Origin: Rhodoplanes serenus
Lineage (GTDB): Bacteria > Pseudomonadota > Alphaproteobacteria > Rhizobiales > Xanthobacteraceae
Assembly: GCA_009720755.1 (NCBI GenBank)
Contig: WNKV01000004.1
Location: forward strand, 272,042-336,041
Direction: 5' to 3'
DNA length: 64,000 nucleotides
The position numbers and the translations under genes are program-made. The notes below the pieces were generated by a model. The model saw only the letters and a program-made list of their open reading frames with translations. It was not told the origin of the DNA and ran no database searches. Shown piece after piece: positions 1 to 64,000 of this stretch (positions within the stretch are counted from its first letter, which is position 1; the number at the start of each line of letters is the position of its first letter).

Positions 1-438
1 TTCGCCTCGGTGCTCCGCCGCGACGGCGATCGCTACGTGCTGGTGACGCCGGTCGAGAAGTGCGGCATCACGGTCGACGACGTGCCCTTCCTGGCGGTCG
101 AGATGGTGCGCGAGCCAGCTCCGTCCGCCACCGGCGCCGCCGATGACGATGGGGCCGGTGCCGCACCGCTGCTGCGCTTCCGCACCAATGTGGACGATTG
201 GGTCACCTGCGACGCCGAGCACGCCTTGCGCTTCGAGCCGGAGCCCGGCACCGGCGGCCTCAAGCCCTACCTGCATGTCCGCCGCGGCCTGTGGGCCCGG
301 TTGGTGCGGCCGCTCTACTACGATCTGGTCAGTCTCGGGGAGGAGCGCGCGATCGACGGCCGCCCGATGTTCGGCGTCGCCTCCGGCACCGCCTTCTTCC
401 CGATGGCCCCGGCCGAGGAGCTGAAAGACGATTCATGA
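1..438 (+). CDS. DUF1285 family protein, 5' end cut by the window
   Basis: The frame is open from base 1 (reading F-A-S before the internal GTG at 10), so the start lies outside the window. The visible residues read RRDGDRYVLVTPVEKCGI and then DVPFLAVEM, the hallmark of DUF1285 proteins, a small family of unknown function in alphaproteobacteria. The end reads GVASGTAFFPMAP, also typical of the C-terminus. It is followed by a GC hairpin (458-580) and then the Nudix gene on the same strand. In relatives this gene often sits near a Nudix gene and the CCA transferase, as here. The biochemical role is not known. Confidence 0.75.
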   Translation, partial: FASVLRRDGDRYVLVTPVEKCGITVDDVPFLAVEMVREPAPSATGAADDDGAGAAPLLRFRTNVDDWVTCDAEHALRFEPEPGTGGLKPYLHVRRGLWARLVRPLYYDLVSLGEERAIDGRPMFGVASGTAFFPMAPAEELKDDS

Positions 439-457
439 TGCTGATTGGTGTAAGTTG

Positions 458-580
458 CCCCCCACCCCCGACCCCTCCCCACCATTTACTGACGCACATG
501 GGGGGAGGGGAGTCGAGGCGCTTCGGCTCCCCTCCCCCCGCGCGCGAACTGCGTGGCGGGGAGGGGTCGGGGGTGGGGGG
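458..580. repeat. Intergenic GC inverted repeat (REP/RIP-like)
   Basis: Two perfectly complementary 23-base arms, 458-480 (C-rich) and 558-580 (G-rich), enclose 77 bases that themselves contain a GGGGGGAGGGGAG / CTCCCCTCCCCCC pair. The transcript would fold into a very stable cruciform. It sits in the gap between the DUF1285 and Nudix genes and abuts the start of the latter. Such palindromes are common dispersed elements in Rhizobiales. There is no T tract, so it is not a classical terminator. Confidence 0.75.
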
Positions 581-589
581 CTGACCGAA

Positions 590-1255
590 ATGACAGCTAC
601 CGAGCGCGCCGATCCGCTCGCCCTCGGCCACGCCTTCTTCGACCGCGCCCGGGCGCGGCTCGACATGGCGGTGCCGGCCGCCCTCACCGACCCGTCGCAG
701 CCGGCGACCCGCGGCGACATCGATCTCGACCCCGAGCTGTGGGCGCAGGCCGGTGTCATCCCGGCGCGGCCCGCCGCCGTGCTGATCGGCGTCGTCGACC
801 GGCCGGAGCCCGGCGTCATCCTCACCCAGCGCACCACCAGCCTGCCCAGCCATGCCGGCCAGATCGCCTTTCCGGGCGGCAAGATCGATCCCATCGACGC
901 CACCCCGCTCGACGCCGCGCTGCGCGAGGCCGAGGAGGAGATCGGGCTCGACCGCGCCCTCGTCGACCCGATCGGCTATCTCGACCTGTACTGCACCTTC
1001 TCGGGGTTCCGCATCCTGCCGGTGGTCTCCCGCGTCGCCCCCGGCTATACGCTGTCCCTCAACGAGGCCGAGGTGGAGGACGCCTTCGAGGTGCCGCTGG
1101 CATTCCTGATGGACAAGCAGAACCATGCCCTGCACAGCCGCGACTGGAAGGGCCTGCGGCGGCGCTTCTACGTGATGCCCTACCAGGAGCGGTATATCTG
1201 GGGCGTCACCGCCGGCATCCTGCGCAACCTGTACGATCGGGTGTATGCGCGATGA
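590..1255 (+). CDS. CoA pyrophosphatase (Nudix hydrolase)
   Basis: Predicted Nudix hydrolase of 221 aa that would cleave CoA or its esters to 3',5'-ADP and phosphopantetheine in the cytoplasm. The Nudix box spans residues about 96-120: FPGGKIDP, a short insertion, then ALREAEEEIGL. The GGKxDPxD insertion is typical of the CoA pyrophosphatase subgroup (NudL/YeaB), and the segment LPSHAGQIAFPGG just before the box supports this. The frame is open further upstream to 455, but that part only translates the GC hairpin. ATG 590 (MTATERADPL) is the first start after it. DUF6111 and CCA transferase genes follow, probably in one operon. Confidence 0.85.
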   Translation: MTATERADPLALGHAFFDRARARLDMAVPAALTDPSQPATRGDIDLDPELWAQAGVIPARPAAVLIGVVDRPEPGVILTQRTTSLPSHAGQIAFPGGKIDPIDATPLDAALREAEEEIGLDRALVDPIGYLDLYCTFSGFRILPVVSRVAPGYTLSLNEAEVEDAFEVPLAFLMDKQNHALHSRDWKGLRRRFYVMPYQERYIWGVTAGILRNLYDRVYAR

Positions 1256-1291
1256 CGCCGCCGCCGGGCTCCGTATCAACCGATTGAGATC

Positions 1292-1555
1292 ATGATCCGC
1301 CCGATCCTCACCGAACTCGCCCTGTTCCTGACGCCGTTCGTGCTCTACGCCGTGTTTCTGATGGCGACACGCGCCGGCGTCCTCCACCCCGACTCGTGGC
1401 GCTGGTCCACGGTCGCCTGGCTGACGCTCGCGGCCCTCGCCCTGGTGGTGGTCAGCTTCGTGGTGATGGCCGAGTTCGGGGGCGCGCCGCCGAACTCCGT
1501 CTACGTGCCGGCCCACATGGAGAACGGGCGCTTCGTGCCGGGCACCACGCAATGA
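1292..1555 (+). CDS. DUF6111 family small membrane protein
   Basis: Protein of 87 aa with two hydrophobic stretches (residues about 6-24 and 38-58), then a soluble tail with PPNSVYVPAHMENGRFVPG. This tail pattern is characteristic of DUF6111, a small alphaproteobacterial inner-membrane family of unknown function that is regularly found between the Nudix gene and the CCA transferase. Its stop codon overlaps the next start in an ATGA junction (1552-1555), so translation with the CCA transferase gene is probably coupled. Confidence 0.8.
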   Translation: MIRPILTELALFLTPFVLYAVFLMATRAGVLHPDSWRWSTVAWLTLAALALVVVSFVVMAEFGGAPPNSVYVPAHMENGRFVPGTTQ

Positions 1556-2826
1556 CCGATGTGCCGCAACGCCGTCTCGACGCCGCATGGCTCGCCGCGG
1601 AGCCGCTCGCCGCCGTGCTGGCGGTGCTCGACCGCGACGGCGAGGAGGCCCGGGTGGTGGGCGGCGCCGTGCGCAACACCCTCATCGGCGAAGCGCCCGG
1701 CGACATCGACATCGCCACCACGGCGCTCCCCGACGAGGTGGTGCGGCGAGCCGCGGCGGCCGGCTTCAAGACGGTGCCGACCGGCCTCGACCACGGTACC
1801 GTGACGGTGGTGGCGGACGGACGGCCGTTCGAGGTAACGACGCTGCGCACCGACGTCGAGACCTTCGGCCGCAAGGCCAAGGTGGCATTCGGTCGCGACT
1901 GGCAGAGCGACGCGGAGCGGCGCGACTTCACCATGAACGCCCTGTCGGTGTCGCCGGACGGCACCTTGCACGATCCGGTCGGCGGCCTCGACGACGTCGC
2001 GGCGCGGCGGGTGCGCTTCATCGGCGAGCCGGAACGGCGCATCGAGGAAGACCATCTGCGCATCCTGCGCTTCTTCCGCTTCCATGCCGCCTACGGCAAC
2101 GGCGCCTTCGACGGGCCGAGCCTCGCGGCCTGCATCGTCGCCCGCGAGAGCCTGCGTGACCTGTCGCGCGAGCGGGTGCGCGGCGAGATGCTGAAGCTCC
2201 TCGTGGCGCCGGTCGCCGCCTCGACGCTGGTCGCGATGTCGGACACCGGCATCCTCCAGCTCGTGCTCGGCGGCGTCGGGCTGCCGGTCGACTTCACCGC
2301 CATGGTGGCGCGGGAGGCGACGCTGGGGCTGCCGCCCGATCCGGTGCGCCGGCTCGCGGCGCTGGCGGTGCTGGTCGAGGAGGATGCCGAGCGGCTGCGC
2401 GAGCGGCTGCGGCTGTCCAATGCCGAGCACCGTCGGCTCGCCGCCATGGCGGCGGGCTGGTGGCGGCTCGGGCCGGCGACGACGGAGCCGGAGGCGCGTG
2501 CACAGCTCTACCGGCTGGGGCCGGTGTCGTTCACCGACCGCGTGCTGCTCGCCTGGAGCCGCGCCACCCCGGACGCCGCGGCGGCGGCGGATGCGTGGCG
2601 CACCCTGACGTCCCTGCCGCAGCGGTGGGCGGTGCCGCGCTCGCCGCTGCGCGCCGACGCCTTCATGACGCGCGGCCTCGCCGGGCCGGCGGTCGGTGCC
2701 GCCATGCGGGACGCCGAGGCGGCCTGGATCGCCGCCGATTTTCCGTCCGACCGGGGGGCGCTCGACGCCATCGTGACGGCGGCCGTCGCGCGCGCCTCGG
2801 CCGCCGCGCCGGACGCCGCCGGCTGA
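1552..2826 (+). CDS. cca: CCA tRNA nucleotidyltransferase
   Basis: Class II nucleotidyltransferase of 424 aa that adds or repairs the CCA end of tRNAs. The N-terminal head carries VVGGAVRN (about 32-39) and GDIDIATTA with the two metal-binding aspartates, followed by RDFTMNALSV and the ERRIEEDHLRILRFFRFHA motif of the neck. The C-terminal body is alpha-helical. The ORF continues upstream to 1396, but that part is a shadow of DUF6111. ATG 1552, in ATGA overlap with the upstream stop, matches the family N-terminus (MTDVPQRRLDAAWL). Fully intact. Confidence 0.93.
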   Translation: MTDVPQRRLDAAWLAAEPLAAVLAVLDRDGEEARVVGGAVRNTLIGEAPGDIDIATTALPDEVVRRAAAAGFKTVPTGLDHGTVTVVADGRPFEVTTLRTDVETFGRKAKVAFGRDWQSDAERRDFTMNALSVSPDGTLHDPVGGLDDVAARRVRFIGEPERRIEEDHLRILRFFRFHAAYGNGAFDGPSLAACIVARESLRDLSRERVRGEMLKLLVAPVAASTLVAMSDTGILQLVLGGVGLPVDFTAMVAREATLGLPPDPVRRLAALAVLVEEDAERLRERLRLSNAEHRRLAAMAAGWWRLGPATTEPEARAQLYRLGPVSFTDRVLLAWSRATPDAAAAADAWRTLTSLPQRWAVPRSPLRADAFMTRGLAGPAVGAAMRDAEAAWIAADFPSDRGALDAIVTAAVARASAAAPDAAG

Positions 2827-2839
2827 CGACCGGCGGCGG

Positions 2840-3988
2840 TCACCCGGCCTCGCCTGCGCCGCTCGCCTCGTCCTCGTCGAACTCGCCGCCGAGCCGCAAC
2901 CCCTCGATCCAGGTGGCACCGTCGCGCTTGACCACTGTCCGTGGCGTCACCCGGCCGTGGGCGGCGAGGGCCTCGGCCAGCCGCTCCGAATGGGTCACCA
3001 CCCAGACCTGGGTGCGCTCCGCCGCCTGCACGACCAGGCGGGCGAGCGGCGCCAGCAGGTCCGGATGCAGGCTCGCCTCCGGCTCGTTGAGGGCGACGAA
3101 GCCGGGCAGCCGGTAGCCGAGCAGCGCACCGGCGAGCGCCAGATAGCGCAGCGTGCCGTCGGACAATTCGCCGGCCTCGAACAGCCGCTTCGGGTAATCC
3201 GGGAAGATCATGCCGAACGAGGCGCACCGGCCGGGCTCCGGAACGACGAGGCGGGCGCCCGGGAAGGCGTCGTCGATGGCCCGGTCGAGGTCGGTGGTGT
3301 CCTGGCGGACATGGACGAGGGTCGCGAAGACGGCGGCGAGGTCCGCCCCGTCGGAGGACAGCGTCGGCGTCGTCACGGCGAGGCAGGGCTGACGAAGCGG
3401 CGAGGCCCGGTCGCTGCGCAGGTCGTGATAGAAGCGCCAGTCGAGCATGGCGCGGCGGACCGCATCGAGCTCGGGACAGCCGGCGAGGTCGCGCACCGCG
3501 CCGAGCGCCGTCTCGGAGGCGAGCAACGGCAGCCCCAGCGGCCGCGCCCGCCCCGCCTCGCCGGCCACCGTGGCCCGCGGCCCGCGCCGCTCCAGCAGCG
3601 TCAGCGGCCGCCGCCCGGTGCGCAGCACCAGGCTCTCCTCCTTGATCTGCGGCTCGAACGGAAACGCCGCCCCGGTGGGCGGGGCCAGCCCGCATTCGAC
3701 CACATAGTCGGTGCCGAGCCCGTCGACCTCGATGGTGGCCGCGAGCCTGATCCGGGCCGGCTTGCCGGTCGGCCGCCGACCGGCCCACAGGGCCGACTGC
3801 ATGCCGCCCTCGGCGGCGAGCGCGCGCGCCAGCGTGCCGGCGGCGGACGCCTGGAGAAGCTGAAGCGCCCCGTAGAGGTTGCTCTTGCCGACCCCGTTGG
3901 CCCCGACGAACACGGTGAGCGCCCCGACGGGAAAGCGGATGGCGCGCAGCGATCGATAGCCCGCGACGGCGACCTCACGGATCGGCAT
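2840..3988 (-). CDS. AAA family ATPase (SMC/RecF-like, AAA_21)
   Basis: Protein of 382 aa with an ABC/SMC-type ATPase core. Walker A GANGVGKS is at residues 29-36, a signature-like LSDGTLRYLALAGALL lies in the second half, then Walker B FVALNEPEASLHPDLL and the switch region WVVTHSERLAEAL. The whole protein is one split ATPase head with no coiled coil. Relatives are usually annotated as AAA family or chromosome-segregation ATPase without a known target. It follows hemF by 6 bases on the same strand, so it is probably co-transcribed with trmL and hemF. No partner nuclease such as an OLD or TOPRIM gene is adjacent, so a defence role is not supported. Confidence 0.85.
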   Translation of the reverse strand: MPIREVAVAGYRSLRAIRFPVGALTVFVGANGVGKSNLYGALQLLQASAAGTLARALAAEGGMQSALWAGRRPTGKPARIRLAATIEVDGLGTDYVVECGLAPPTGAAFPFEPQIKEESLVLRTGRRPLTLLERRGPRATVAGEAGRARPLGLPLLASETALGAVRDLAGCPELDAVRRAMLDWRFYHDLRSDRASPLRQPCLAVTTPTLSSDGADLAAVFATLVHVRQDTTDLDRAIDDAFPGARLVVPEPGRCASFGMIFPDYPKRLFEAGELSDGTLRYLALAGALLGYRLPGFVALNEPEASLHPDLLAPLARLVVQAAERTQVWVVTHSERLAEALAAHGRVTPRTVVKRDGATWIEGLRLGGEFDEDEASGAGEAG

Positions 3989-3994
3989 CGGACC

Positions 3995-4927
3995 TCATGG
4001 CCATTTCACCAGCGGCGGCATCGAGGAGAGGATCGACTCGACATTGCCGCCGGTCTTCAGGCCGAACACGGTGCCGCGGTCGTAGAGCAGATTGTACTCG
4101 ACATAGCGGCCGCGGCGCACGAGCTGGGCATCGCGCTCGGCCTCGCTCCACGGCGTCGCGAGGTTTTCGCGCACGAGGCGCGGATAGACGGTGAGGAAGG
4201 CGCGGCCGACATCCTGGGTGAAGGCGAAGTCGGCCGCCCAGTCGCCGGAGTCGAGCCAGTCGTAGAAGATGCCGCCGACGCCGCGCGGCTCGTTGCGGTG
4301 CTTCAGGAAGAAGTACTCGTCGCACCACGCCTTCAGGCGGTCGTAGGCGGCCACTGCCGGATGCGCCGCGCAGGCGCCCCGCATGGCGGCGTGGAACGCC
4401 ACCGTGTCGGGGTCGTCCTGCGTGCGGCGGGCGTCGAGCATCGGGGTGAGGTCGGCGCCGCCGCCGAACCACGCCCGCGTGGTGACGACGAACCGCGTGT
4501 TCATGTGGGCGGTCGGGACGTGCGGGCTCGACGGATGGGCGATCAGCGAGATGCCGGAAGCCCAGAAGCGCGGATCGTCGGCGGCGCCTGGAATGTCCTT
4601 GCGGAACTCCGGCGCGAACTCGCCGTGCACGGTGGAGACATGAACGCCGACCTTCTCGAACACGCGGCCGCGCATCATCGCCATCACGCCGCCACCCCCA
4701 TCGTGGCCGCTGTGATCGGTGCGGCGCCACGGCGTCCGCTCGAAGCGACCGGCCGGCTCGCCGTAGAGCGCCGGCGGGGCGGCATCCTCGATCGCCTCGA
4801 AGGCGGCACAGATATCGTCGCGCAGCCGCTCGAACCAAGCTCGTGCCTCGCCCTTGCGAGCGTCGAGCACGGCGGCCTCGGGCAGCGGCGAGGCGGACGA
4901 AACGGGGGTGGAGGCGGGGGTGGCCAT
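3995..4927 (-). CDS. hemF: Oxygen-dependent coproporphyrinogen-III oxidase
   Basis: Aerobic haem-biosynthesis enzyme of 310 aa that decarboxylates coproporphyrinogen III to protoporphyrinogen IX in the cytoplasm as a homodimer. Family motifs seen in order: [20 protein letters not shown] (about 77-96), [43 protein letters not shown], and the C-terminal [16 protein letters not shown] with [14 protein letters not shown]. Length is normal. The gene lies between trmL (140 bases upstream) and the AAA ATPase (6 bases downstream), all on the minus strand. Confidence 0.96.
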
Positions 4928-5067
4928 GGATCAGCTCCGGGTCTCGCGCGGGGATTTGGCCTGCGGAGGTCTCGCGGACGAGGGTTCTGCATATCGTCGT
5001 GTGGTGCGGGCCGTCCGCAGGCGGCCGGTGCGCCGCCCGTTGTGGTTCGGCATCATATCCTCGGTGA

Positions 5068-5583
5068 CTAATCTCGAAAGACTAAATCGGAGGCGGCGAC
5101 GGGAGACTCCCGACGCGCCGGCGCAGGACCCGTGAAACCGCCGGTCTGGCGCAACGCCTCGCCGACCGCCATGGCGCACGCCATGGCGACGTTGAGCGAG
5201 CGCAGTCCGGGCCGCAGCGGGATGACGAGGCGGGCGGCCGCGGCGGCATGGACGTGCTCCGGCACGCCGCTGGTTTCGCGCCCGAACATCAGCACGTCGT
5301 CGGGCGTGAAGGCGTGCTCCAGGAACGGCGTGGCGGCCGCCGTGGTGAACAGCACCAGGCGCAGCCCGCGCGCGGCCCGGAACGCCTCGAAGGCGTCGAA
5401 CGAGGCGTGGCGGGTGAGCCGCACCCGGTCGAGATAATCCATGCCGGCACGACGAAAGGCCCGATCCGTGGTGGGAAAGCCGGCGGGCTCGACGAGATCC
5501 ACCGCGACGCCGAAGCAGGCCGCGAGCCGCATGATGGTGCCGGTGTTCTGCGGGATGTCCGGCTCGAAGAGAGCGATGCGCAT
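5068..5583 (-). CDS. trmL: tRNA (cytidine/uridine-2'-O-)-methyltransferase TrmL
   Basis: SPOUT-class methyltransferase of 171 aa that modifies the wobble position 34 of certain tRNA-Leu species using SAM. The N-terminus MRIALFEPDIPQNTGTIMRLAACFG is diagnostic, with the knot motifs LMFGRETSGVPEHVHA and LRSLNVAMACAMAVGEALRQTGGF near the C-terminus. It is full length. The gene is first of a minus-strand group (trmL, hemF, AAA ATPase) and is divergent from the bc1 operon. Confidence 0.93.
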   Translation of the reverse strand: MRIALFEPDIPQNTGTIMRLAACFGVAVDLVEPAGFPTTDRAFRRAGMDYLDRVRLTRHASFDAFEAFRAARGLRLVLFTTAAATPFLEHAFTPDDVLMFGRETSGVPEHVHAAAAARLVIPLRPGLRSLNVAMACAMAVGEALRQTGGFTGPAPARRESPVAASDLVFRD

Positions 5584-5957
5584 GCTTCAGTGGCTCGCTC
5601 GTCGGCGCCGCCGACCGGCGTCGGGAGGCGTGTGCGATCGTCGGCCCTGGGACCGACGACCGTGCCGCCCCGGCGCGCCTGCGCCCGCATCCGCCACCTC
5701 CACGCCCCTCCGTCCCGGACCGACGCATGCGCACGAACGCATGCCGCACCGGCCGCGCCTCATCCTATTTGCCATCAGCCGCATTCGGCAACCCGACGGG
5801 CTTGCGCTCCCCGCCCAAACGGTGCCAATAGGAGATTTAAGGTGGCATGGAGTGCGCCTCCCGCGAGTTCGCGCCGCGTCCGATCCGCCGCCGGCTTTGC
5901 TCGGGTTGGCCCCCCCTCCGGCTTGCCCGCCCCATCGATTGAAAGGGATCGAAGACT
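5584..5957. other. Divergent intergenic region trmL / fbcF
   Basis: These 374 bases must hold both the trmL promoter (leftward) and the promoter of the bc1 operon (rightward). An AATAGGAGATTTAAGG stretch at 5827-5842 is the most AT-rich part. I see no clear inverted repeat, no convincing -35/-10 pair and no gene. Confidence 0.4.
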
Positions 5958-6488
5958 GTGACCAATCCGTCATTGCGAGCCGAGCCGACCCGGCGCGATT
6001 TTCTCTTCATCGCCACGGGTGCGGTCGGCGCGATCGGTGTGGCGGCCACGATGGTGCCTCTGATCGCGCAGATGAACCCGGACGCCTCCACCATCGCGGC
6101 CGGTGCGCCGATCGAGGTCGACCTGACCCCCATCGCCGAAGGACAGATCATCAAGGTGACCTGGCGCGGCAAGCCGATCTTCATCTCCCACCGGACCAAG
6201 CAGGAGATCGAGCAGGCGCAGTCGGTGAAGCTGAGCGCCCTGCCCGATCCGCAGTCCGATCAGGACCGGGTGAAGGCGGGTCACGACCAGTGGCTCGTCG
6301 TCATCGGCATCTGCACCCATCTGGGCTGCATCCCGATCTCCAAGTCGGGCGAGTACAACGGTTGGTTCTGCCCGTGCCACGGCTCGGTCTACGACACCTC
6401 CGGCCGCATCCGTCAGGGACCGGCGCCGGCCAACCTGCCGCTGCCGCCCTATCGGTTCGTTTCCGACACCAAGATCGAGATCGGCTGA
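5958..6488 (+). CDS. fbcF: Ubiquinol-cytochrome c reductase, Rieske iron-sulfur subunit
   Basis: Rieske subunit (176 aa) of the cytochrome bc1 complex, carrying electrons from ubiquinol to cytochrome c1 on the periplasmic face. An RRDFLF twin-arginine-like motif (residues 12-17) precedes a membrane anchor (about 15-38). The 2Fe-2S ligands are in CTHLGC (C119, H121) and CPCH (C138, H141), with C124 and C140 able to form the usual disulfide. GTG 5958 is the start. fbcH begins 43 bases downstream, an operon order typical of Bradyrhizobium and Rhodopseudomonas relatives. Confidence 0.95.
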
Positions 6489-6531
6489 CGCGGCCTCCGG
6501 ACCGCAGCGCCCTCCGGACAGAGACACATCC

Positions 6532-8646
6532 ATGAGTGGACCTTCCAAGTTCGTGCCGCGACATCCCGCCCTCAAGTGGTTCGAGGCGCGGCTGCCCATC
6601 ATCGGGCTGATGTACGATTCCTTCGTGTCGTATCCGACGCCACGGAACCTGAATTTCCTCTGGACCTTCGGGGCGATCCTGTCGTTCCTGCTGATCATCC
6701 AGATCGTGACCGGCGTCGTGCTGGTCATGCACTACACCCCGAACGTCGACCTGGCGTTCAACTCCGTCGAGCACCTGATGCGCGACGTGAACTATGGCTG
6801 GCTGCTGCGCTACCTGCACTCCAACGGCGCCGCCATGTTCTTCTTCGCCGTCTACATCCACATGTTCCGCGGCATGTATTACGGCTCCTACAAGGAGCCC
6901 CGCGAGGTGCTGTGGATCATCGGCGTGATCATCTATCTCTTGATGATGGCGACCGGCTTCCTCGGCTACGTGCTGCCGTGGGGCCAGATGAGCTACTGGG
7001 CCGCCACCGTCATCACCAACCTGTTCTCGGCCATCCCGATCTTCGGCGAGACCATCGTCACCTGGCTGTGGGGCGGCTACTCGGTGGGGAACCCGACCCT
7101 CACCCGGTTCTTCTCGCTGCACTACCTGCTGCCGTTCGTGATCGTCGCCTTCGTGGTGCTGCACGTCTGGGCGCTCCACGTCGTCGGCCAGAACAACCCG
7201 GCCGGCGTCGAGCCGAAGTCCGATCAGGACACGGTTCCGTTCACGCCCTACGCGACCCTCAAGGACCTGTTCTGGTTCGTCGCGTTCATGCTGATCTACA
7301 TGTGGTTCACGTTCTACGTCCCGAACTACCTCGGGCACGCGGACAACTACATCCCGGCCAATCCCAGCGTGACGCCGGCCCACATCGTGCCCGAGTGGTA
7401 CTATCTGCCGTTCTACGCGATCCTGCGCGCCATTCCCGACAAGCTGATGGGCGTCATCGCGCTGTTCGCGTCGATCATCGTGCTCGCCTTCCTGCCCTGG
7501 CTCGACACCTCGAAGGTCAAGTCGGGGCGCTATCGGCCGCTGTTCAAGGTCTTCTTCTGGATCTTCGTGGCCGACTGCCTCCTGCTCGGCTGGCTCGGCG
7601 CCAAGCCGGCGGAGGGTGGCTATCTCATCGCGACCCGCATCCTCACCGCCTGGTACTTCCTCCACTTCATCGTGGTGCTGCCGGTGATCGGGCTGATGGA
7701 GAAGCCGCTGCCGCTGCCCGAGTCGATCACCGCCGACGCACTGGCCAAGCACGGCGCCAAGAAGAAGGTGATCGCCGCGACCGTGGCGGCGCTGGCCGTG
7801 CTGGTCGGCCTGTCGACCTCGACCCGGACCGCCCAGGCGGCCGGCGAGACCCCGAAGCCGCCGCAGCTCACCTGGTCATTCTCGGGGCCGTTCGGCACCT
7901 TCGACCGGGCCCAGCTCCAGCGCGGCTTCCAGGTCTACAAGGAGGTCTGCGCCGCCTGCCACGGCCTGTCGCTGCTGTCGTTCCGCAATCTCGCGGAGCC
8001 GGGTGGCCCGGGCTTCACCACCGCGCAGGCCGCGGCCGTCGCGGCCGAGGCCAAGGTGAAGGACGGCCCCAACGATCAGGGCGAGATGTTCGAGCGGCCC
8101 GGCCGGCTGGCCGACCGCTTCCCGTCGCCCTATCCGAACGCTCAGGCGGCGGCCTTCGCGTTCAACGGGGCGGCGCCGCCCGACCTGTCGGTCATCGCCA
8201 AGGCGCGCACCTACGAGCGTGGCTTCCCGACCTTCGTGTTCGATATCTTCACGCAGTACCAGGAGGCCGGCGTCGACTACATCACGGCGCTGCTGACCGG
8301 CTACGAGGACACGCCCGCCGACTTCAAGCTGCCGGACGGCTCCAACTACAACAAGTACTTCCCGGGTCATGCGATCGCCATGCCGCCGCCGCTCGCGGAC
8401 GGTGTAGTGACCTACGCGGACGGCTCGCCGCAGACCACCGCGCAGTACGCCAAGGACGTCTCGGCGTTCCTGATGTGGGCGGCGGAGCCGCATCTCGAGG
8501 CGCGCAAGCGGCTCGGCTTCCAGGTGATGATCTTCCTGCTCGTGCTCACCGGCCTGATGTACTTCACGTACGAGAAGGTCTGGCACGACGTGAAGCATCC
8601 GCCGGAAGAGACGCCCGGCCAGGGCACCAAGACCACGCGGGCCTGA
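6532..8646 (+). CDS. fbcH: Fused cytochrome b / cytochrome c1 precursor
   Basis: Single 704-aa polyprotein. Residues 1 to about 410 are cytochrome b with eight membrane spans and the Qo motif [14 protein letters not shown] hydrophobic, signal-like stretch (about 418-438, [20 protein letters not shown]) leads into cytochrome c1, whose haem c site CAACH is at 473-477 and whose C-terminal anchor is [18 protein letters not shown]. In Bradyrhizobium this fusion is cleaved after export to give two subunits (established knowledge). An AQA-type signal peptidase site near residue 440 fits that. With fbcF it forms the bc1 complex. Confidence 0.96.
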
Positions 8647-8661
8647 GTGATCGAGCCCGCT

Positions 8662-8766
8662 TAGAGCATTTTCCGGCGAAGTGGACTCCCGGTTCGCCGT
8701 CGAAAATGCGATCACGCAAGGACTTCCAGAGCGGGGTCCGATCCAGTTGGATCGGATTCCGCTCTA
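8662..8766. repeat. RIME-like palindromic intergenic element (105 bp)
   Basis: The element begins TAGAGC and ends GCTCTA. Inside are two palindromes: GCATTTTC (8667-8674) pairing with GAAAATGC across a CGAA/TTCG core, and AGAGCGGGGTCCGATCC (8729-8745) with GGATCGGATTCCGCTCT. Size and two-palindrome layout match the Rhizobium-specific intergenic mosaic elements (RIME1, about 108 bp). It lies between fbcH and its probable terminator. Confidence 0.65.
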
Positions 8767-8800
8767 GGCGGACCGATCGCGTCCAATCGATCGCAACACA

Positions 8801-8837
8801 CGAACCGGCCCGTGCCTCGCGCGGGCCGGTTTCGTTT
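8801..8837 (+). terminator. Rho-independent terminator of the fbcFH operon
   Basis: AACCGGCCCG (8803-8812) pairs perfectly with CGGGCCGGTT (8822-8831) around a nine-base loop and is followed by TCGTTTT. It lies about 155 bases after the fbcH stop, beyond the RIME-like element. Confidence 0.7.
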
Positions 8838-8928
8838 TGGGTGAACTCCGGGGCTCCGATCGCGCCCGCATGGCCCTGCGACGGCGCAGGCCGAGACGCT
8901 CCCCCGCTCGTCCCCACGAAAGCGATAC

Positions 8929-9100
8929 AGGATGCACACATCGCGGAAAGCTGCGGACTTTCGGTGAAGGGCAAACACGCCGGCCGCCCCCTCCGATGTC
9001 ATCGCCGGGCTCGACCCGGCGATCCATCTCTCTGCGAATATTGGATTTTGGTGAAGGCGATGGATGCGCGGGTCGAGCCCGCGCATGACGCTGTTATGCA
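8929..9100. repeat. Dispersed 'MRGLDPRI' repeat, degenerate copy 1
   Basis: From ATGCACACATC (8932) to GTTATGC (9099) this sequence matches the MITE interior at 40229-40397 almost base for base, apart from a changed patch near 9036-9048. The left terminal repeat is only partly kept (CAGGATGCACACATC) and the right one is missing. Translated on the minus strand it gives the well-known spurious peptide MRGLDPRI. The rest of 8838-9243 holds no gene that I can support. Confidence 0.8.
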
Positions 9101-9243
9101 TGCATGCTGTCGCGCGAAGGCGGGGGACCCAGACGCACAGGGCAAGGTCGCTTTTGGACGGAGCTTGAATTCCGTTGGCGCGGGACCGAGCGGCGCGTGA
9201 TGGGCGCCGTCCGGTGGTCCCCGCGAACGAAGCGCGCTGCCGA

Positions 9244-9996
9244 TCAGGCCGGCTTCTCGGCCGACACCATGTAATTGACGTCCATGTCGCGGGAGAGCTG
9301 CCAGCGGTCGGCGAGCGGATTATAGATGACGCCGCTCTCGCCCGAGACCGTCAGGCCGGCCCGCTCCAGCGCGCTCTCCAGCTCCTGCGGGGTGACGAAC
9401 TTGTCCCACTGATGAGTGCCGATCGGCAGCCAGCGCAGCACATATTCGGCGCCGACGATCGCCAGCGCCCAGCTCTTGAGGGTGCGGTTGAGGGTGGCGG
9501 CGACCAGCAGGCCGCCGGGCTTCACCATGCCGGCGCACACCGAGACGAACAGCGGCACGTCGGCGACGTGCTCGACCACCTCCATGGCCAGCACCACGTC
9601 GAACTGCTCGCCGGCCGCCGCCAGCGCCTCCGCCGTGGTGTTGCGATAGTCGATGGTGAGGCCGCTCTTGGCGGCGTGCAGCTTGGCCACCTCGATGTTG
9701 GGCACCGCCGGGTCCGCCCCGACCACCGCGGCCCCGAGCCGGGCCAGCGGCTCCGACAGGATGCCGCCGCCGCAGCCGATATCCAGGAACCGCAGCCCGG
9801 CGAGCGCATCGATCCGCTTGGGGTCGCGGCCGAAGCGGGCGCAGGCGGCGTCGCGCACCCAGGCCAGCCGCACCGGGTTGAACTTGTGCAGCGACCCCAT
9901 CTTGCCGCGCGGGTCCCACCAGGTCTCGGCCAGCGCCTCGAAACGGGCGATTTCGGCCGCGTCGACCGTGGTGGATCTGTCGAGATCGATGCTCAT
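9244..9996 (-). CDS. ubiG: Bifunctional ubiquinone biosynthesis O-methyltransferase UbiG
   Basis: SAM-dependent O-methyltransferase of 250 aa for both O-methylation steps of ubiquinone. Motif I reads [16 protein letters not shown], with VVGADPA as the acidic motif, [12 protein letters not shown] and [17 protein letters not shown] following, and the UbiG-specific N-terminus [26 protein letters not shown]. The frame stays open for 68 codons upstream, but CAT at 9994-9996 ([16 protein letters not shown]) fits family length. It is divergent from lysC, the usual neighbour in Rhizobiales. Confidence 0.95.
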
Positions 9997-10205
9997 GCCG
10001 ATATCGGTCCGGGTTCCTGAAACGGATGGGTCTGGCGGAGCCCCGCGGGCTGCCGGCCTCTCGGACCGGCCGTTGCCTTCGCGGTTCCCCGCCGTTATGT
10101 ATACGCGCTTTTTCGCGCCGGGATCAGGGCGATGCAAGCCTCGGCCAAGCGAGCCTTGTCGATCCGTCCCGTGCCGATGTTTCTCATAAGGACCACCCAT
10201 CCGCC

Positions 10206-11456
<1,251 letters not shown>

Positions 11457-11807
11457 GCGGCGCCGCCGACATCCGCCGGCCCGTCGGGCCCGTCCGGCGC
11501 GGTCGCCGGCCCGCCCGGCACCGGGCCGGTTCGAAGCATCGTGCCCGGCCCGGCCGGTGCGTCACGCGGCCGGAAGGGGCCGCCCCGGACACGCTTCCGG
11601 CGGTCTCGCCGGCGCTGCTGCAAAGCGTTGGACAATAAGGAAAAGAGCTGCGGCGCAGCACGCCTTTCGCTTGCAGCGCACACGGCGCATTCTGTATAGC
11701 CGTCTTGGCGTCGCGCATCCGGCCCGCCCCGGCACGATGCTTCGAACCGGCCCCGACGTCGCCGTCCCGGCCGGCCCTGGTGGATACGATCCGAAGGACC
11801 CCACGCG
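11457..11807. other. Intergenic region lysC / ptsP with a 23-bp inverted repeat
   Basis: Arms 11523-11545 and 11731-11753 are perfect inverted copies of 23 bases (core TTCGAAGCATCGTGCC), and weaker complementarity continues inward for about 25 bases. They enclose 185 bases with a lower-GC stretch (11630-11700, containing ACAATAAGGAAAAGAG and TTGCAG...TGTATAG) that may include the ptsP promoter. No gene is visible. Confidence 0.6.
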
Positions 11808-14075
11808 ATGCGCGGTGCGCTGGGCGGTCCGCGCGTGCTGCTGCGCCGCCTCCGCGAGGTGATGGCGGAGCCGGTCAGCGCGCAGGAACGCCTCGACAAG
11901 ATCGTGGTGCTGATCGCCGCCAACATGGTGGCGGAGGTCTGCTCCGTCTACGTGCTCCGCGTCGACGGCACGCTCGAGCTGTACGCCACCGAGGGCCTCA
12001 ACCGGCAGGCCGTTCACTTGACCGTGATGCGGTCCGACGAGGGCCTGGTCGGCCTGGTGGCCACCGAGGCCAGCGCCATCAACCTGTCGGACGCCCAGGC
12101 CCACCCGGCCTTCTCGTACCGGCCGGAAACCGGCGAGGAGATCTACCGCTCCTTCCTCGGCGTGCCGATCTTGCGGGCCGGCAACACGCTCGGCGTGCTG
12201 GTGGTGCAGAACCGGGCGCGACGGACCTATTCTGAGGAAGAGGTCGAGGCGCTCCAGACCACCGCGATGGTGCTGGCCGAGATGATCGCCTCCGGCGAGC
12301 TGCTGTCGCTCGCCAAGCCGGGGGCCGAGCCGGCGGTGCGCCGGCCCGTGCATGTCAGCGGTGCGGCGCTGACCGACGCCATCGCGCTCGGTCATGTGGT
12401 GCTGCACGAGCCGCGCGTCGTCATCACCAACTTCATCGCCGACGACGTCCAGAAGGAGCTGCGCCGCCTCGGCGCCGCCATCGAGACGCTGCGGGCCGAG
12501 CTCGACCTGATGCTGGAGAGCGGCGAGGTGGCCGAGAGCGGCGAGCATCGCGACGTGCTCGAGGCCTATCGGATGTTCGCCCACGATCGCGGCTGGGTTC
12601 ACAAGCTGGAGGAGGCGGTGCTGACCGGCCTCACCGCCGAGGCGGCGGTCGAGCGCGTGCAGTCCGACACCCGCGCCCGCATGCTGCGCCAGACCGATCC
12701 TTATCTGCGCGAGCGCCTGCACGATTTCGACGACCTCGCCCATCGGCTGCAACGCCAGCTGCTCGGCTACGACCACGCACCGACCCGCGACAAGCTCCCC
12801 GAGCACGCCATCCTGGTGGCCCGCTCGATGGGGCCGGCGGCGCTGCTCGACTACGACCGCAACCGGCTGCGCGGCCTGGTGCTGGAGGAGGGCGGCCCCA
12901 ACTCGCACGTCGCCATCGTGGCCCGCGCGCTCGGCATCGCGGCGGTCGGCGAGGTGCCGAACGCGACCGGCCTGGCCGACCCCGGCGACGGCATCATCGT
13001 CGACGGCGTCACCGGCGACGTCCACATCCGTCCCACCCCCGACATGGAGGCGGCCTATGTGGAGCGAGTGCGGCTGCGGGCCCGCCGGCAGCTCCAGTAT
13101 CTCAGCCTGCGCGACAAGCCGTCGGTCACCAAGGACGGCCAGCCGGTCACGCTGATGATCAATGCCGGCCTGCCGGTCGACCTGCCGCATCTGGCCGAGA
13201 CCGGCGCCGCCGGCATCGGCCTGTTCCGCACCGAGCTTCAGTTCATGGTGGCGGCGCAGTTCCCGCGCACCAGCGAGCAGCTGTCGCTCTACCGCAACGT
13301 GCTCGACGCCGCCGGCGGCCGGCCGGTGGTGTTCCGCACGCTCGACATAGGCGGCGACAAGGTGCTGCCCTACATGCGCAACTACGAGGAGGAGAATCCG
13401 GCGCTCGGCTGGCGCGCCATCCGCCTCGGCCTCGACCGCCCCGGCCTGTTGCGCAGCCAGGTGCGCGCCATGCTGCGCGCCGCCGCGGGACGCGAGCTGC
13501 GCATCATGTTCCCGATGGTCGCTACCGTGCAGGAGTTCGACGACGCCAAGGGCCTGGTCGAGCGCGAGCTGACCCATCTGCGCCGGCACGGCCACCGCCT
13601 GCCCGAGCGGGTCGAGGTCGGCACCATGATGGAGGTGCCGTCGCTGCTGTTCCAGCTCGACGAGCTGTTCGACCGCGTTGACTTCCTGTCGGTCGGCTCC
13701 AACGATCTCTTGCAGTTCATGTTCGCGGCCGACCGCGGCAATGCGCGCGTCGCCAACCGCTTCGATCCCCTGTCGGTGCCGGTGCTGCGCGCCCTCAGGC
13801 TGATCGTCGAGCGCGGCCGCGCCCACGGCAAGCCGGTGACGCTGTGTGGCGAGCTCGCCTCCAAGCCGATCGGCGCCCTGGCGCTGATCGCCATCGGCTT
13901 CCGCTCCTTCTCGGTGCTGCCCTCCTCGGTCGGCCCGGTGAAGGCGATGCTGCTCGATCTCGATGCGGGCAAGGCCGAGCGGCTGGTCTCCGGCCTGATG
14001 GGGCTGCCGCTCGGCACCGCCTCGATCCGTGCCAAGCTGACCGCCTTCGCCGAAGACGAGGGCTTGACCCTGTGA
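11808..14075 (+). CDS. ptsP: Nitrogen-PTS enzyme I (EI-Ntr), phosphoenolpyruvate-protein phosphotransferase
   Basis: Protein of 755 aa. An N-terminal GAF domain (about 15-160, sensing glutamine or other ligands in relatives) precedes the enzyme I core: HPr-binding helical region (about 175-330), phosphohistidine domain with H367 in [15 protein letters not shown], and the PEP-binding TIM barrel with [26 protein letters not shown] and [10 protein letters not shown]. It takes phosphate from PEP and passes it to the HPr at 44.6 kb, which in turn phosphorylates EIIA-type regulators. It lies between lysC and prfA, the common Rhizobiales order. Confidence 0.95.
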
Positions 14076-14100
14076 CACCAACCGGGCTCGAAACGTCCCG

Positions 14101-15180
14101 ATGCTGCCCCGACAGAAACTCGACACCCTGGTGACGCGCCACGCGGCGCTCCAGGCGGAACTCACCGGCAAGCTGGCGCCGGAGGCGTTCGCGCGGCTGT
14201 CGCGCGAGCTCGCCGAGCTGGCGCCGATCGTCGAGAAGGTGACGCGCTACGAGGACCTGCTGCGCGAGATCGACGACGTCGCGGCGATCGCCGCCGACCC
14301 GGACAGCGACGCCGAGATGCGCGAGATCGCCGCCGCCGAGAAGGCGGCGCTCGACGACACCCGCAAGACCCTCGAGGACGACATCCGCCTGGCGCTGATC
14401 CCCAAGGACGCCATGGACGAGCGCAACGTCATCCTCGAGATCCGCGCCGGCACCGGCGGCGACGAGGCGTCGCTGTTCGCCGGCGACCTGTTCCGGATGT
14501 ACGAGCGCTATGCCGCCACCCGCGGCTGGAAGACCGAGATCCTGTCGGCGAGCGAGGGCACGGTCGGCGGCTACAAGGAGATCGTCGCCGAGATCCGCGG
14601 GGCCGGTGCGTTCGCCCGGCTGAAGTTCGAGTCGGGAGTCCACCGGGTGCAGCGGGTGCCCGACACCGAGGCGTCCGGCCGCATCCACACCTCGGCCGCC
14701 ACCGTCGCGGTGCTGCCCGAGGTCGAGGACGTCGACATCGCCATCAACGAGGCCGACCTCAAGGTCGACACCATGCGGGCGGGCGGCGCCGGCGGCCAGC
14801 ACGTCAACAAGACCGAGTCGGCGATCCGCATCACCCATGTGCCGAGCGGCATCGTCGTCTTCGTCCAGGAGGAGCGCTCGCAGCATCGCAACCGCGCCAA
14901 GGCGATGGCGATGCTGCGGGCCAGGCTCTACGACATCGAGCGGCAGAAGCGCGACGCCGAGCGCGCCGCCGAGCGGCGCGGCCAGGTCGGCTCGGGCGAT
15001 CGCTCCGAGCGCATCCGCACCTACAATTTTCCGCAAGGGCGCGTCACCGATCACCGCATCAACCTCACCCTCTACAAGCTGCCGCAGGTGATGGAGGGTG
15101 AGGCGCTCGGCGAGATCGTCGACGCGCTGGTGACGGAGCACAACGCGGCGCTGCTCGCCGCCGAGAGCGGAACCGCCTGA
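14101..15180 (+). CDS. prfA: Peptide chain release factor 1
   Basis: Class I release factor of 359 aa recognising UAA and UAG. The catalytic GGQ is at residues 231-233 in [17 protein letters not shown]. The codon-recognition tripeptide region reads [20 protein letters not shown], with PDT where E. coli has PAT. It starts 25 bases after ptsP and is followed by a microprotein and prmC, whose product methylates the glutamine of this GGQ motif. Confidence 0.97.
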
Positions 15181-15235
15181 CGCGACGCGCGGCGCCGAGC
15201 GGCCCGATGCCTCTCGCAACCGAAGGAAATCGGAT

Positions 15236-15421
15236 GTGACAATGCACAAGCCGCGATTTCCGCTCCGCTGGCGCCACCGGCTGTTTCGGATGCTGAAACC
15301 GCGCACTCTGCTGGGCCTGTCGCTCCAGCTCGCGGTGGCGACCGCGGTGCTGATCGCGGCGCTCTACTGGACCGGCCAGCTCGGTGCCATCCACCGCCTG
15401 TGGGTCGCATGGACCTCATGA
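15236..15421 (+). CDS. One-TM microprotein between prfA and prmC
   Basis: ORF of 61 codons starting GTG 15236 (or ATG 15242), preceded by an AAGGAAAT Shine-Dalgarno-like sequence. A basic N-terminus (KPRFPLRWRHRLFRMLKPR) is followed by one hydrophobic helix (about 24-44). Its TGA overlaps the probable prmC start in an ATGA junction at 15418-15421, which argues that it is translated and coupled to prmC. I recognise no family. A role in membrane association or simply in translational coupling is speculation. Confidence 0.55.
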   Translation: MTMHKPRFPLRWRHRLFRMLKPRTLLGLSLQLAVATAVLIAALYWTGQLGAIHRLWVAWTS

Positions 15422-16299
15422 CGGTCGCGGCCGGCGACACGATCGGGGCGGCACGCCGCGGCGTGGCGGCGGTGCTGCGGGCCGCTGGCCTCGAGACGCC
15501 GGATCTCGATGCTCGCCTCCTGGTCGGCCACGCGCTCGGCCTCGATCACGCCGGCCTCGCGGCCGCCGCGGAACGGCCGCTGACCGCCGAGGAGGCCACC
15601 CATGTGGCGGCGCTCACGACGCGACGGCTCGCCCGCGAGCCGGTGACCCGCATTCTCGGCGGCAGTGCGTTCTGGAGCTTGCCGCTGGTGGTGACCGCGG
15701 ACGTGCTCGATCCGCGCCCCGACACCGAGACCGTGGTGGAGGCGGCGCTCGCCGCCGTGACGGCGCGTCAGGGCGGCCGCGACGCGACGCGACGCATCGC
15801 CGATCTCGGCACCGGCTCGGGCGCGCTGCTGCTGGCGCTTCTCACCGAGCTGCCGGCGGCGTTCGGCATCGGCACCGACCGCAGCGTCGCGGCGCTCGCC
15901 ACGGCGCGCGACAATGCTGTGCGGCTCGGCCTTCTCGACCGCTTGCGGCTCGTGGCCTGTGATTTCGGCACGGCGCTCGACGGTGGCCTCGATCTCGTCG
16001 TCGCCAATCCACCCTATATACCGAGCCGCGAGATCGCCGCGCTCGCCCCGGAGGTACGGGTCTACGATCCGCATCTCGCACTCGACGGCGGGCCGGACGG
16101 CCTTTCCGCCTACCGTGCCATCGCGGCCGATGCCGGGCGTCTGCTCGCCCCCGGTGGGGTGCTGGTGGTGGAGGTCGGGATCGGCCAGGCCGGAGCGGTC
16201 GCCGCTCTGTTCACGACGGCGGGGCTCGTCTGTGAAACGCCACCGCATCCGGATCTTTCCGGAGTCCTGCGGGCCGTCACGGCGGTCCGGCAAACCTGA
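15418..16299 (+). CDS. prmC: Release factor glutamine methyltransferase
   Basis: N5-glutamine methyltransferase of about 293 aa acting on the GGQ motif of RF1 and RF2. The N-terminal helical domain reads ETPDLDARLLVGHALGLDH, the SAM site IADLGTGSGALLLALL, and the catalytic NPPY motif is in VVANPPYIPSREI. Three in-frame starts exist (GTG 15400, ATG 15409, ATG 15418). I choose 15418 because it overlaps the upstream stop as ATGA. It forms an operon with prfA. Confidence 0.93.
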   Translation: MTVAAGDTIGAARRGVAAVLRAAGLETPDLDARLLVGHALGLDHAGLAAAAERPLTAEEATHVAALTTRRLAREPVTRILGGSAFWSLPLVVTADVLDPRPDTETVVEAALAAVTARQGGRDATRRIADLGTGSGALLLALLTELPAAFGIGTDRSVAALATARDNAVRLGLLDRLRLVACDFGTALDGGLDLVVANPPYIPSREIAALAPEVRVYDPHLALDGGPDGLSAYRAIAADAGRLLAPGGVLVVEVGIGQAGAVAALFTTAGLVCETPPHPDLSGVLRAVTAVRQT

Positions 16300-16790
16300 T
16301 ATACAAATTTGAAACACATTTCCAAGAACGGACAAAAAAGAGCTTGATTATCCGGCTGGAGTGACTAGTTTCCGCTTACGGAATCGACCTGGGTCGGGGT
16401 TGAATCGCTGCATTGGAGGCCCCGAGCATGGCTCGGCGAGGCGGGCAGCGGGGGACACGGTCGGCAAACATCCGAATGAACAGGATTGATGCCGCACCAC
16501 CCGGGATCGAGATACTTCAGCGGCTCCAGCGTGCGCTCAGGGCGAAGTCACCCAAGAGCCATGCGGGCATCGTGAGAGGTTGACAGCGCCGCGGACATGC
16601 CGCGGTGGCAAGCTGAGCCAACAGACGTGGGAAATGCGGCGCGTCCCTGGATGCCCCGCAAGCATCGGCTGCATGCGCGAGCATCGTCGCGCTGTCGCAC
16701 TCGATGGTGATCGGCCATGCGCCGATCCGAGCAACCGTTGATGGAACCGGCGGAGGACCCGCCGCAATCAGAGGTGGCCAGAAGCCGAAC
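16300..16790. other. Intergenic region prmC / DUF4167 gene
   Basis: These 491 bases contain no ORF with convincing composition on either strand. The first 80 bases after prmC are AT-rich (ACAAATTTGAAACACATTTCC, GGACAAAAAAGAGC) and may hold a promoter or terminator. The remainder has no clear inverted repeat. A long 5' leader or small RNA for the downstream RNA-binding-type protein is possible but unsupported. Confidence 0.35.
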
Positions 16791-17465
16791 ATGAGAAACG
16801 GTCAGAACAAGCGCATGCGGGGCCGTAACCGCAAGAGCCACAACCCGCTGACGCGGGTCTACGAGTCGAACGGCCCCGACGTGAAAATTCGCGGCACCGC
16901 GTCGCACGTCGCCGAGAAGTACATGCAGCTCGCACGCGACGCGCAGGCGTCCGGCGATCCGGTTTCGGCCGAGAACTACTTCCAGCACGCCGAGCATTAT
17001 CTCCGCCTGATCGCGGCCGCGCAGGAGCAGTTCCGTCAGACGCCGTCGTTCTTCCGTGGCGAGGGCGGCGGCGCCGACCCGCGCGACGAGGGCTACGACG
17101 ACGACGGCGACGACCAGCCGTCGCTGCCGGGCACCGGCGAGCAACCGGCCTTCGGGACCCGTGACCCGCAACCCTATCTGCCGCGCGACGCCCAGTTCTT
17201 CGTCCCGCGCGAGCAGCCCTACGGACGTCAGCCGCAGCCGGCGGCGAGCGACGAGGGCATCGACCGGCTGCCGTCCTTTGTCACCGGCGCGCCGGCGCCG
17301 CAGCCCCAGGGCGGCGGCCAGAACGGCTTCGAGGGCCAGGGCGGCCAAACCGCCGACCGCTTCCCGCTGCATCGCCGCCGTCGCCGCCATCGCACCCGCG
17401 GTGAAGCGGGGGCCGCGGCGGAGGCCAGCGAGGACACCGCAGCCGGCGGACCGACGCAGGACTGA
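16791..17465 (+). CDS. DUF4167 domain-containing protein
   Basis: Protein of 224 aa. The N-terminal 80 residues are the conserved alphaproteobacterial DUF4167: very basic start (RNGQNKRMRGRNRKSHNPL), then YESNGPDVKIRGTASHVAEKYMQLARDAQASGDPVSAENYFQHAEHY with helical repeats. The remainder is low complexity, rich in P, Q, G and R, ending in a basic RRRRRHRTR patch. The basic, disordered make-up suggests nucleic-acid binding, but function is not established. The ORF extends upstream to 16704; ATG 16791 matches the family start. The gene follows prmC in many relatives. Confidence 0.88.
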   Translation: MRNGQNKRMRGRNRKSHNPLTRVYESNGPDVKIRGTASHVAEKYMQLARDAQASGDPVSAENYFQHAEHYLRLIAAAQEQFRQTPSFFRGEGGGADPRDEGYDDDGDDQPSLPGTGEQPAFGTRDPQPYLPRDAQFFVPREQPYGRQPQPAASDEGIDRLPSFVTGAPAPQPQGGGQNGFEGQGGQTADRFPLHRRRRRHRTRGEAGAAAEASEDTAAGGPTQD

Positions 17466-17602
17466 TCGGAGCTTCGGATCGATCGACCGAGGCGCCGGCC
17501 CGGCGGCCCCCGCCGCAGTGAACGGCCGGCCCCCCGCGGCAGCGTGTGACCGACCAGCCCGCGCCGGCGCAGATCGCCGGCGGCACGACGGCCGACGCTG
17601 CG

Positions 17603-19843
17603 TCAGCGCCGGCGTTCGGGGATTAGGCGGAACAGCAGCAGCGAGCGCGACGTCACCTCGTACTCGTCGCCGAAGCCGAAGCGTGGCAGGTCCTCCTCGT
17701 CGAGCTCGACATGCTCGACATTGGTGTCGATCAGCCGTGCCCAGCCATTCCCCGCCGCTACCTCGGGCAGCGTGAACTTCACCGGGATCTCGGCGGCGTT
17801 GACGATGAGCAGCATGGTGGCGTCGCTGCCGCGACGGCGAATGCCGCTCGCCTGCGCCCGCCCGTCGAACACCACGCCCATGCACTTGGCGTAGGGGTCG
17901 CCCCACTGCTCGGCTCCCATCTCGGAGCCGGCCGGCGTCAGCCAGGTGACGTCGCGCACGCCGATCTCGTCGTTCCATTCGCCGGTGAAGAAGCGGTTGC
18001 GGCGCAGGATCGCGTAGGCGCGGCGGATCTCGATCAGCCGCGCCGTGAAGGTGTACAGCTCCTCGCCCTCGGGACCGATGTTCCAGTCCACCCAGCTGAT
18101 CTCGTTGTCCTGGCAATAGGCGTTGTTATTGCCCTGCTGGGTGCGGCCGAACTCGTCGCCCGCGGTGATCATCGGGGTGCCCTGGCTGAGCAGCAGGGTC
18201 GCCATCAGGTTGCGCTTCTGCCGCTCGCGCAGCGCCTTGATGGCGGGATCGTCGGTCGGTCCCTCGGCGCCGTGATTCCAGGTGTAGTTGGCGTTGTGGC
18301 CGTCGCGATTGTCCTCGCCATTGGCCTCGTTGTGCTTGTCGTTGTAGCTGACCACGTCGTTGAGCGTGAAGCCGTCGTGCGCCGTGATGAAGTTGACGCT
18401 TGCCCACGGCTTGCGGCCGCGCCGGTTGAACAGGTCGCCCGAGCCGGTGAGGCGCGTCGCGAACTCGGCGAGCTGACCCTCGTCGCCCTTCCAGAACTTG
18501 CGCACGGTGTCGCGATAGCGGTCGTTCCACTCGGCCCAGCCGGGCGGAAAGCGGCCGACCTGATAACCGCCGGGGCCGCAGTCCCACGGCTCGGTGATCA
18601 GCTTGACGGACGACAGCACCGGGTCCTGACGGCACGAGTCGAGAAAGCCACCGCCTTCGTCGAAGCCGTAGGGCTCGCGCGCGAGAATCGTGCCGAGATC
18701 GAAGCGGAAGCCGTCGACATGCATCTCCTCGACCCAGTAGCGCAGGCTGTCGGTGACCATCTGGAGCACGCGCTGATGCGAGAGATTCAGCGTGTTTCCG
18801 GTGCCGGTGTCGTTGATGTAGTAGCGCGGCTGATCGGGCAGCAGCCGATAGTAGGAGGCGTTGTCGATGCCCTTGAACGACAAGGTCGGGCCGCGCTCGT
18901 TGCCCTCCGCCGTGTGATTGTAGACGACGTCGAGGATCACCTCGATGCCGGAGTCGTTCAGCCGCGCCACCATCTCCTTGAACTCCGAGAAGGCGAAGTC
19001 CGGCACCGCCGCATAGCGCCGCTCTGGCGCGAAGAAGCCGATGGAGTTGTAGCCCCAGTAGTTCACCAGTCCCTTGTCGAGCAGATAGGTGTCGTCCACG
19101 AAGGTATGGATCGGCAACAGCTCGACCGCGGTGACGCCGAGCTTGCGCAGATGGTCGATGACGGCCGGCTGGCCGAGGCCGCGGAAGGTGCCGCGCAGCG
19201 GCTCCGGCACCGCCGGGTGCTGCTTGGTGAAGCCGCGCACATGCATCTCGTAGACCACGCTGCGGTCCCACGGGATCTTGGGCGAGCGCACGTCGCCCCA
19301 GGTGAAGGCCGGATCGATGACGCGGCACTTGAGCATCTTGGGGGCGCTGTCGCGCTCGTCGAAGGTGGTGTCGTCCTCGGTCTCGAGCTGGTAGCCGAAC
19401 AGCTCCGGCCCCCATTCGAGCTTGCCGATCACCGCCTTGGCGTAAGGGTCGAGCACCAGCTTGTTGGCATTGAAGCGGTGGCCGTGTTGCGGCTCGTAGG
19501 GGCCGTGGACGCGATAGCCGTAGATGGTGCCGGGGCGCGCGTCGGGCAGGAAGCCGTGCCACACCTCGTCGGTGAACTCGGGCAGCTCGATGCGCTCGAT
19601 CTCCCGTTCACCGTGATCGTCGAACAGGCACAGCTCCACCTTGGTGGCATGCGCCGAGAACAGCGCGAAGTTGACGCCGAGCCCCGTCCAGGTGGCGCCG
19701 AGCGGATGCGGCGAGCCCTCGCGGATGCGCGATGTCACGACCGCCGGCGCGCCGGTCGGCGGCGTGGCCTCCGTTGCGGCGGACGGGGTCGCGGCCGGCC
19801 TCGCCGCGGTGGACGGGGTCGGGGGGCTGACGTGCTGGGTCAT
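17603..19843 (-). CDS. glgX: Glycogen debranching enzyme GlgX
   Basis: Isoamylase-type GH13 enzyme of 746 aa that hydrolyses alpha-1,6 branches of phosphorylase-limit glycogen. Order: a P/A/T-rich linker (1-36), the carbohydrate-binding E-set domain (HPLGATWTGLGVNFALFSAHATKVELCLFD), then the TIM barrel with VILDVVYNHTAEGN, GFRFDLGTILARE (nucleophile Asp) and NFITAHDGFTLNDVVSYN. The frame is open 132 codons upstream into the divergent permease gene; the start at 19843 (MTQHVSPP) fits the family. No glgA, B, C or P gene is visible here. Confidence 0.93.
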   Translation of the reverse strand: MTQHVSPPTPSTAARPAATPSAATEATPPTGAPAVVTSRIREGSPHPLGATWTGLGVNFALFSAHATKVELCLFDDHGEREIERIELPEFTDEVWHGFLPDARPGTIYGYRVHGPYEPQHGHRFNANKLVLDPYAKAVIGKLEWGPELFGYQLETEDDTTFDERDSAPKMLKCRVIDPAFTWGDVRSPKIPWDRSVVYEMHVRGFTKQHPAVPEPLRGTFRGLGQPAVIDHLRKLGVTAVELLPIHTFVDDTYLLDKGLVNYWGYNSIGFFAPERRYAAVPDFAFSEFKEMVARLNDSGIEVILDVVYNHTAEGNERGPTLSFKGIDNASYYRLLPDQPRYYINDTGTGNTLNLSHQRVLQMVTDSLRYWVEEMHVDGFRFDLGTILAREPYGFDEGGGFLDSCRQDPVLSSVKLITEPWDCGPGGYQVGRFPPGWAEWNDRYRDTVRKFWKGDEGQLAEFATRLTGSGDLFNRRGRKPWASVNFITAHDGFTLNDVVSYNDKHNEANGEDNRDGHNANYTWNHGAEGPTDDPAIKALRERQKRNLMATLLLSQGTPMITAGDEFGRTQQGNNNAYCQDNEISWVDWNIGPEGEELYTFTARLIEIRRAYAILRRNRFFTGEWNDEIGVRDVTWLTPAGSEMGAEQWGDPYAKCMGVVFDGRAQASGIRRRGSDATMLLIVNAAEIPVKFTLPEVAAGNGWARLIDTNVEHVELDEEDLPRFGFGDEYEVTSRSLLLFRLIPERRR

Positions 19844-20171
19844 CGAGACGATCTCCACCGGGACGAGAGGACGACGGCCCGGACGGCGATCCCACAGGCC
19901 ACCGCGTCGCGCCACGGCGCGCAGCACGGCGATCGGCATGGGGGCTCGTAGCACGGGGCGCGATCGGGCGAGGCCCGGGCCGCGGAGTAACGCGGTGCCG
20001 GCGGGCCGGCGACTTTCAACCGGCACGCCGCGGGAAAGTTCCCGTGCCGGGACGGCGACCGACAAGAATCTCGCACGGCGGTGGCACCGTATCGCGATCC
20101 GGACGTTGTCGAGCGCGGAACCTGCCCGCTCGCTCCGGACCGCCGGAGGACTGCCCCCGAAGGACCTCAGC
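19844..20171. other. Divergent promoter region glgX / AI-2E permease
   Basis: These 328 bases lie between two divergently read genes. The region is uniformly GC-rich with some direct redundancy (GCCGGCGGGCCGGCG around 19997-20011) but I see no clear promoter boxes, palindromic operator or gene. Confidence 0.35.
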
Positions 20172-22268
20172 ATGCCGAACGGAGATCGGACGCCTGCCCA
20201 GGTGGCGCCTGCCCAGGTGGCGCCCGCCGACAGTCCCACCCTGGCGGAGCTGCTGACGCTCGCGGTCGGCGTGGTGGTGGTGGCGGCCCTCTATCTCGGG
20301 CGCGACGTGCTGGTGCCGATCACGCTCGCGGTGCTGCTCACCTTCGTGCTCGCCCCGCTGGTGCGGGCGCTGCGCTTCCTGCGGCTCGGCCGGGTGCCGG
20401 CCGTCATCGCCGCCGTGCTGGTGGCGCTCGCGGTGCTGACCTCGATCGGCGCCGTCATCGGCGCCCAGATCGCCGGCCTCGCTGCCGATCTGCCGCGCTA
20501 CGAATCGACCATCCGCAACAAGATCGACGTGGTCCGCGACCAGACGGTCGGCCGGGTCACCCGCCTCGTCGCGCATCTGGAGCAGCTGCGCGCCGACGAC
20601 GAGGCCGATGCACCGGCGCCGCCGAATGCTCGCGAGGGAACGGCGCCCACCGGCAGCCAGCCGCCGGCCGCCAAGGCGCCCGCGAAGAACGGCGCCGCTC
20701 CGGAGAGCGAGGGCACAACCGGCATTCCCTCGCTCGACACGCTGCAACGCTACGTCTCGCCGGTGCTCAGCCCGCTTGCGACGCTCGGCATCGTGCTGGT
20801 CTTCGTCACCTTCATCCTGCTCCAGAAGGAGGACCTGCGCGACCGCTTCATCCGCCTGTTCGGCTCGCGCGACCTGCATCGCACCACGGTGGCGCTCAAC
20901 GAGGCCGGCCATCGCCTGAGCAAGTTCTTCCTCACCCAGCTCGCGCTCAACACCGCTTTCGGTGTGCTGGTCACGTCGGGGCTCTATCTCATCGGCCTGC
21001 CGAGCCCGCTCTTGTGGGGCATCGTCGCCGGCCTGTGCCGCTTCGTGCCTTATGTGGGGGCCTGGGTGGCGGCGGCGCTGCCGCTCGCGGTGGCGGCGGC
21101 GGTCGATCCCGGCTGGAGCATGGTGGCGTGGACGGCGGCGCTGTTCATCATCACCGAGCCGCTGATGGGCCAGGTGGTGGAGCCGGTGGCCTATGGCCAC
21201 TCGACCGGCCTGTCGCCGGTGTCGGTGCTGATCGCCACGGTGTTCTGGACCTGGCTGTGGGGACCCATCGGGCTGATCCTGGCGACCCCGCTGACGCTGT
21301 GCCTGGTGGTGCTGGGCCGCCATGTCGAGCGGCTGGAGTTCCTCGACGTGCTGCTCGGCGACCGGCCGGCACTGACCGCCACCGAGACGTTCTATCAGCG
21401 CATGCTGGCGGGCGATCCCGACGAGGTGCAGGACCAGGCCGAGGCGCTGCTGAAGACCCGCTCGCTCTCCGCCTATTACGACGAGGTGGCGCTGCGCGGG
21501 CTGGCGCTGGCCGCCAGCGACGTGGCGCGCGGCGTGCTCAGCCCGGTTCGTATCCGCCGCATCGCCGACGAGGTGTGCGAGGTGGTAGAGGAGCTCGACG
21601 ACTACGATGACCGTGCCCCGCGGCCGGCGACGCCGGAGGACGAGGCGAGCCCGTTGCCGGCGGAGCCGAGCGACGACGATGCGCCGCCGGGGCGCGAGGC
21701 GCCGCCTCCCGAAGCGCGCAGCGGCGCCTGGGCGAGCGCCGCGCCGGTGCTGTGCATCGCCGGCGCGAGCCCGCTCGACGAGGCGGCCACCGCCATGCTG
21801 GCGCAGCTCCTCGGCAAGCACGGGCTGGCGGCGCGAACGCTCGCGAGCGATCGCCTGTCGCGCGTGCATGTGGCGTCGCTCGATCCCGCCGGCATCGCCT
21901 TCGTGTGCGTGTCGCTGATCGAGTCGACCGGGCACGTCGCCCGCACCCGCCACATGATCCGCCGGCTGCGCCGCCAGCTTCCCGGCGTGCCGGTGCTGGT
22001 CGGGCTGTGGCCAGCCGGCGAGCGCGACGATGGCGGCGACAGCGTGCGGGCAACCATCGGGGCGGATCTCTACGTCTCGTCGCTGACGGAAGCCGTGAAC
22101 GCCTGCGTCGATGCCGCAATGGCCGCCGCCGTCGCGGCTCCGGCAGGCTCGCCGGCCGCGGCTTCGGCGGCGTCCGGTCAGGATGCCGGCGAGTCGGCCC
22201 GCACGGCTCCGCCCGCCGCTGTCGTCGAGCCCGCGGCCGCGACCGCGGGCGGCATCGTGCCGGCATAA
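20172..22268 (+). CDS. AI-2E family transporter (TqsA/PerM type) with C-terminal soluble domain
   Basis: Protein of 698 aa. Residues about 20-400 carry eight membrane helices in the AI-2E/PerM pattern (PITLAVLLTFVLAPLVRAL, VFVTFILLQKEDLRDRFIRLFG, GLPSPLLWGIVAGLCRFVPYVGAW, GPIGLILATPLTLCLVVLGRHV). A charged P/A-rich loop (about 145-185) interrupts the first half. Residues about 515-635 look like a small Rossmann-type domain (VLCIAGASPLDEAATAMLAQLL ... RRQLPGVPVLVGLWP). The N-terminus holds a tandem APAQV repeat. The family exports small molecules or acts as antiporter; the substrate here is unknown. Confidence 0.85.
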   Translation: MPNGDRTPAQVAPAQVAPADSPTLAELLTLAVGVVVVAALYLGRDVLVPITLAVLLTFVLAPLVRALRFLRLGRVPAVIAAVLVALAVLTSIGAVIGAQIAGLAADLPRYESTIRNKIDVVRDQTVGRVTRLVAHLEQLRADDEADAPAPPNAREGTAPTGSQPPAAKAPAKNGAAPESEGTTGIPSLDTLQRYVSPVLSPLATLGIVLVFVTFILLQKEDLRDRFIRLFGSRDLHRTTVALNEAGHRLSKFFLTQLALNTAFGVLVTSGLYLIGLPSPLLWGIVAGLCRFVPYVGAWVAAALPLAVAAAVDPGWSMVAWTAALFIITEPLMGQVVEPVAYGHSTGLSPVSVLIATVFWTWLWGPIGLILATPLTLCLVVLGRHVERLEFLDVLLGDRPALTATETFYQRMLAGDPDEVQDQAEALLKTRSLSAYYDEVALRGLALAASDVARGVLSPVRIRRIADEVCEVVEELDDYDDRAPRPATPEDEASPLPAEPSDDDAPPGREAPPPEARSGAWASAAPVLCIAGASPLDEAATAMLAQLLGKHGLAARTLASDRLSRVHVASLDPAGIAFVCVSLIESTGHVARTRHMIRRLRRQLPGVPVLVGLWPAGERDDGGDSVRATIGADLYVSSLTEAVNACVDAAMAAAVAAPAGSPAAASAASGQDAGESARTAPPAAVVEPAAATAGGIVPA

Positions 22269-22424
22269 CGACGCATTGCATCGCGCTGCTGACGGGCGGC
22301 AGAGCCCGCCACCCGCCCACGTCAGTCATCCTCGTCATACTGTTGTCGGGTGATCAGGTCGCCGTCGTTCCGGGGCGCCGCACCCGGATCGGGGCTTCGC
22401 GCCGTCCGGGCGCAGGCTCCGCGG

Positions 22425-22500
22425 CGAGCCCGGAATCCAGCGGCAAACGCGGAGCTCTCGGCTGGATTCCGGGATAGCCGCTGCGCGGCTTCCGGAATGG
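22425..22500. repeat. Intergenic inverted repeat (CCCGGAATCCAGC)
   Basis: CCCGGAATCCAGC (22429-22441) and GCTGGATTCCGGG (22461-22473) are perfect 13-base inverted copies, with more GC complementarity around them. This GGATTCCGGG type of dispersed intergenic palindrome is frequent in Bradyrhizobium relatives. It lies between the convergent permease and phosphoketolase genes. Confidence 0.6.
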
Positions 22501-22527
22501 CATCGAAGTGATCAGCCGGATCTCGTA

Positions 22528-24957
22528 TCAGTCGCCGCCGCGCGCCGCCGCCGTGCCGTAGGGCCAATCCCAGTCGCGGATCTCCGGCATGTCCTCGCCG
22601 TGACGCACCACGTACTCGCGGTGCGCGCTGCGCCTGTCGCGCAGCATCTGCTTGACGTGGGCGGCGCCGACCGCGAGCCCGGGCACGCGGTCGATGACGT
22701 CCATGGCGAGGCGGAAGCGATCGAGATCGTTCATCACCACCATGTCGAACGGCGTCGTGGTGGTGCCTTCCTCCTTGTAGCCGCGCACATGGATGTTCGG
22801 ATGGTTGGTGCGGCGGTAGGCGAGCCGGTGGATGAGATACGGATAGCCGTGATACGCGAAGATCACCGGCCGGTCGGTGGTGAACAGCGAGTCGAAGTCG
22901 CGGTCGGTGAGCCCGTGCGGATGCTCGCCGGCCGGCTGCAAGGTCATCAGGTCGACCACGTTGACGACGCGGATCTTCAGCTTGGGCAGATGCCGGCGCA
23001 GCAGCGACACCGCCGCCAGCGTCTCCAGGGTCGGCACGTCGCCGGCGCACGCCATCACCACGTCCGGCGTCGATCCCTGATCGTTGGAGGCGAAATCGAA
23101 GATGCCGATGCCGGCGGCGCAGTGGCGCACTGCCGCGTCGATGTCGAGCCACTGCGGCGCCGGCTGCTTGCCGGCGACGATCACGTTGATGCGGTTCCAG
23201 GTCCGCAAGGCGTGGTCGGTGACGGCCAGCAGCGTGTTGGCATCCGGCGGCAGATAGACGCGCACCACCTCGGCCTTCTTGTTCAGCACCACGTCGATGA
23301 AGCCGGGGTCCTGATGGGTGAAGCCGTTGTGATCCTGGCGCCAGACATGCGAGGTGAGCAGATAGTTGAGCGATGCCACCGGCCCGCGCCAATGCAGCGT
23401 CCGCGCCACCTGAAGCCACTTGGCGTGCTGGTTGAACATCGAGTCGACGATGTGGACGAACGCCTCGTAGCACGAGAACAGGCCGTGACGGCCGGTGAGC
23501 AGGTAGCCCTCCAGCCAGCCCTGGCACAGATGCTCGCTCAGCACCTCCATGACGCGGCCGTCGCGGGCGAGGTGAACATCGTAGGGCTCGATGCGCTGCT
23601 GCCAGGTGCGATCGGTGGTCTCGAACACCGCATCGAGCCGGTTCGACGCGGTCTCGTCGGGCCCCATCAGGCGGAAATTGCGGGCCGCCGCGTTGAGCCG
23701 GATGACGTCGCGCAGATAGCCGCCCATCACCCGCGTCGCCTCCGACACGACGGTGCCGGGCTGCGCCACCGCGACGGCGTGGTCGCGCACCTCCGGCAGC
23801 GCGAGCGGCCGCCGCATGCCGCCATTGGCGTGCGGACTGGCACCGAGGCGGCGCGGCCCCTGCGGGGCGAGCGCCGCGAGATCGTCGCGCAGGCGGCCGT
23901 CGGCCCCGAACAGCTCGTCGGGCCGATAGCTGCGCAGCCAGTCCTCCAGCAGCTTGAGATGCGCGGGGTTCTGCCGCGGATCGGTGACCGGAACCTGGTG
24001 GGAGCGCCAGAACCCCTCTACCCGCTTGCCGTCGATCTCCTTGGGGCCGGTCCAGCCCTTGGGGCTGCGCAGCACGATCACCGGCCAGCGCGGGGCGTCG
24101 TCCCGCGCCGCACCGCTGCGTGCCTGCGCCTGAATGTCGGCAATCCGATCGAGCGCGCGGTCGAGGGTCGCGGCCATCAGGCGGTGCATCGGCATCGGAT
24201 CGTCGCCGGCGACGATCAGCGCCTCCCAGCCGAGGCCGCGGAACATGGCGACGAGATCGTCGTCCGCCATGCGGCCGAGCACCGTCGGGTTGGCGATCTT
24301 GTAGCCATTGAGATGCAGGATCGGCAGCACGGCCCCGTCGTGGACCGGGTCCAGAAACTTGATCGACTGCCACGAGCCGGCGAGCGGGCCGGTCTCGGCC
24401 TCGCCGTCGCCGACCACGCAGGCGACCACCAGGTCCGGATTGTCGAACGCCGCCCCGAAGGCGTGCGCCAGCGAATAGCCGAGCTCGCCGCCCTCGTGGA
24501 TGGAGCCCGGCGTCTCCGGCGCCGCGTGGCTCGGGATGCCGCCCGGGAACGAGAACTGCCGGAACAGCGCCCGCATCCCGGCCTCGTCGCGGCCGATCTC
24601 GGGATAGATCTCCGAATACGTGCCTTCGAGCCAGGTGCCGGCCACCATGGCGGGACCGCCGTGGCCGGGGCCACAGAGATAGATCATGTCGAGGTCGCGC
24701 GCCGCGATCACCCGGTTGAGATGCGCGTAGACGAAGCTCAGGCCGGGCGAGGTACCCCAGTGGCCGAGCAGGCGCGGCTTGATGTGCTCGGGCCGCAGCG
24801 GCTCGCGCAGCAAGGGATTGTCGAGCAGGTAGATCTGTCCGACGGTGAGATAGTTGGCGGCCCGCCACCAGGCGTCCAGGCGGGCGAGCAGCGCATCGTC
24901 GAGCCGGGCCTCGCCGCGCGTGGCCTCGCCACGCGGGGTCGTGGTGGTCTGGTCCAT
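22528..24957 (-). CDS. xfp: Phosphoketolase (xylulose-5-phosphate / fructose-6-phosphate)
   Basis: TPP-dependent enzyme of 809 aa that splits xylulose-5-P (and often fructose-6-P) with phosphate to acetyl-phosphate. Motifs: [15 protein letters not shown] and [17 protein letters not shown] at the N-terminus, [12 protein letters not shown], the TPP/Mg motif [27 protein letters not shown], and C-terminal [17 protein letters not shown]. The open frame continues upstream through unrelated sequence. Of two near starts, ATG 24957 has an AGGGGAG ribosome site at 9 bases, while ATG 24966 directly abuts it, so 24957 is preferred. No ackA or pta gene is adjacent. Confidence 0.93.
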
Positions 24958-25061
24958 GGCCGTCATCTCCCCTGTCGATCGTGCGGTCCTCCGTCCGCCG
25001 GCGCACGATGGCCCCCGCCGCACCTCGTGTCGAGAACCCGGAATGCCGCGGCGGCGTTCCG

Positions 25062-26633
25062 TCAGCGGCCGTACAGCACCGCCGGCAACCAGGTGGCGAG
25101 CTGCGGCACGAACCACAGGCCGGCGAGCGCGGCGAGCTGGATCAGCACGAAGGGGATCGCCCCCACATAGATGTGCGCCGTGGTGATCTCCTTGGGGGCG
25201 ACGCCGCGCAGGAAGAACAGCGTCGGCCCGAGCGGCGGATGCAGGTAGGACGTCTGGAGGTTGAGGGCGATCATCACGGCGAGCCACACCGGATCGACGC
25301 CGGGAAGCTTCAGCAGCGCAGGCGCCACGATCGGCACCACCACGAAGATGATCTCGAAGGCGTCCATCACGAAGCCGAGCAGGAAGATCGCCAGCATGAC
25401 GGTGAGGATCGCCCCGGCGGTGCCACCCGGCAGGTCGGCGAGGCCGCGATGGACGAGATCGTCGCCACCGAGGCCGCGAAACACCAGGCTGAACAGGGTC
25501 GCCCCGATCAGGATCAGGAAGATCATGCTGGTCACCTCGGCGGTGCGGGCCAGCACCGGGACGAGGATGCCGGCGCGATGCACCCGCACGATCGGCAGGG
25601 CCAGCAGCAGCGCCGCCACCGCGGCGAGCGCCAGCGGTGCCACGATGGCGGGGTCGCCGGCCGCGAGCAGGCCGGGCGTCAGCCCTTGGGCGGCGAGCCG
25701 CCGCAGCGCCACCAGCACGGCCGCCATGGCGACCAGCCACAGGCCCCAGTCGCGCGGATGCGGCCGCGCCGCCAAGAGCAGCGCCCCGAAGGCGCCGACC
25801 GCCGCCGCCTCGGTGGGGGTCGCGAGGCCGCCGAGGATCGAGCCCAGCACCGCGACGATCAGCAGCACCGGCGCCACCAGCACGGCGATGGCGCGGCGCA
25901 GCATGGCGAGCCCGTGCGGCGCCGTCGGGTCTGCCGCCACCGCCGGCGACGACGTCGGGGCCACGATGGCGACCCCCAGCACGAAGGCGATGTAGAGCAC
26001 GACGAGGCCGAGCGCCGGCACGATGGCGCCGGCGAACAGGTCGGCGACCGTCACCGACTGCGGCGCGAAATTGCCCTGGGCGAGCTGCGCGGCCTGGTAG
26101 GCGTTGCTCATCTGGTCGCCGAGCAGCACCAGCACGGTGGCGGGCGGAAACAGCTGGGCGAGGGTCGCGGTGGCCGCCACGGTGCCGGCGGCGAGCCGCG
26201 GGTCGTAGCCGTGGCGCAGCATGGTGGGCAGCACGATCAGCCCCATGGTCACCGTGGTGGCGCCGACGATGCCCTTGGCGGCGGCGAGCAGCACGCCGAC
26301 GATGACGACCGCGACCGCGAGCCCGCCGGGCACGCGGCCGAACAGGCGCCCCATGGCGTCCAGCAGCTCCTCGGCGACCCGCGAGCGCTCCAGCATCACG
26401 CCCATGAACACGAACAGCGGGATCGCCAGCAGCACCTCGTTGGTCATCACCCCGAAGATGCGCTGCGGCAGCGCGCCGAGCAGGCCGGCGCCCATGATGC
26501 CGGCGAGATCGCCGAGCGCCGCGAAGGCGAGCGCCACGCCGGCGAGCGTCAGCGCCACCGGATAGCCGGCCATCAAGAGGCCGATGGCGGCCACCACCAT
26601 GGCGACCGCGAGAAGATCGGGCGGGATCATCAT
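25062..26633 (-). CDS. TRAP transporter large permease (DctM-type)
   Basis: Inner-membrane permease of about 523 aa, larger than the usual 430. It shows the DctM pattern: [62 protein letters not shown], a [24 protein letters not shown] helix, [17 protein letters not shown] and the C-terminal [19 protein letters not shown]. An extra segment with two or three membrane helices (about 275-345) accounts for the length. ATG 26633 starts one base after the DctQ stop. No substrate-binding DctP gene is visible nearby, so the substrate cannot be assigned. Confidence 0.88.
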
Positions 26634-26634
26634 G

Positions 26635-27189
26635 TCACTCGGTGGCCGCTGCGGCCGCGGGGGCATCGCCGGCCAGCACGGCGAGCGCGCGAAGAAGCTG
26701 CGCCACCCCCTGCACCATCAGGAGCACCGCGAAGGCCGGGATCAGGCTCTTCAGGAGGAACACCAGCGGCAGCCCGCTCGCCTCGCGGGAGCGTTCGAGG
26801 ATCGCCCAGGAGCGCCCCACATAGGGCAGCGACAGCCACAGCAGCGCGGCCGCCACCGGCAGCAGGAACAGGACGGTGCCGGCGGCGTCGACCACCGCCT
26901 TTCGGCGCGGCGACGCGCCCGCATAGAAGAGGTCGACCCGCACATGGCCGTCGCGCGCCAGCGTGCCGGCGGCCGCCAGCAGAAACAGGGCCGCGTGGGC
27001 ATAGACGGCGCTCTCCTGCAACCACGGCGCCCCGAGCCCGAGGCCGTAGCGGGCCAGCACCACGGCGAGCTGGATGAGCACCACCGCGAGCGCCCCCCAG
27101 GCGGCCACGCGGAACACCGCGCCGGTGAGACGATCGATGCGGTCCGCCAGGGCGGTGAGGGCGGCGAGTAGGGGGCGGCGGGCGGACAT
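26635..27189 (-). CDS. TRAP transporter small permease (DctQ-type)
   Basis: Membrane protein of 184 aa with four predicted helices in the DctQ arrangement: WGALAVVLIQLAVVLARYGLGLGAPWLQESAVYAHAALFLLAAAGTLARDGHVRVDLFY is the conserved segment in which the second helix is followed by a charged GHVRVD motif. It associates with the DctM subunit encoded immediately downstream. The ORF is open further upstream, but ATG 27189 (MSARRPLLAALTALAD) gives normal length. Confidence 0.85.
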   Translation of the reverse strand: MSARRPLLAALTALADRIDRLTGAVFRVAAWGALAVVLIQLAVVLARYGLGLGAPWLQESAVYAHAALFLLAAAGTLARDGHVRVDLFYAGASPRRKAVVDAAGTVLFLLPVAAALLWLSLPYVGRSWAILERSREASGLPLVFLLKSLIPAFAVLLMVQGVAQLLRALAVLAGDAPAAAAATE

Positions 27190-27491
27190 GGCCCGTCTAT
27201 ACGACGGACCGGGGCACCGATTAAGGCGCCGGACCGCATAGCAGGACGTGCGGGCCTCGGAACTCCCTCTCTCGGCTGGCCGGGGGAGGGGGCGCCGGCG
27301 CTGGCCGCTCGCCGCCTCGACCCGTCGCGCGTGCGACCCGCCGCCTGCGCGGCCTCCAGCCTGCGCGGCCTGCATGGCGGCGGCGCCCGCACGGCGGTGA
27401 AAGTACCTTGCGGGCGCCGCATTGCGGCGATAATCGGTTGAGTCGGCGGCCCGGCGCCTCACCCCGCGGCCGCGAGAGGAGCAACGTCGCG
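27190..27491. other. Divergent intergenic region TRAP permease / amidotransferase
   Basis: A 302-base divergent spacer, GC-rich throughout. ATTGCGGCGATAATCGGTTGAG (27420-27441) is the only AT-richer patch near the amidotransferase start. I see no gene and no clear operator. Confidence 0.3.
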
Positions 27492-28283
27492 ATGTGCCGC
27501 TGGATCGCCTATCGGGGCGAGACGATCGCGCTCGAACACTACGTCACCGCACCGGCCCGATCCCTCGTCGCCCAGAGCCTGCACGCCCTCGAGTCGACCG
27601 CCTCCACCCATGGCGACGGCTTCGGCCTCGGCTGGTATGGCGACCACCCCGAGCCCGGCCTCTACCGCGAGGTACGCCCGGCCTGGTCGGACGACAACCT
27701 CCGCTATCTGTGCCGGCACATCCGCTCGCATCTGTTCTTCGCCCATGTGCGCTCCTCGACCGGCACGCCGATCACCCGGCCGAACTGCCACCCGTTCGCC
27801 TGCGGGCGCTGGCTGTTCATGCATAACGGCATGATCGGCAACTGGAACCGCATTCGCCGCCGGGTCGAGGCGCTGATCCCGGACGAGCTCTATGGCTCGC
27901 GCATCGGCACCACCGATTCCGAGGCGGTGTTCCTGGCGCTGCTCGGCGCCGGGCTCGACCGCGACCCGATCGGCGCCACCGCCCGCACGCTGGCCGCCAT
28001 CACCGAGATGACCCGCGAGGAGGGCCGCGCCGAGGCGATGCGCTTCACCGCCGCGGTGACCAACGGCAAGGACCTGTACGCCTTCCGCTACGCCGCCAAC
28101 GACCAGGCCAACACCCTGTACTACCGGGCGGTCGGCAAGGACGTGGTGTTGGTCTCCGAGCCGCTCGACGAGGACCGCTCGGACTGGCAGCTGGTGCCGC
28201 CCGACCATGCCGTGGTGGCCCGCGCCGGCCGCGCCCCCGAGGTGGTGCCCTTCACGGTCACCCGCCAGGTGGCGGCCGAGTAG
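27492..28283 (+). CDS. Class II glutamine amidotransferase
   Basis: Protein of 263 aa starting MCRWIAYRGE, so removal of Met would expose the nucleophilic Cys1 of an Ntn-type glutaminase. Further family motifs: HGDGFGLGWY, FFAHVRSSTGTPITRPNCHPF and MHNGMIGNW, and GTTDSEAVFLALL. The protein has only the glutaminase domain (YafJ/EgtC-like), so its acceptor reaction is unknown. No ergothioneine genes lie nearby. ATG 27492 follows a GAGGAGCAACGTCGCG ribosome site. Confidence 0.88.
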   Translation: MCRWIAYRGETIALEHYVTAPARSLVAQSLHALESTASTHGDGFGLGWYGDHPEPGLYREVRPAWSDDNLRYLCRHIRSHLFFAHVRSSTGTPITRPNCHPFACGRWLFMHNGMIGNWNRIRRRVEALIPDELYGSRIGTTDSEAVFLALLGAGLDRDPIGATARTLAAITEMTREEGRAEAMRFTAAVTNGKDLYAFRYAANDQANTLYYRAVGKDVVLVSEPLDEDRSDWQLVPPDHAVVARAGRAPEVVPFTVTRQVAAE

Positions 28284-28426
28284 GCCGTCGCCGAACAGGT
28301 CAGCGCTGCGCCGGCCGGGCGCTCTCCCGATCCCAAGGGCGACCCCGCGGCCGCCGGTGCGAAGAAACCCGGTGCGGCGTCCGGGCGCGCCTTGCCGCCC
28401 CTCGGGGCGAATGATATCTCGCGCCC

Positions 28427-30238
28427 ATGAGCGCCCAGACCATCGACACCATCCGCAACTTCTCGATCGTGGCCCATATCGACCACGGCAAGTCGACGCT
28501 CGCCGATCGGCTGATCCAGCTCACCGGGGCGCTGAGCGAGCGCGAGATGCAGGGGCGGGAGCAGGTGCTCGACTCGATGGACATCGAGCGCGAGCGCGGC
28601 ATCACCATCAAGGCCCAGACGGTGCGGCTCGCCTACCGGGCCAAGGACGGCAAGGACTACGTCCTCAACCTGATCGACACTCCCGGGCATGTCGACTTCG
28701 CCTACGAGGTCAACCGCTCGCTGGCCGCCTGCGAGGGCTCGCTGCTGGTCGTCGACGCCTCCCAGGGGGTCGAGGCGCAGACGCTGGCCAATGTCTACCA
28801 GGCGCTCGACAACAATCACGAGGTCGTCCCGGTCCTCAACAAGGTGGATCTTCCGGCCGCCGAGCCCGACAAGGTGAAGCAGCAGATCGAGGACGTGATC
28901 GGTCTCGACGCGCACGACGCGCTGCTGATCTCGGCCAAGACCGGCATCGGCATCCCGGACGTGCTGGAGGCGATCGTCACCCGGCTGCCGCCCCCCAAAG
29001 GCGATCCCTCGGCCCCGCTCAAGGCGCTCCTCGTCGATTCCTGGTACGACGCCTATCTGGGCGTCGTCGTGCTGCTGCGCGTCGTCGACGGCTCCATCCG
29101 CAAAAGCCAGCGCATTCGCATGATGGGCACCGATGCGGCCTACGAGGTCGACCGCGTCGGCGTCTTCACGCCGAAGATGCAGGAGAAGGACAGCCTCGGC
29201 CCTGGCGAGATCGGCTTCATCACGGCGTCGATCAAGGAGGTGGCCGACACCCGCGTCGGCGACACCATCACGGACGAGCGCAAGCCGACCGCGACGCCGC
29301 TGCCGGGCTTCCGTCCCGCCGTGCCGGTGGTGTTCTGCGGCCTGTTCCCGGTCGACGCCGCGCAGTTCGAGGACCTGCGCGCCGCCATGGGCAAGCTGCG
29401 CCTCAACGACGCCAGCTTCACGTTCGAGATGGAGACCTCGGCCGCGCTCGGCTTCGGCTTCCGTTGCGGCTTCCTCGGCCTCCTGCATCTGGAGATCATC
29501 CAGGAGCGGCTGGAGCGCGAGTTCAATCTCGACCTGATCGCGACGGCGCCGAGCGTCATCTACAAGATCACCATGACGGACGGGAAGGAGATCGAGATCC
29601 ACAATCCGGTCGACATGCCGGACGTGGTCAAGATCGACGAGATCCACGAGCCGTGGATTCAGGCCACCATCCTGACCCCCGACGACTATCTCGGCAGCGT
29701 GCTGAAGCTGTGCCAGGACCGCCGCGGCGTGCAGACCGAGCTGACCTATGTGGGCAACCGGGCGATGGTGAAGTACGAGCTGCCGCTCAACGAGGTGGTG
29801 TTCGACTTCTACGACCGGCTGAAGTCGGTGTCGAAGGGCTACGCCTCGTTCGACTATCACCTGACCGACTACCGGCCGGCCGATCTCGTCAAGATGTCGA
29901 TCCTGGTCAACGGCGAGGCGGTCGACGCGCTGTCCATGCTGGTCCACCGCACCCGCGCCGAAGGGCGCGGCCGCGCCATGTGCGAGAAGCTGAAGGAGCT
30001 GATCCCGCCGCACATGTTCCAGGTGCCGATCCAGGCCGCCATCGGGGCCAAGATCATCGCCCGCGAGACGGTGCGGGCCTTCCGCAAGGACGTGACGGCC
30101 AAGTGCTACGGCGGCGACATCACCCGCAAGCGCAAGCTCCTCGACAAGCAGAAGGAGGGCAAGAAGCGCATGCGCCAGTTCGGCAAGGTCGACATCCCGC
30201 AGGAGGCCTTCATCGCGGCGCTGAAGGTGGATGTGTGA
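28427..30238 (+). CDS. lepA: Elongation factor 4 (back-translocase)
   Basis: Translational GTPase of 603 aa. G1 is AHIDHGKST (17-25), the switch II region [15 protein letters not shown] then DTPGHVDF, and NKVDLP supplies the base-recognition motif. The EF-4-specific C-terminal domain ends [38 protein letters not shown], the canonical end. Bases 30065-30190, coding for most of this tail, recur as a decayed copy at 30731-30855. It is followed by a two-gene DUF4258/DUF2283 module 24 bases after the stop. Confidence 0.97.
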
Positions 30239-30262
30239 GGGGCGAGCGGCGCTCGACCCTGC

Positions 30263-30526
30263 ATGCCTGACCGCAAGCCCGTCCGCTTCACCCGCCACGC
30301 CGAGGACGCTATTCTCGAACGTGAGCTGGATCGCGCCTGGATCGAGAGCACGGTCGCCGAACCCGAGTGGGTCGAGGGCGATCCGAGGCGGGCCGGTGTG
30401 GAGCGGAGATTTCGCAGGATTCCGGAATTCGGCGGTCGCGTCCTCCGCGTCGCTTGCGTCGAGACTGAACAGGACATTCGTGTTCTGACGGTGTTCTTCG
30501 ACAGGAACGCCCGGGAGCCGACATGA
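30263..30526 (+). CDS. DUF4258 domain protein (putative toxin of a two-gene module)
   Basis: Basic protein of 87 aa: RFTRHAEDAILERELDRAWIESTVAEPEW followed by GRVLRVACVETEQDIRVLTVFFDRNA. This matches the DUF4258 pattern (R-TxHA...I...W...T...P with a C-terminal VxTVY/F strand), a RelE-like fold predicted for toxin-like proteins. It overlaps the DUF2283 gene by the ATGA junction at 30523-30526. The pair recurs in bacteria as a putative toxin-antitoxin module (inference; activity not demonstrated here). The insert lies between lepA and its 3' duplicate. Confidence 0.75.
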   Translation: MPDRKPVRFTRHAEDAILERELDRAWIESTVAEPEWVEGDPRRAGVERRFRRIPEFGGRVLRVACVETEQDIRVLTVFFDRNAREPT

Positions 30527-30717
30527 CACCGACGGTAAAGTATCGACCCGAAGACAATGCGGCGTACATTCGATTGTCGCAGGAGAAAGTCCTCGACAGC
30601 GCCGAAGTGGCGCCGGACGTCGTGTTCGACTACGACGCCGAGGGCCGCATCGTCGGGATCGAGCTGCTCGATGCCCGCGCCCAGCTCTCGCCGGAGCTGC
30701 TCGGGAAGGCTGCTTGA
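30523..30717 (+). CDS. DUF2283 domain protein (putative antitoxin)
   Basis: Protein of 64 aa: KYRPEDNAAYIRLSQEKVLDSAEVAPDVVFDYDAEGRIVGIELLDARAQL. The motif YDxxADAxYIxL...S..V..D...DYD..G.VVGIEIL.A is diagnostic for DUF2283. Acidic overall, which fits a neutralising partner to the basic DUF4258 product. Overlapping start and stop imply translational coupling. Confidence 0.8.
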   Translation: MTPTVKYRPEDNAAYIRLSQEKVLDSAEVAPDVVFDYDAEGRIVGIELLDARAQLSPELLGKAA

Positions 30718-30730
30718 CGTGGTGTGTCGG

Positions 30731-30858
30731 GAGACCTGGGGGCCTTCCGCAAGGACGTGACGGCCAAGTGCTATGGCCGCGACATCACCCGCAAGCGCAA
30801 GCTCCTCGACAAGCAGAAGGAGGGCAAGACGCGCCTGCGCCAGTTCGGCAAGGTCTGA
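30731..30858 (+). pseudogene. Duplicated 3'-end fragment of lepA
   Basis: Bases 30731-30855 repeat lepA 30065-30190 with only a handful of mismatches and one base missing near the start: from GGCCTTCCGCAAGGACGTGA through the [11 protein letters not shown] codons to CAGTTCGGCAAGGTC. The copy has no start and stops (TGA 30856-30858) where the true gene continues with DIPQEAF. The repeat flanks the DUF4258/DUF2283 pair, giving a roughly 540-base insert between two lepA ends. Confidence 0.9.
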
Positions 30859-30990
30859 CCCCGGCGCCTGGTTGAGCGCACCGCTGCCGGGCGCGAAAGA
30901 CGCCGACGCGGCCGAGTGGCTTGCGGTCAGCGTAGCTCCGCCGACGCGATCGGGCAGAGGAGGCCGGCTGTTGCCCATACCGTTCCGTTT

Positions 30991-31006
30991 GCGTAACATG
31001 TTACGC
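30991..31006. promoter_or_regulatory. 16-bp palindrome upstream of mazE-like gene, candidate operator
   Basis: GCGTAACATGTTACGC is a perfect 16-base palindrome ending 18 bases before the antitoxin ATG. MazE-type antitoxins usually repress their own operon through palindromes in this position, so this is a candidate autoregulatory site (inference). Confidence 0.55.
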
Positions 31007-31023
31007 CGTCTGGGGAGCCGCCC

Positions 31024-31260
31024 ATGCCCGCCCGCCCGAAGAAGCCGCCGCCGAAGAGCCCGCGCCAGCGGATGCAGGCGCGGCGCGAGCGGTTGCGTGC
31101 GGAAGGTCTCCGGCCCGTCCAGCGCTGGGTCCCGGACCTGCGTGATCCGAAGGTGCGTGACGAAATCCACCGCGAGGCGGCGCTCCTATCGCAGCATCCC
31201 GACAACGCCTCCGTGGACGACTGGCTCGATGCCGTCGTGGATTGGAGCGAATGGACGTGA
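31024..31260 (+). CDS. MazE-like antitoxin (DUF3018 type)
   Basis: Protein of 78 aa with a proline- and arginine-rich N-terminus (PARPKKPPPKSPRQRMQARRERLRAEGLRPVQRWVPDLRDPKVRDEIHREAALL) and an acidic C-terminal tail (DDWLDAVVDWSEW). This pattern, with GLRPVQxWVPD and a W-rich acidic end, is the DUF3018 MazE-like family found directly upstream of MazF toxins. A GGGGAG ribosome site precedes ATG 31024. It overlaps the toxin gene by 10 bases. Confidence 0.85.
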   Translation: MPARPKKPPPKSPRQRMQARRERLRAEGLRPVQRWVPDLRDPKVRDEIHREAALLSQHPDNASVDDWLDAVVDWSEWT

Positions 31261-31586
31261 AGCGCGGCGACGTGGTGCTGATCGTCGCGCAGGGCGATCT
31301 CGGAAAGCCACGCCCGGCCGTCGTCGTTCAGAGTGACGACCTCGGTGACGAGACCACGACGGTGCTGGTCTGTCCGATGTCGTCCGATGTTCGGGATAGT
31401 CCTCGCCTGCGACCCGTGATCGAGGCGACCGTCGCCAACGGCTTGCGCGTCACGTCCCAGATCATGACCGATAAGGTCGCCCCGGTCCGCCGCGATCGAA
31501 TTCGCCGCGCCCTCGGGGCGCTCGACCCCGCGGCCATCGAGCGGCTGGATCGAGCCCTGATGGTCGTGCTCGGCCTGGCCGGCTGA
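31251..31586 (+). CDS. MazF/PemK family endoribonuclease toxin
   Basis: Toxin of 111 aa. KRGDVVLIVAQGDLGKPRPAVVVQSDDL holds the conserved RGDV start and the KPRPAVVVQ strand, TVLVCPMSSDVRDSPRLRPVIEA follows, then SQIMTDKVAPVRRDRI with the usual VDKI-type motif. MazF enzymes cut mRNA at short sequence-specific sites. TTG 31242 is also in frame, but ATG 31251 (MDVKRGDVV) fits the family and overlaps the antitoxin gene by 10 bases. Confidence 0.9.
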   Translation: MDVKRGDVVLIVAQGDLGKPRPAVVVQSDDLGDETTTVLVCPMSSDVRDSPRLRPVIEATVANGLRVTSQIMTDKVAPVRRDRIRRALGALDPAAIERLDRALMVVLGLAG

Positions 31587-31695
31587 GCTCAAAACACCGG
31601 GCGCTTCGCGCTCGCGATGTGACAAACGCCGACGACCCCGATGCCCCCGGGCGTCGCGGCGCTCGGCCCGTGTGACGATGCCGGTCTACTCCGCC

Positions 31696-31971
31696 CTACT
31701 CCGCTGCCGCGATCGGCCGCAGCAAGCCGGCCGCCTGCATCTCGTCGTGGAGGGCGATCGGGTCCCAGTCGTAGCCGTTCGGCCAGGTCAGCGCCCCGTC
31801 GTGGATGATCACGCGGGCGAAGTAAGCCGGGTCTTTCAGCGGCTCCGCCATCGGGCCGGTCTTCTGCCGCACGAAGGAGAAGTCGCGAACCCCGATCGTT
31901 CCATCGGCGAACGCGAGTTCGAGTCGATAGTCGCCGAGCCGGCGTAGCCCGATGACGTCAATCATCCTCAA
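31696..31971 (-). CDS. DUF2442 domain protein
   Basis: Protein of 91 aa: DVIGLRRLGDYRLELAFADGTIGVRDFSFV ... LKDPAYFARVIIHDGALTWPNGYDWDPIALHDEM. The terminal block (F..V.ID.G.I.WPNG.DL.P..L) is the DUF2442 signature. Usually paired with a DUF4160 gene, as here with an ATGA overlap at 31968-31971. The pair behaves like a toxin-antitoxin or small accessory module in genome comparisons; function unproved. Convergent with mazF. Confidence 0.85.
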   Translation of the reverse strand: MRMIDVIGLRRLGDYRLELAFADGTIGVRDFSFVRQKTGPMAEPLKDPAYFARVIIHDGALTWPNGYDWDPIALHDEMQAAGLLRPIAAAE

Positions 31972-32225
31972 GACCTCCGATGAACTCCAACGGGGCCTCC
32001 TCCCGGGCCGCCTGCCAGTTTTCGCATGAGCGCGTCACGACGCAAGGCAGTCCAATCACGCAAGATCCGTGCAACGGTCGGCGGCAGGTGGCCGTCGATG
32101 ATCGCGCCGTCGGCGATCATGACGCGCGCTCGGAAACCTTGATATCGGACATGCACGTGCGGAGGCTCGTGGTCGTTAAAGAACATCCGCACCGACAGTC
32201 CGAGAAAGTACGCGATCGTCGGCAC
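31968..32225 (-). CDS. DUF4160 domain protein
   Basis: Protein of 85 aa from GTG 32225: MPTIAYFLGLSVRMFFNDHEPPHVHVRYQGFRARVMIADGAIIDGHLPPTVARILRDWTALRR. The EPPHVHV motif early in the sequence and the C-terminal W...R..L are diagnostic for DUF4160. Upstream codons in the same frame look non-coding. It is the first gene of a pair with DUF2442. Third of three small two-gene modules between lepA and dsbA. Confidence 0.8.
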   Translation of the reverse strand: MPTIAYFLGLSVRMFFNDHEPPHVHVRYQGFRARVMIADGAIIDGHLPPTVARILRDWTALRRDALMRKLAGGPGGGPVGVHRRS

Positions 32226-32346
32226 GGGGCTCGGCTCCGGGGCGATCCAGCGATCGCACCACGGTAGCAAAACCCCGCGCCACCGACGAGCCGCCCCGCC
32301 GCGGCGCGCGACACACCGCGGCAGCCGCCGGCGGCCTACACCCGCC

Positions 32347-33006
32347 TCACTTGGCACCCTTGGCGGCGGCCGCGCGGGCGTCCTTGATGGCGCGCTTGAA
32401 GGTCGCGGCATCGAGCGCCCCGGGCACCCGGAAGTACCCGATGATGAAGGCCGGCGTGCCGCTGAATCCGAACGCGGTCGCCTGGGTGTGGTGTCGCGTC
32501 AGCGCCGCCTCGATGGCGGTGCGGTTCGTCTGGAGCTCGGCGAGCGCCTGCTCGACGTCGACGCCGACCCCGGCGAGCGTCGTGCGCACGCTCTCCTCGC
32601 TCAGCTTCTCCTTGACCCCGAGCAGCGCCTCGTGGACCTCCAGGTACTTGTTCTGCCGGCGGGACGCGAGCGCCAGCCGCGCCGCGTAGCCGGACGGGCC
32701 GCCGAAGATCGGCCAGTCCTTGTAGACGACCCGCACCTTGGGGTCGTCGCGCATCACCTGCTTCAGCTCGGCATGCACCGTCTTGCAGTAGGGGCACTGG
32801 TAGTCGAAGTACTCGACGATGGTGATGTCGCCCTTGGGGTTGCCGACCGCCGGGGCATCTGGATCGCGCAGCACCGCGTCGCGGCTGAGCACGTCGCCCT
32901 CGGTGGCGGCCGCCGCGGTCACCAGTCCGGGCAGCATCGGCGCGGCGGCGAGGCCGGCGAGTCCGGCGAGCACCAGGGTGCGGCGGGTGGTGTGATGGTT
33001 CGTCAT
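32347..33006 (-). CDS. DsbA family periplasmic thiol:disulfide oxidoreductase
   Basis: Exported protein of 219 aa. Signal sequence TTRRTLVLAGLAGLAAAPMLPGLVTAAAA (RR may direct it to Tat), then the thioredoxin-fold VEYFDYQCPYCKTVHAEL with active site C71-P-Y-C74 and the cis-Pro loop FSGTPAFIIG. The CPYC active site and GTPAFIIGYFRVPG tail match DsbA/ScsC-like enzymes. It overlaps the dsbD-like gene in an ATGA junction (33003-33006), indicating that the membrane protein upstream and this oxidoreductase form one redox unit. Confidence 0.9.
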   Translation of the reverse strand: MTNHHTTRRTLVLAGLAGLAAAPMLPGLVTAAAATEGDVLSRDAVLRDPDAPAVGNPKGDITIVEYFDYQCPYCKTVHAELKQVMRDDPKVRVVYKDWPIFGGPSGYAARLALASRRQNKYLEVHEALLGVKEKLSEESVRTTLAGVGVDVEQALAELQTNRTAIEAALTRHHTQATAFGFSGTPAFIIGYFRVPGALDAATFKRAIKDARAAAAKGAK

Positions 33007-35198
33007 CGGTCGGTCCTTTCGGCGAGGGCGGGCGTGGCGGCGCGGTCGAAGGCGGCCAGCACCGCGTCGGTGGTGAGCAGCTCGGGCAGCACGATGCCGT
33101 CGGGCGCGCCCGGCCCGAACACGGCGTTGAACGGCAGGCCGTAGCGGCCGAAGCCGCCCAGATAGGCGGCGATCACCGGGTCGGGGCGGGTCCAGTCGCC
33201 CTTGATCGGCACCACGTCGGTGCCGAGCCGCCGGCGGATCGCGGCGCTGTCGAGGATCAGCGCCTCGTTGACCTTGCAGGTGATGCACCAGGAGGCGGTG
33301 ACGTCGACCAGCACGGTGCGCCCGCTGCGCACCGCGGCCTGCACGGCCTCGGGCGCGAACGGCCGCCACTCCACCGCCTGCGGCGCGTCGGCGGCGGCCG
33401 GCGCGAGCCGCCCCCCGGTCAGCACGACGACGCCGACGAGCGCGGCCGCGAGGCTCGCGGCGGCGACCCGGGCGAGCCGGCCGCGCCACAGACCGGCCGC
33501 CAGCAGGGCGACGGTGAGCATCGCCGCCACCGTCAGGGCGGTCGCGGCGCCGGCGATCTCGGCCACCACGACGAGCAGCCAGGCCGCGGTGCCGAGCAGC
33601 GCCACCGCGGCGAACGGCCGGACCTTGTCGAGCCACGGCCCCGGCCGCGGCAGCCGGCGGGCGAGCCGCGGCACCGCCGCCAGCACAAGCTGGGGCGCCG
33701 CCATGCCGAGGCCGAGCGCCGCGAACACCGCGACGATCTCGGCCGGCCCGCGGGCGAGCGCGAAGCCGACCGCGGTGCCGACGAACGGCGCCGAGCACGG
33801 CGTCGCCAGCAGCGTCATCACGGCGCCGTTGGCGAACTGTGCGGCCGGCCCGTGGCCGCCCCCGGCCCGGCCGGCGACTCCGGCGAGGCCCATCGGCAGC
33901 CTCACCTCGAACAGGCCGAGCAGGTTGGCGGCGAACAGCGCCAGCACGATCGCCATGGCGATCAGAAAGACCGGCTGCTGGAACTGGATGCCCCAGCCGA
34001 TCTGGGCGCCGGCCGCCTTGAGGGCCGCCAGCACGCCGGCCAGCACCAGGAACGAGGCGACCACCCCGAGCGCCGAGGCGACGAGCCCACGCCGCACGGC
34101 GTGCGGCTCCGCCCCGTGGCCGGCGAGCGCCAGCAGCTTGAGCGACAGCACCGGAAACACGCAGGGCATGACGTTGAGCACCAGCCCGCCGAGCAGCGCG
34201 GCGAGCAGCATGGCGACGAGCGACGCCCCGCCGATCGACATGGGAGCCCCGGGAGCGGACGCCGAGGGCGCGGTGACGGGCGTTGAGACTGCGGCGGCTG
34301 TCGAAGCCGTCGCGGCTGTCGGGGCGGCGACGGCCGTGGGCTCCAGCACCGCTTCGACGGCGCGCGCACCGTCGACCAGCGTCAGCCGCAGCGGCCGTGT
34401 CGGGCCACCTCCGCCGAGGCCGTCGAGCGGCAGCGTCACCATCGTGACGCCGGTCTCGCCGGGACTGAACTTCGGCCGACCGGCCGCGATCGCGTCGTCG
34501 CCGTCGACGAAGGCATCGGCGGCCACGAGGGGCGGGCTCGACCGCACCTCGGCGCGCAGCCGCGGCGGATCGCGCTCCAGCGACAGCGCCCCGATCGACA
34601 GGCCCGCCACGGCGTCGCGTGCCGGCACCTTGCGGCGCCACGCGGTGATCAGCTCGGCGTCGGCCGAGGCCGCCTCGCCGGGCGGCACCACGGTGTCGAG
34701 GCGTAGATCGTTGCGGGTGCAGATGGTGGCGCAGACATACAGGGCGAGCGACAGCGACACCCGGGTCGATGCCTGCGGATCGGCGCGCCGCATCCGCACG
34801 GGGAACACCACCTCGTCCTCGTAGCCGAACGAGTCGAAGTCGGCGACCGTGATGCGGCGCGGCGCCGGCCATTCGACCGTGACGTCCGCCACATTGGCGG
34901 AGCCGCTCCAGTCGAACTCGGGCGGTGCGCCGGCATCGCCAGCCGAGCGCCAGTAGGTGTGCCAGCCGGGGCCGAGCCGGACCTGGAGGCCGAGCCAGAC
35001 GACGGACGGATCGGACGAATCGGTGCCACCGGCCACCAGGCGCGCGGTGAACTCGGGCCTGCCGAGCCCGGCAGCCGGCCCGATCCAGTCGGCGGGCGGT
35101 GGCGCGGTGGCGGGCTCGGCACCGGCCGGGCCGGCGCCACCGGCCGGAGCCAGAACGGCGAGCGCGAGCGCCGCCGCGACGACGATACGTGTGAGCAT
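33003..35198 (-). CDS. DsbD-like protein-disulfide reductase (ScsB type)
   Basis: Membrane protein of 731 aa that would pass electrons from cytoplasmic thioredoxin to periplasmic partners. Signal peptide (1-30), an N-terminal DsbD-alpha-like domain with the C pair in LYVCATICTRNDL, then eight membrane helices with the redox Cys in NVMPCVFPVLSLK and LLATPCSAPFVG, and a C-terminal thioredoxin-like domain with W-C638-I-T-C641. The large N-terminal domain resembles ScsB. ATG 35198 (MLTRIVV) starts a clean signal peptide; the frame opens further upstream. The likely client is the DsbA-like protein just downstream. Confidence 0.9.
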   Translation of the reverse strand: MLTRIVVAAALALAVLAPAGGAGPAGAEPATAPPPADWIGPAAGLGRPEFTARLVAGGTDSSDPSVVWLGLQVRLGPGWHTYWRSAGDAGAPPEFDWSGSANVADVTVEWPAPRRITVADFDSFGYEDEVVFPVRMRRADPQASTRVSLSLALYVCATICTRNDLRLDTVVPPGEAASADAELITAWRRKVPARDAVAGLSIGALSLERDPPRLRAEVRSSPPLVAADAFVDGDDAIAAGRPKFSPGETGVTMVTLPLDGLGGGGPTRPLRLTLVDGARAVEAVLEPTAVAAPTAATASTAAAVSTPVTAPSASAPGAPMSIGGASLVAMLLAALLGGLVLNVMPCVFPVLSLKLLALAGHGAEPHAVRRGLVASALGVVASFLVLAGVLAALKAAGAQIGWGIQFQQPVFLIAMAIVLALFAANLLGLFEVRLPMGLAGVAGRAGGGHGPAAQFANGAVMTLLATPCSAPFVGTAVGFALARGPAEIVAVFAALGLGMAAPQLVLAAVPRLARRLPRPGPWLDKVRPFAAVALLGTAAWLLVVVAEIAGAATALTVAAMLTVALLAAGLWRGRLARVAAASLAAALVGVVVLTGGRLAPAAADAPQAVEWRPFAPEAVQAAVRSGRTVLVDVTASWCITCKVNEALILDSAAIRRRLGTDVVPIKGDWTRPDPVIAAYLGGFGRYGLPFNAVFGPGAPDGIVLPELLTTDAVLAAFDRAATPALAERTDR

Positions 35199-35366
35199 GG
35201 GCCTTCTCGTTCGCGGTCGGGCCGCCGCACGCCTCGCGCCCGACACCGGACCTGGGCGGCCGGATGCGGACGACGGACGGCGTGCGGGCAGGCGCGGACG
35301 CGCGCTGATGTGACGACGGGGGACGATCGGAGTGGGGGCCGGGCCGGCTGCCCGGCGGCGTGCCGC

Positions 35367-35789
35367 TCACACCGCGCGGCGGGGCGGGCGCTCGATGGCG
35401 GCGGTAAGGTCCTGCGGCGTCAGCGATGCCGCACGCCACCACACCGGCCGAGTCGCCGCCGTGGGGGGCGGGACGGCGTCGACGACGGCGGCGGGAGCGA
35501 GCCAGGCGATCGCGACGCCGCAGCTCGTGGCCGGACCGGGCAGCGTGGCGCGCCGGCACGGCGTTCGGTCGGGGTCCTGGGCGGCGCCGAGCGCGGCGGG
35601 CGAGGCGGCGAGGAGGATGACGGCATCGGCCGGCGCGTGCGCCGCGGCGGCGAGCCGGGGCGGCGGCGACACCAGCGTCGCAGCGATCCCGACGACCAGC
35701 GCCAGCACCACGGCGAGGCCGCGGCGCCAGACAGCGCGGCGCGCCTGCGACCCGGAGGGCGTTCGCTCGTGTGAGAAACCGCGCGTCAT
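35367..35789 (-). CDS. Hypothetical exported protein, possibly metal-stress related
   Basis: ORF of 140 codons from ATG 35789. A basic start (SQARRAVWRRG) and hydrophobic segment LAVVLALVVGIAATLV look like a signal peptide, followed by HAPADAVILLAAS, two cysteines (CRRATLPGPATSC) and a proline-rich tail ending WWRAASLTPQDLTAAIERPPRR. I recognise no family with certainty; the layout is reminiscent of DUF2946 proteins. It is upstream of the dsbD/dsbA pair on the same strand, with 168 bases between, and divergent from the MFS gene. The long frame extending upstream is antisense noise. Confidence 0.5.
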   Translation of the reverse strand: MTRGFSHERTPSGSQARRAVWRRGLAVVLALVVGIAATLVSPPPRLAAAAHAPADAVILLAASPAALGAAQDPDRTPCRRATLPGPATSCGVAIAWLAPAAVVDAVPPPTAATRPVWWRAASLTPQDLTAAIERPPRRAV

Positions 35790-35987
35790 GCCGCCTCGGC
35801 TGCTCGGCCCGGTGGGCCGTATCCAGTCTCCTCCGTGGCCGGTCGAAGCGGCGATTCTGTGACGCCGTCGGCAGCGCCCGGCCGGCGCGGTCGCCATCGC
35901 GGTTGCGTCGGCCTCCCGCTTCGGCGTAGCTCGCGGGCGGCGCGCCCAGGACACGCGCGACGACGACCCGCGCGACGAGGACCGCCG

Positions 35988-37307
35988 ATGACCTCCGACG
36001 ACGCACTCGACCGCAAGATCGCCCTCCGGCTGATCCCGTTCATGATGGTGCTGTACCTGGTGGCGTTTCTCGACCGGGTGAACGTCTCGTTCGCGGCGCT
36101 GACCATGAACGCCGATCTCGGCTTCTCGCCCGCCGTCTACGGCTGGGGCGCCGGGATGTTCTTCCTCGGCTACTTCGTCTTCGAGATCCCCAGCAACCTG
36201 ATCCTGGAGCGGGTCGGCGCCCGCGTCTGGATCGCCCGCATCATGGTGACCTGGGGGCTCGTCTCCGCCGCCATGGCGTTCGTGCAGGGGCCGACCAGCT
36301 TCTATGTGCTGCGCTTCCTGCTCGGCGCCGCCGAGGCCGGCTTCCTGCCCGGCATGATCCTCTATCTCACCTACTGGTTCCCGCCGGCGCGGCTGTCGCG
36401 ACAAGTCGGCCTGTTCATGATGGCGGTGCCGCTGGCGAGCGCCATCGGGGCGCCGCTGTCGAGCCTGATCCTCCAGGCCGACGGATTTCTCGGGCTGAAG
36501 GGCTGGCAGTGGCTGTTCATCATCGAGGGCCTGCCGGCCTGCGGGCTCGGGCTCGCGGTGCTGGCCCTGCTGCCGGACGGGCCGGCGACCGCCCGCTGGC
36601 TGACGGACGGCGAGCGCGCCGCCGTGGCGGCCCGCCTGGCCGCCGCAAGGGCGCGGCCCGCCGGCGGCCGCGTTCACGCGGCGCTCGGCCCGGCGCTCGT
36701 GGACGGCCGGGTGTGGCTCCTCTGCGCCACCTATTTCGGCGTCGTGGTCGGGCTCTACGGGGTCGGGCTGTGGCTGCCGCAGCTCGTGCGCGCCGCCGGC
36801 TTCTCGATCGGGGCGGTCGGCCTTCTCACCGCCGTGCCCTATCTGGCCAGTGCCGCCGTGATGCTGTGGTGGGGCCGGCGCAGCGACCGCCGGGCCGAGC
36901 GGGTGTGGCATGTGGCGGTGCCGACGCTCGTCGCCGGGGTCGCGATCGCGGCCGCCGCGGCGCTGCCTGCGGGGCTGGCGTCACTCGCGGCCCTCGGCCT
37001 CGCCACCGTCGGCATCTACGCCATCCTCGGGCCGTTCTGGGGGCTGCCGCCGGTCTTCCTCACCGGCACGGCGGCGGCCGGCGGCATCGCGCTCGTCAAC
37101 GCGGTGGGCAATCTCGGCGGCTTTCTCGGGCCGTCGATCGTCGGCACCGCGATCGAGCTGACCGGCAGCCCGCGCGCCGGCTTCGCCCTGGTCGCTGTGT
37201 CGCTCGGCGTCTCGGCCGCCGCGGTCCTGGTGGTCGGCCGGCGGCTGCGGAGCACGGCCGCGCCACGTTTGTTACAGACCTCCGACCTCACAGATCGGTC
37301 AGGTTAA
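35988..37307 (+). CDS. MFS transporter, ACS (anion:cation symporter) family
   Basis: Permease of 439 aa with twelve predicted helices. LIPFMMVLYLVAFLDRVNVSFAALTMNADLGFS at the start, RFLLGAAEAGFLPGMILYLTYWFP and QWLFIIEGLPA are typical of the ACS/phthalate permease group (tartrate, glucarate and 4-hydroxyphenylacetate transporters). The substrate is not predictable from sequence, and no catabolic genes are adjacent. ATG 35988 follows GACGAGGACCGCCG. Confidence 0.88.
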   Translation: MTSDDALDRKIALRLIPFMMVLYLVAFLDRVNVSFAALTMNADLGFSPAVYGWGAGMFFLGYFVFEIPSNLILERVGARVWIARIMVTWGLVSAAMAFVQGPTSFYVLRFLLGAAEAGFLPGMILYLTYWFPPARLSRQVGLFMMAVPLASAIGAPLSSLILQADGFLGLKGWQWLFIIEGLPACGLGLAVLALLPDGPATARWLTDGERAAVAARLAAARARPAGGRVHAALGPALVDGRVWLLCATYFGVVVGLYGVGLWLPQLVRAAGFSIGAVGLLTAVPYLASAAVMLWWGRRSDRRAERVWHVAVPTLVAGVAIAAAAALPAGLASLAALGLATVGIYAILGPFWGLPPVFLTGTAAAGGIALVNAVGNLGGFLGPSIVGTAIELTGSPRAGFALVAVSLGVSAAAVLVVGRRLRSTAAPRLLQTSDLTDRSG

Positions 37308-37424
37308 CGCGAGGAGGCATCGACGATCTCGTGATCGGCCGTCGCGTAAATCCCGGCCGGCTCCTGCGTATTTGGGGACAGGTGCGGCGATGATCGCCCA
37401 TCAGGACACATCAGGAGCTTCATC

Positions 37425-37604
37425 ATGACCTTCAGCAAGATCGTCCTGTTCGCCTTCGGCCTCCTCGCGATGCTCGCCACCAGCGGCGTCGACGTCCAGG
37501 CGGCCCCTCGCAACCACACCGCCATGACGGTTCAGTCCGACCACGGCACCGTGCAGCCCGCCGACGAGGCGCTGTTCGATCGCGCCAAGGGCTCGATCTA
37601 CTGA
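37425..37604 (+). CDS. 59-aa exported microprotein
   Basis: A short ORF: ATG 37425, TGA 37602-37604, with CAGGAG eight bases before the start. The translation has a good signal peptide (MTFSKIVLFAFGLLAMLATS, cleavage probably after VQA) and a small hydrophilic remainder containing HTAMTVQSDHGTVQPADEAL. Third positions are G/C-rich as in real genes of this genome. I recognise no family. It stands alone between the MFS gene and htpG, with its own upstream spacer. Confidence 0.65.
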   Translation: MTFSKIVLFAFGLLAMLATSGVDVQAAPRNHTAMTVQSDHGTVQPADEALFDRAKGSIY

Positions 37605-37758
37605 GCTGCAATTCGGCCACCGGAGGACGCCCGACCGCATCGCCGCGGCCGTGCGTCACCCGCCGGTCGGCGGCCGGCCGGCTGGGACGGCGGGGCGGGC
37701 TGATCGGCCCGGCGCCGGTTCGCCGCCTTGCCGCCTCGAGTTCCTGCCACCCGGAGTT

Positions 37759-37786
37759 CTTGCCAGTCGGAGTTTCGCCGCTATAT
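37759..37786 (+). promoter_or_regulatory. Candidate heat-shock (RpoH) promoter of htpG
   Basis: CTTG at 37759-37762 is followed after 18 bases by CTATAT (37781-37786), close to the alphaproteobacterial sigma-32 pattern CTTG-N17/18-CYTATNT. It is about 45 bases before the htpG start. The -35 lies inside two and a half tandem 16-base units (GAGTTCYTGCCASYCG, 37738-37777). Confidence 0.5.
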
Positions 37787-37829
37787 CCGGTCGGTCCATC
37801 GATCGCATCGACCGTTTCGAGTGGCTGCC

Positions 37830-39809
37830 ATGACCGACACCGACACGCGCACTCCCGACACGACCGCTTCCGATCCGGCCGCCGGTGACACCGGCCGCGA
37901 GGCCCATGCCTTCCAGGCCGAGGTGGCCGAGCTGCTGCACCTGATGGTGCACGCCGTCTACTCGGAGACCGACGTCTTCCTGCGCGAGCTGATTTCCAAC
38001 GCCTCCGACGCCTGCGACCGGCTGCGCTACGAGGCGATCGCCCGGCCCGAGCTCATCGCCGACGACTCCGCCCTGACCATCCGCCTCCGGCCCGACACCG
38101 CCGCCGGCACCCTGACCGTGTCGGACAACGGCATCGGCATGGATCGCCAGGAGCTCATCGACAATCTCGGCACCATCGCCCGCTCCGGCACCCGCGCCTT
38201 CATCGGCAAGCTCGCCGCCGCCAAGGACGGCTCCGGGCTGATCGGCCAGTTCGGCGTCGGCTTCTACGCCGCCTTCATGGTGGCCGACCGTATCGAGGTG
38301 ACGAGCCGCCGCGCCGGCGCCGCCGAGGCGTGGGTGTGGCGCTCGACCGGCGCCCAGGGCTTCGAGATCGAGGCGGCCGACGCGGCGCGTGCCGACCGGG
38401 TCCGGCGCGGCACCGAGATCGTCCTGCACCTCAAGGACGACGCGAAGAAGTACCTCGACGCCCACGAGATCGAGCGCATCGTCCACGCCTACTCGGACCA
38501 CATCCAGTTCCCGATCATGCTGGAGGCGGACGCCGGCAAGCCCGCCGACGCGCCGAGCGACGAGGCGACCAGCGACGCGGCGCCGCGCCAGGTCAACACC
38601 GCGAGCGCGGTGTGGCAGCGCGCCAAGTCCGAGCTGAAGCCGGAGGACTACACGCAGGCGTATCGCTCGATCTGCGGCGCCTTCGACGAGCCGGCGATGA
38701 CGCTGCACTACCGCGTCGAGGGCCGCCAGTCCTACGCGGTGCTGCTGTTCGTGCCGTCGGGCTCGCTGTTCGACCTGTTCGATCCGGCCCGCAAGAGCCA
38801 CCTCAAGCTCTATGTCCGCCGCGTCTACATCACCGACGACGCCAGCCTGCTGCCGTCGTGGCTGCGCTTCGTGCGCGGCGTCGTCGATTCGGAGGACCTG
38901 CCGCTCAACATCTCGCGCGAGATGCTCCAGAACAACCCGCAGGTCGCGGCGATGCGCAAGGCGATCACCGGCCGGGTGCTGGCCGAGCTGGAGACGCTGG
39001 CCACCAAGGAGCCCGAGCGGTTCGCCACCGTGTGGGAGCAGTTCGGCGCGGTGATCAAGGAAGGGCTCTACGAGGAGCCGGAGCGGCGCGAGGCGATCCT
39101 CGGCCTCGCACGGTTCACCTCGACGGCCGGCAGCGGGCGCTCGCTCGCCCAGTATGTCGCCGACCTGCGGGAGAACCAGACCGAGATCTACTATCTGGTC
39201 GGCGAGGACATCGACCGGCTCAAGGCCAACCCGAAGCTGGAGGCGGCGCGCGCCCGCGGCATCGAGGTACTGCTGCTCACTGACCCGGTCGACGCGCTGT
39301 GGACGTCGCTGCGCCTGGATTTCCAGGGCAAGGGCTTCAAGTCGCTGAGCCAGGGCGAGGTCGACTTCAGCCTGGTGCCGCTCGTCGACACGGCGACCTC
39401 CGCGACGGACGAGAAGGCCGACGACGCGGCCGTGGACGAGGTGGCGGTGATCGCCGCCGTCAAGCTCGCCCTCGGCGACAAGGTGTCGGACGTCAAGGCG
39501 TCGCAGCGGCTCACCGACAGCGCCGCCTGCCTGGTGGCCGGCGGCTTCGGACCTGACCGCGAGCTGGAGCGGCTGCTCGCCAAGCAGAACCGCGCCTCCG
39601 GGCTCAAGCCGGTGCTGGAGCTGAACATGCGCCACGCGCTGGTCGGCGCCATCGCGCGGGAGAGCGCCGCCGGGCACGCCGACGAGGCGGCGGATCTGGC
39701 GCTGCTGCTGCTCGAGCAGGCGCAGATCCTCGACGGCGAGCTGCCCGACGATCCCGCCGCCTTCGCGCGCCGGCTGGAGCGCCTGGTGGTGCGCGGCGTG
39801 GCGCGCTGA
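37830..39809 (+). CDS. htpG: Molecular chaperone HtpG (Hsp90)
   Basis: Cytoplasmic Hsp90 of 659 aa. The ATPase domain has [64 protein letters not shown] and [19 protein letters not shown]. Middle domain: [14 protein letters not shown]; the C-terminal dimerisation domain is present, so the gene is full length. The ORF is open from 37728, but ATG 37830 ([11 protein letters not shown]) is preceded by a plausible heat-shock promoter and fits the family. Confidence 0.96.
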
Positions 39810-39832
39810 TCGGGCGGCACGGCGCCTGCGCT

Positions 39833-40087
39833 CCCTCTCCCCGCTGGCGGGGAGAGGGTCAGGGTGAGGGGGGGCGGCGCCGACGTGAGTGCATCGGGCG
39901 CGGCGTGCTCGCAAATCCTCACGAGGCCAGCCGGGCCCGATCCCTGATCGATGCCCCTCACCCGCCGCGCCATGCGCGGCGACCTCTCCCCGCTGGCGGG
40001 GAGAGGTAAACTCCTTCGCAAGTGGGCCAGACAGATCTTGGGGCGGCACGGCGCCCGCGTTCCCTCTCCCCGCCAGCGGGGAGAGGG
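39833..40087. repeat. Three GC hairpins (CCCTCTCCCCGC family) downstream of htpG
   Basis: Near-identical palindromes CCTCTCCCCGCTGGCGGGGAGAGG occur at 39833-39858, 39983-40006 and, with CCAG in place of CTGG, 40062-40087. The first and third are followed by GGGTGAGGGG-type tails (AGGGTGAGGGG, GGGGTGAGGGG); the second is preceded by CCCCTCACCC, its reverse complement, so neighbouring units lie in opposite orientations like BIME/REP pairs. A fourth unit (40204-40440) is split by a MITE and a fifth is at 40553-40578. No gene is visible in 39810-40640. Confidence 0.8.
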
Positions 40088-40221
40088 TCGGGGTGAGGGG
40101 CGAGCCTCGGCGAAAGGGTCCTCCGGTGATCGGAGAAGGTCCCGTCGCTATGGAAGCGTCCCCTCACCCGCCGCGCTCTCGGCGCTGACGCGCCGCGCGG
40201 CGACCTCTCCCCGATGGCGGG

Positions 40222-40424
40222 CTAGGGCATGCACACATCTCGGAAAGCTGCGGACTTTCGGTGAGGGGCAAACACGCCGGCCGCCCCCTCCGATGTCATC
40301 GCCGGGCTCGACCTGGCGATCCATCTCTTTGCGACCAATAGATTTTTGGTGAAGGCGATTGATGCGCGGGTCGAGCCCGCGCATGACGCTGTTATGCGTG
40401 GCACGCGATGTGTGCATGCCCTAG
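40222..40424. mobile_element. 203-bp MITE with 18-bp TIRs and a 10-bp target duplication
   Basis: CTAGGGCATGCACACATC at 40222-40239 is matched by its exact reverse complement at 40407-40424. The element is flanked by CGATGGCGGG on both sides (40212-40221 and 40425-40434), a 10-base duplication of the middle of a GC hairpin whose halves lie outside. There is no transposase; the interior contains the 'MRGLDPRI' repeat (minus-strand spurious ORF) and matches 8932-9099. This is the structure of a non-autonomous transposable element that moved recently. Confidence 0.88.
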
Positions 40425-40552
40425 CGATGGCGGGGAGAGGTGAAAGAAGCACAGGCTCGCCTGTGCGGAGCCCGCCCCGGTTCGGCGGAACGCTCGTTTG
40501 GTCCGTCAGTCGGAGAGCCGAGGACAGGCGATGCCGCGGAATGGCACGCGCT

Positions 40553-40578
40553 CCCTCTCCCCGCTGGCGGGGAGAGGG
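40553..40578. repeat. GC hairpin, fifth unit of the cluster
   Basis: CCCTCTCCCCGCTGGCGGGGAGAGGG, identical to the unit at 39833-39858, followed by TTGGGGTGAGGGGG. It lies just downstream of the ahcY stop (40641, read leftward). Confidence 0.8.
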
Positions 40579-40640
40579 TTGGGGTGAGGGGGACGGCGCC
40601 GACCTCGTCGCGTCGGGCGACGCACCGGCGCGGTCGCGGC

Positions 40641-42077
<1,437 letters not shown>

Positions 42078-42181
42078 GGAGATCCCTGGGTGCTGGCGAA
42101 ATCGGATGCGCCCCGGCCGGTCGCGGCCACGGGCAGCGTGCGTGCCCTATAGCAGGGGCGGCCGGCACTCGCAACGAAGAT

Positions 42182-42197
42182 ATAAAGAATTCTTTAT
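42182..42197. promoter_or_regulatory. ATAAAGAATTCTTTAT palindrome upstream of ahcY, candidate operator
   Basis: A perfect 16-base AT-rich palindrome in otherwise GC-rich sequence, 105-120 bases before the ahcY start. ArsR-type methionine-cycle repressors (SahR/SamR) of proteobacteria act at palindromes of this AAAGANNTCTTT type upstream of ahcY and related genes (established knowledge from comparative genomics, as I recall it). Assignment here is inference. The rest of 42078-42344 shows no gene. Confidence 0.5.
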
Positions 42198-42344
42198 GTG
42201 CTTTATCGCCGCTTACCGGGGCTGCGTTCCCGCGCGCCATCGTGGTCACGGACCGTTGGTGAAAACTCCTCGGTCACAGTCGCGCCGGGCGGACGGATCG
42301 GCCCTCGGCCATCGCCCGCCCGGCCTTCGTCCGCCCGGGCCCGG

Positions 42345-42929
42345 TCAGCGATAGAGCCGCCGTTCCGGCCGTGGATCGGGGAAGAAGCCGTCGCGGTTGG
42401 GCATCGCCACCTTGGGCAGGGTGGTGGCGTCCAGGGTATCGTCCGGCCCGATGATCTTGGCCTGCGACAGGATGTAGGCGACGACCGCGTAGACGTCGTC
42501 GTCCGGCAGCGAGCCGGGGGCGCTGAACGGCATCGCCCGTTTCACGTAGTCGAACAGCGTCGTGGCATAGGGCCAGTAGCTCTCCACCGTCTTGACCGGG
42601 GTCTTGGTGGCGAGCGAGCCGCGGCCGCCGATCAGCTTGTCGCCGCCGATGCCCGGCGTCGGGATGCCTTCCAGCTTCTCGCCGTGGCAGGCCACGCACT
42701 GCTCGGCGAACACGGTGGCGCCGCGGGCCACGGTGCCGCGGCCCGGCGGCAGGCCGCGGCCGTCCGGCGGGATGGCGAAGAAGCGGGCCAGCTCCTCCGG
42801 CGTGGCCGGGGTGCCGAAGCCGTAGCGGCCCTCGGCCGCGGCGGCCGGCGACGTCGCCGGCAGTGCCAGCACGCCGGCCGCGAGCAGGCCGGCCGCGAAG
42901 CCGGCGAGCAGTCCATCACGCATGCACAT
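42345..42929 (-). CDS. soxD: SoxD-like cytochrome c, short single-haem form
   Basis: Exported c-type cytochrome of 194 aa. Signal peptide LLAGFAAGLLAAGVLALPATSPAAAA, then YGFGTPATPEELARFFAIPPDGRGLPPGRGTVARGATVFAEQCVACHG with the haem site C78-V-A-C-H82, and the SoxD-like tail TPVKTVESYWPYATTLFDYVKRAMPF ... DDDVYAVVAYIL ... MPNRDGFFPDPRPE. It corresponds to the first haem domain of the diheme SoxD of Paracoccus; the second is absent. It overlaps the soxC stop. ATG 42929 has GGGAG at a good distance; ATG 42923 is the alternative. It would take electrons from SoxC. Confidence 0.85.
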   Translation of the reverse strand: MCMRDGLLAGFAAGLLAAGVLALPATSPAAAAEGRYGFGTPATPEELARFFAIPPDGRGLPPGRGTVARGATVFAEQCVACHGEKLEGIPTPGIGGDKLIGGRGSLATKTPVKTVESYWPYATTLFDYVKRAMPFSAPGSLPDDDVYAVVAYILSQAKIIGPDDTLDATTLPKVAMPNRDGFFPDPRPERRLYR

Positions 42930-44313
42930 TGGTGATGCTCCCGTCGGCCGCGACGGCCCAGCTCTGGATGGCGTTGAGGTGATAGACGGAGCCGAAAGGC
43001 CCATTGGCGCCACGGATCGCGACCAGCTCCCGCAGTGTCGGCTGAATGTAGCCGGTCTCGTCCGTGCAGCGGCTCTGGAGCACGGCGGGCTTGCCGTCCC
43101 AGGTCCAGGGCAGGCTGAAGCGCACCGTGCAGATCGGCTCCGGGACGGTGTCGAGCCGGGCCGGCACCCAGGTCTTGCCGCCGTCGGTCGACACGTCGAC
43201 CGACTGGATGCGGCCGCGGCCCGACCAGGCGAAGCCCGCGATAGTGTAGAAGCCCGGCCCCGGCAGCTTCATCTCGCCGGACGGGAAGGTGATCACCGAC
43301 TTGGCGTCCATCTCCAGGGTGAACAGCCGGGCTTTCCCGTCGGCCATCAGGTCGGTGTATTTCGACGTCTCCTCGCGGGTCATGAACGGCTTGTCGCTGA
43401 CCTCGAGGCGGCGCAGCCACTTGATGTGGGTGTTGCCCTCGAAGCCGGGCAGCAGCAGGCGCAGCGGGTAGCCCTGCTCGGGGCGGATCGCCTCACCGTT
43501 CTGCCCGTAGGCCAGGATGGCGTCCTGGAGCATCTTCTCCATCGGGATGCTGCGCGTCATCACGGCGGCGTCGGCGCCCTCGGCCAGCACCCAGGCCGCC
43601 TCGTCCTTGAGGCCGACCTCGCGGGCGATGGTGGAGAACAGCACGCCGGTCCATTCCGAGGTGCTGAGCAGGCCGTGGGTGCCCTGCACGGTCTTCAGGG
43701 TCGGCTTGTTCCATTCGGTGAGGCCGTTGCCCGAGCATTCGATGAAGTGCCGGCGGGTCACGGACGGAAAGCGCTTCAGATCCGCCATCGTGAACTTGCG
43801 CGGGCCGTCGACGAGGCCGTGCACGAACAGGAGATGCCGGTTCGGGTCGATGGTCGGGATGCCGCCGTGGTGACGCTCGAAGTGCAGGCCCGACGGCGTG
43901 AGATTGCCGAGCATGTGGTCGAGCGGCGTCATGCTCCACGAGGTGTGCTCGTTGGGGGTCGGGTAACGCCAGCGGACCTCGGTCTCGAACTGGGAGCGCG
44001 AGCCATAGCCGCCGTCGCCGGCGACCGGACGGCCCTGCTCCTTGGTCGGATCGGCCTGCGGGGCGAAGTACTGGGCGCCGGGCGGCGCCGTCTGGGCGAG
44101 TGCCGGGGCCGCCACGGCGGCGGCTCCGGCCGAGCCGGCGGCAAACAGGAAGCGCCGGCGGCTCGCCGCCGGGCCGGCCGGGAACATGCCGTCCTGGCAC
44201 GGGCAGGCGTCTTCGGCGGCGCGGCGCGCCGCGAGGTGGCGGGCCTCGGCGGCGATCATGCCGTCGATCTGGCGCCGGGCTTTTTCGTCGATCGGAACAG
44301 GGGGGTGGGTCAC
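42916..44313 (-). CDS. soxC: Sulfane dehydrogenase subunit SoxC (molybdenum cofactor)
   Basis: Periplasmic molybdopterin oxidoreductase of 465 aa in the sulfite oxidase fold. A Tat motif S-R-R-R-F-L-F (51-57) precedes a hydrophobic stretch with signal cleavage after APALA. The Moco-binding domain has the SoxC motif HFIECSGNGLTEW, with C193 as the predicted molybdenum ligand, and HGLVDGPRKFTMADLKRFPS. C-terminal dimerisation domain: KSVITFPSGEMKLPGPGFYTIAGFAWSGRGRI. It oxidises the SoxY-bound sulfane sulfur together with SoxD. No soxXYZAB genes are in this window, so a stand-alone sulfite dehydrogenase role cannot be excluded. Confidence 0.9.
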   Translation of the reverse strand: MTHPPVPIDEKARRQIDGMIAAEARHLAARRAAEDACPCQDGMFPAGPAASRRRFLFAAGSAGAAAVAAPALAQTAPPGAQYFAPQADPTKEQGRPVAGDGGYGSRSQFETEVRWRYPTPNEHTSWSMTPLDHMLGNLTPSGLHFERHHGGIPTIDPNRHLLFVHGLVDGPRKFTMADLKRFPSVTRRHFIECSGNGLTEWNKPTLKTVQGTHGLLSTSEWTGVLFSTIAREVGLKDEAAWVLAEGADAAVMTRSIPMEKMLQDAILAYGQNGEAIRPEQGYPLRLLLPGFEGNTHIKWLRRLEVSDKPFMTREETSKYTDLMADGKARLFTLEMDAKSVITFPSGEMKLPGPGFYTIAGFAWSGRGRIQSVDVSTDGGKTWVPARLDTVPEPICTVRFSLPWTWDGKPAVLQSRCTDETGYIQPTLRELVAIRGANGPFGSVYHLNAIQSWAVAADGSITNVHA

Positions 44314-44613
44314 GCGCGACTCCTCGTGGGGATGGTTGGTCGCCCGTGGAGGAGTCTAGGTAGTTCCACCAAGTTCTGGAGGTTGGATGATCCCGATCGC
44401 GCCGCTGAAGAGAAAATCTTTCTTCGCAGGGAACGGGGGCGGCTGACGGCGCGCGTTCTGAGGTCCGCAACGACGTCCTGAGAACAGGCGCACCGAGCAG
44501 GCGTGAGGATGGGGCGAGGGCGCTGCGGCAGGGACCGGGGGCGAGCGGGCATCTCGCTTCGGCAGGCGTGAAGCGCGACGGCAGCTCCCAGGGACCGAGC
44601 CGCGGCGGCGCGG
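44314..44613. other. Intergenic region soxC / HPr gene
   Basis: A 300-base spacer between HPr (ending at 44614) and soxC. It should hold the soxCD promoter: AAGAGAAAATCTTTCTTCGC (44407-44426) is the most AT-rich part and contains a GAAAATCTTTC near-palindrome. No gene is visible. Confidence 0.4.
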
Positions 44614-44958
44614 CTACTCGTCCTCGCCGAAGCGGTTGCCGACCAGCTCCTCGATGGCGGCGACGACCGCGTCGGCGTCGCTGCCCAGCGCCTCCACCAT
44701 GATGGTGGTGCCGGGCGCGGCGGCCAGCATCATCAGGCCCATGATCGAGTCGCCGCCGACCGTCTGGCCGCAGCGGGTGACGAACACGTCAGCCTCGAAC
44801 CGCTCGACCGTCTGCACGAACTTGGCGGAGGCGCGGGCGTGCAGGCCCTTCTGATTGACGATCGGGATGAGGCGCACGACGGCGCCCGGACGCGGCGGCG
44901 GAAACTCCGCACCCGCCGCTCCGTCGCAGTCGATGTCGTCGCTCATCGCTCGATTCAT
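44614..44958 (-). CDS. HPr family phosphocarrier protein (PTS-Ntr)
   Basis: HPr/NPr of 114 aa with an N-terminal extension of about 28 residues. The phosphorylatable His40 lies in IVNQKGLHARASAKFVQ, and the regulatory serine region (the HprK site) reads TVGGDSIMGLMMLAAAPG. It relays phosphate from EI-Ntr (ptsP, 11.8 kb) to EIIA proteins. An alternative start is ATG 44946. It lies 6 bases downstream of the EIIA gene in the same operon. Confidence 0.92.
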   Translation of the reverse strand: MNRAMSDDIDCDGAAGAEFPPPRPGAVVRLIPIVNQKGLHARASAKFVQTVERFEADVFVTRCGQTVGGDSIMGLMMLAAAPGTTIMVEALGSDADAVVAAIEELVGNRFGEDE

Positions 44959-44964
44959 GTCCCG

Positions 44965-45366
44965 TTATTTTCCGGCCAGGACCCGGCTGGCGATGGTGAT
45001 GTACTTGCGCCCCGATTCTTGCGCCGCCACCACCGATTCGGCCAGGGGGCATTCGGCCCGGATCTTGGCGAGCTTCACCAGCATCGGCAGGTTGATGCCG
45101 GCCAGCACCTCGACATTGGGGAGGCTCATCACCGAGATCGCCAGGTTGGACGGGGTGCCGCCGAACATGTCGGTCAGGATGGCGACGCCGTCGCCGGTGT
45201 CGACCCGCCCCACCGCCTCGATGATCTCCCGGCGGCGCTGCTCGACATTGTCGGCCGGATCGATCGTGATGGTCTCGATCTGGTCCTGCGGGCCGACCAC
45301 ATGCTCCAGTGCGGCACGGAACTCGACGGCGAGCCGACCGTGGGTCACGAGTACGAGGCCGATCAT
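44965..45366 (-). CDS. PTS mannose-type EIIA component (EIIA-Man-like)
   Basis: Regulatory EIIA domain of 133 aa. MIGLVLVTHGRLAVEFRAALEHVVG holds the phosphorylated His9, and LTDMFGGTPSNLAISVM is diagnostic of the mannose family. No EIIB/EIIC permease gene is present, so this is the output or side branch of the regulatory PTS found in alphaproteobacteria rather than a sugar transporter. ATG 45366 is the family start; the long upstream frame is not coding. Confidence 0.93.
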   Translation of the reverse strand: MIGLVLVTHGRLAVEFRAALEHVVGPQDQIETITIDPADNVEQRRREIIEAVGRVDTGDGVAILTDMFGGTPSNLAISVMSLPNVEVLAGINLPMLVKLAKIRAECPLAESVVAAQESGRKYITIASRVLAGK

Positions 45367-45605
45367 CGGAACACCCCGCGGCGCGCGTGGTGCGCCGCAC
45401 GACAGAACGAAGCGATCATGACATCCCGGAGCCCGAGCGCAAGAGCCGCACGCCCGGCGGGAACACCGCCGGAGTGATGGACCGGATCGCGGCGTCGCGC
45501 AAATCCGCTCTCCGGGGCGTCGCCGATAGCCCGTGACGCGCGGTGAAGCAAGGGTAATCGGACGCAGGAGGGCGGGCGCGTCCGGTTGGGCCGATGCGGT
45601 GCCGG

Positions 45606-46160
45606 TCAGAGCAGGTCGGCGGGGCCGCGCGCTGGGTCGGCCAGGACCGCCAGCACGGCGGCGAGCGGGTCGACGCCGGGCGGCAGGCCGAGCCGGCGCA
45701 GCCGCACGCCCGCGATGGTGGTCGCCGCGTGATGGTCCTGGGGCAGGCGCTCGGCGTCCGGGTCGGCGAGGTCGACCACCAGCCCGACCACCGCGGCGGG
45801 CTCGTGCGGCAGTCGCCGCAGGCCGAGCCCGCGCACCTCGACGAGCCCCGCGAGGGCCGGAACGGGACGCACCACCAGCCGGCCGCTCACCGCCTCCACC
45901 ATGGTGCGATCGTCGGCGACGAGGCGGGCCAGCGCGTCGGCACGGGCCTCGGCCGCCTGCACCAGCCGCAGGGCGAGCATCGACTTGCCGGCGCCGGAGG
46001 GGCCGCGGATCAGCACCGCGCGGGCGCCGACCAGCACGGCCGAGGCGTGGATACTCGGGGGGATCACGGTGCAGCGCTGGGCGGGGGCGGGGGCTTCGTC
46101 TCGGGGCGGGGCGGCGTCCCGAACGCCGGATGGGGCGCCGGTCCGGCTCATCGCGGTCAC
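45606..46160 (-). CDS. hprK: HPr kinase/phosphorylase, short alphaproteobacterial form
   Basis: Protein of 184 aa lacking the N-terminal domain of Firmicute HprK. PSIHASAVLVGARAVLIRGPSGAGKSMLALRL contains the conserved IHAS and Walker A (53-60). LVADDRTMVEAVSGRLVV and ALAGLVEVRGLGL match the HprK core motifs. It phosphorylates a serine of HPr, thereby modulating the PTS-Ntr chain. It overlaps the chvG stop by an ATGA junction, which links sensing of cell envelope state and phosphotransfer regulation. About 240 bases separate it from EIIA. Confidence 0.9.
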   Translation of the reverse strand: MTAMSRTGAPSGVRDAAPPRDEAPAPAQRCTVIPPSIHASAVLVGARAVLIRGPSGAGKSMLALRLVQAAEARADALARLVADDRTMVEAVSGRLVVRPVPALAGLVEVRGLGLRRLPHEPAAVVGLVVDLADPDAERLPQDHHAATTIAGVRLRRLGLPPGVDPLAAVLAVLADPARGPADLL

Positions 46161-48178
46161 ATCGCCGGCAGGCGGACGACGAAGCGGGCGCCCTGCACCA
46201 CCGGGCCGTCGCCGGTGTCGGGGCCGAGCCGGTTCTCGGCCCAGATGCGGCCGCCATGCGCCTCGACGATCTGCTTGGAGATCGACAGGCCGAGGCCGGA
46301 GTTCTGGCCGAAGCCCTGGTCGGGCCGGTCGGTGTAGAAGCGCTGGAAGATCTTCTCCAGCGCGTCGGGGCGGATGCCGGGGCCGTCGTCCTCCACGGTG
46401 ATCTCCAGCTCCTTGTCGCGGCGCCGGCAGGTCACCCGCACGGTGCCGCCCTCGGGCGAGAAGGAGCGGGCGTTGTCGACCAGGTTGTGGACCACCTGGC
46501 CGAGGCGCGAGTCGTGCCCGGAAAGCTGGAAGCTGCGCGGGCCGCCGCCCTCGAAGGCGAGCGACACGCGAACGCCGTTGACGCCCTTTCCGCGCTTCAC
46601 CTCGTTGGCGACCGCCACCACGGTGGCGAGCAGGCGGCGCAGGTCGACGGTGCCGGAATCGCTGCGCTGAAGCTCGGCGTCGAGGCGGCTGGCGTCGGAG
46701 ATGTCGGAGATCAGCCGGTCGAGGCGCTTGACGTCGTGCTCGATGACGGCGAGCAGGCGCGCCTGGCTGTCCGGCGACTTGGCGAGCGGCAGCGTCTCGA
46801 CGGCACTGCGCAGCGAGGTCAGCGGGTTCTTCAGCTCGTGCGCCACGTCGGCCGCGAAGCTCTCGATCGCCTCGATGCGGCTGTACAGCGCGTTGGTCAT
46901 GTCGCGCAGCGCACCGGACAGATGGCCGATCTCGTCACGCCGGCCGGTGAAGTCCGGGATCTCCACCCGCGTCTTGATGCGCCGCCGCACCCGCTCGGCG
47001 CCGTCGGAGAGCCGGCGCACCGGCCCCGCGATGGTGCCGGCGAGCAGCAGCGACAGCACGAACATGATGCCGGCGGCGATCAGCGACACCTTGAGGATGG
47101 CGAGCCGCTCGGCCTCGACGATCTGGTCGATGTCGCCGCCCTGGGTCGACAGCAGGAGCGCGCCGCGCACCACGCGCGAGCGCTGGATCGGGATCGCCAC
47201 CGAGACGATGACGTCGCCCTGGTCGTCGATGCGGACCACGCTGCCCTTCTGGCCGTTGAGGGCCTGGGCGATCTCCGGATAGGCGCGGCCGTTCTCCTCC
47301 GGCCCCAGCTCGCGGTAGCGCGGCAGCTCGCCGCGGCTCAGCCAGCGCCGCAGCTTGGTGAGCTGGCGTTGCAGATAGTTCGGCCCTTCGCCGCTCGGCG
47401 GCGGCAGGTCGTAGCGCAGCACGTCGCCGCGGCCGATGAAGTTGCGGCTGTCCATGAACAGCACGCCCTCGCGGTCGTAGATGCGGGCGCGCGTGTTGGT
47501 CGGGGTGACGAGGCGGCGCAGCAGCGGCGCCACCTGCTCGGGATTGAGCGGGAACTCGTAGCCGAACAGCACGTCGTCGGACGGGCTCAGGCTCTCGCCG
47601 GCTTGCAGCTCCAGCAGGCGCTGCGGATCGAGCGTGATGGTGTCGGTGTCGACGGTGGCCGACGACGCGATGGCGCCCGAGATGATCTCGCCCTGCACCA
47701 GCAGGCTGTGCACCCGCGCGTCGATCAGGCCGGCGCGAAACTGGGTGAGATAGAGGATGCCGACCACCAGGGCGAGCAGGCCGGCGACGTTGAGAAACAC
47801 GATGCGCCGGGTGAGGCTCGAGAAGGTCAGCGCCGTGAACAGCTTCCAGGCCGGCTGGAGGGCGCGGCCGAGGCGGTCGAGGCGCAGCGCCCGGCCGACC
47901 GGGACCGCGACGGTGGCGAACACCGCGACGGTCCGCGCCACCACGGCGAGAACGCCGCGACCGGCGGCGTCGAGCCCGCGGGACAGCGGCGCGACCGCGA
48001 CCGCGAGGCGGCGCTTCTGCCGGCGTGCCGCGCGCCGCAGCCGGGCGAGGCGGCGCAGGGCGGCGCGGCCGAGCAGGCCGTGCAGCATCGGCTCCTTGTC
48101 GGGGCGCTCGGCCGGCGGCGCGGTGCGGGGCGCGGGAGAGGGCGTGGCGCGGTCGTGGTCGGCGGATCGATCGAGCAC
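46157..48178 (-). CDS. chvG: Sensor histidine kinase ChvG
   Basis: Membrane kinase of up to 673 aa. An unusually long cytoplasmic N-terminus (about 120 residues, basic and Ala/Arg-rich) precedes TM1 (about 126-146), a periplasmic domain of about 210 residues with GYEFPLNPEQVAPLLRRLV, TM2 (about 362-382), HAMP, and the kinase core with H447 in FAADVAHELKNPLTSLRSA, N-box HNLVDNARSFS and GLGLSISKQIV. GTG 48178 gives the full ORF. ATG 48088 (MLHGLLGRAALRR), preceded by AAGGAG at only 3 bases, is an alternative. With ChvI it controls acid, envelope and symbiosis or virulence genes in relatives. Confidence 0.93.
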   Translation of the reverse strand: MLDRSADHDRATPSPAPRTAPPAERPDKEPMLHGLLGRAALRRLARLRRAARRQKRRLAVAVAPLSRGLDAAGRGVLAVVARTVAVFATVAVPVGRALRLDRLGRALQPAWKLFTALTFSSLTRRIVFLNVAGLLALVVGILYLTQFRAGLIDARVHSLLVQGEIISGAIASSATVDTDTITLDPQRLLELQAGESLSPSDDVLFGYEFPLNPEQVAPLLRRLVTPTNTRARIYDREGVLFMDSRNFIGRGDVLRYDLPPPSGEGPNYLQRQLTKLRRWLSRGELPRYRELGPEENGRAYPEIAQALNGQKGSVVRIDDQGDVIVSVAIPIQRSRVVRGALLLSTQGGDIDQIVEAERLAILKVSLIAAGIMFVLSLLLAGTIAGPVRRLSDGAERVRRRIKTRVEIPDFTGRRDEIGHLSGALRDMTNALYSRIEAIESFAADVAHELKNPLTSLRSAVETLPLAKSPDSQARLLAVIEHDVKRLDRLISDISDASRLDAELQRSDSGTVDLRRLLATVVAVANEVKRGKGVNGVRVSLAFEGGGPRSFQLSGHDSRLGQVVHNLVDNARSFSPEGGTVRVTCRRRDKELEITVEDDGPGIRPDALEKIFQRFYTDRPDQGFGQNSGLGLSISKQIVEAHGGRIWAENRLGPDTGDGPVVQGARFVVRLPAM

Positions 48179-48359
48179 GGGCGGGGCGCCCCTCGGGGTG
48201 TCAGCGTCGCGTGTCAGCGTCGCGTCTCTGGCGTCGCGTTCTCGGTGCCGCCTCTAGGGTCCGGCGCGCCACCGCCGGCCGCGGCCGGTCACCGGACAAC
48301 TCGGCGAGCGGCTCCGCCGCGGCGCCGGAGCGGACCGCGCAGCCTCGGAAACGCGCGCG

Positions 48360-49058
48360 CTATTCCTTGAACCGATAGCCGACGCCGTACAAGGTCTCGA
48401 TCATGTCGAACTCGTCGTCGGTCTGCTTGAACTTCTTGCGCAGCCGCTTGATGTGGCTGTCGATGGTGCGGTCGTCGACATAGACCTGGTCGTCATAGGC
48501 CGCGTCCATCAGGGCGTTGCGGCTCTTGACGACGCCCGGGCGCTGGGCCAGCGCCTGGAGGATCAGGAACTCGGTCACCGTGAGGGTGACGGGCTCGCCC
48601 TTCCAGGTGCAAGTGTGCCGTTCCGGGTCCATGCGGAGCAGGCCGCGCTCCAGCACCTTGGCGGAATCGGTCTCCTTCGGGGCGGTGCCGTCCTTGGGGA
48701 TGGCGCGGCGGAGCACCGCCTTCACCCGCTCGACCAGCAGGCGTTGGGAGAACGGCTTCCGGATGAAGTCGTCGGCGCCCATCTTGAGGCCGAACAGCTC
48801 GTCGATCTCCTCGTCCTTGGAGGTGAGGAAGATGACCGGCACGTCGGACTTCTGGCGCAGGCGCCGCAGCGTCTCCATGCCGTCCATGCGGGGCATCTTG
48901 ATGTCGAGGATCGCGAGATCCGGCATCGAGGTCTTGAAGCCGTCGAGCGCCGAGGCGCCGTCCGTGTAGGTCATGATCCGGTAGCCCTCGGCCTCGAGCG
49001 CGATCGAGATCGAGGTCAGGATGTTCCGGTCGTCGTCGACGAGCGCGATGGTCGGCAT
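48360..49058 (-). CDS. chvI: Response regulator ChvI
   Basis: OmpR-family regulator of 232 aa. Receiver [26 protein letters not shown] with phosphoacceptor D52 in [20 protein letters not shown] and K in FIRKPFSQ; C-terminal winged helix [40 protein letters not shown] ... [12 protein letters not shown]. Nearly invariant among Rhizobiales. It partners ChvG encoded 181 bases downstream. In many relatives pckA is divergently placed next to chvI; here a HugZ-like gene occupies that place. Confidence 0.95.
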
Positions 49059-49277
49059 GGGGCCTCTTTCGCGTGAACGGGCGAGCGTTTCGGGCCTTGA
49101 AGCCCGCAAAGCTGGGCCGAAATGTGACTCGGCCGGCGACGGCCGGGCGGACGGGAGCGCGCCTCTGCGGCCTAAGTCTAGTGCGTCGGACGCAATTCCG
49201 CCATACCGGGAGCCTGATCGGTGTGTGTCCGCCGCGACGGTGGCGATCACGCGGCCTCGCCCGCAGGAGACGATCTC

Positions 49278-50075
49278 GTGACCGACATTCAGCCTCCGCG
49301 ACCCGGGGTGATGCCCGGGCGCCTGCCCGAAAACGCCAAGCTTCCCGAGGACTTCGATCCGGTTGCCGAGGCCCGGCGGCGGCTGCGCGCGACCCGCGCC
49401 GGGGCGCTCGCCACCAACGACCGCAATACCGGGCATCCGTTCGGCTCGCTGGTCAACGTGGCCACCGCGGCGGACGGTGCGCCGGTCATCCTGGTGTCGC
49501 GGCTCTCCACCCACACGGCCAATCTGGAGCGCGACGGCCGCTCCTCGATTCTTCTCGCCGCCACCGGCAAGGGCGATCCGCTCGCCCATCCGCGCCTCAC
49601 CGTGCTCGGCAGCTTCGTGCGGGACGACGACCCGGCGCTGCGCCGCCGGTACCTCGCCCGCCACCCGAAGGCGGAGCTGTATGCCGGCCTGCCAGACTTC
49701 TCGGTCTGGCGGATGATGGTCGCCGCCTTCCATCTCAACGGCGGCTTCGCCCGCGCCGCCGATCTCGCCCCCGAGGACGTGCTGACCGACCTGTCCGGGG
49801 CCGGCGAGTTGCTGGAGACCGAGGAGAGCGCCGTCGCCCACATGAACCAGGACCACGCCGAGGCGGTGCGGCTCTACGCGACGCGGCTGGCCGGCGCCCC
49901 CGAGAGCAATCCGGAGGCGCCCTGGCGGGTGACCGGGCTCGATCCCGACGGGCTCGACCTCGCCCGCGGCGATCTCACCCTGCGGGTGCCGTTCCTCGAG
50001 CGGGTCACCACGGCGGCGGCGCTGCGCGCCATGCTCAAGCGCCTCGCCGACGCGGCGCGGGCGGCCCCCGGCTGA
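49278..50075 (+). CDS. HugZ-like protein (PNPOx-fold with DUF2470 domain)
   Basis: Protein of 265 aa. The N-terminal split-barrel FMN/haem-binding domain ([50 protein letters not shown]) is followed by the DUF2470 domain starting [23 protein letters not shown]. This two-domain form resembles HugZ haem oxygenases and related proteins; haem cleavage is not certain. GTG 49278 ([10 protein letters not shown]) has AGGAGA at 7 bases and gives normal length. Divergent from chvI. Confidence 0.85.
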
Positions 50076-50239
50076 CCAAGAGATCGTTCACTCTCGGCAG
50101 CCCACGGCGCGCCGGTGGCGAGGGGCGGCGCCGGCTCGCGCGGGGATTTGTTTCGGGATCCAAAAAATGTTTCTGCCGGAGGTGTGCGCCACCCCGGGGA
50201 GGCTATCATCCCGACGTCAACGTCCTCCGGGAGCTTGCC

Positions 50240-51346
50240 ATGCTTCGTCTCGCCCTCGCCGGGCTCTCGCTCGGTCTTCTGTGCACGTCCGCGCTTGCTC
50301 AACCCGCCGCCGCGCCGCCGGCCGCGGCTCCCGCCGCGGGGACTCCCGCCGCGGGGAGCGCGCCGGCCTCCGCGGCCGCAAAGGCTCCGCTCGTCCTGCG
50401 TGACATGGGCTCGTTCCACATCGGCGGGCGCACCGTCGAGGTGACCGGCAAGCCGATTCGCGAGGTGGTGTTCGCGGCTGGCGGAACCCCGGCCAAGATG
50501 GACCCGAACGGCCCCTATCAGGTCGAGCAGATGTACGTGCAGTACTTTCTGCCGCAGAACCGCAAGGGCAAGGTTCCCCTGCTGATGTGGCACGGCGGCG
50601 GCCTCACCGGCGTCACCTGGGAGACCACGCCCGACGGCCGCGACGGCTGGCTCAACATGTTCGTGCGCAAGGGCTGGGACGTCTACAATTCCGACGCGGT
50701 CGAGCGCGGCCGCTCCGGCTTCCCGAGCCCGGATATCTGGCCGAGCTCGCCGATCTTCCTCACCAAGGGCAACCCGTTCGAGCGCTTCCGCATCGGCGCC
50801 GGGCCGGGCTCGTGGAGTCCCGATCCGGCCAAGCTGAAGGTGCTGCCCGGCAGCCAGTTTCCGGTCGAGGCCTATGACAGCTTCGTCAAGCAGGGCGTGC
50901 CGCGCTGGCTCGACAGCGACACGCCGATCGTCGCCGCCTACACCGAGCTGGTCCAGAAGGTGTGCCCCTGCGTGATCCTGTTTCACAGCCAGGCCGGCGG
51001 CTTCGCGTTCCGCATCGCCCAGGCGCACCCCGCCAAGGTGAAGGCGCTGGTGGCGATCGAGCCGGCGGTGCCGGGCGATCCCGCCAAGGCGGCGGCCCTC
51101 AAGGACATCCCGATCCTGATGGTGTTCGGCGACTATATCGAGCAGGACTCGCGCTGGCCGGCCATGCGGGGCAAGGACGTCGCCTTCGGCGACGCCGTCA
51201 AGGCGGCGGGCGGCAGCGTCGACGTCGTCGACCTGCCGGCGGTCGGCCTCAAGGGCAACTCGCACATGCTGATGATGGACAAGAACAACGGCCAGATCGC
51301 CGATCTCGTCCACGACTGGCTGGTGAAGAAGGGCCTGGTCGACTGA
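50240..51346 (+). CDS. Exported alpha/beta hydrolase (esterase-like)
   Basis: Protein of 368 aa. Signal peptide MLRLALAGLSLGLLCTSALA, then an Ala/Pro-rich linker (about 21-48). Hydrolase core: oxyanion strand VPLLMWHGGGLTGVTWE, nucleophile S250 in FHSQAGGFAFRIAQ and late His in LKGNSHMLMMD. This matches alpha/beta esterases of the tannase-unrelated 'GHSQ' kind; the substrate is unknown. A GGGAG ribosome site precedes ATG 50240. It is the last chromosomal gene before the integrated element. Confidence 0.82.
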   Translation: MLRLALAGLSLGLLCTSALAQPAAAPPAAAPAAGTPAAGSAPASAAAKAPLVLRDMGSFHIGGRTVEVTGKPIREVVFAAGGTPAKMDPNGPYQVEQMYVQYFLPQNRKGKVPLLMWHGGGLTGVTWETTPDGRDGWLNMFVRKGWDVYNSDAVERGRSGFPSPDIWPSSPIFLTKGNPFERFRIGAGPGSWSPDPAKLKVLPGSQFPVEAYDSFVKQGVPRWLDSDTPIVAAYTELVQKVCPCVILFHSQAGGFAFRIAQAHPAKVKALVAIEPAVPGDPAKAAALKDIPILMVFGDYIEQDSRWPAMRGKDVAFGDAVKAAGGSVDVVDLPAVGLKGNSHMLMMDKNNGQIADLVHDWLVKKGLVD

Positions 51347-51464
51347 GGTTCGCGATCGTCGCGGCGGCTCGTTCCCGGTGCGGAGAGCCGCCGCGGCTCG
51401 ACGCCCGCGGGGTCTCGCCAGGGCGGTGCGAGACCCACCGCAGCCCGGCTAAGCTCTTCTCGTC

Positions 51465-51522
51465 GTTCGCTGATTTGGAGCGGGCGATGGGAATCGAACC
51501 CACGACATACAGCTTGGGAAGC
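51465..51522. repeat. attL: 58-bp direct repeat with tRNA-Gly 3' remnant
   Basis: Identical over 58 bases to 62740-62797. It contains the tRNA 3' end (TGG complement of CCA at 51477-51479), T arm and half the anticodon arm on the minus strand, then diverges (GCCCACATAACC). It is not a functional tRNA gene. Confidence 0.93.
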
Positions 51523-51666
51523 CCACATAACCATCTGATTTAGCGGCCTGAAGTTCCTCGACCAAGGGATTCGGTCGTGGGTTCTTCAAGGAGACCGAAC
51601 GGCGGCTGCGGGGACCGGAAAGTAGTCCGGGACCCGCAGTCCGAAACGGAGCCGGCCCCGTTCTGG

Positions 51667-51825
51667 ATGGTCTATTGGGGCCGAACCTGGCTCGCAACCA
51701 TCCGAGAGCGAAGCGACGGCTTTTATGCCGAGCGACCGGACGGGGCCTGCACCGGACCCTATTCTTCAATTCGGACTGCCGTTGCGGCGATCGGCCCCGT
51801 GGCGCGCCCGGACCGAGGCGGCTGA
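51667..51825 (+). CDS. Small hypothetical protein of the element
   Basis: From ATG 51667 about 52 aa (or 82 aa from GTG 51577): MVYWGRTWLATIRERSDGFYAERPDGACTG PYSSIRTAVAAIG. The aromatic, turn-rich pattern W..TW.A.I...DGFYAERPDG..TGPY looks like a compact beta domain. It ends 2 bases before the next start, which suggests co-translation with the HTH protein. I cannot name a family. Confidence 0.5.
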   Translation: MVYWGRTWLATIRERSDGFYAERPDGACTGPYSSIRTAVAAIGPVARPDRGG

Positions 51826-51827
51826 CC

Positions 51828-52559
51828 GTGGGCGGGGTTGCCATCCTGCCGCGCGATCGGCTCGCCTGGATCAGGCAGATGGCCGAGGACCGGGAACTGT
51901 CGCACGTGGCATTCCGCGTGGCGGTCCTGATCGGCGGGTACTTCAACAGCAAGACAGGAAAGACGCACGTCGGCCTGCAGCGGGTCGCCGATGATCTCGG
52001 GATCGGAAGAGCCACGGTCGCGCGCGCGCTGGACGAGCTGTCGGACAGACCGGAGAGGCCGCGCCGGCGGGCTGGCCGCGGCCATCTCAGGATCACCTCG
52101 GGCGGCGGAAGGCACCTCGCCAACGAGTACCAGATGATTCTCAAAACGGTCTCACAGGTGAGACCGTTTTGCGAACCGGAAACAGTCTCAAATCGGGCCG
52201 GAAACAGTCTCACCCGTGAGACCCCTACTCTTACTTCTCCTTCGGAGAAGAACTCTACGCGCGCGCCCACGCGCGCGAGGGGCCCACGCACTGCCGAGCA
52301 CGACGCTCCGCCCAAGGTGGGCGACCGGGAGGGTGCGGTCGGGATCGAGATCAAGCCGGGGACACCTGAGTTCGCGGCATTGCTCCTGCACTTCGAAGCG
52401 ACCGGGCAAGGCGGGAAGGCGTCGCTCATGCGCGCTGCCGAGCTGCAGCGCCGGTCCTACTTCGCCCGATCGGAGTGGGTTGCCGCCGCTCTGCCCCGCC
52501 CACCGCTCCGCGTCGTCGCTTCGGCCACCGGCCCCCCGGGAGGGGGGTCAAAAGTCTGA
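51828..52559 (+). CDS. Helix-turn-helix replication-type protein with internal iterons
   Basis: About 243 aa from GTG 51828. The N-terminal domain (LPRDRLAWIRQMAEDRELSHVAFRVAVLIGGYFNSKTGKTHVGLQRVADDLGIGRATVARALDELSD) is a winged-helix of the HTH_36 kind common in plasmid and phage replication proteins, with a basic wing (RPRRRAGRGHLRI). A low-complexity middle is encoded by repeated GTCTCAC/GTGAGAC DNA motifs (52143-52222). The C-terminal part (IKPGTPEFAALLLHFEATGQGGKASLMRAAELQRRSYFARSEW) may bind a partner. A replication-initiator role is inferred from domain and iterons. Confidence 0.7.
   Translation: MGGVAILPRDRLAWIRQMAEDRELSHVAFRVAVLIGGYFNSKTGKTHVGLQRVADDLGIGRATVARALDELSDRPERPRRRAGRGHLRITSGGGRHLANEYQMILKTVSQVRPFCEPETVSNRAGNSLTRETPTLTSPSEKNSTRAPTRARGPRTAEHDAPPKVGDREGAVGIEIKPGTPEFAALLLHFEATGQGGKASLMRAAELQRRSYFARSEWVAAALPRPPLRVVASATGPPGGGSKV
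52143..52222. repeat. Iteron-like repeats and palindromes inside the HTH gene
   Basis: AAAACGGTCTCAC (52143-52155) pairs with GTGAGACCGTTTT (52158-52170) over a two-base loop. CCGGAAACAGTCTCA occurs at 52176-52190 and again at 52198-52212, exactly 22 bases apart, and the second is followed by a GTCTCAC-CC-GTGAGAC dyad (52207-52222). Five GTCTCA/TGAGAC units lie in 80 bases, an arrangement like phage or plasmid origins placed inside their initiator gene. Confidence 0.7.
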
Positions 52560-52668
52560 GCCGCCCGGCCCCGGACCGGTTGGGTAGTCACGCGCGAAAT
52601 TGCGCGGAATTCCGGAGTTTTTTTCTCTCGACGGAAACGGAAGTACCTGCGGCACAAGGACTTTGAGC

Positions 52669-53007
52669 ATGATCAACGAACGAAAGGCCGAACTGCCGAA
52701 GCCGCGGCGCGTGCCGCCCTATGTGTCGCGGCGGACCGCGGCAGCGCTGCTCGATCTCTCGACCTCGGGGTTCAACTCCTGGGTCCGGAACGGAACGCTG
52801 CCGCCGCCGATGCCGGGCACGCCGGCGCACGAGAGCCGGTGGAGCTGGGGCCAGATCGAACGCTGGCTCGCCGGCGACCGGACGACGGTCCGCGGCGACC
52901 TGTTCACGCCGGCCGCGACGACACAGCCAGGCAAGCGTCGAGGACCGCCGCGCGGCACCGGCGGCCGACCCCACGCCAGCAACACCCACCAGGAGGACTG
53001 TCCATGA
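52669..53007 (+). CDS. AlpA-like helix-turn-helix protein
   Basis: Protein of 112 aa: PPYVSRRTAAALLDLSTSGFNSWVRNGTLPPPMPGTPAHESRWSWGQIERWLAG is an AlpA/excisionase-type HTH (HTH_17). The tail is basic (GKRRGPPRGTGGRP). Such proteins act as directionality factors or transcriptional activators of integrated elements. ATG 52669 starts the domain. It overlaps the next gene as ATGA at 53004-53007. Confidence 0.75.
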   Translation: MINERKAELPKPRRVPPYVSRRTAAALLDLSTSGFNSWVRNGTLPPPMPGTPAHESRWSWGQIERWLAGDRTTVRGDLFTPAATTQPGKRRGPPRGTGGRPHASNTHQEDCP

Positions 53008-53303
53008 CCACGCAATCCGACCGCTCGACGGTGATGCGCGAGCTGAACGAGTTCTGGCACACGCTCGCGAGCCGGATGATCCGAGACGCGCTCTCGAACG
53101 GCGTCGAGCCGGAGCTGATCAGCGAATCGATGCTCACCGTCGCGATCGGCCACGAGCTGAGCCTGAAGGGCTTCCGCGAGCTCGCCAACGACCTCGGCGC
53201 CATCGCGGGCAACTTCGCGCGCCAGGCCGAGAAGGTCGAGAAAATCGCGGCCGCTGCCGGTGTCTCACCCACACCGTCCACAACGCAGCCCCGGAGGCAT
53301 TGA
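53004..53303 (+). CDS. Hypothetical protein upstream of capsid genes
   Basis: Protein of 99 aa, mainly helical: SDRSTVMRELNEFWHTLASRMIRDALSNGVEPELISESMLTVAIGHELSLKGFRELANDLGAIAGNFARQAEKVEKIAAAAG. AGGAGG lies eight bases before ATG 53004. No family recognised; position between the AlpA-like gene and the prohead protease would suit a small terminase or scaffold-like protein, but no motif supports either. Confidence 0.6.
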   Translation: MTTQSDRSTVMRELNEFWHTLASRMIRDALSNGVEPELISESMLTVAIGHELSLKGFRELANDLGAIAGNFARQAEKVEKIAAAAGVSPTPSTTQPRRH

Positions 53304-53304
53304 C

Positions 53305-53475
53305 ATGGCGCGTGAACCGGAGTCTCCTCGCAACCGCGTCGTGATCGCAGATCGGCACCACCGCGGATGCGGGGTCGCCGGTGACACGGGCACCTTCGGC
53401 ACCGCGGATGCGGGTCGCAGGCGGAACCAGAACCGGGCCTTCGGGCCTGAGCCGCTTTGCGCGCCGAGGTGTTGA
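53305..53475 (+). CDS. Possible 56-aa hypothetical protein
   Basis: ATG 53305, one base after the previous stop, with CGGAGG eight bases upstream (CCCCGGAGGCATTGACATG). The product is short, polar and Arg/Gly-rich. Translation is suggested only by the ribosome site and packing between neighbours; it could be spacer. Confidence 0.35.
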   Translation: MAREPESPRNRVVIADRHHRGCGVAGDTGTFGTADAGRRRNQNRAFGPEPLCAPRC

Positions 53476-53477
53476 CG

Positions 53478-54188
53478 ATGCTCCTCAAGAACCACTCCGA
53501 CGTTTCCGCGACGCGGGTGTCTCCGCTGGCCGAGTTCAAGTTGGCCCAGGGCGACGCCGGCGTGTTCACCGGGCACGCGAGCGTGTTCGGCAACGTGGAC
53601 AGCTACGGCGACGTGGTCGAGCGAGGGGCGTTCGCCGACACCCTCGTCCAGCACCGGAGCGAGGGCGCCATGCCGCCGCTCCTGTGGAGCCACGATCCGC
53701 GCGAGCCGATCGGCCGCATCCTCGATCTGCGCGAGGACGCGGTGGGCCTGTTCCTCCGGGCGCAGCTTAATCTCGACAGCGAGCGCGGGCGCGAGGCGCA
53801 CGCTCATGTCAGGGCGGGCGACGTGGGAGGGCTCTCGATCGGCTTCCGGGTGAACCCCGGCGGCCGGATCAAGAATCCGGACGGCACCACCTCGCTCCGT
53901 TCGATCCAGTTGGACGAGATTTCGGTCGTGGCGCTCCCGGCGAACCGCCGGGCGCGCATCGCCGCGGCCAAGTCACTCGGCTCGATGGCCGAGCTTGAAC
54001 GTGGCCTCCGGGGCGAAGTGCCGCTCGCGCTCCCGCGCGGTGCGGCGGCGAAGATCGCGGCGGCCGGCTGGCCGGCGCTCGTCGGCGGCGGCGAACCCGA
54101 AACCCACCTCCTCGACCTCGACCAGCTCGCCACGCGCATGGACAGCGCGCTCGGCGACCTCCGCAACCTGAAAGGACTTTTCCGATGA
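53478..54188 (+). CDS. HK97-family prohead (capsid maturation) protease
   Basis: Serine protease of 236 aa (S78 clan). GVFTGHASVFGNVDSYGDVVERGAFADTL is the N-terminal signature, catalytic H72 is in LLWSHDPREPIGRIL and S120 in GGLSIGFRV, followed by LRSIQLDEISVVALPANRRARI. It would trim the delta domain of the capsid protein encoded next. The usual portal gene is not upstream. It overlaps the capsid gene by ATGA (54185-54188). ATG 53478 chosen; GTG 53457 is also in frame. Confidence 0.92.
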   Translation: MLLKNHSDVSATRVSPLAEFKLAQGDAGVFTGHASVFGNVDSYGDVVERGAFADTLVQHRSEGAMPPLLWSHDPREPIGRILDLREDAVGLFLRAQLNLDSERGREAHAHVRAGDVGGLSIGFRVNPGGRIKNPDGTTSLRSIQLDEISVVALPANRRARIAAAKSLGSMAELERGLRGEVPLALPRGAAAKIAAAGWPALVGGGEPETHLLDLDQLATRMDSALGDLRNLKGLFR

Positions 54189-55474
54189 ACCGTAATCTGC
54201 TGATCGCGACGCTCGGCGTCGCATGCCTCGTCGTCGTTTGCCTCGTGCTGTTCGGCGTCCCGGTGTTCACTGCCGGCGATGCGGTGAGCATGGCCGACAT
54301 CCATTGGACGTTCGCCGAGGGCGGGGCCGCCGTGACGGCCGCCGACATCCTGAAGAAGTTCGAGACCAACCATTCGGAGGTGACGGACGCGCTCAAGCGC
54401 GCGGGGATGAAGCACGACGAGATTGCCGCGCGACTCACCGAGCTCGAGCAGAAGGCGGCCCGGCGCGGGAGCGCCGGAGCGGAGGTGCCCGAGACCTGGG
54501 GTCATCAGGTCGCCCGCCAGCTCGCGGGGCAGGGTCAGGCCCGCATCAACTCGAACTTCAAGGGCCGCGCGCGGTTCGAGGTGAAGACCGTCGCGACGCT
54601 CACGAGCGCCAACGGCGGCGCGGCCGGCGACGCTGGGGCGCTCGTCACTCCCGATCGGCAAAGCAGCGTGATCGAGCTGCCGCGCCGGAAGCTCAAGATG
54701 CGCGACGTGTTCGCGCCCGGGCAGACCACCTCGAACCTGATCGAGTGGCCGCGGCACAACGCTCGGAGCAACAACGCGGCCACGGTCGCCGAAGGCGCGC
54801 TCAAGCCGCAATCCGACATGACCTTCGAAATGGGATCGTGGCCGGTGCGCACCATCGCGCATTGGGTCCTCGCGTCCCGCCAAATGCTGGACGACGCGCC
54901 GCAGCTCCAGTCGCTGATCGACTCCGATCTGCGCTACGGCCTGGACGACGTGGAGGACGGGCAGCTCCTCAACGGCGGCGGCACCGGAACCGACCTCTCC
55001 GGCGTCTACACCAACGCGACGGCGTTCTCTCCGCCGATCCAGTTCACGGCGGCCGGGAACCTGACGAAGATCGACGTTCTGCTGCTCGCCATCGCGCAGC
55101 TCCAGGCGCTCAAGCACGAGCCGGACTTCATCGCGATCAACCCGCTCGACTGGGCGGATATCCAGGCGATCAAGACCGACGACGGCGCCTATCTCGGGCA
55201 GGGGCCGTTCTCGGCTCAGGCTGCCGTGCTGTGGCGGCTGCCGGTGGTCGAGACCACCAGTATGACGCTGGATCGGTTCCTCGTCGGCTCCGGCAAGCGG
55301 GGTGCGCAGATCTTCGACCGGCAGGAATCGACGGTGGAGATCAGCACCGAGGACAGCGACAATTTCCGCAAGAACCTCGTCACCGTCCTCGCCGAGAAGC
55401 GCTTGGCGTTCGTCATCAAGCGGAACGACGCCTTCGTGAAGGGCGCGTTCACCGACGCACTCGCCGCGGCATGA
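54185..55474 (+). CDS. HK97-fold major capsid protein with an N-terminal hydrophobic segment
   Basis: Protein of 429 aa. From about residue 100 it is a standard HK97 phage capsid: FEVKTVATLTSANGGAAGDAGALVTPDRQSSVIELPRRKLKMRDVFAPGQTTSNLIEWPRH ... VEDGQLLNGGGTGTDLSGVYTNA ... SAQAAVLWRLPVVETTSM ... LVTVLAEKRLAFVIKRNDAFVKG. Residues 36-95 form the helical delta domain. Unusual is residues 5-30 (LLIATLGVACLVVVCLVLFGVPVF), a strong membrane or signal segment in frame. ATG 54185 has AAGGA at 8-9 bases; an internal ATG 54290 would omit the segment. Confidence 0.92.
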   Translation: MNRNLLIATLGVACLVVVCLVLFGVPVFTAGDAVSMADIHWTFAEGGAAVTAADILKKFETNHSEVTDALKRAGMKHDEIAARLTELEQKAARRGSAGAEVPETWGHQVARQLAGQGQARINSNFKGRARFEVKTVATLTSANGGAAGDAGALVTPDRQSSVIELPRRKLKMRDVFAPGQTTSNLIEWPRHNARSNNAATVAEGALKPQSDMTFEMGSWPVRTIAHWVLASRQMLDDAPQLQSLIDSDLRYGLDDVEDGQLLNGGGTGTDLSGVYTNATAFSPPIQFTAAGNLTKIDVLLLAIAQLQALKHEPDFIAINPLDWADIQAIKTDDGAYLGQGPFSAQAAVLWRLPVVETTSMTLDRFLVGSGKRGAQIFDRQESTVEISTEDSDNFRKNLVTVLAEKRLAFVIKRNDAFVKGAFTDALAAA

Positions 55475-55477
55475 TCT

Positions 55478-55573
55478 GAGAATTGTTCCTGCTCGGAACA
55501 TTTCTCGGCTCGGGCCTCAAGCTCGGTGCGTCGTGGTTCAGGATCGGAAACTGCCTCACTTGAGGCATTTTCC
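55478..55573. repeat. Two hairpins after the capsid gene
   Basis: GAGAATTGTTCC (55478-55489) pairs with GGAACATTTCTC (55495-55506), one mismatch. GGAAACTGCCTCA (55546-55558) pairs with TGAGGCATTTTCC (55561-55573), one mismatch; the latter resembles the GGAAACAGTCTCA iteron at 52178. They may separate the capsid transcript from the next genes or be protein sites. Confidence 0.6.
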
Positions 55574-55607
55574 TCCAGGGACATGGCGCCGCAGACGGAT
55601 ATCGGTC

Positions 55608-56111
55608 ATGAGACGAAACAGAGGGCGACCCCGCAAGCCCGGTGCCACCGTCGTTGCGCGCGACGTGATGGGCAACCCCGTCGGCGAGCCGATCCGGCTC
55701 GGCCGCCGGCGGCATACCCTCGCGGCCGTGATGGCCCGCTGTGCCGATCCCCGCCGGCCCCACATGGTGTCGGTGCATCGGCCCGGCGAGCCGGTCGCGC
55801 CGGAGGATCACACCGTTGTGCTGCGCGCAGCGTGGGCGACCAGGCTGGTCCGGCCCGACGAGATCGTCCTGATCACCTATATCCCCCTCGGGGGCGGCGC
55901 GGGCGGGCAAAACACCGCCAAGCAGATCGGCTCGGCTGTGGCGATGCTGGCGCTCGCCGTCGCGGCGCCCTATGTCGCTACGGGGTTGCTCGCCAGTGCG
56001 TCATCGGCCACTGGAGTCATGCTGAGCTACAACGCTTTCACGGCCGCCCATTTTGGCATCTCGGCCGGTCTCGTAGTCGGCCCCACGTTCACCAGGGAGC
56101 GAACCTCATGA
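55608..56111 (+). CDS. Truncated phage tail-tip (TipJ-like) N-terminal fragment
   Basis: Product of 167 aa. The middle reads MVSVHRPGEPVAPEDHTVVLRAAWATRLVRPDEIVLITYIPLGGGAGGQNTAKQIGSAVAMLALAVAAPYVA, which resembles the N-terminal part of tail-tip / host-specificity proteins: the ubiquitin-like start, the LP-GGGGG-N turn and a hydrophobic helix. Those proteins run for many hundreds of residues; this one stops shortly after the helix (TGVMLSYNAFTAAHFGIS...). So it is a remnant or a repurposed short form. ATGA overlap with the next gene suggests it is still translated. Confidence 0.55.
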   Translation: MRRNRGRPRKPGATVVARDVMGNPVGEPIRLGRRRHTLAAVMARCADPRRPHMVSVHRPGEPVAPEDHTVVLRAAWATRLVRPDEIVLITYIPLGGGAGGQNTAKQIGSAVAMLALAVAAPYVATGLLASASSATGVMLSYNAFTAAHFGISAGLVVGPTFTRERTS

Positions 56112-56785
56112 GTGCCCTCGTTGGTTTTTTGCAGCGTGATCGCGTCCACCTGGCCGTCGACGGAGCCAACTACACGGCCGATGGCACCATCGGCTCGTTC
56201 GGTGACAAGGCGATGGTGCTCCCCCATCTCGGAATGGCAATCGCCGCGCGTGGGGTGGTCTGGCTCCTTCCAGCACTTGTGAGCGGGATCAGCTTGGCTT
56301 TCGCCTCGTTCGACGAGGCCGCCGGCGAGCTGTCAGACTTCCTTCGCGACCTTATTGAACGGAACCGGAGCGTGATCGACCTGAACCCGAACGGCGCCGC
56401 CTATGAGGTTGCCGCCGCGGGGTGGTCGAGCGCGGATGGACCATCGCTCGTGGTGGTCAAGAGCTATGGGTCTGACGCTTGGAAGACACAGCACGTCGGT
56501 GCCTATCTCGCTCCGTGTGACGGCACGCTGCTCGACGAGCTTGCGACTCGGGGTGCGCATCCTGAGCAGTTGGCCGATGCCGATCCGGTCGCGGCGGCGC
56601 AGACGATCATCCACGAGCAGCGGCGCCGCGCCTGGGTGGGGCCTGCTGGGGAGACACAGGCCATTGGCGGCTTCGTCGCTCTGACGACCTGCGGGCGGGA
56701 CGAGATCACAACGCGCATCGTTAAGCGGTGGCCCCAGGACCGGGTAGGTGAGAGGATCAGGGCCGAGGTCAGGACAGTAGCGTAG
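56108..56785 (+). CDS. Hypothetical phage protein, proteasome-like N-terminus
   Basis: Protein of 225 aa. HLAVDGANYTADGTIGSFGDKAMVLPHLGMAIAARG has the look of an Ntn-hydrolase (20S proteasome beta-type) entry: a strand, DGA.Y, then K and a hydrophobic helix. This start recurs in proteins carried by Rhizobiales prophages near tail genes. The rest (SSADGPSLVVVKSYGSDAWKTQHVGAYLAP, GGFVALTTCGRDEITTRIVKRWPQD) is unassigned. Proteolytic activity is speculative. Start overlaps the upstream stop. Confidence 0.55.
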   Translation: MSALVGFLQRDRVHLAVDGANYTADGTIGSFGDKAMVLPHLGMAIAARGVVWLLPALVSGISLAFASFDEAAGELSDFLRDLIERNRSVIDLNPNGAAYEVAAAGWSSADGPSLVVVKSYGSDAWKTQHVGAYLAPCDGTLLDELATRGAHPEQLADADPVAAAQTIIHEQRRRAWVGPAGETQAIGGFVALTTCGRDEITTRIVKRWPQDRVGERIRAEVRTVA

Positions 56786-57116
56786 GGCGGCCCACATCTC
56801 TGGCTTGCCGACCACGGCCGCCTCCGGTGGCGGTCCTGATCCGGAGCCCAAGAACGGGGCTGGAACCGGCGGGCGCGCCCGCCGTACAAAGGATGACTTC
56901 GCCAACTTGGCGAAGTCAGACGAAGCGGCCCCTCGGTCTGGCCGGGGGCACCGCGCCGAGGCGTTGGCGCTGTTCGATCAGAGGGGTCCATCACGGCGTG
57001 TGTCCGGGCCTGGCTCGCCGCCCCGGCCGGAGATCGAGCGGCCACGTGAATGACCTGGCCGAACTGGCGGCAGTGCTGTGGGTCTTTAGCCTGCCAGCCG
57101 TGACGCAATCATCCGA
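56786..57116. other. Intergenic region with perfect CCAACTTGG palindrome
   Basis: Between convergent genes. TGACTTCGCCAA (56894-56905), C, TTGGCGAAGTCA (56907-56918) is a perfect 12-base-arm palindrome. It is followed by GACGAAGCGGCC, which would encode DEAA as in the ParB-like remnants at 58.6 and 60.4 kb. The 82-codon frame 56805-57053 is low complexity and I do not call it a gene. Confidence 0.55.
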
Positions 57117-57968
57117 TCAGCACCCATCAACAATCCGGCGAAAGTCGCTTTCAGTGATGATGCGCATCTGCGCCCCGTTCCGGATCAACTTCTCGGCCTT
57201 CTGGTGCTTCGAACTTTTTTCTTGGCCCCGTAGCTTTCGCGCGTCCTGATCTCCGACGACGAGTATTGTCGTCTGCTTCGTGACGGTATCGGCCACATCG
57301 CATCCGATCTGTGCCGCGAGGTCCGCGGCCTCCCGTCTGGGGATTTCGAGTGAGCCGGTGAAGACCAGGACCTCTCCGGCAAGCACACCGTCCGGATTGC
57401 CGGCGCGGCTGACTCTCTTAGGTACGGCTCCGGGCAACGGCTTGTTGATGCGGTCGAGCCAATCAGCCGTCGACAGGCCAGTGTCCTGAATCGCCCGGCA
57501 CAGTACCAAGCCTGCGGCGCGAGCATCTTCCGTCGCATCGTGGTGCTTGAACTCGATCCCGAATTCTGCCGCAAGGTTGGCGAGGCCATAGCCGGACCTC
57601 GCGAATTTATCCCAGGCCCGGCGAGCGACTCTGGCGGTATCAATCCACATGCATGTTGGTAGAGGAAATCCAAAGCGCGCCGCCGCGCGACACAGCGCGA
57701 GCCGATCGAAAATCGTGTGATGCGCAACAGGACCGGACAGGTCGCTGTTGATCACCGGGAACGCTTCGCGCAGCGTAGGCGCGCCACGCACGTCGTCAGC
57801 CGTGATCCCGTGTACCGCGGTGTTCATCGGGTCGAAGTGATCTTCTGGATCGACCAAGAAGCCGACTTGCCGAACGACAGTGCCATTCCGAAAATAGACC
57901 ATTCCGACAGCGCAGATGCTCGCGAGATCGGCGTTGGCCGTCTCGACGTCGATAGCGATGAAATCCAT
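57117..57968 (-). CDS. DEDDh 3'-5' exonuclease with C-terminal BRCT domain
   Basis: Protein of 283 aa. The DnaQ-like nuclease (1-165) has D7 and E9 in FIAIDVETA, D88 in AHHTIFDRLAL, and H143 with D148 in FKHHDATEDARAAG, a complete DEDDh set. Residues about 194-283 are a BRCT domain (GVLAGEVLVFTGSLEIPRREAADLAAQIGCDVADTVTKQTTILVVGD). The combination occurs in chromosomal and mobile genes as an epsilon-like or DNA-repair exonuclease. Here it is encoded on the strand opposite to the structural genes, as accessory cargo. Confidence 0.88.
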   Translation of the reverse strand: MDFIAIDVETANADLASICAVGMVYFRNGTVVRQVGFLVDPEDHFDPMNTAVHGITADDVRGAPTLREAFPVINSDLSGPVAHHTIFDRLALCRAAARFGFPLPTCMWIDTARVARRAWDKFARSGYGLANLAAEFGIEFKHHDATEDARAAGLVLCRAIQDTGLSTADWLDRINKPLPGAVPKRVSRAGNPDGVLAGEVLVFTGSLEIPRREAADLAAQIGCDVADTVTKQTTILVVGDQDARKLRGQEKSSKHQKAEKLIRNGAQMRIITESDFRRIVDGC

Positions 57969-58092
57969 TTGGTTACCCCGCTCAAAGCCGCGAGAAATAT
58001 CGGCAGAGTAACAGGCCGTTTCGGAGCAGTCCCGGAACGATGCCAAGGCTGGGGTCGCTGGATGACCCAGCTGCCCTCGATCAGATGCCGTT

Positions 58093-58380
58093 TTATTCAA
58101 CCGCCATCCGCGCCGACTCCTGGACCATCGACCAGCTAACGATCCTGCGGCCGTCGTCAAAGAACGCGACCGTGAAAGCCTCGGTGTTTCCGGCCGTCCG
58201 AATGGTCCGAAGGGTTCGACGCGCGAAGTTCGTGTAGAAGTCTTCCGGCTCGCGGACAGTATCGAGTTGAACTTCGAAGTCGGGGTGCCGATTTCCATCG
58301 ACGTCGTAGACACGCATGCTCAGCATTGACGCGCTCCACCCACAGTGCCGATCTGATGAAATTAGCCGCCAATCGTTCAC
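58093..58380 (-). CDS. Hypothetical protein
   Basis: From GTG 58380, 95 aa: WRLISSDRHCGWSASMLSMRVYDVDGNRHPDFEVQLDTVREPEDFYTNFARRTLRTIRTAGNTEAFTVAFFDDGRRIVSWSMV. Composition is protein-like, with strands and charged turns. No family recognised. It lies upstream of the exonuclease gene on the same strand, 124 bases away. Confidence 0.5.
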   Translation of the reverse strand: MNDWRLISSDRHCGWSASMLSMRVYDVDGNRHPDFEVQLDTVREPEDFYTNFARRTLRTIRTAGNTEAFTVAFFDDGRRIVSWSMVQESARMAVE

Positions 58381-58492
58381 GCGAAATTAACGAACGCGGA
58401 GTTCGGCGAAGTGGCTCACGGGCTTGCCGCTTGGCGCGCGACCTCGCCCCATGAAGGGCGCTGCGCGGTGTTGATCGGTTAGGCGAAGCAGT

Positions 58493-58894
58493 TCACCGTC
58501 TTGGCGGGCTCTGCCGCAGTGGCGCCACCTTGGCGAGCGCGGCCCCGCCCAGGGCTTCCCCCCGGGTGCAGTCCCTCCTAATGGTGCGCTCAGCCTGGCC
58601 TGTAGATGAGGCCGCCGCTTCGTCGTAACGGGTCGCGATCTCGGGAGGCTGTTGGCCAACTTGGCCAGCAGCCTCCGCCTTAGCTTTCGTCGCCGCGCCT
58701 CCGGCGGCACCACGTTTCGTCTCCGGGTGCAGCTCCTGCCAGATCGCCTTGCGGCGGGTGTTGTAGGACGCCCGCTCGGCGGCCGAGAGGTCGTTGCGGG
58801 CAAGATTCTCGTCGATCAGCATCAGCTCGGCGCGCAGATCGTCGACCTCGACCACGACAGCCGGAATCGTCGTGCGCCCGAGCTTGCGAATACT
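58493..58894 (-). pseudogene. ParB-like protein, C-terminal remnant
   Basis: On the minus strand the frame reads RKLGRTTIPAVVVEVDDLRAELMLIDENLARNDLSAAERASYNTRRKAIWQELHPETKRGAAGG ... TRYDEAAASSTGQAERTIRRDCTRGEALG, the part of a ParB/Spo0J-like DNA-binding family that follows the nuclease-like motif (IDENLxRxxLxxxE is characteristic). The N-terminal ParB motif is missing; upstream codons are unrelated. A near-perfect palindrome (58644-58676) lies inside. Confidence 0.65.
58644..58676. repeat. CCAACTTGG palindrome, arms of 16
   Basis: GGAGGCTGTTGGCCAA (58644-58659), C, TTGGCCAGCAGCCTCC (58661-58676) with one mismatch. Same CCAA-N-TTGG centre as the palindromes at 56894-56918 and 60481-60519 but different arms. 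Confidence 0.7.
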
Positions 58895-59183
58895 TCGGCC
58901 GCGGGCCGTGCGCGACCGCGCCCCGTGAGGGGCGCTGCGCGGTGTTGTTGATTTGGAAATCGAATACGGGCAGTCTGGCGGACGGAGCCTGAGAACTCCC
59001 GTCAGCAGCCTTGCCGGGCTGCGCTGACACCAGAGCGTTGGCAGGGCGATCCTTGCCGGGATCATCATCGCCAACGAGTGCGAACGTGCCGATTACCGTC
59101 GGCGCGACCGGCACCACTATGCCGGGAGTGCGGCGGCTATACAAGACCCTTCGGGGGAAGGCCGTCGCGCATCGTCTCTGGCG

Positions 59184-60116
59184 ATGTTCTCAGACTCCCG
59201 GTGCCAGTGCCGTCCGCTGGCGCCCGGCCCTGAGAAGCCGGTTGATCCAGAGACCACCGTGACCACTCAGCATCCGATGATGCCGCCTCTCCGGAAAACT
59301 GCGCAAATTTGCGCAGTATCCACCACCTTCGGCAAATTTGCCGAAAGTGGACCACCCCGGGAAGCGGCGCCCAGCTCCCGCCGAGGCTTCCTCGGCCGGG
59401 CTATGGCCGCGCTCGCCAGCACCTCGCTGGCCGCGGCAGGAACGGCGCTGCCGGCCTCCGGCCGACCGGCCGAGGACCCCCGGCTCGTCGTCATTGGCGA
59501 GCGGATCGGACCGCTCCTGACGGCCTACAGGGCCGCGGTCACCCGCCGCGCCGAGGCACGGGCGGCCGCCGAGCGGCTGTGCCCGCCCCTGCCGGTTCCT
59601 ATGATCCGCCGGCGGGACGACGACAGGAGCCTGAGGCGGTGCGCTGACGACGCCGTCGATATCGAGGGGCAGGCGATTTTTCCCGAGGACGACAGCATGC
59701 CGCCGCTGCGGGTCTATTGGCCGGGTGCCGTTCGTCGCGCCGTGGAGGCCGGCGATTTGCCGACTGCGTCCGCCCGGTCCGTCCTCGGCCAGCGGGTCCG
59801 CGCTGTGCTGGCAGCCGGCGACGATTACGATGCGCGCCGCAGCGCCGCGATCGAAGCCGCCGGTCTACTTGCGGCAAGAGAGGAGCAGTATCGCGCCGCC
59901 CAGGAAATCGACCAGATCGCTCGCGAGGTGTGCCGGCTCGTCCCGTCGACGACCGCCGGGGCCGTCGTCGTCGCGCGTGTGGCGACTGCACTTGCCGAAG
60001 TCGAGCGCGAGATCGCCAGAGAAGGCTACGCCTTCGCGATGCTGGGGAGCGTCCTTGCCGATACCCTGATTCGCGGATACGCGAGCGTGCCAGCCATGGA
60101 GAAGGCCCATGGTTGA
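59184..60116 (+). CDS. Hypothetical protein with Tat-like signal motif
   Basis: Up to 310 aa; the true start is unclear (ATG 59184, GTG 59259, ATG 59277 or ATG 59403). S-S-R-R-G-F-L-G (near residue 66-73) followed by a hydrophobic AMAALASTSLAAAGTALPA stretch resembles a twin-arginine signal. The rest is helical and Ala/Arg-rich (YRAAVTRRAEARAAAERL, RLVPSTTAGAVVVARVATALAEVEREIAREGYAFAML). Similar 'SRRGFL' proteins without assigned function occur in Rhizobiales islands. Two palindromes (59299-59350) fall in the N-terminal coding part. It overlaps the next gene by 8 bases. Confidence 0.55.
   Translation: MFSDSRCQCRPLAPGPEKPVDPETTVTTQHPMMPPLRKTAQICAVSTTFGKFAESGPPREAAPSSRRGFLGRAMAALASTSLAAAGTALPASGRPAEDPRLVVIGERIGPLLTAYRAAVTRRAEARAAAERLCPPLPVPMIRRRDDDRSLRRCADDAVDIEGQAIFPEDDSMPPLRVYWPGAVRRAVEAGDLPTASARSVLGQRVRAVLAAGDDYDARRSAAIEAAGLLAAREEQYRAAQEIDQIAREVCRLVPSTTAGAVVVARVATALAEVEREIAREGYAFAMLGSVLADTLIRGYASVPAMEKAHG
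59299..59350. repeat. Twin CAAATTTG palindromes
   Basis: CTGCGCAAATTTGCGCAG (59299-59316) is perfect over 18 bases. CCACCTTCGGCAAA (59323-59336) pairs with TTTGCCGAAAGTGG (59337-59350), one mismatch. Both share the CAAATTTG centre with different arms. Confidence 0.7.
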
Positions 60117-60408
60117 GGTGCAGACGTCCGAAGCCGCTGTTCTCGATTCAGTCGATCACCCCGAGAACGAAGAACTCGTCTCCTACCAGGTCGTTTGCGA
60201 CATGGAGGAACCGCTTAACGATATAGCCGACTTCGCGGCAGCCCTGACGATGCTGGCGTCCGATCTACAGGAACCTGCGAGCGGTGCGGTGTGCCGCATC
60301 GGACGAACGATCGGTGCCCTCGCCGAAGGGCTCAAGAAGCAGCACGAAGCGCTGTTCCGCATGCTCGGCGCGAGCAAGGCAGAAGACGAGAGCGACACCA
60401 ACGAGTGA
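60109..60408 (+). CDS. Hypothetical acidic protein
   Basis: Protein of 99 aa, acidic and helical (NEELVSYQVVCDMEEPLNDIADFAAALTMLASDLQEPASGAVCRIGRTIGALAEGLKKQHEALFRML). ATG 60109 overlaps the upstream gene by 8 bases. The shape (about 100 aa, MEEP..D...A..M) recalls small mobile-element proteins of unknown function. No family assigned. Confidence 0.55.
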   Translation: MVEVQTSEAAVLDSVDHPENEELVSYQVVCDMEEPLNDIADFAAALTMLASDLQEPASGAVCRIGRTIGALAEGLKKQHEALFRMLGASKAEDESDTNE

Positions 60409-60409
60409 A

Positions 60410-60475
60410 CCGAGGGTGCAGTCTCTCTGCACGCTGTGCTCGGATTGGTCGGTGACTTCGGCTGCGGCCTCATCG
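60410..60475 (-). pseudogene. Second ParB-like remnant (short)
   Basis: On the minus strand the codons RHDEAAAEVTDQSEHSVQRDCTLG align with YDEAAASSTGQAERTIRRDCTRG of the 58.5-kb remnant, including the CTxG end. It is cut off immediately upstream by the 60481-60519 palindrome. Only about 22 codons are recognisable. Confidence 0.45.
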
Positions 60476-60480
60476 TGACG

Positions 60481-60519
60481 GGCCGGATAGAGTCGCCAAG
60501 TTGGCGACTCTATCCGGCC
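60481..60519. repeat. Perfect 39-bp palindrome with CCAAGTTGG centre
   Basis: GGCCGGATAGAGTCGCCAA (60481-60499), G, TTGGCGACTCTATCCGGCC (60501-60519): 19-base arms without mismatch. Lies in the spacer before the MerR-like gene, next to the second ParB remnant. Confidence 0.85.
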
Positions 60520-60640
60520 GTGCGGTTCACCCGAGCGACCGCAGGCAGGCTGACGTCGTGCGATCGGACCAAGCGAAAAATTTGCGGCTTGTCCGACCAA
60601 CCTGGCCGACCGTCCACAGGACTGGTGGCCGGCACTAGCT

Positions 60641-60683
60641 CGATGCTGCTGCATCGTGTATATGAGTCGATGCAACAGCATCG
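60641..60683. promoter_or_regulatory. Twin CGATGC-N4-GCATCG dyads, candidate operator of the MerR-like gene
   Basis: CGATGCTGCTGCATCG (60641-60656) and CGATGCAACAGCATCG (60668-60683) are each dyads and are also inverted relative to one another. They end 13 bases before ATG 60697, straddling TGTATATGAG (60657-60666), which could be a -10 region. Confidence 0.6.
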
Positions 60684-60696
60684 ACTGGAGAGAGGA

Positions 60697-61206
60697 ATGA
60701 GCGATCTCGACGAGGCCCGCTATTCACTCGGCCAGGTCGCCCGCTCGGTGGGGCTCCCTGAGAGCACCCTGCGGTCCTGGTTTCGCCGCGGTCATCTCGG
60801 CCTCGATCTTGGCGGGCGGTTGCGCGAGGCCCACGGGCATGCGCATGCGGTCAGCCTGCGTACAGCCCTGTGGGTTGGCGTCATCGCCGGGCTGGTCGAG
60901 CTGCAAATCCCGGCGGCCCGAGCCGCGAAGGTCGCGCGGGCGTTCGTCCACTTCGGCGAGCCGGACCACCAGACCGGTGCTCGGCGCCACCCCGGCGAGC
61001 TGTTCTCGGGCCATGGCGTGTGGACGCTGCTCGTTGTGCGCCCGGACGACGACCACGGCGTCATCATCAGGGCCGATCGGAAGACCCCGCTCGCGAACGT
61101 CTTCACCGGTCCTTCCGGGCGCACGGTCGGGGCGGTCGTGCTCTGGCTCAATCAGATCGACATGCGCGTTCGAACCGGCCTCGCCCATGTTGAGGCGCCC
61201 GCCTGA
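60697..61206 (+). CDS. MerR-like helix-turn-helix regulator
   Basis: Protein of 169 aa. RYSLGQVARSVGLPESTLRSWFRRGHLGLDL is a MerR/HTH_17 DNA-binding helix pair, followed by RTALWVGVIAGLVELQIPAARAAKVARAFVHFG, the dimer-like helix often seen in element-borne regulators. ATG 60697 has GAGAGGA just upstream and twin dyads before it, consistent with autoregulation. Its TGA overlaps the next start by one base. It may control excision or cargo expression. Confidence 0.72.
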   Translation: MSDLDEARYSLGQVARSVGLPESTLRSWFRRGHLGLDLGGRLREAHGHAHAVSLRTALWVGVIAGLVELQIPAARAAKVARAFVHFGEPDHQTGARRHPGELFSGHGVWTLLVVRPDDDHGVIIRADRKTPLANVFTGPSGRTVGAVVLWLNQIDMRVRTGLAHVEAPA

Positions 61207-61466
61207 TGCCCCGCCGCACACAATCGCCCCGCGATGGAGGTTTCTTCCCCAACGAGGACGAGATTGCGCGTCGCTTGAGCCAAGACCCCGCCGCGTGGCG
61301 TGCAAAGGCCGTCGTTCTCGAGCGAGAAGGGCTCCCCCGGGTCCACCCTCTGATGGGCGGTCGTTACTGGCCGGCAGTTCTGGCGTGGTGGAACCGATAC
61401 TACGGGCTGTCTAGCATCGAGGCGTCTCAACCCGATGGAGGAGAGAACCTCGATGCGCTCCGATGA
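61206..61466 (+). CDS. Small protein preceding the integrase
   Basis: Protein of 86 aa: NEDEIARRLSQDPAAWRAKAVVLEREGLPRVHPLMGGRYWPAVLAWWNRYYGL. The G-LPR-x-P-x-x-GGRYWPAV block is a recurrent sequence in small proteins encoded just upstream of tyrosine integrases in Rhizobiales elements; a DNA-binding or excisionase role is inferred from position. It overlaps the integrase start by 32 bases. Confidence 0.65.
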   Translation: MPRRTQSPRDGGFFPNEDEIARRLSQDPAAWRAKAVVLEREGLPRVHPLMGGRYWPAVLAWWNRYYGLSSIEASQPDGGENLDALR

Positions 61467-62667
61467 CGAGATGCCGGGCAAGAAGATCAGGCGGAATCGG
61501 CACGGTCCCGATCGGATTTACTGGGTGGCGCGGGCCGACTTGGTCGCCCAGGGCTACGAGCCCAGGACGGTGCGGCTGCATTACGATCCGACCGACCGCG
61601 TTCTGATCGCCGCGGCGTGCCAGCGTCTCCAGGCCGAGATGCTTGCTTGGGCCGCAGGCCGCCGCACGACTGATCGGCCTTTCGATGGCACGCTGGCCAG
61701 CCTGATCCGCCTGTACCAGCACGACCAGGCCAGTCCGTACCGGGACCTGAAATGGAACACCCGCCGCACCTATGACCAGGTGCTCGGCGTGATCGAGAAG
61801 GCGTTCGGCAAGCGGTCGCTCGCCGCGGTCGGCATCGCCGACTTCCGCCGCTGGTACGACGAGGCGAAGAAGCCGAAGCAGCCGGGCAGCCCGGAGCGGG
61901 TCCGCAAGGCGCACGGCATCATTGCAATGTTGCGCCGGCTGTTCGCCTACGGCGTCACGGCCGAGCATCCGCATTGCGCCCGGCTCGCCGCAATCCTCGA
62001 CGAAGCCCGGTTCAAGCAGCCGGGCCGGCGCCGCCTGAAGCTCGAACTCCCCCACGTCGAGGCATTCATCCCGAAGGCGATCGAGGCCGGCCGGCTTTCG
62101 CTCGCAATCGGCACCGCCATGCAGTTCGAAACCACGTTGCGGCAGCGCGACGTCATCGGCGAGTGGGAGCCTATCCCGGAGGGCGAGGCCCCGACCGGAA
62201 TCGTGCTCGGCGGTCGGCGATGGGTGCGCGGCCTGACCTGGGCGGACATCACGGCCGACCAGACCGTCAGCAAGGAGACCACGAAGACCGGCGCCGTGGT
62301 CGGGCACGACCTGCGGCTCTGCCCGCTGGTGCTCGACCTGCTCGACCAGGTCCCGGCCGAGCGTCGGGTCGGCCCGCTGATCATCGACGAGACGGCCGGG
62401 CGGCCCTACGCCGAGCACGCCTACGCTCGCGAGTGGCGCGTCATCGCCCGGACGGCCGGGATTCCGGATGCGGTCTGGAACATGGACGCCCGATCGGGCG
62501 GCATCTCCGAGGCCGACGATGCCGGCGCTGACCTGGATTTGATCCGGTCGGCGGCCGGCCACACCCAAGCCTCGACCACGGCCCGGTACGTGCGCGGCAC
62601 GATCGGCAAGAGCCGCAAGGTAGCCGAGCTTCGACTCGCCCATCGGACGTCGAAGAACGGATCGTAA
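61435..62667 (+). CDS. Tyrosine recombinase / site-specific integrase
   Basis: Protein of 410 aa. Core-binding domain about 85-180 (LASLIRLYQHDQASPYRDLKWNTRRTYDQVLGVIEKAFG), catalytic domain about 205-395. Arg of box I is at 236/238 (TTLRQRDVIG), box II region NMDARSGGI carries R353 but M in place of the usual His, H376 is in AAGHTQ, and nucleophile Y385 in TARYVRG. This matches a Rhizobiales integrase subgroup with altered box II. The gene ends 72 bases before the 58-bp attR repeat and tRNA-Gly, so it is the integrase of this element. Confidence 0.9.
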   Translation: MEERTSMRSDDEMPGKKIRRNRHGPDRIYWVARADLVAQGYEPRTVRLHYDPTDRVLIAAACQRLQAEMLAWAAGRRTTDRPFDGTLASLIRLYQHDQASPYRDLKWNTRRTYDQVLGVIEKAFGKRSLAAVGIADFRRWYDEAKKPKQPGSPERVRKAHGIIAMLRRLFAYGVTAEHPHCARLAAILDEARFKQPGRRRLKLELPHVEAFIPKAIEAGRLSLAIGTAMQFETTLRQRDVIGEWEPIPEGEAPTGIVLGGRRWVRGLTWADITADQTVSKETTKTGAVVGHDLRLCPLVLDLLDQVPAERRVGPLIIDETAGRPYAEHAYAREWRVIARTAGIPDAVWNMDARSGGISEADDAGADLDLIRSAAGHTQASTTARYVRGTIGKSRKVAELRLAHRTSKNGS

Positions 62668-62739
62668 TCAACGATGGGGAACGCGATGGGGAACGCGGGA
62701 ACGCGAGATCAGCGGTAGGCCGACCAAGCGATTGTCATT

Positions 62740-62797
62740 GTTCGCTGATTTGGAGCGGGCGATGGGAATCGAACCCACGACATACAGCTTGGGAAGC
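62740..62797. repeat. attR: 58-bp direct repeat within tRNA-Gly
   Basis: Identical to 51465-51522. It covers the tRNA from the anticodon stem to the CCA end plus 11 bases beyond, so integration restored a complete tRNA gene at this end. Confidence 0.93.
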
Positions 62798-62825
62798 TGT
62801 CGTTCTACCACTGAACTACGCCCGC
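62751..62825 (-). tRNA. tRNA-Gly (anticodon CCC)
   Basis: On the minus strand: GCGGGCG acceptor, TTCAGTGGTAGAA D arm, ACAGC-TTCCCAA-GCTGT anticodon arm (anticodon CCC), GTGGGTTCGATTCCCAT T arm, CGCCCGC, T discriminator and encoded CCA. All stems pair. Reads GGG codons. It is the integration site of the 11.3-kb element. Confidence 0.96.
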
Positions 62826-63028
62826 GCGGCCGGCAGATTACCCGGGGCGGGCGGTGCGCCGCAAGAGCCTCAGGCGGGCAGCCGGCCGGCGCCGAACCGC
62901 ACACCGTCGAGGCGGGCCGGCGCTCGGCCAGGCCGGATGGAACCGATTTGCCTGGCATGTAAAACTCCCATACATTCGCACCAGGCCCGCCGCGCGCAAG
63001 GGTTGCCGGCCGGCCACCGGGGGAGCGT

Positions 63029-64000
63029 TTGACAGCAGCTTCGGCAGGACCGCCGGACAAGGGCGAGATCCCGTCGCGGGCGCCGACGATCCGCAGTCGG
63101 CTGGTCGCGCTCGTCCTCTCGACTCTCCTGCCGGTGCTGGTCTTCTCCGGGGCGCTGATCGTCCGTCACGCCCAGCAGGAGCGGGCCGCCCTGGAGCTCC
63201 AGGCCGAGGCGGTCGCGGTCGCCGCCGTCCATCTGATCGACGCCCATGTGCGGGCGATCGAGCCGGTGCTGCGGACCCTCGCCATGCAGGCCCCCCGCAT
63301 CGATGACGAGCGGCCCGCCTTCCAGCAGATCGCCGCTGCGGCGGCGCAGCATCTCGGCAAGAGCGTGGCGCTGCTCGACCGGACCGGCCGGCCGCTGGTG
63401 GTCGCCGCCCCGGCCGCGGAGGGCGTCGCCTGGCCCCAGACCATCGACATGGCATCGCTCGCCGCCCTCACGACCGCCGACGGGCTGGTGGTCACCGATC
63501 TGCTGCGCGATCCCGCCGGCGGCCGGTCGGTCGCCCTCGTGGCGGTCGCCACCGCATCCGGCGGCGACACCGGGGCGGCCGGCCCTGCCGGGGCGATTCT
63601 GGCGGCCGTGGTCGATCCGGCGGCGCTCGGCCATGTGCTGCGCGACGCCGGCCTTCCCGACGACTGGATCGCCGCCGTGGTGGACCGGCAGGGCCTGTTC
63701 GTCGCACGCTCGCACCAGCCCGAGACCCAGGTCGGTCAGCCGGCGCGGCCCGAGCTGGCGGCCGCCGCCAGCGGCCCCGCCCTGCGCGGCCGCTTCGACA
63801 ATGTCACCTGGGAGGGGGTCAGCCAGCACAACGCCTTCCACCGCTCGGCCGTGACCGGCTGGACCGCCGTCATCGGCATCCCGCACGCGGTGCTGAACGC
63901 GCCGGAGCGCCGCGCCGCGGCGGTGTTGGCCACCGGCGCCGTCTTCGCGGCGCTGGCGCTCGCCCTCGCGATGTTCTTCGCCCGCCGCATCGCGGCGCCG
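63029..64000 (+). CDS. Cache-domain membrane sensor, 3' end beyond the window
   Basis: Open frame of 324 codons from TTG 63029 to the window edge. After a short lead (TAASAGPPDKGEIPSRAPTIRSRL), TM1 is LVALVLSTLLPVLVFSGALIV. A periplasmic domain (about 42-295) has the double-Cache shape: DAHVRAIEPVLRTLAMQAP, AAQHLGKSVALLDRTGRPLV, WIAAVVDRQGLFVARSHQPETQVGQPARPEL, FHRSAVTGWTAVIGIPHAVLNAP. TM2 (about 300-320) ends in FARRIAAP, the usual entry to a HAMP region. The output domain (kinase or cyclase) lies outside. GGGGGAG precedes the TTG at only three bases. Confidence 0.8.
   Translation, partial: MTAASAGPPDKGEIPSRAPTIRSRLVALVLSTLLPVLVFSGALIVRHAQQERAALELQAEAVAVAAVHLIDAHVRAIEPVLRTLAMQAPRIDDERPAFQQIAAAAAQHLGKSVALLDRTGRPLVVAAPAAEGVAWPQTIDMASLAALTTADGLVVTDLLRDPAGGRSVALVAVATASGGDTGAAGPAGAILAAVVDPAALGHVLRDAGLPDDWIAAVVDRQGLFVARSHQPETQVGQPARPELAAAASGPALRGRFDNVTWEGVSQHNAFHRSAVTGWTAVIGIPHAVLNAPERRAAAVLATGAVFAALALALAMFFARRIAAP

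Follow-up and report, generated by a model that had tools for sequence, protein, structure and literature searches.

The stretch analysed here is a 64,000-nt window of a Rhodoplanes serenus contig (WNKV01000004.1), and positions 51465–62797 of this window hold an integrated element that we call W (Table 1); its relatives are labelled with an L and a number. The direct repeats at the two ends of W are identical over 58 bp and lie 11,275 bp apart, measured start to start, and the integrase adjoins the repeat copy at the intact tRNA gene. Comparison of the repeats, together with ARAGORN and RF00005, confirmed the integration into tRNA-Gly(CCC) that an earlier note on this DNA had described. Three genomes of the same genus have the tRNA and a right flank with 69–72 per cent similarity but no element (about 6.5–6.9 kb read leftward), and a fourth carries a different insertion, roughly 3 kb long and flanked by 47-bp repeats. 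The integrase was rejected as a family marker for elements of this type, because its close relatives carry other cargo.

Table 1. Features of element W and its integration site, with window coordinates
Feature	Position	Strand	Evidence
attL, 58-bp direct repeat, copy of the tRNA end	51465..51522	+	identical to 62740-62797
HTH protein, possible replication protein	51828..52559	+	HTH_36 (PF13730) 3.4e-4, below cut-off; phrog_270 0.0045; weak
cos-like site, core GGGTC-N25-ACCGG at 52545-52579	52542..52612	+	phage-only profile 34.4 bits, E 3.1e-9 (partly circular, see text)
AlpA/excisionase-like HTH protein	52669..53007	+	phrog_66 1.5e-5, phrog_668 6e-5; longest ORF from 52600
99-aa satellite-type protein	53004..53303	+	leave-one-out profile 1.8e-6
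Prohead protease (S78)	53457..54188	+	PF04586 1.7e-30; contains WSHD and GLSIG motifs
HK97-fold major capsid protein, 429 aa, open	54185..55474	+	PF05065 2.8e-50; tree position
Tail-fibre J gene, N-terminal fragment	55533..56111	+	phrog_31 1.1e-4
Ntn-hydrolase, predicted proteasome-type peptidase	56108..56785	+	model pLDDT 87.6; Foldseek 20S proteasome subunits E 6e-9
DnaQ-type exonuclease with BRCT; true start probably inside the ORF	57117..58313	-	PF00929 5.7e-16, PF00533 1.5e-5
ParB-like protein, partial match	58493..59074	-	phrog_3264 2.7e-18
sRNA-Xcc1-like structured RNA	59121..59210	+	RF02221 50.1 bits, E 4e-8, gathering score 53; fold z -4.3
ORF, start uncertain	59184..60116	+	no family; similar ORF in L156
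Hypothetical protein	60109..60408	+	open frame only
MerR/AlpA-like HTH protein	60436..61206	+	PF13411 0.0021, under cut-off
Small protein travelling with the integrase	61206..61466	+	precedes related integrase in 7/9 loci
Tyrosine integrase	61435..62667	+	phrog_1 1.7e-17; close relatives at same tRNA
attR, 58-bp repeat	62740..62797	+	overlaps tRNA
tRNA-Gly(CCC), intact, integration target	62751..62825	-	ARAGORN, RF00005

The protease and capsid ORFs overlap by 4 bp, and with their Pfam matches they bear out the coupled head-gene pair of the earlier note. Scans of the sixteen ORFs of W against Pfam and PHROGs found no portal, connector, tail-tube, tape-measure or lysis family and no recognisable TerS, TerL or HNH endonuclease; the usual prophage layout, in which protease and capsid follow portal and terminase, was likewise not found in profile scans. 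The core genes of P4 are alpha, psu, delta and sid, and none of these families appeared in the same sixteen ORFs. The statement that W keeps no tail genes holds almost, but not quite, as an N-terminal fragment of a tail-fibre J gene is present. Over 390 bp this fragment is 84 per cent identical in DNA to phage L056, in which the ORF is at least 849 aa long. A capsid of HK97 fold with no recognised packaging genes could also have been taken over by the host for a cellular role, as a compartment or in an encapsulin-like use. We give this almost no credence, given the mobile-element frame, the dedicated prohead protease, the phage-type site described below and the empty sites in same-genus genomes. 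A hydrophobic capsid N-terminus was dropped as a mark of satellites, being present in other homologues too.

One protein bears on the earlier concern that hypothetical proteins of W might be divergent terminases. The N-terminal 57 residues of the product at 56108–56785 (225 aa) match phrog_13702 at 0.0015, or at 0.0055 when the longer ORF is used. This family of 218 positions bears the label ‘terminase large subunit’, and the counterpart in L156 matches it at 4.3e-4. The protein has S or T at position 2 and invariant D18 and K34, and a sequence search for homologues returned only one besides W’s own. Because the model has a predicted proteasome fold and the protein falls well short of the TerLs encountered in this analysis (about 500–600 aa), we read the family label as non-terminase; by its model, the one weakly terminase-labelled protein of W is probably a proteasome-type peptidase, which favours the satellite reading set out below.

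A profile search in which 123 capsid contexts were read identified ten elements that lack a portal and terminase of their own (W, L003, L055, L100, L139, L156, L160, L168, L173 and L175), so relatives of W do not always bear a terminase. Three of them (L055, L100 and L168) are cut off by contig ends. Some loci are duplicates: the L055 contig is also L266, L039 and L139 are the same place, as are L020 and L160, and some phage loci are near-copies. Direct repeats bound six elements, spanning 11,275 bp in W, 11,036 in L003, 10,725 in L156, 10,467 in L160, 10,239 in L139 and 16,046 in L173; five of the six thus fall within 10.2–11.3 kb. Capsid and protease are both kept in seven of the ten by BLAST and eight by profile. 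A tape measure occupies the place of W’s J fragment in L003, L156 and L160. Where hosts of close relatives are named, they are rhizobia and related bacteria.

In the slot just upstream of the protease, where phages have terS, terL and portal, W has the 99-aa protein. It is common to seven elements, and the leave-one-out profile in Table 1 was built without W. Every match to the 99-aa profile below 1e-2 falls in an element lacking portal and terminase, and no portal-bearing phage locus scores under E 0.7. The protein is predicted to form three helices (pLDDT 80.5), and its model has no structural match in the PDB under E 1.

The capsid tree (168 rows) places W, L156, L055 and L003 with forty-five database capsids in one clade with 99 per cent support; contexts were read for the four named members, and the forty-five are known by capsid sequence alone. 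None of the 113 phage capsids falls inside this clade, in a tree that omitted phage capsid ORFs under 330 aa. The capsids of L173 and L175 lie outside it, which counts against the satellite reading. Among the matches listed, capsid hits in INPHARED (12 of 573 records) and PLSDB (12 of 32 records) are all below 60 per cent identity, and the two contexts read, phage vB_MseS-P1 and a Devosia plasmid, both have terminase and portal. L152, a compact element with an integrase, combines TerL, portal, protease and capsid with a TMP-like gene and the Ntn gene, and its capsid joins those of L139 and L160. This would suit descent from a capsid-forming PICI (cf-PICI) by loss of terminase and portal, perhaps leaving an element that is no longer mobile, a history we consider very improbable for W. 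The join rests on long branches flagged by the tree program, and L152 alone has a portal among the nine wider-group members with context read, so any such loss was not recent.

Upstream of the 99-aa gene is a candidate packaging site. We trained a profile on fifty phage sites; as these were gathered by similarity to W, W’s own score of 34.4 bits is partly circular. Shuffled sequences reach at most 11.6 bits, and the 51.4 kb to the left of W at most 5.1. The phage-only profile found the site in seven of the ten elements (L156, 40.9 bits; W; L003, 31.3; L055, 27.6; L160, 19.6 over 24 nt only; L173, 18.6; and L139, 18.4) and in none of L100, L168 and L175. All sixty-five phage loci having the site carry it upstream of terS/terL on the same strand; 43 of 109 TerL-bearing loci have no detectable site. 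In vB_MseS-P1, which was outside the training set, it lies (2e-9) in the 113-bp gap between the HNH and terS genes; the record of this phage is circular, and the words ‘cos’ and ‘termini’ are absent from the main text of its paper. When IMG/VR loci were fetched by the 17-base core alone (n = 120), 92 had terL no more than 2.4 kb downstream, eighteen were cut off within 900 bp and ten were others. Five of these loci read as satellites, with L055 found again. A strict form of the pattern occurs once in the 5.5-Mb genome, at W’s own site. The annotated cohesive end of phage 16-3 also lies in GGGTC-N25-ACCGG, with spacing identical to W’s; the phage-trained profile misses this junction, and the link is by spacing only and was noticed after the fact. 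Judged from these sequence patterns, the site is likely to be a cos.

Two of the sites bear on possible helpers. Among 130 sites compared, the best match to that of L003 is the site of the resident prophage whose terL the L003 element splits, at the Walker A codons. L055 and L100 are also inserted in terL; W sits in a tRNA gene instead. W’s site ties best with L219 and L056, and L056 is the phage sharing J DNA and, at 83 per cent identity over 106 bp, part of the ParB-like gene. No cognate helper was found in W’s own genome (a draft of 51 contigs) by a PF04860 portal search and the strict site pattern. The only PF04860 portal there sits in a GTA-type cluster whose surrounding 60 kb lack the site, and it was rejected as a resident helper. 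GTA clusters have TerL and portal and no integrase or att sites; W, with integrase and att, is not GTA-like, and the genome’s GTA-type cluster lies elsewhere.

W might instead be what remains of a normal phage after deletion of terminase, portal and tail, its capsid pair left over. The J fragment, the partial ParB-like match and the two reverse-strand genes (57117–59074) are what a decaying element could have. The J fragment and the reverse-strand genes count against the satellite reading, as do the failure of these searches to find a helper in the genome, which also suits decay, and islands that use the same integrase type without capsid or site. We nevertheless hold decay to be improbable. 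The att repeats are perfect; integrase, protease and capsid are open; a size of 10–11 kb recurs among relatives whose capsid clade is separate; the 99-aa protein occurs, among the loci searched, only in elements without portal and terminase; and a site of the terS/terL type has been kept without terS or terL.

We therefore favour, at a probability of roughly 70 per cent and from sequence comparison, the reading of W as a cos-type phage satellite with self-made heads that relies on a helper’s terminase, portal and tails. The satellite proposal of the earlier note gains support from the ten portal- and terminase-less elements, six of them repeat-bounded, and from the small protein and site that seven each carry. 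In the scheme we envisage, a phage of the HNH-terS-terL type would infect the cell or be induced there, the integrase would excise W at its repeats, and W DNA would multiply. Protease and capsid would assemble and mature into heads, which are probably small because five of the six bounded members are so short. The helper’s TerS and TerL, with its HNH protein and portal, would then cut W DNA at the site and pump it in, and the helper would add connector and tail. An unlikely variant is that the helper packages from the shared site while its head is redirected by, or co-assembled with, W’s capsid and protease. The site evidence serves this variant equally, and there is precedent in Ccm, a phage-capsid homologue on the cos-type satellite SaPIbov5 (PMC8569155). 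In Gram-negative PICIs, moreover, a carried capsid gene can be dispensable for transfer (passages of PMC10111431), which weighs against self-made heads too. A full-length capsid with its own protease, kept together in most relatives, suits self-made heads better, and we infer that W makes its heads and borrows portal and tails.

The comparison with cf-PICIs made in the earlier note holds in part. Like W, these are small integrated satellites with their own capsid and head protease that need helper tails; in the account of PMC10690885 they also carry portal, connectors, TerS, TerL and HNH, none of which was recognised in W. The Streptomyces satellites Mulch and Flayer similarly depend on a helper and have their own capsid genes, but carry TerS, TerL and portal (same passages). 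In P4-like satellites and cos-type SaPIs, helper terminase acts at a satellite cos (PMC10690885, in part), as it would for W; they redirect helper capsid assembly, whereas W encodes a complete capsid and protease. Gram-negative PICIs and HE-PICIs, as the relevant passages of PMC10111431 present them, are 10–20 kb long, with integrase, AlpA and often a capsid gene; those discussed there lack terS, and their packaging is presumed to start from a cos that they have in common with the helper. Some HE-PICIs are embedded in helper late genes, a terminase gene among them. W resembles them in its helper-type cos-like site and the lack of a recognised terminase. It differs from HE-PICIs in its tRNA target, and from both in not having all genes in one direction; its integrase is clear, and its AlpA/MerR-like and replication-HTH matches are weak. 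The same source describes Gram-negative PICIs with counterparts of lambda late genes, unlike W-type elements with their HK97-type protease-capsid pair, own small protein and site of HNH-terS-terL phages. VEIMEs and tycheposons are marine satellites (PMC11389934, in part), and the literature searched (mostly open-access, no preprints) yielded no description of a satellite family from rhizobia or kin.

The chances seem to us evenly balanced that these elements form an old, widespread satellite lineage that makes its own heads, outsources motor, portal and tail, and marks its DNA with the helper’s cos, some members sitting in the helper’s terL, even at the Walker A codons, and blocking its self-packaging until they leave. 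Pieces of terL broken at the same Walker A codons also occur in a second group of satellites with capsids (L315 and L290, with kin L253 and L314). A satellite of the kind favoured for W would stand midway between those that borrow all they need and cf-PICIs, which borrow tails alone; its head would be owned and its motor rented. This would pose two questions: whether the head of a satellite can accept a portal and terminase of foreign origin, and what determines head size. The cos-like site would give a simple sequence rule by which satellites could be matched to helpers.

The AlpA- and MerR-like regulators and the replication-type HTH protein of the earlier note all have matches, albeit weak ones, and the iterons placed with the latter did not appear as an array in a tandem-repeat search. 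A conserved noncoding stretch near 59100 was rejected as a new RNA, since it resembles sRNA-Xcc1. The ORF at 59184–60116 carries, in our reading, a twin-arginine-like signal, and two palindromes with the common sequence GCAAATTTGC lie at about 59297–59356.

We searched for the capsid of the window's element (W) in 397 order-level, 391 family-level and 265 genus-level genomes, with E-value limits of 1e-20, 1e-60 and 1e-80, respectively. Matches were found in 33, 16 and 2 of these, the window's own genome being counted in the first two. We scanned 123 contexts (genome loci, IMG/VR loci and L003, where an element lies inside a prophage) with profiles for portal and TerL. Both were present in 108, including L003 by way of its surrounding prophage, and one or both were missing in fifteen. 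Six of the fifteen were set aside as truncated: L057, L065 and L067 are short contigs with a portal, while L063, L072 and L111 start at or near the capsid. By profile, ten elements are without a portal and terminase of their own (W, L055, L100, L139, L156, L160, L168, L173, L175 and the element within L003); terL or portal pieces of the host gene are visible in L055 and L100. When the larger ORFs without a label in L139, L160, L168, L173 and L175 were compared with PHROGs, no portal or terminase was found, and the labels returned were helicase, primase, tail fibre or no function. Direct repeats bound six elements at both ends (see table); at the ends of L175 they were searched for and none found. 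In the protein database, the longest contig measures 9.2–11.4 kb for 14 of the top 46 capsid matches versus 2 of the next 74, a range chosen post hoc.

The earlier note had read W as a capsid-encoding satellite and proposed a genome search for the same int-to-capsid gene order without terminase, aligned to attL/attR. The capsid searches gave the ten elements, six of them repeat-bounded, and the reading was right in the main: W is best read, from its sequence, as a capsid-encoding satellite of a recurring group. Its own 11-kb heads, and packaging and transfer by a helper, are predicted features of this reading.

Coordinates and ends of the features discussed
Feature	Locus	Position	Strand	Remarks
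Direct repeats	W	51465-51522 and 62740-62797		58 bp, identical; tRNA-Gly(CCC); span 11,275 bp
tRNA-Gly(CCC)	W	62751-62825	minus	overlapped by right repeat; integrase adjoins
99-aa protein	W	53004-53303		satellite-type protein preceding protease
Ntn hydrolase	W	56108-56785		model pLDDT 87.6; listed PDB matches are 20S proteasome subunits, best 6e-9
Ntn homologue	L003	13973-14662		
Ntn homologue	L156	13009-13716		
Ntn homologue	L160	6605-7288		
Ntn homologue	L173	14285-15052		
Ntn homologue	L152	14199-15026		
Direct repeats	L160			53 bp; tRNA-Phe; span 10,467 bp
Direct repeats	L173			46 bp; tRNA-Lys; span 16,046 bp
Direct repeats	L139			16 bp; span 10,239 bp
Direct repeats	L003	6610 and 17646		16 bp; span 11,036 bp
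Direct repeats	L156			15 bp; tRNA-Arg; span 10,725 bp
sRNA-Xcc1-like structured RNA	W	59121-59210		just below Rfam gathering score
DNA similar to this RNA	L003	14842-14963		
DNA similar to this RNA	L152	1879-2002		
DNA similar to this RNA	L206	7215-7406		

The plus strand of W carries, from the left, an HTH protein, a cos-like site, an AlpA-like protein, the 99-aa protein, prohead protease and HK97 capsid, followed by a J tail-fibre fragment and an Ntn hydrolase. A reverse-strand pair (DnaQ-BRCT exonuclease and ParB-like protein) comes next, and the right part holds a small structured RNA, a TAT-signal-like ORF, small genes, a MerR-like protein and the integrase. Family scans of the sixteen ORFs found no portal, connector, tail tube, tape measure or lysis family. 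The absence of such genes had been claimed from the sequence alone and stands for portal, tail tube, tape measure and lysis, though not strictly for tail genes in general, given the J fragment. Three same-genus genomes have the tRNA with a similar right flank and no element, and in a fourth (G444; L191, 6726-9796) the same tRNA-Gly holds a different insertion of ~3 kb between 47-bp repeats.

When the DNA of W was compared with that of the other loci, a largely noncoding match appeared unexpectedly at 52542-52616, and iterative search placed a site of this type just ahead of terS/terL in many phages. A profile trained on fifty distinct sites, all from phages, detected seven of the ten elements at 18.4–40.9 bits (L160 over 24 nt only), with control maxima of 11.6 bits in forty Markov shuffles per element and 5.1 bits in the 51.4 kb left of W. 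W's own score is partly circular because the training set was collected by similarity to W, a caveat that leaves the scores of the other six elements and the later site tests unaffected. In vB_MseS-P1, a phage outside the training set, the site falls between the HNH and terS genes (2e-9). In each of the 65 phage loci that carry it, the site precedes terL by 32–3698 bp and shares its strand; none was detectable in 43 of 109 TerL loci.

Scanning IMG/VR with the 17-base core alone gave at least 120 loci. Among those listed, terL lies 340–2378 bp downstream (median 563) in 92 and an HNH gene upstream in fifty; the loci without this terL comprise 18 that end within 900 bp and ten others. The ten include L266 (L055 again), L233 (a phage with a TerL that escaped the profile) and L225, L293 and L302, which are counted neither as phage nor as satellite. 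L253, L290, L314, L315 and L329 resemble capsid-type satellites in gene order, and the capsids of L253 and L329 were confirmed.

In the record of Rhizobium phage 16-3, a 10-nt cohesive end is annotated at 60186-60195 and terS begins at 46. The junction reads GGGTC-N25-ACCGG, its final four letters opening the cohesive end, with spacing equal to that in W and the phage L056. The pattern GGGTC-N25-28-ACC[G/C]G fits 36 of the 74 collected sites. The site profile found no match in 16-3, and we therefore infer cos identity from place and spacing; the site in W is likely a packaging site (cos). A strict form of the pattern has a single match in the 5.5-Mb genome of the window, the site in W, and none in the reversed control.

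Four of the loci found in IMG/VR (L253, L290, L314, L315) form a second putative group of capsid-bearing satellites, in which the cos-like site follows the capsid. L253 has a gene that we read as AAA-ATPase-like, possibly for defence. L329, a 12.4-kb contig found by the site alone, carries HTH, site, capsid, chaperone-like, tape-measure-like, AlpA-like and integrase genes, and TerL and portal profiles had no match in it.

Counterparts of the 99-aa protein lie ahead of protease or capsid in L003, L055, L160, L156, L100 and L168. Leave-one-out profiles recovered W (1.8e-6), L003 (4e-12), L055 (1.3e-22), L160 (5e-16), L156 (2.4e-5) and L168 (0.007) and missed L100; L139 matches at 0.003 in the same slot. 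Among portal-bearing phage loci, no match fell below 0.7.

A FastTree phylogeny of 168 capsids, 113 of them phage rows, contains a clade of forty-nine (99% support) with none of the phage rows. It holds W, L156, L055, L003 and forty-five database capsids (P0002-P0046), which were chosen as W's best matches, several of them on 9–11 kb contigs, and enter here as capsid sequences only. The capsid of L156 equals one recorded under the name Bradyrhizobium sp. 4, a cultured member. Adding L100 and L168 gives a group of fifty-one (92%), and L139, L160 and L152 a weakly supported one of fifty-four. The capsids of L173 and L175 are placed among phages. FastTree warns of false joins among several satellite branches that are long; the 49-row clade contains none of those rows. 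L152 (~2000-18400) is a cf-PICI-like relative: besides an integrase, this compact element carries genes for TerL, portal, protease and capsid, a TMP-like gene and an Ntn gene. Within L139, a reverse-oriented gene of 1136 aa beside the capsid (5977-9384) has no PHROG match.

Several relatives sit in terminase genes. In L003, the element interrupts terL within its Walker A codons (VPKK / VPKKNSKTT); HNH, site and terS are on the left of the element and portal on its right. Of 131 sites compared, the element's own has its closest match in the surrounding prophage (rank 1 of 130, reciprocal). L100, seen from one side on its contig, has an integrase, then the final ~45 codons of a terL, then a portal. 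In L055, with the left side only on the contig, a GTA-type TerL (58% identical to that of the window's genome) diverges after EDQMC, where the element starts (~3150); it appears to be a satellite inserted in a GTA-type terminase gene. In L315 and L290, both found through the cos-like site alone, Walker A is also the point where the terL pieces break off. The first ends ISKKNS and spans positions 5-93 of a TerL PHROG; the second starts IPKKNSKST and spans 72-221 of the same family. HE-PICIs are a known case of satellites that insert in late genes of their helpers, a terminase gene among them, as parts of PMC10111431 describe.

For W's site, the best match among the 131 is tied between L219 and L056. 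Two stretches of L056 DNA also resemble W, one in J (390 bp, 84% identity) and one in ParB-like sequence (106 bp, 83%), and an L056-like phage is the predicted helper type. The window's genome has one PF04860 portal, within a GTA-type cluster without a W-type site. The parts of this GTA-like cluster (G000:C22, ~143000-163000) are separated by unrelated genes.

In W, 'terminase' occurs as a label only once: the first 57 residues of the Ntn protein weakly match (0.0015) a PHROG of 218 positions. That a hypothetical protein might be a divergent terminase had been anticipated, and here the predicted proteasome fold contradicts it. The predicted proteasome-type Ntn hydrolases of W and L156 both match phrog_13702 (218 positions, 'terminase large subunit'), and this family may therefore be mislabelled. 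In the alignment of eight members, position 2 is always Ser or Thr, and D18 and K34 show no variation; with residue 2 as the first, the three residues take numbers 1, 17 and 33, the catalytic numbering of the proteasome. The Ntn gene directly follows the tape-measure gene in L003, L156 and L160, and in L173 a gene that BLAST groups with the tape-measure genes of L003 and others. As a guess, the protein could be a tail or head maturation peptidase.

No description of a W-type satellite family from rhizobia or their kin was found in the literature searched, which includes parts of PMC10111431, PMC10690885, PMC11389934 and PMC11409702; VEIMEs, tycheposons and satellites of soil bacteria are further families named in a review (PMC11389934). 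The analysis adds the likely packaging site, the satellite-type small protein, a capsid lineage of its own and relatives that lie within helper terminase genes, one of them with a best-matching site.

The sRNA-Xcc1-like RNA is common to satellites and another island. Integrases 67–78% identical to W's occur in L200, L201, L203 and L204 (partial in the last two), at tRNA-Gly(CCC) in the first three and with the same core in L204. These islands have no capsid or site: one island can exchange its integration module with another.
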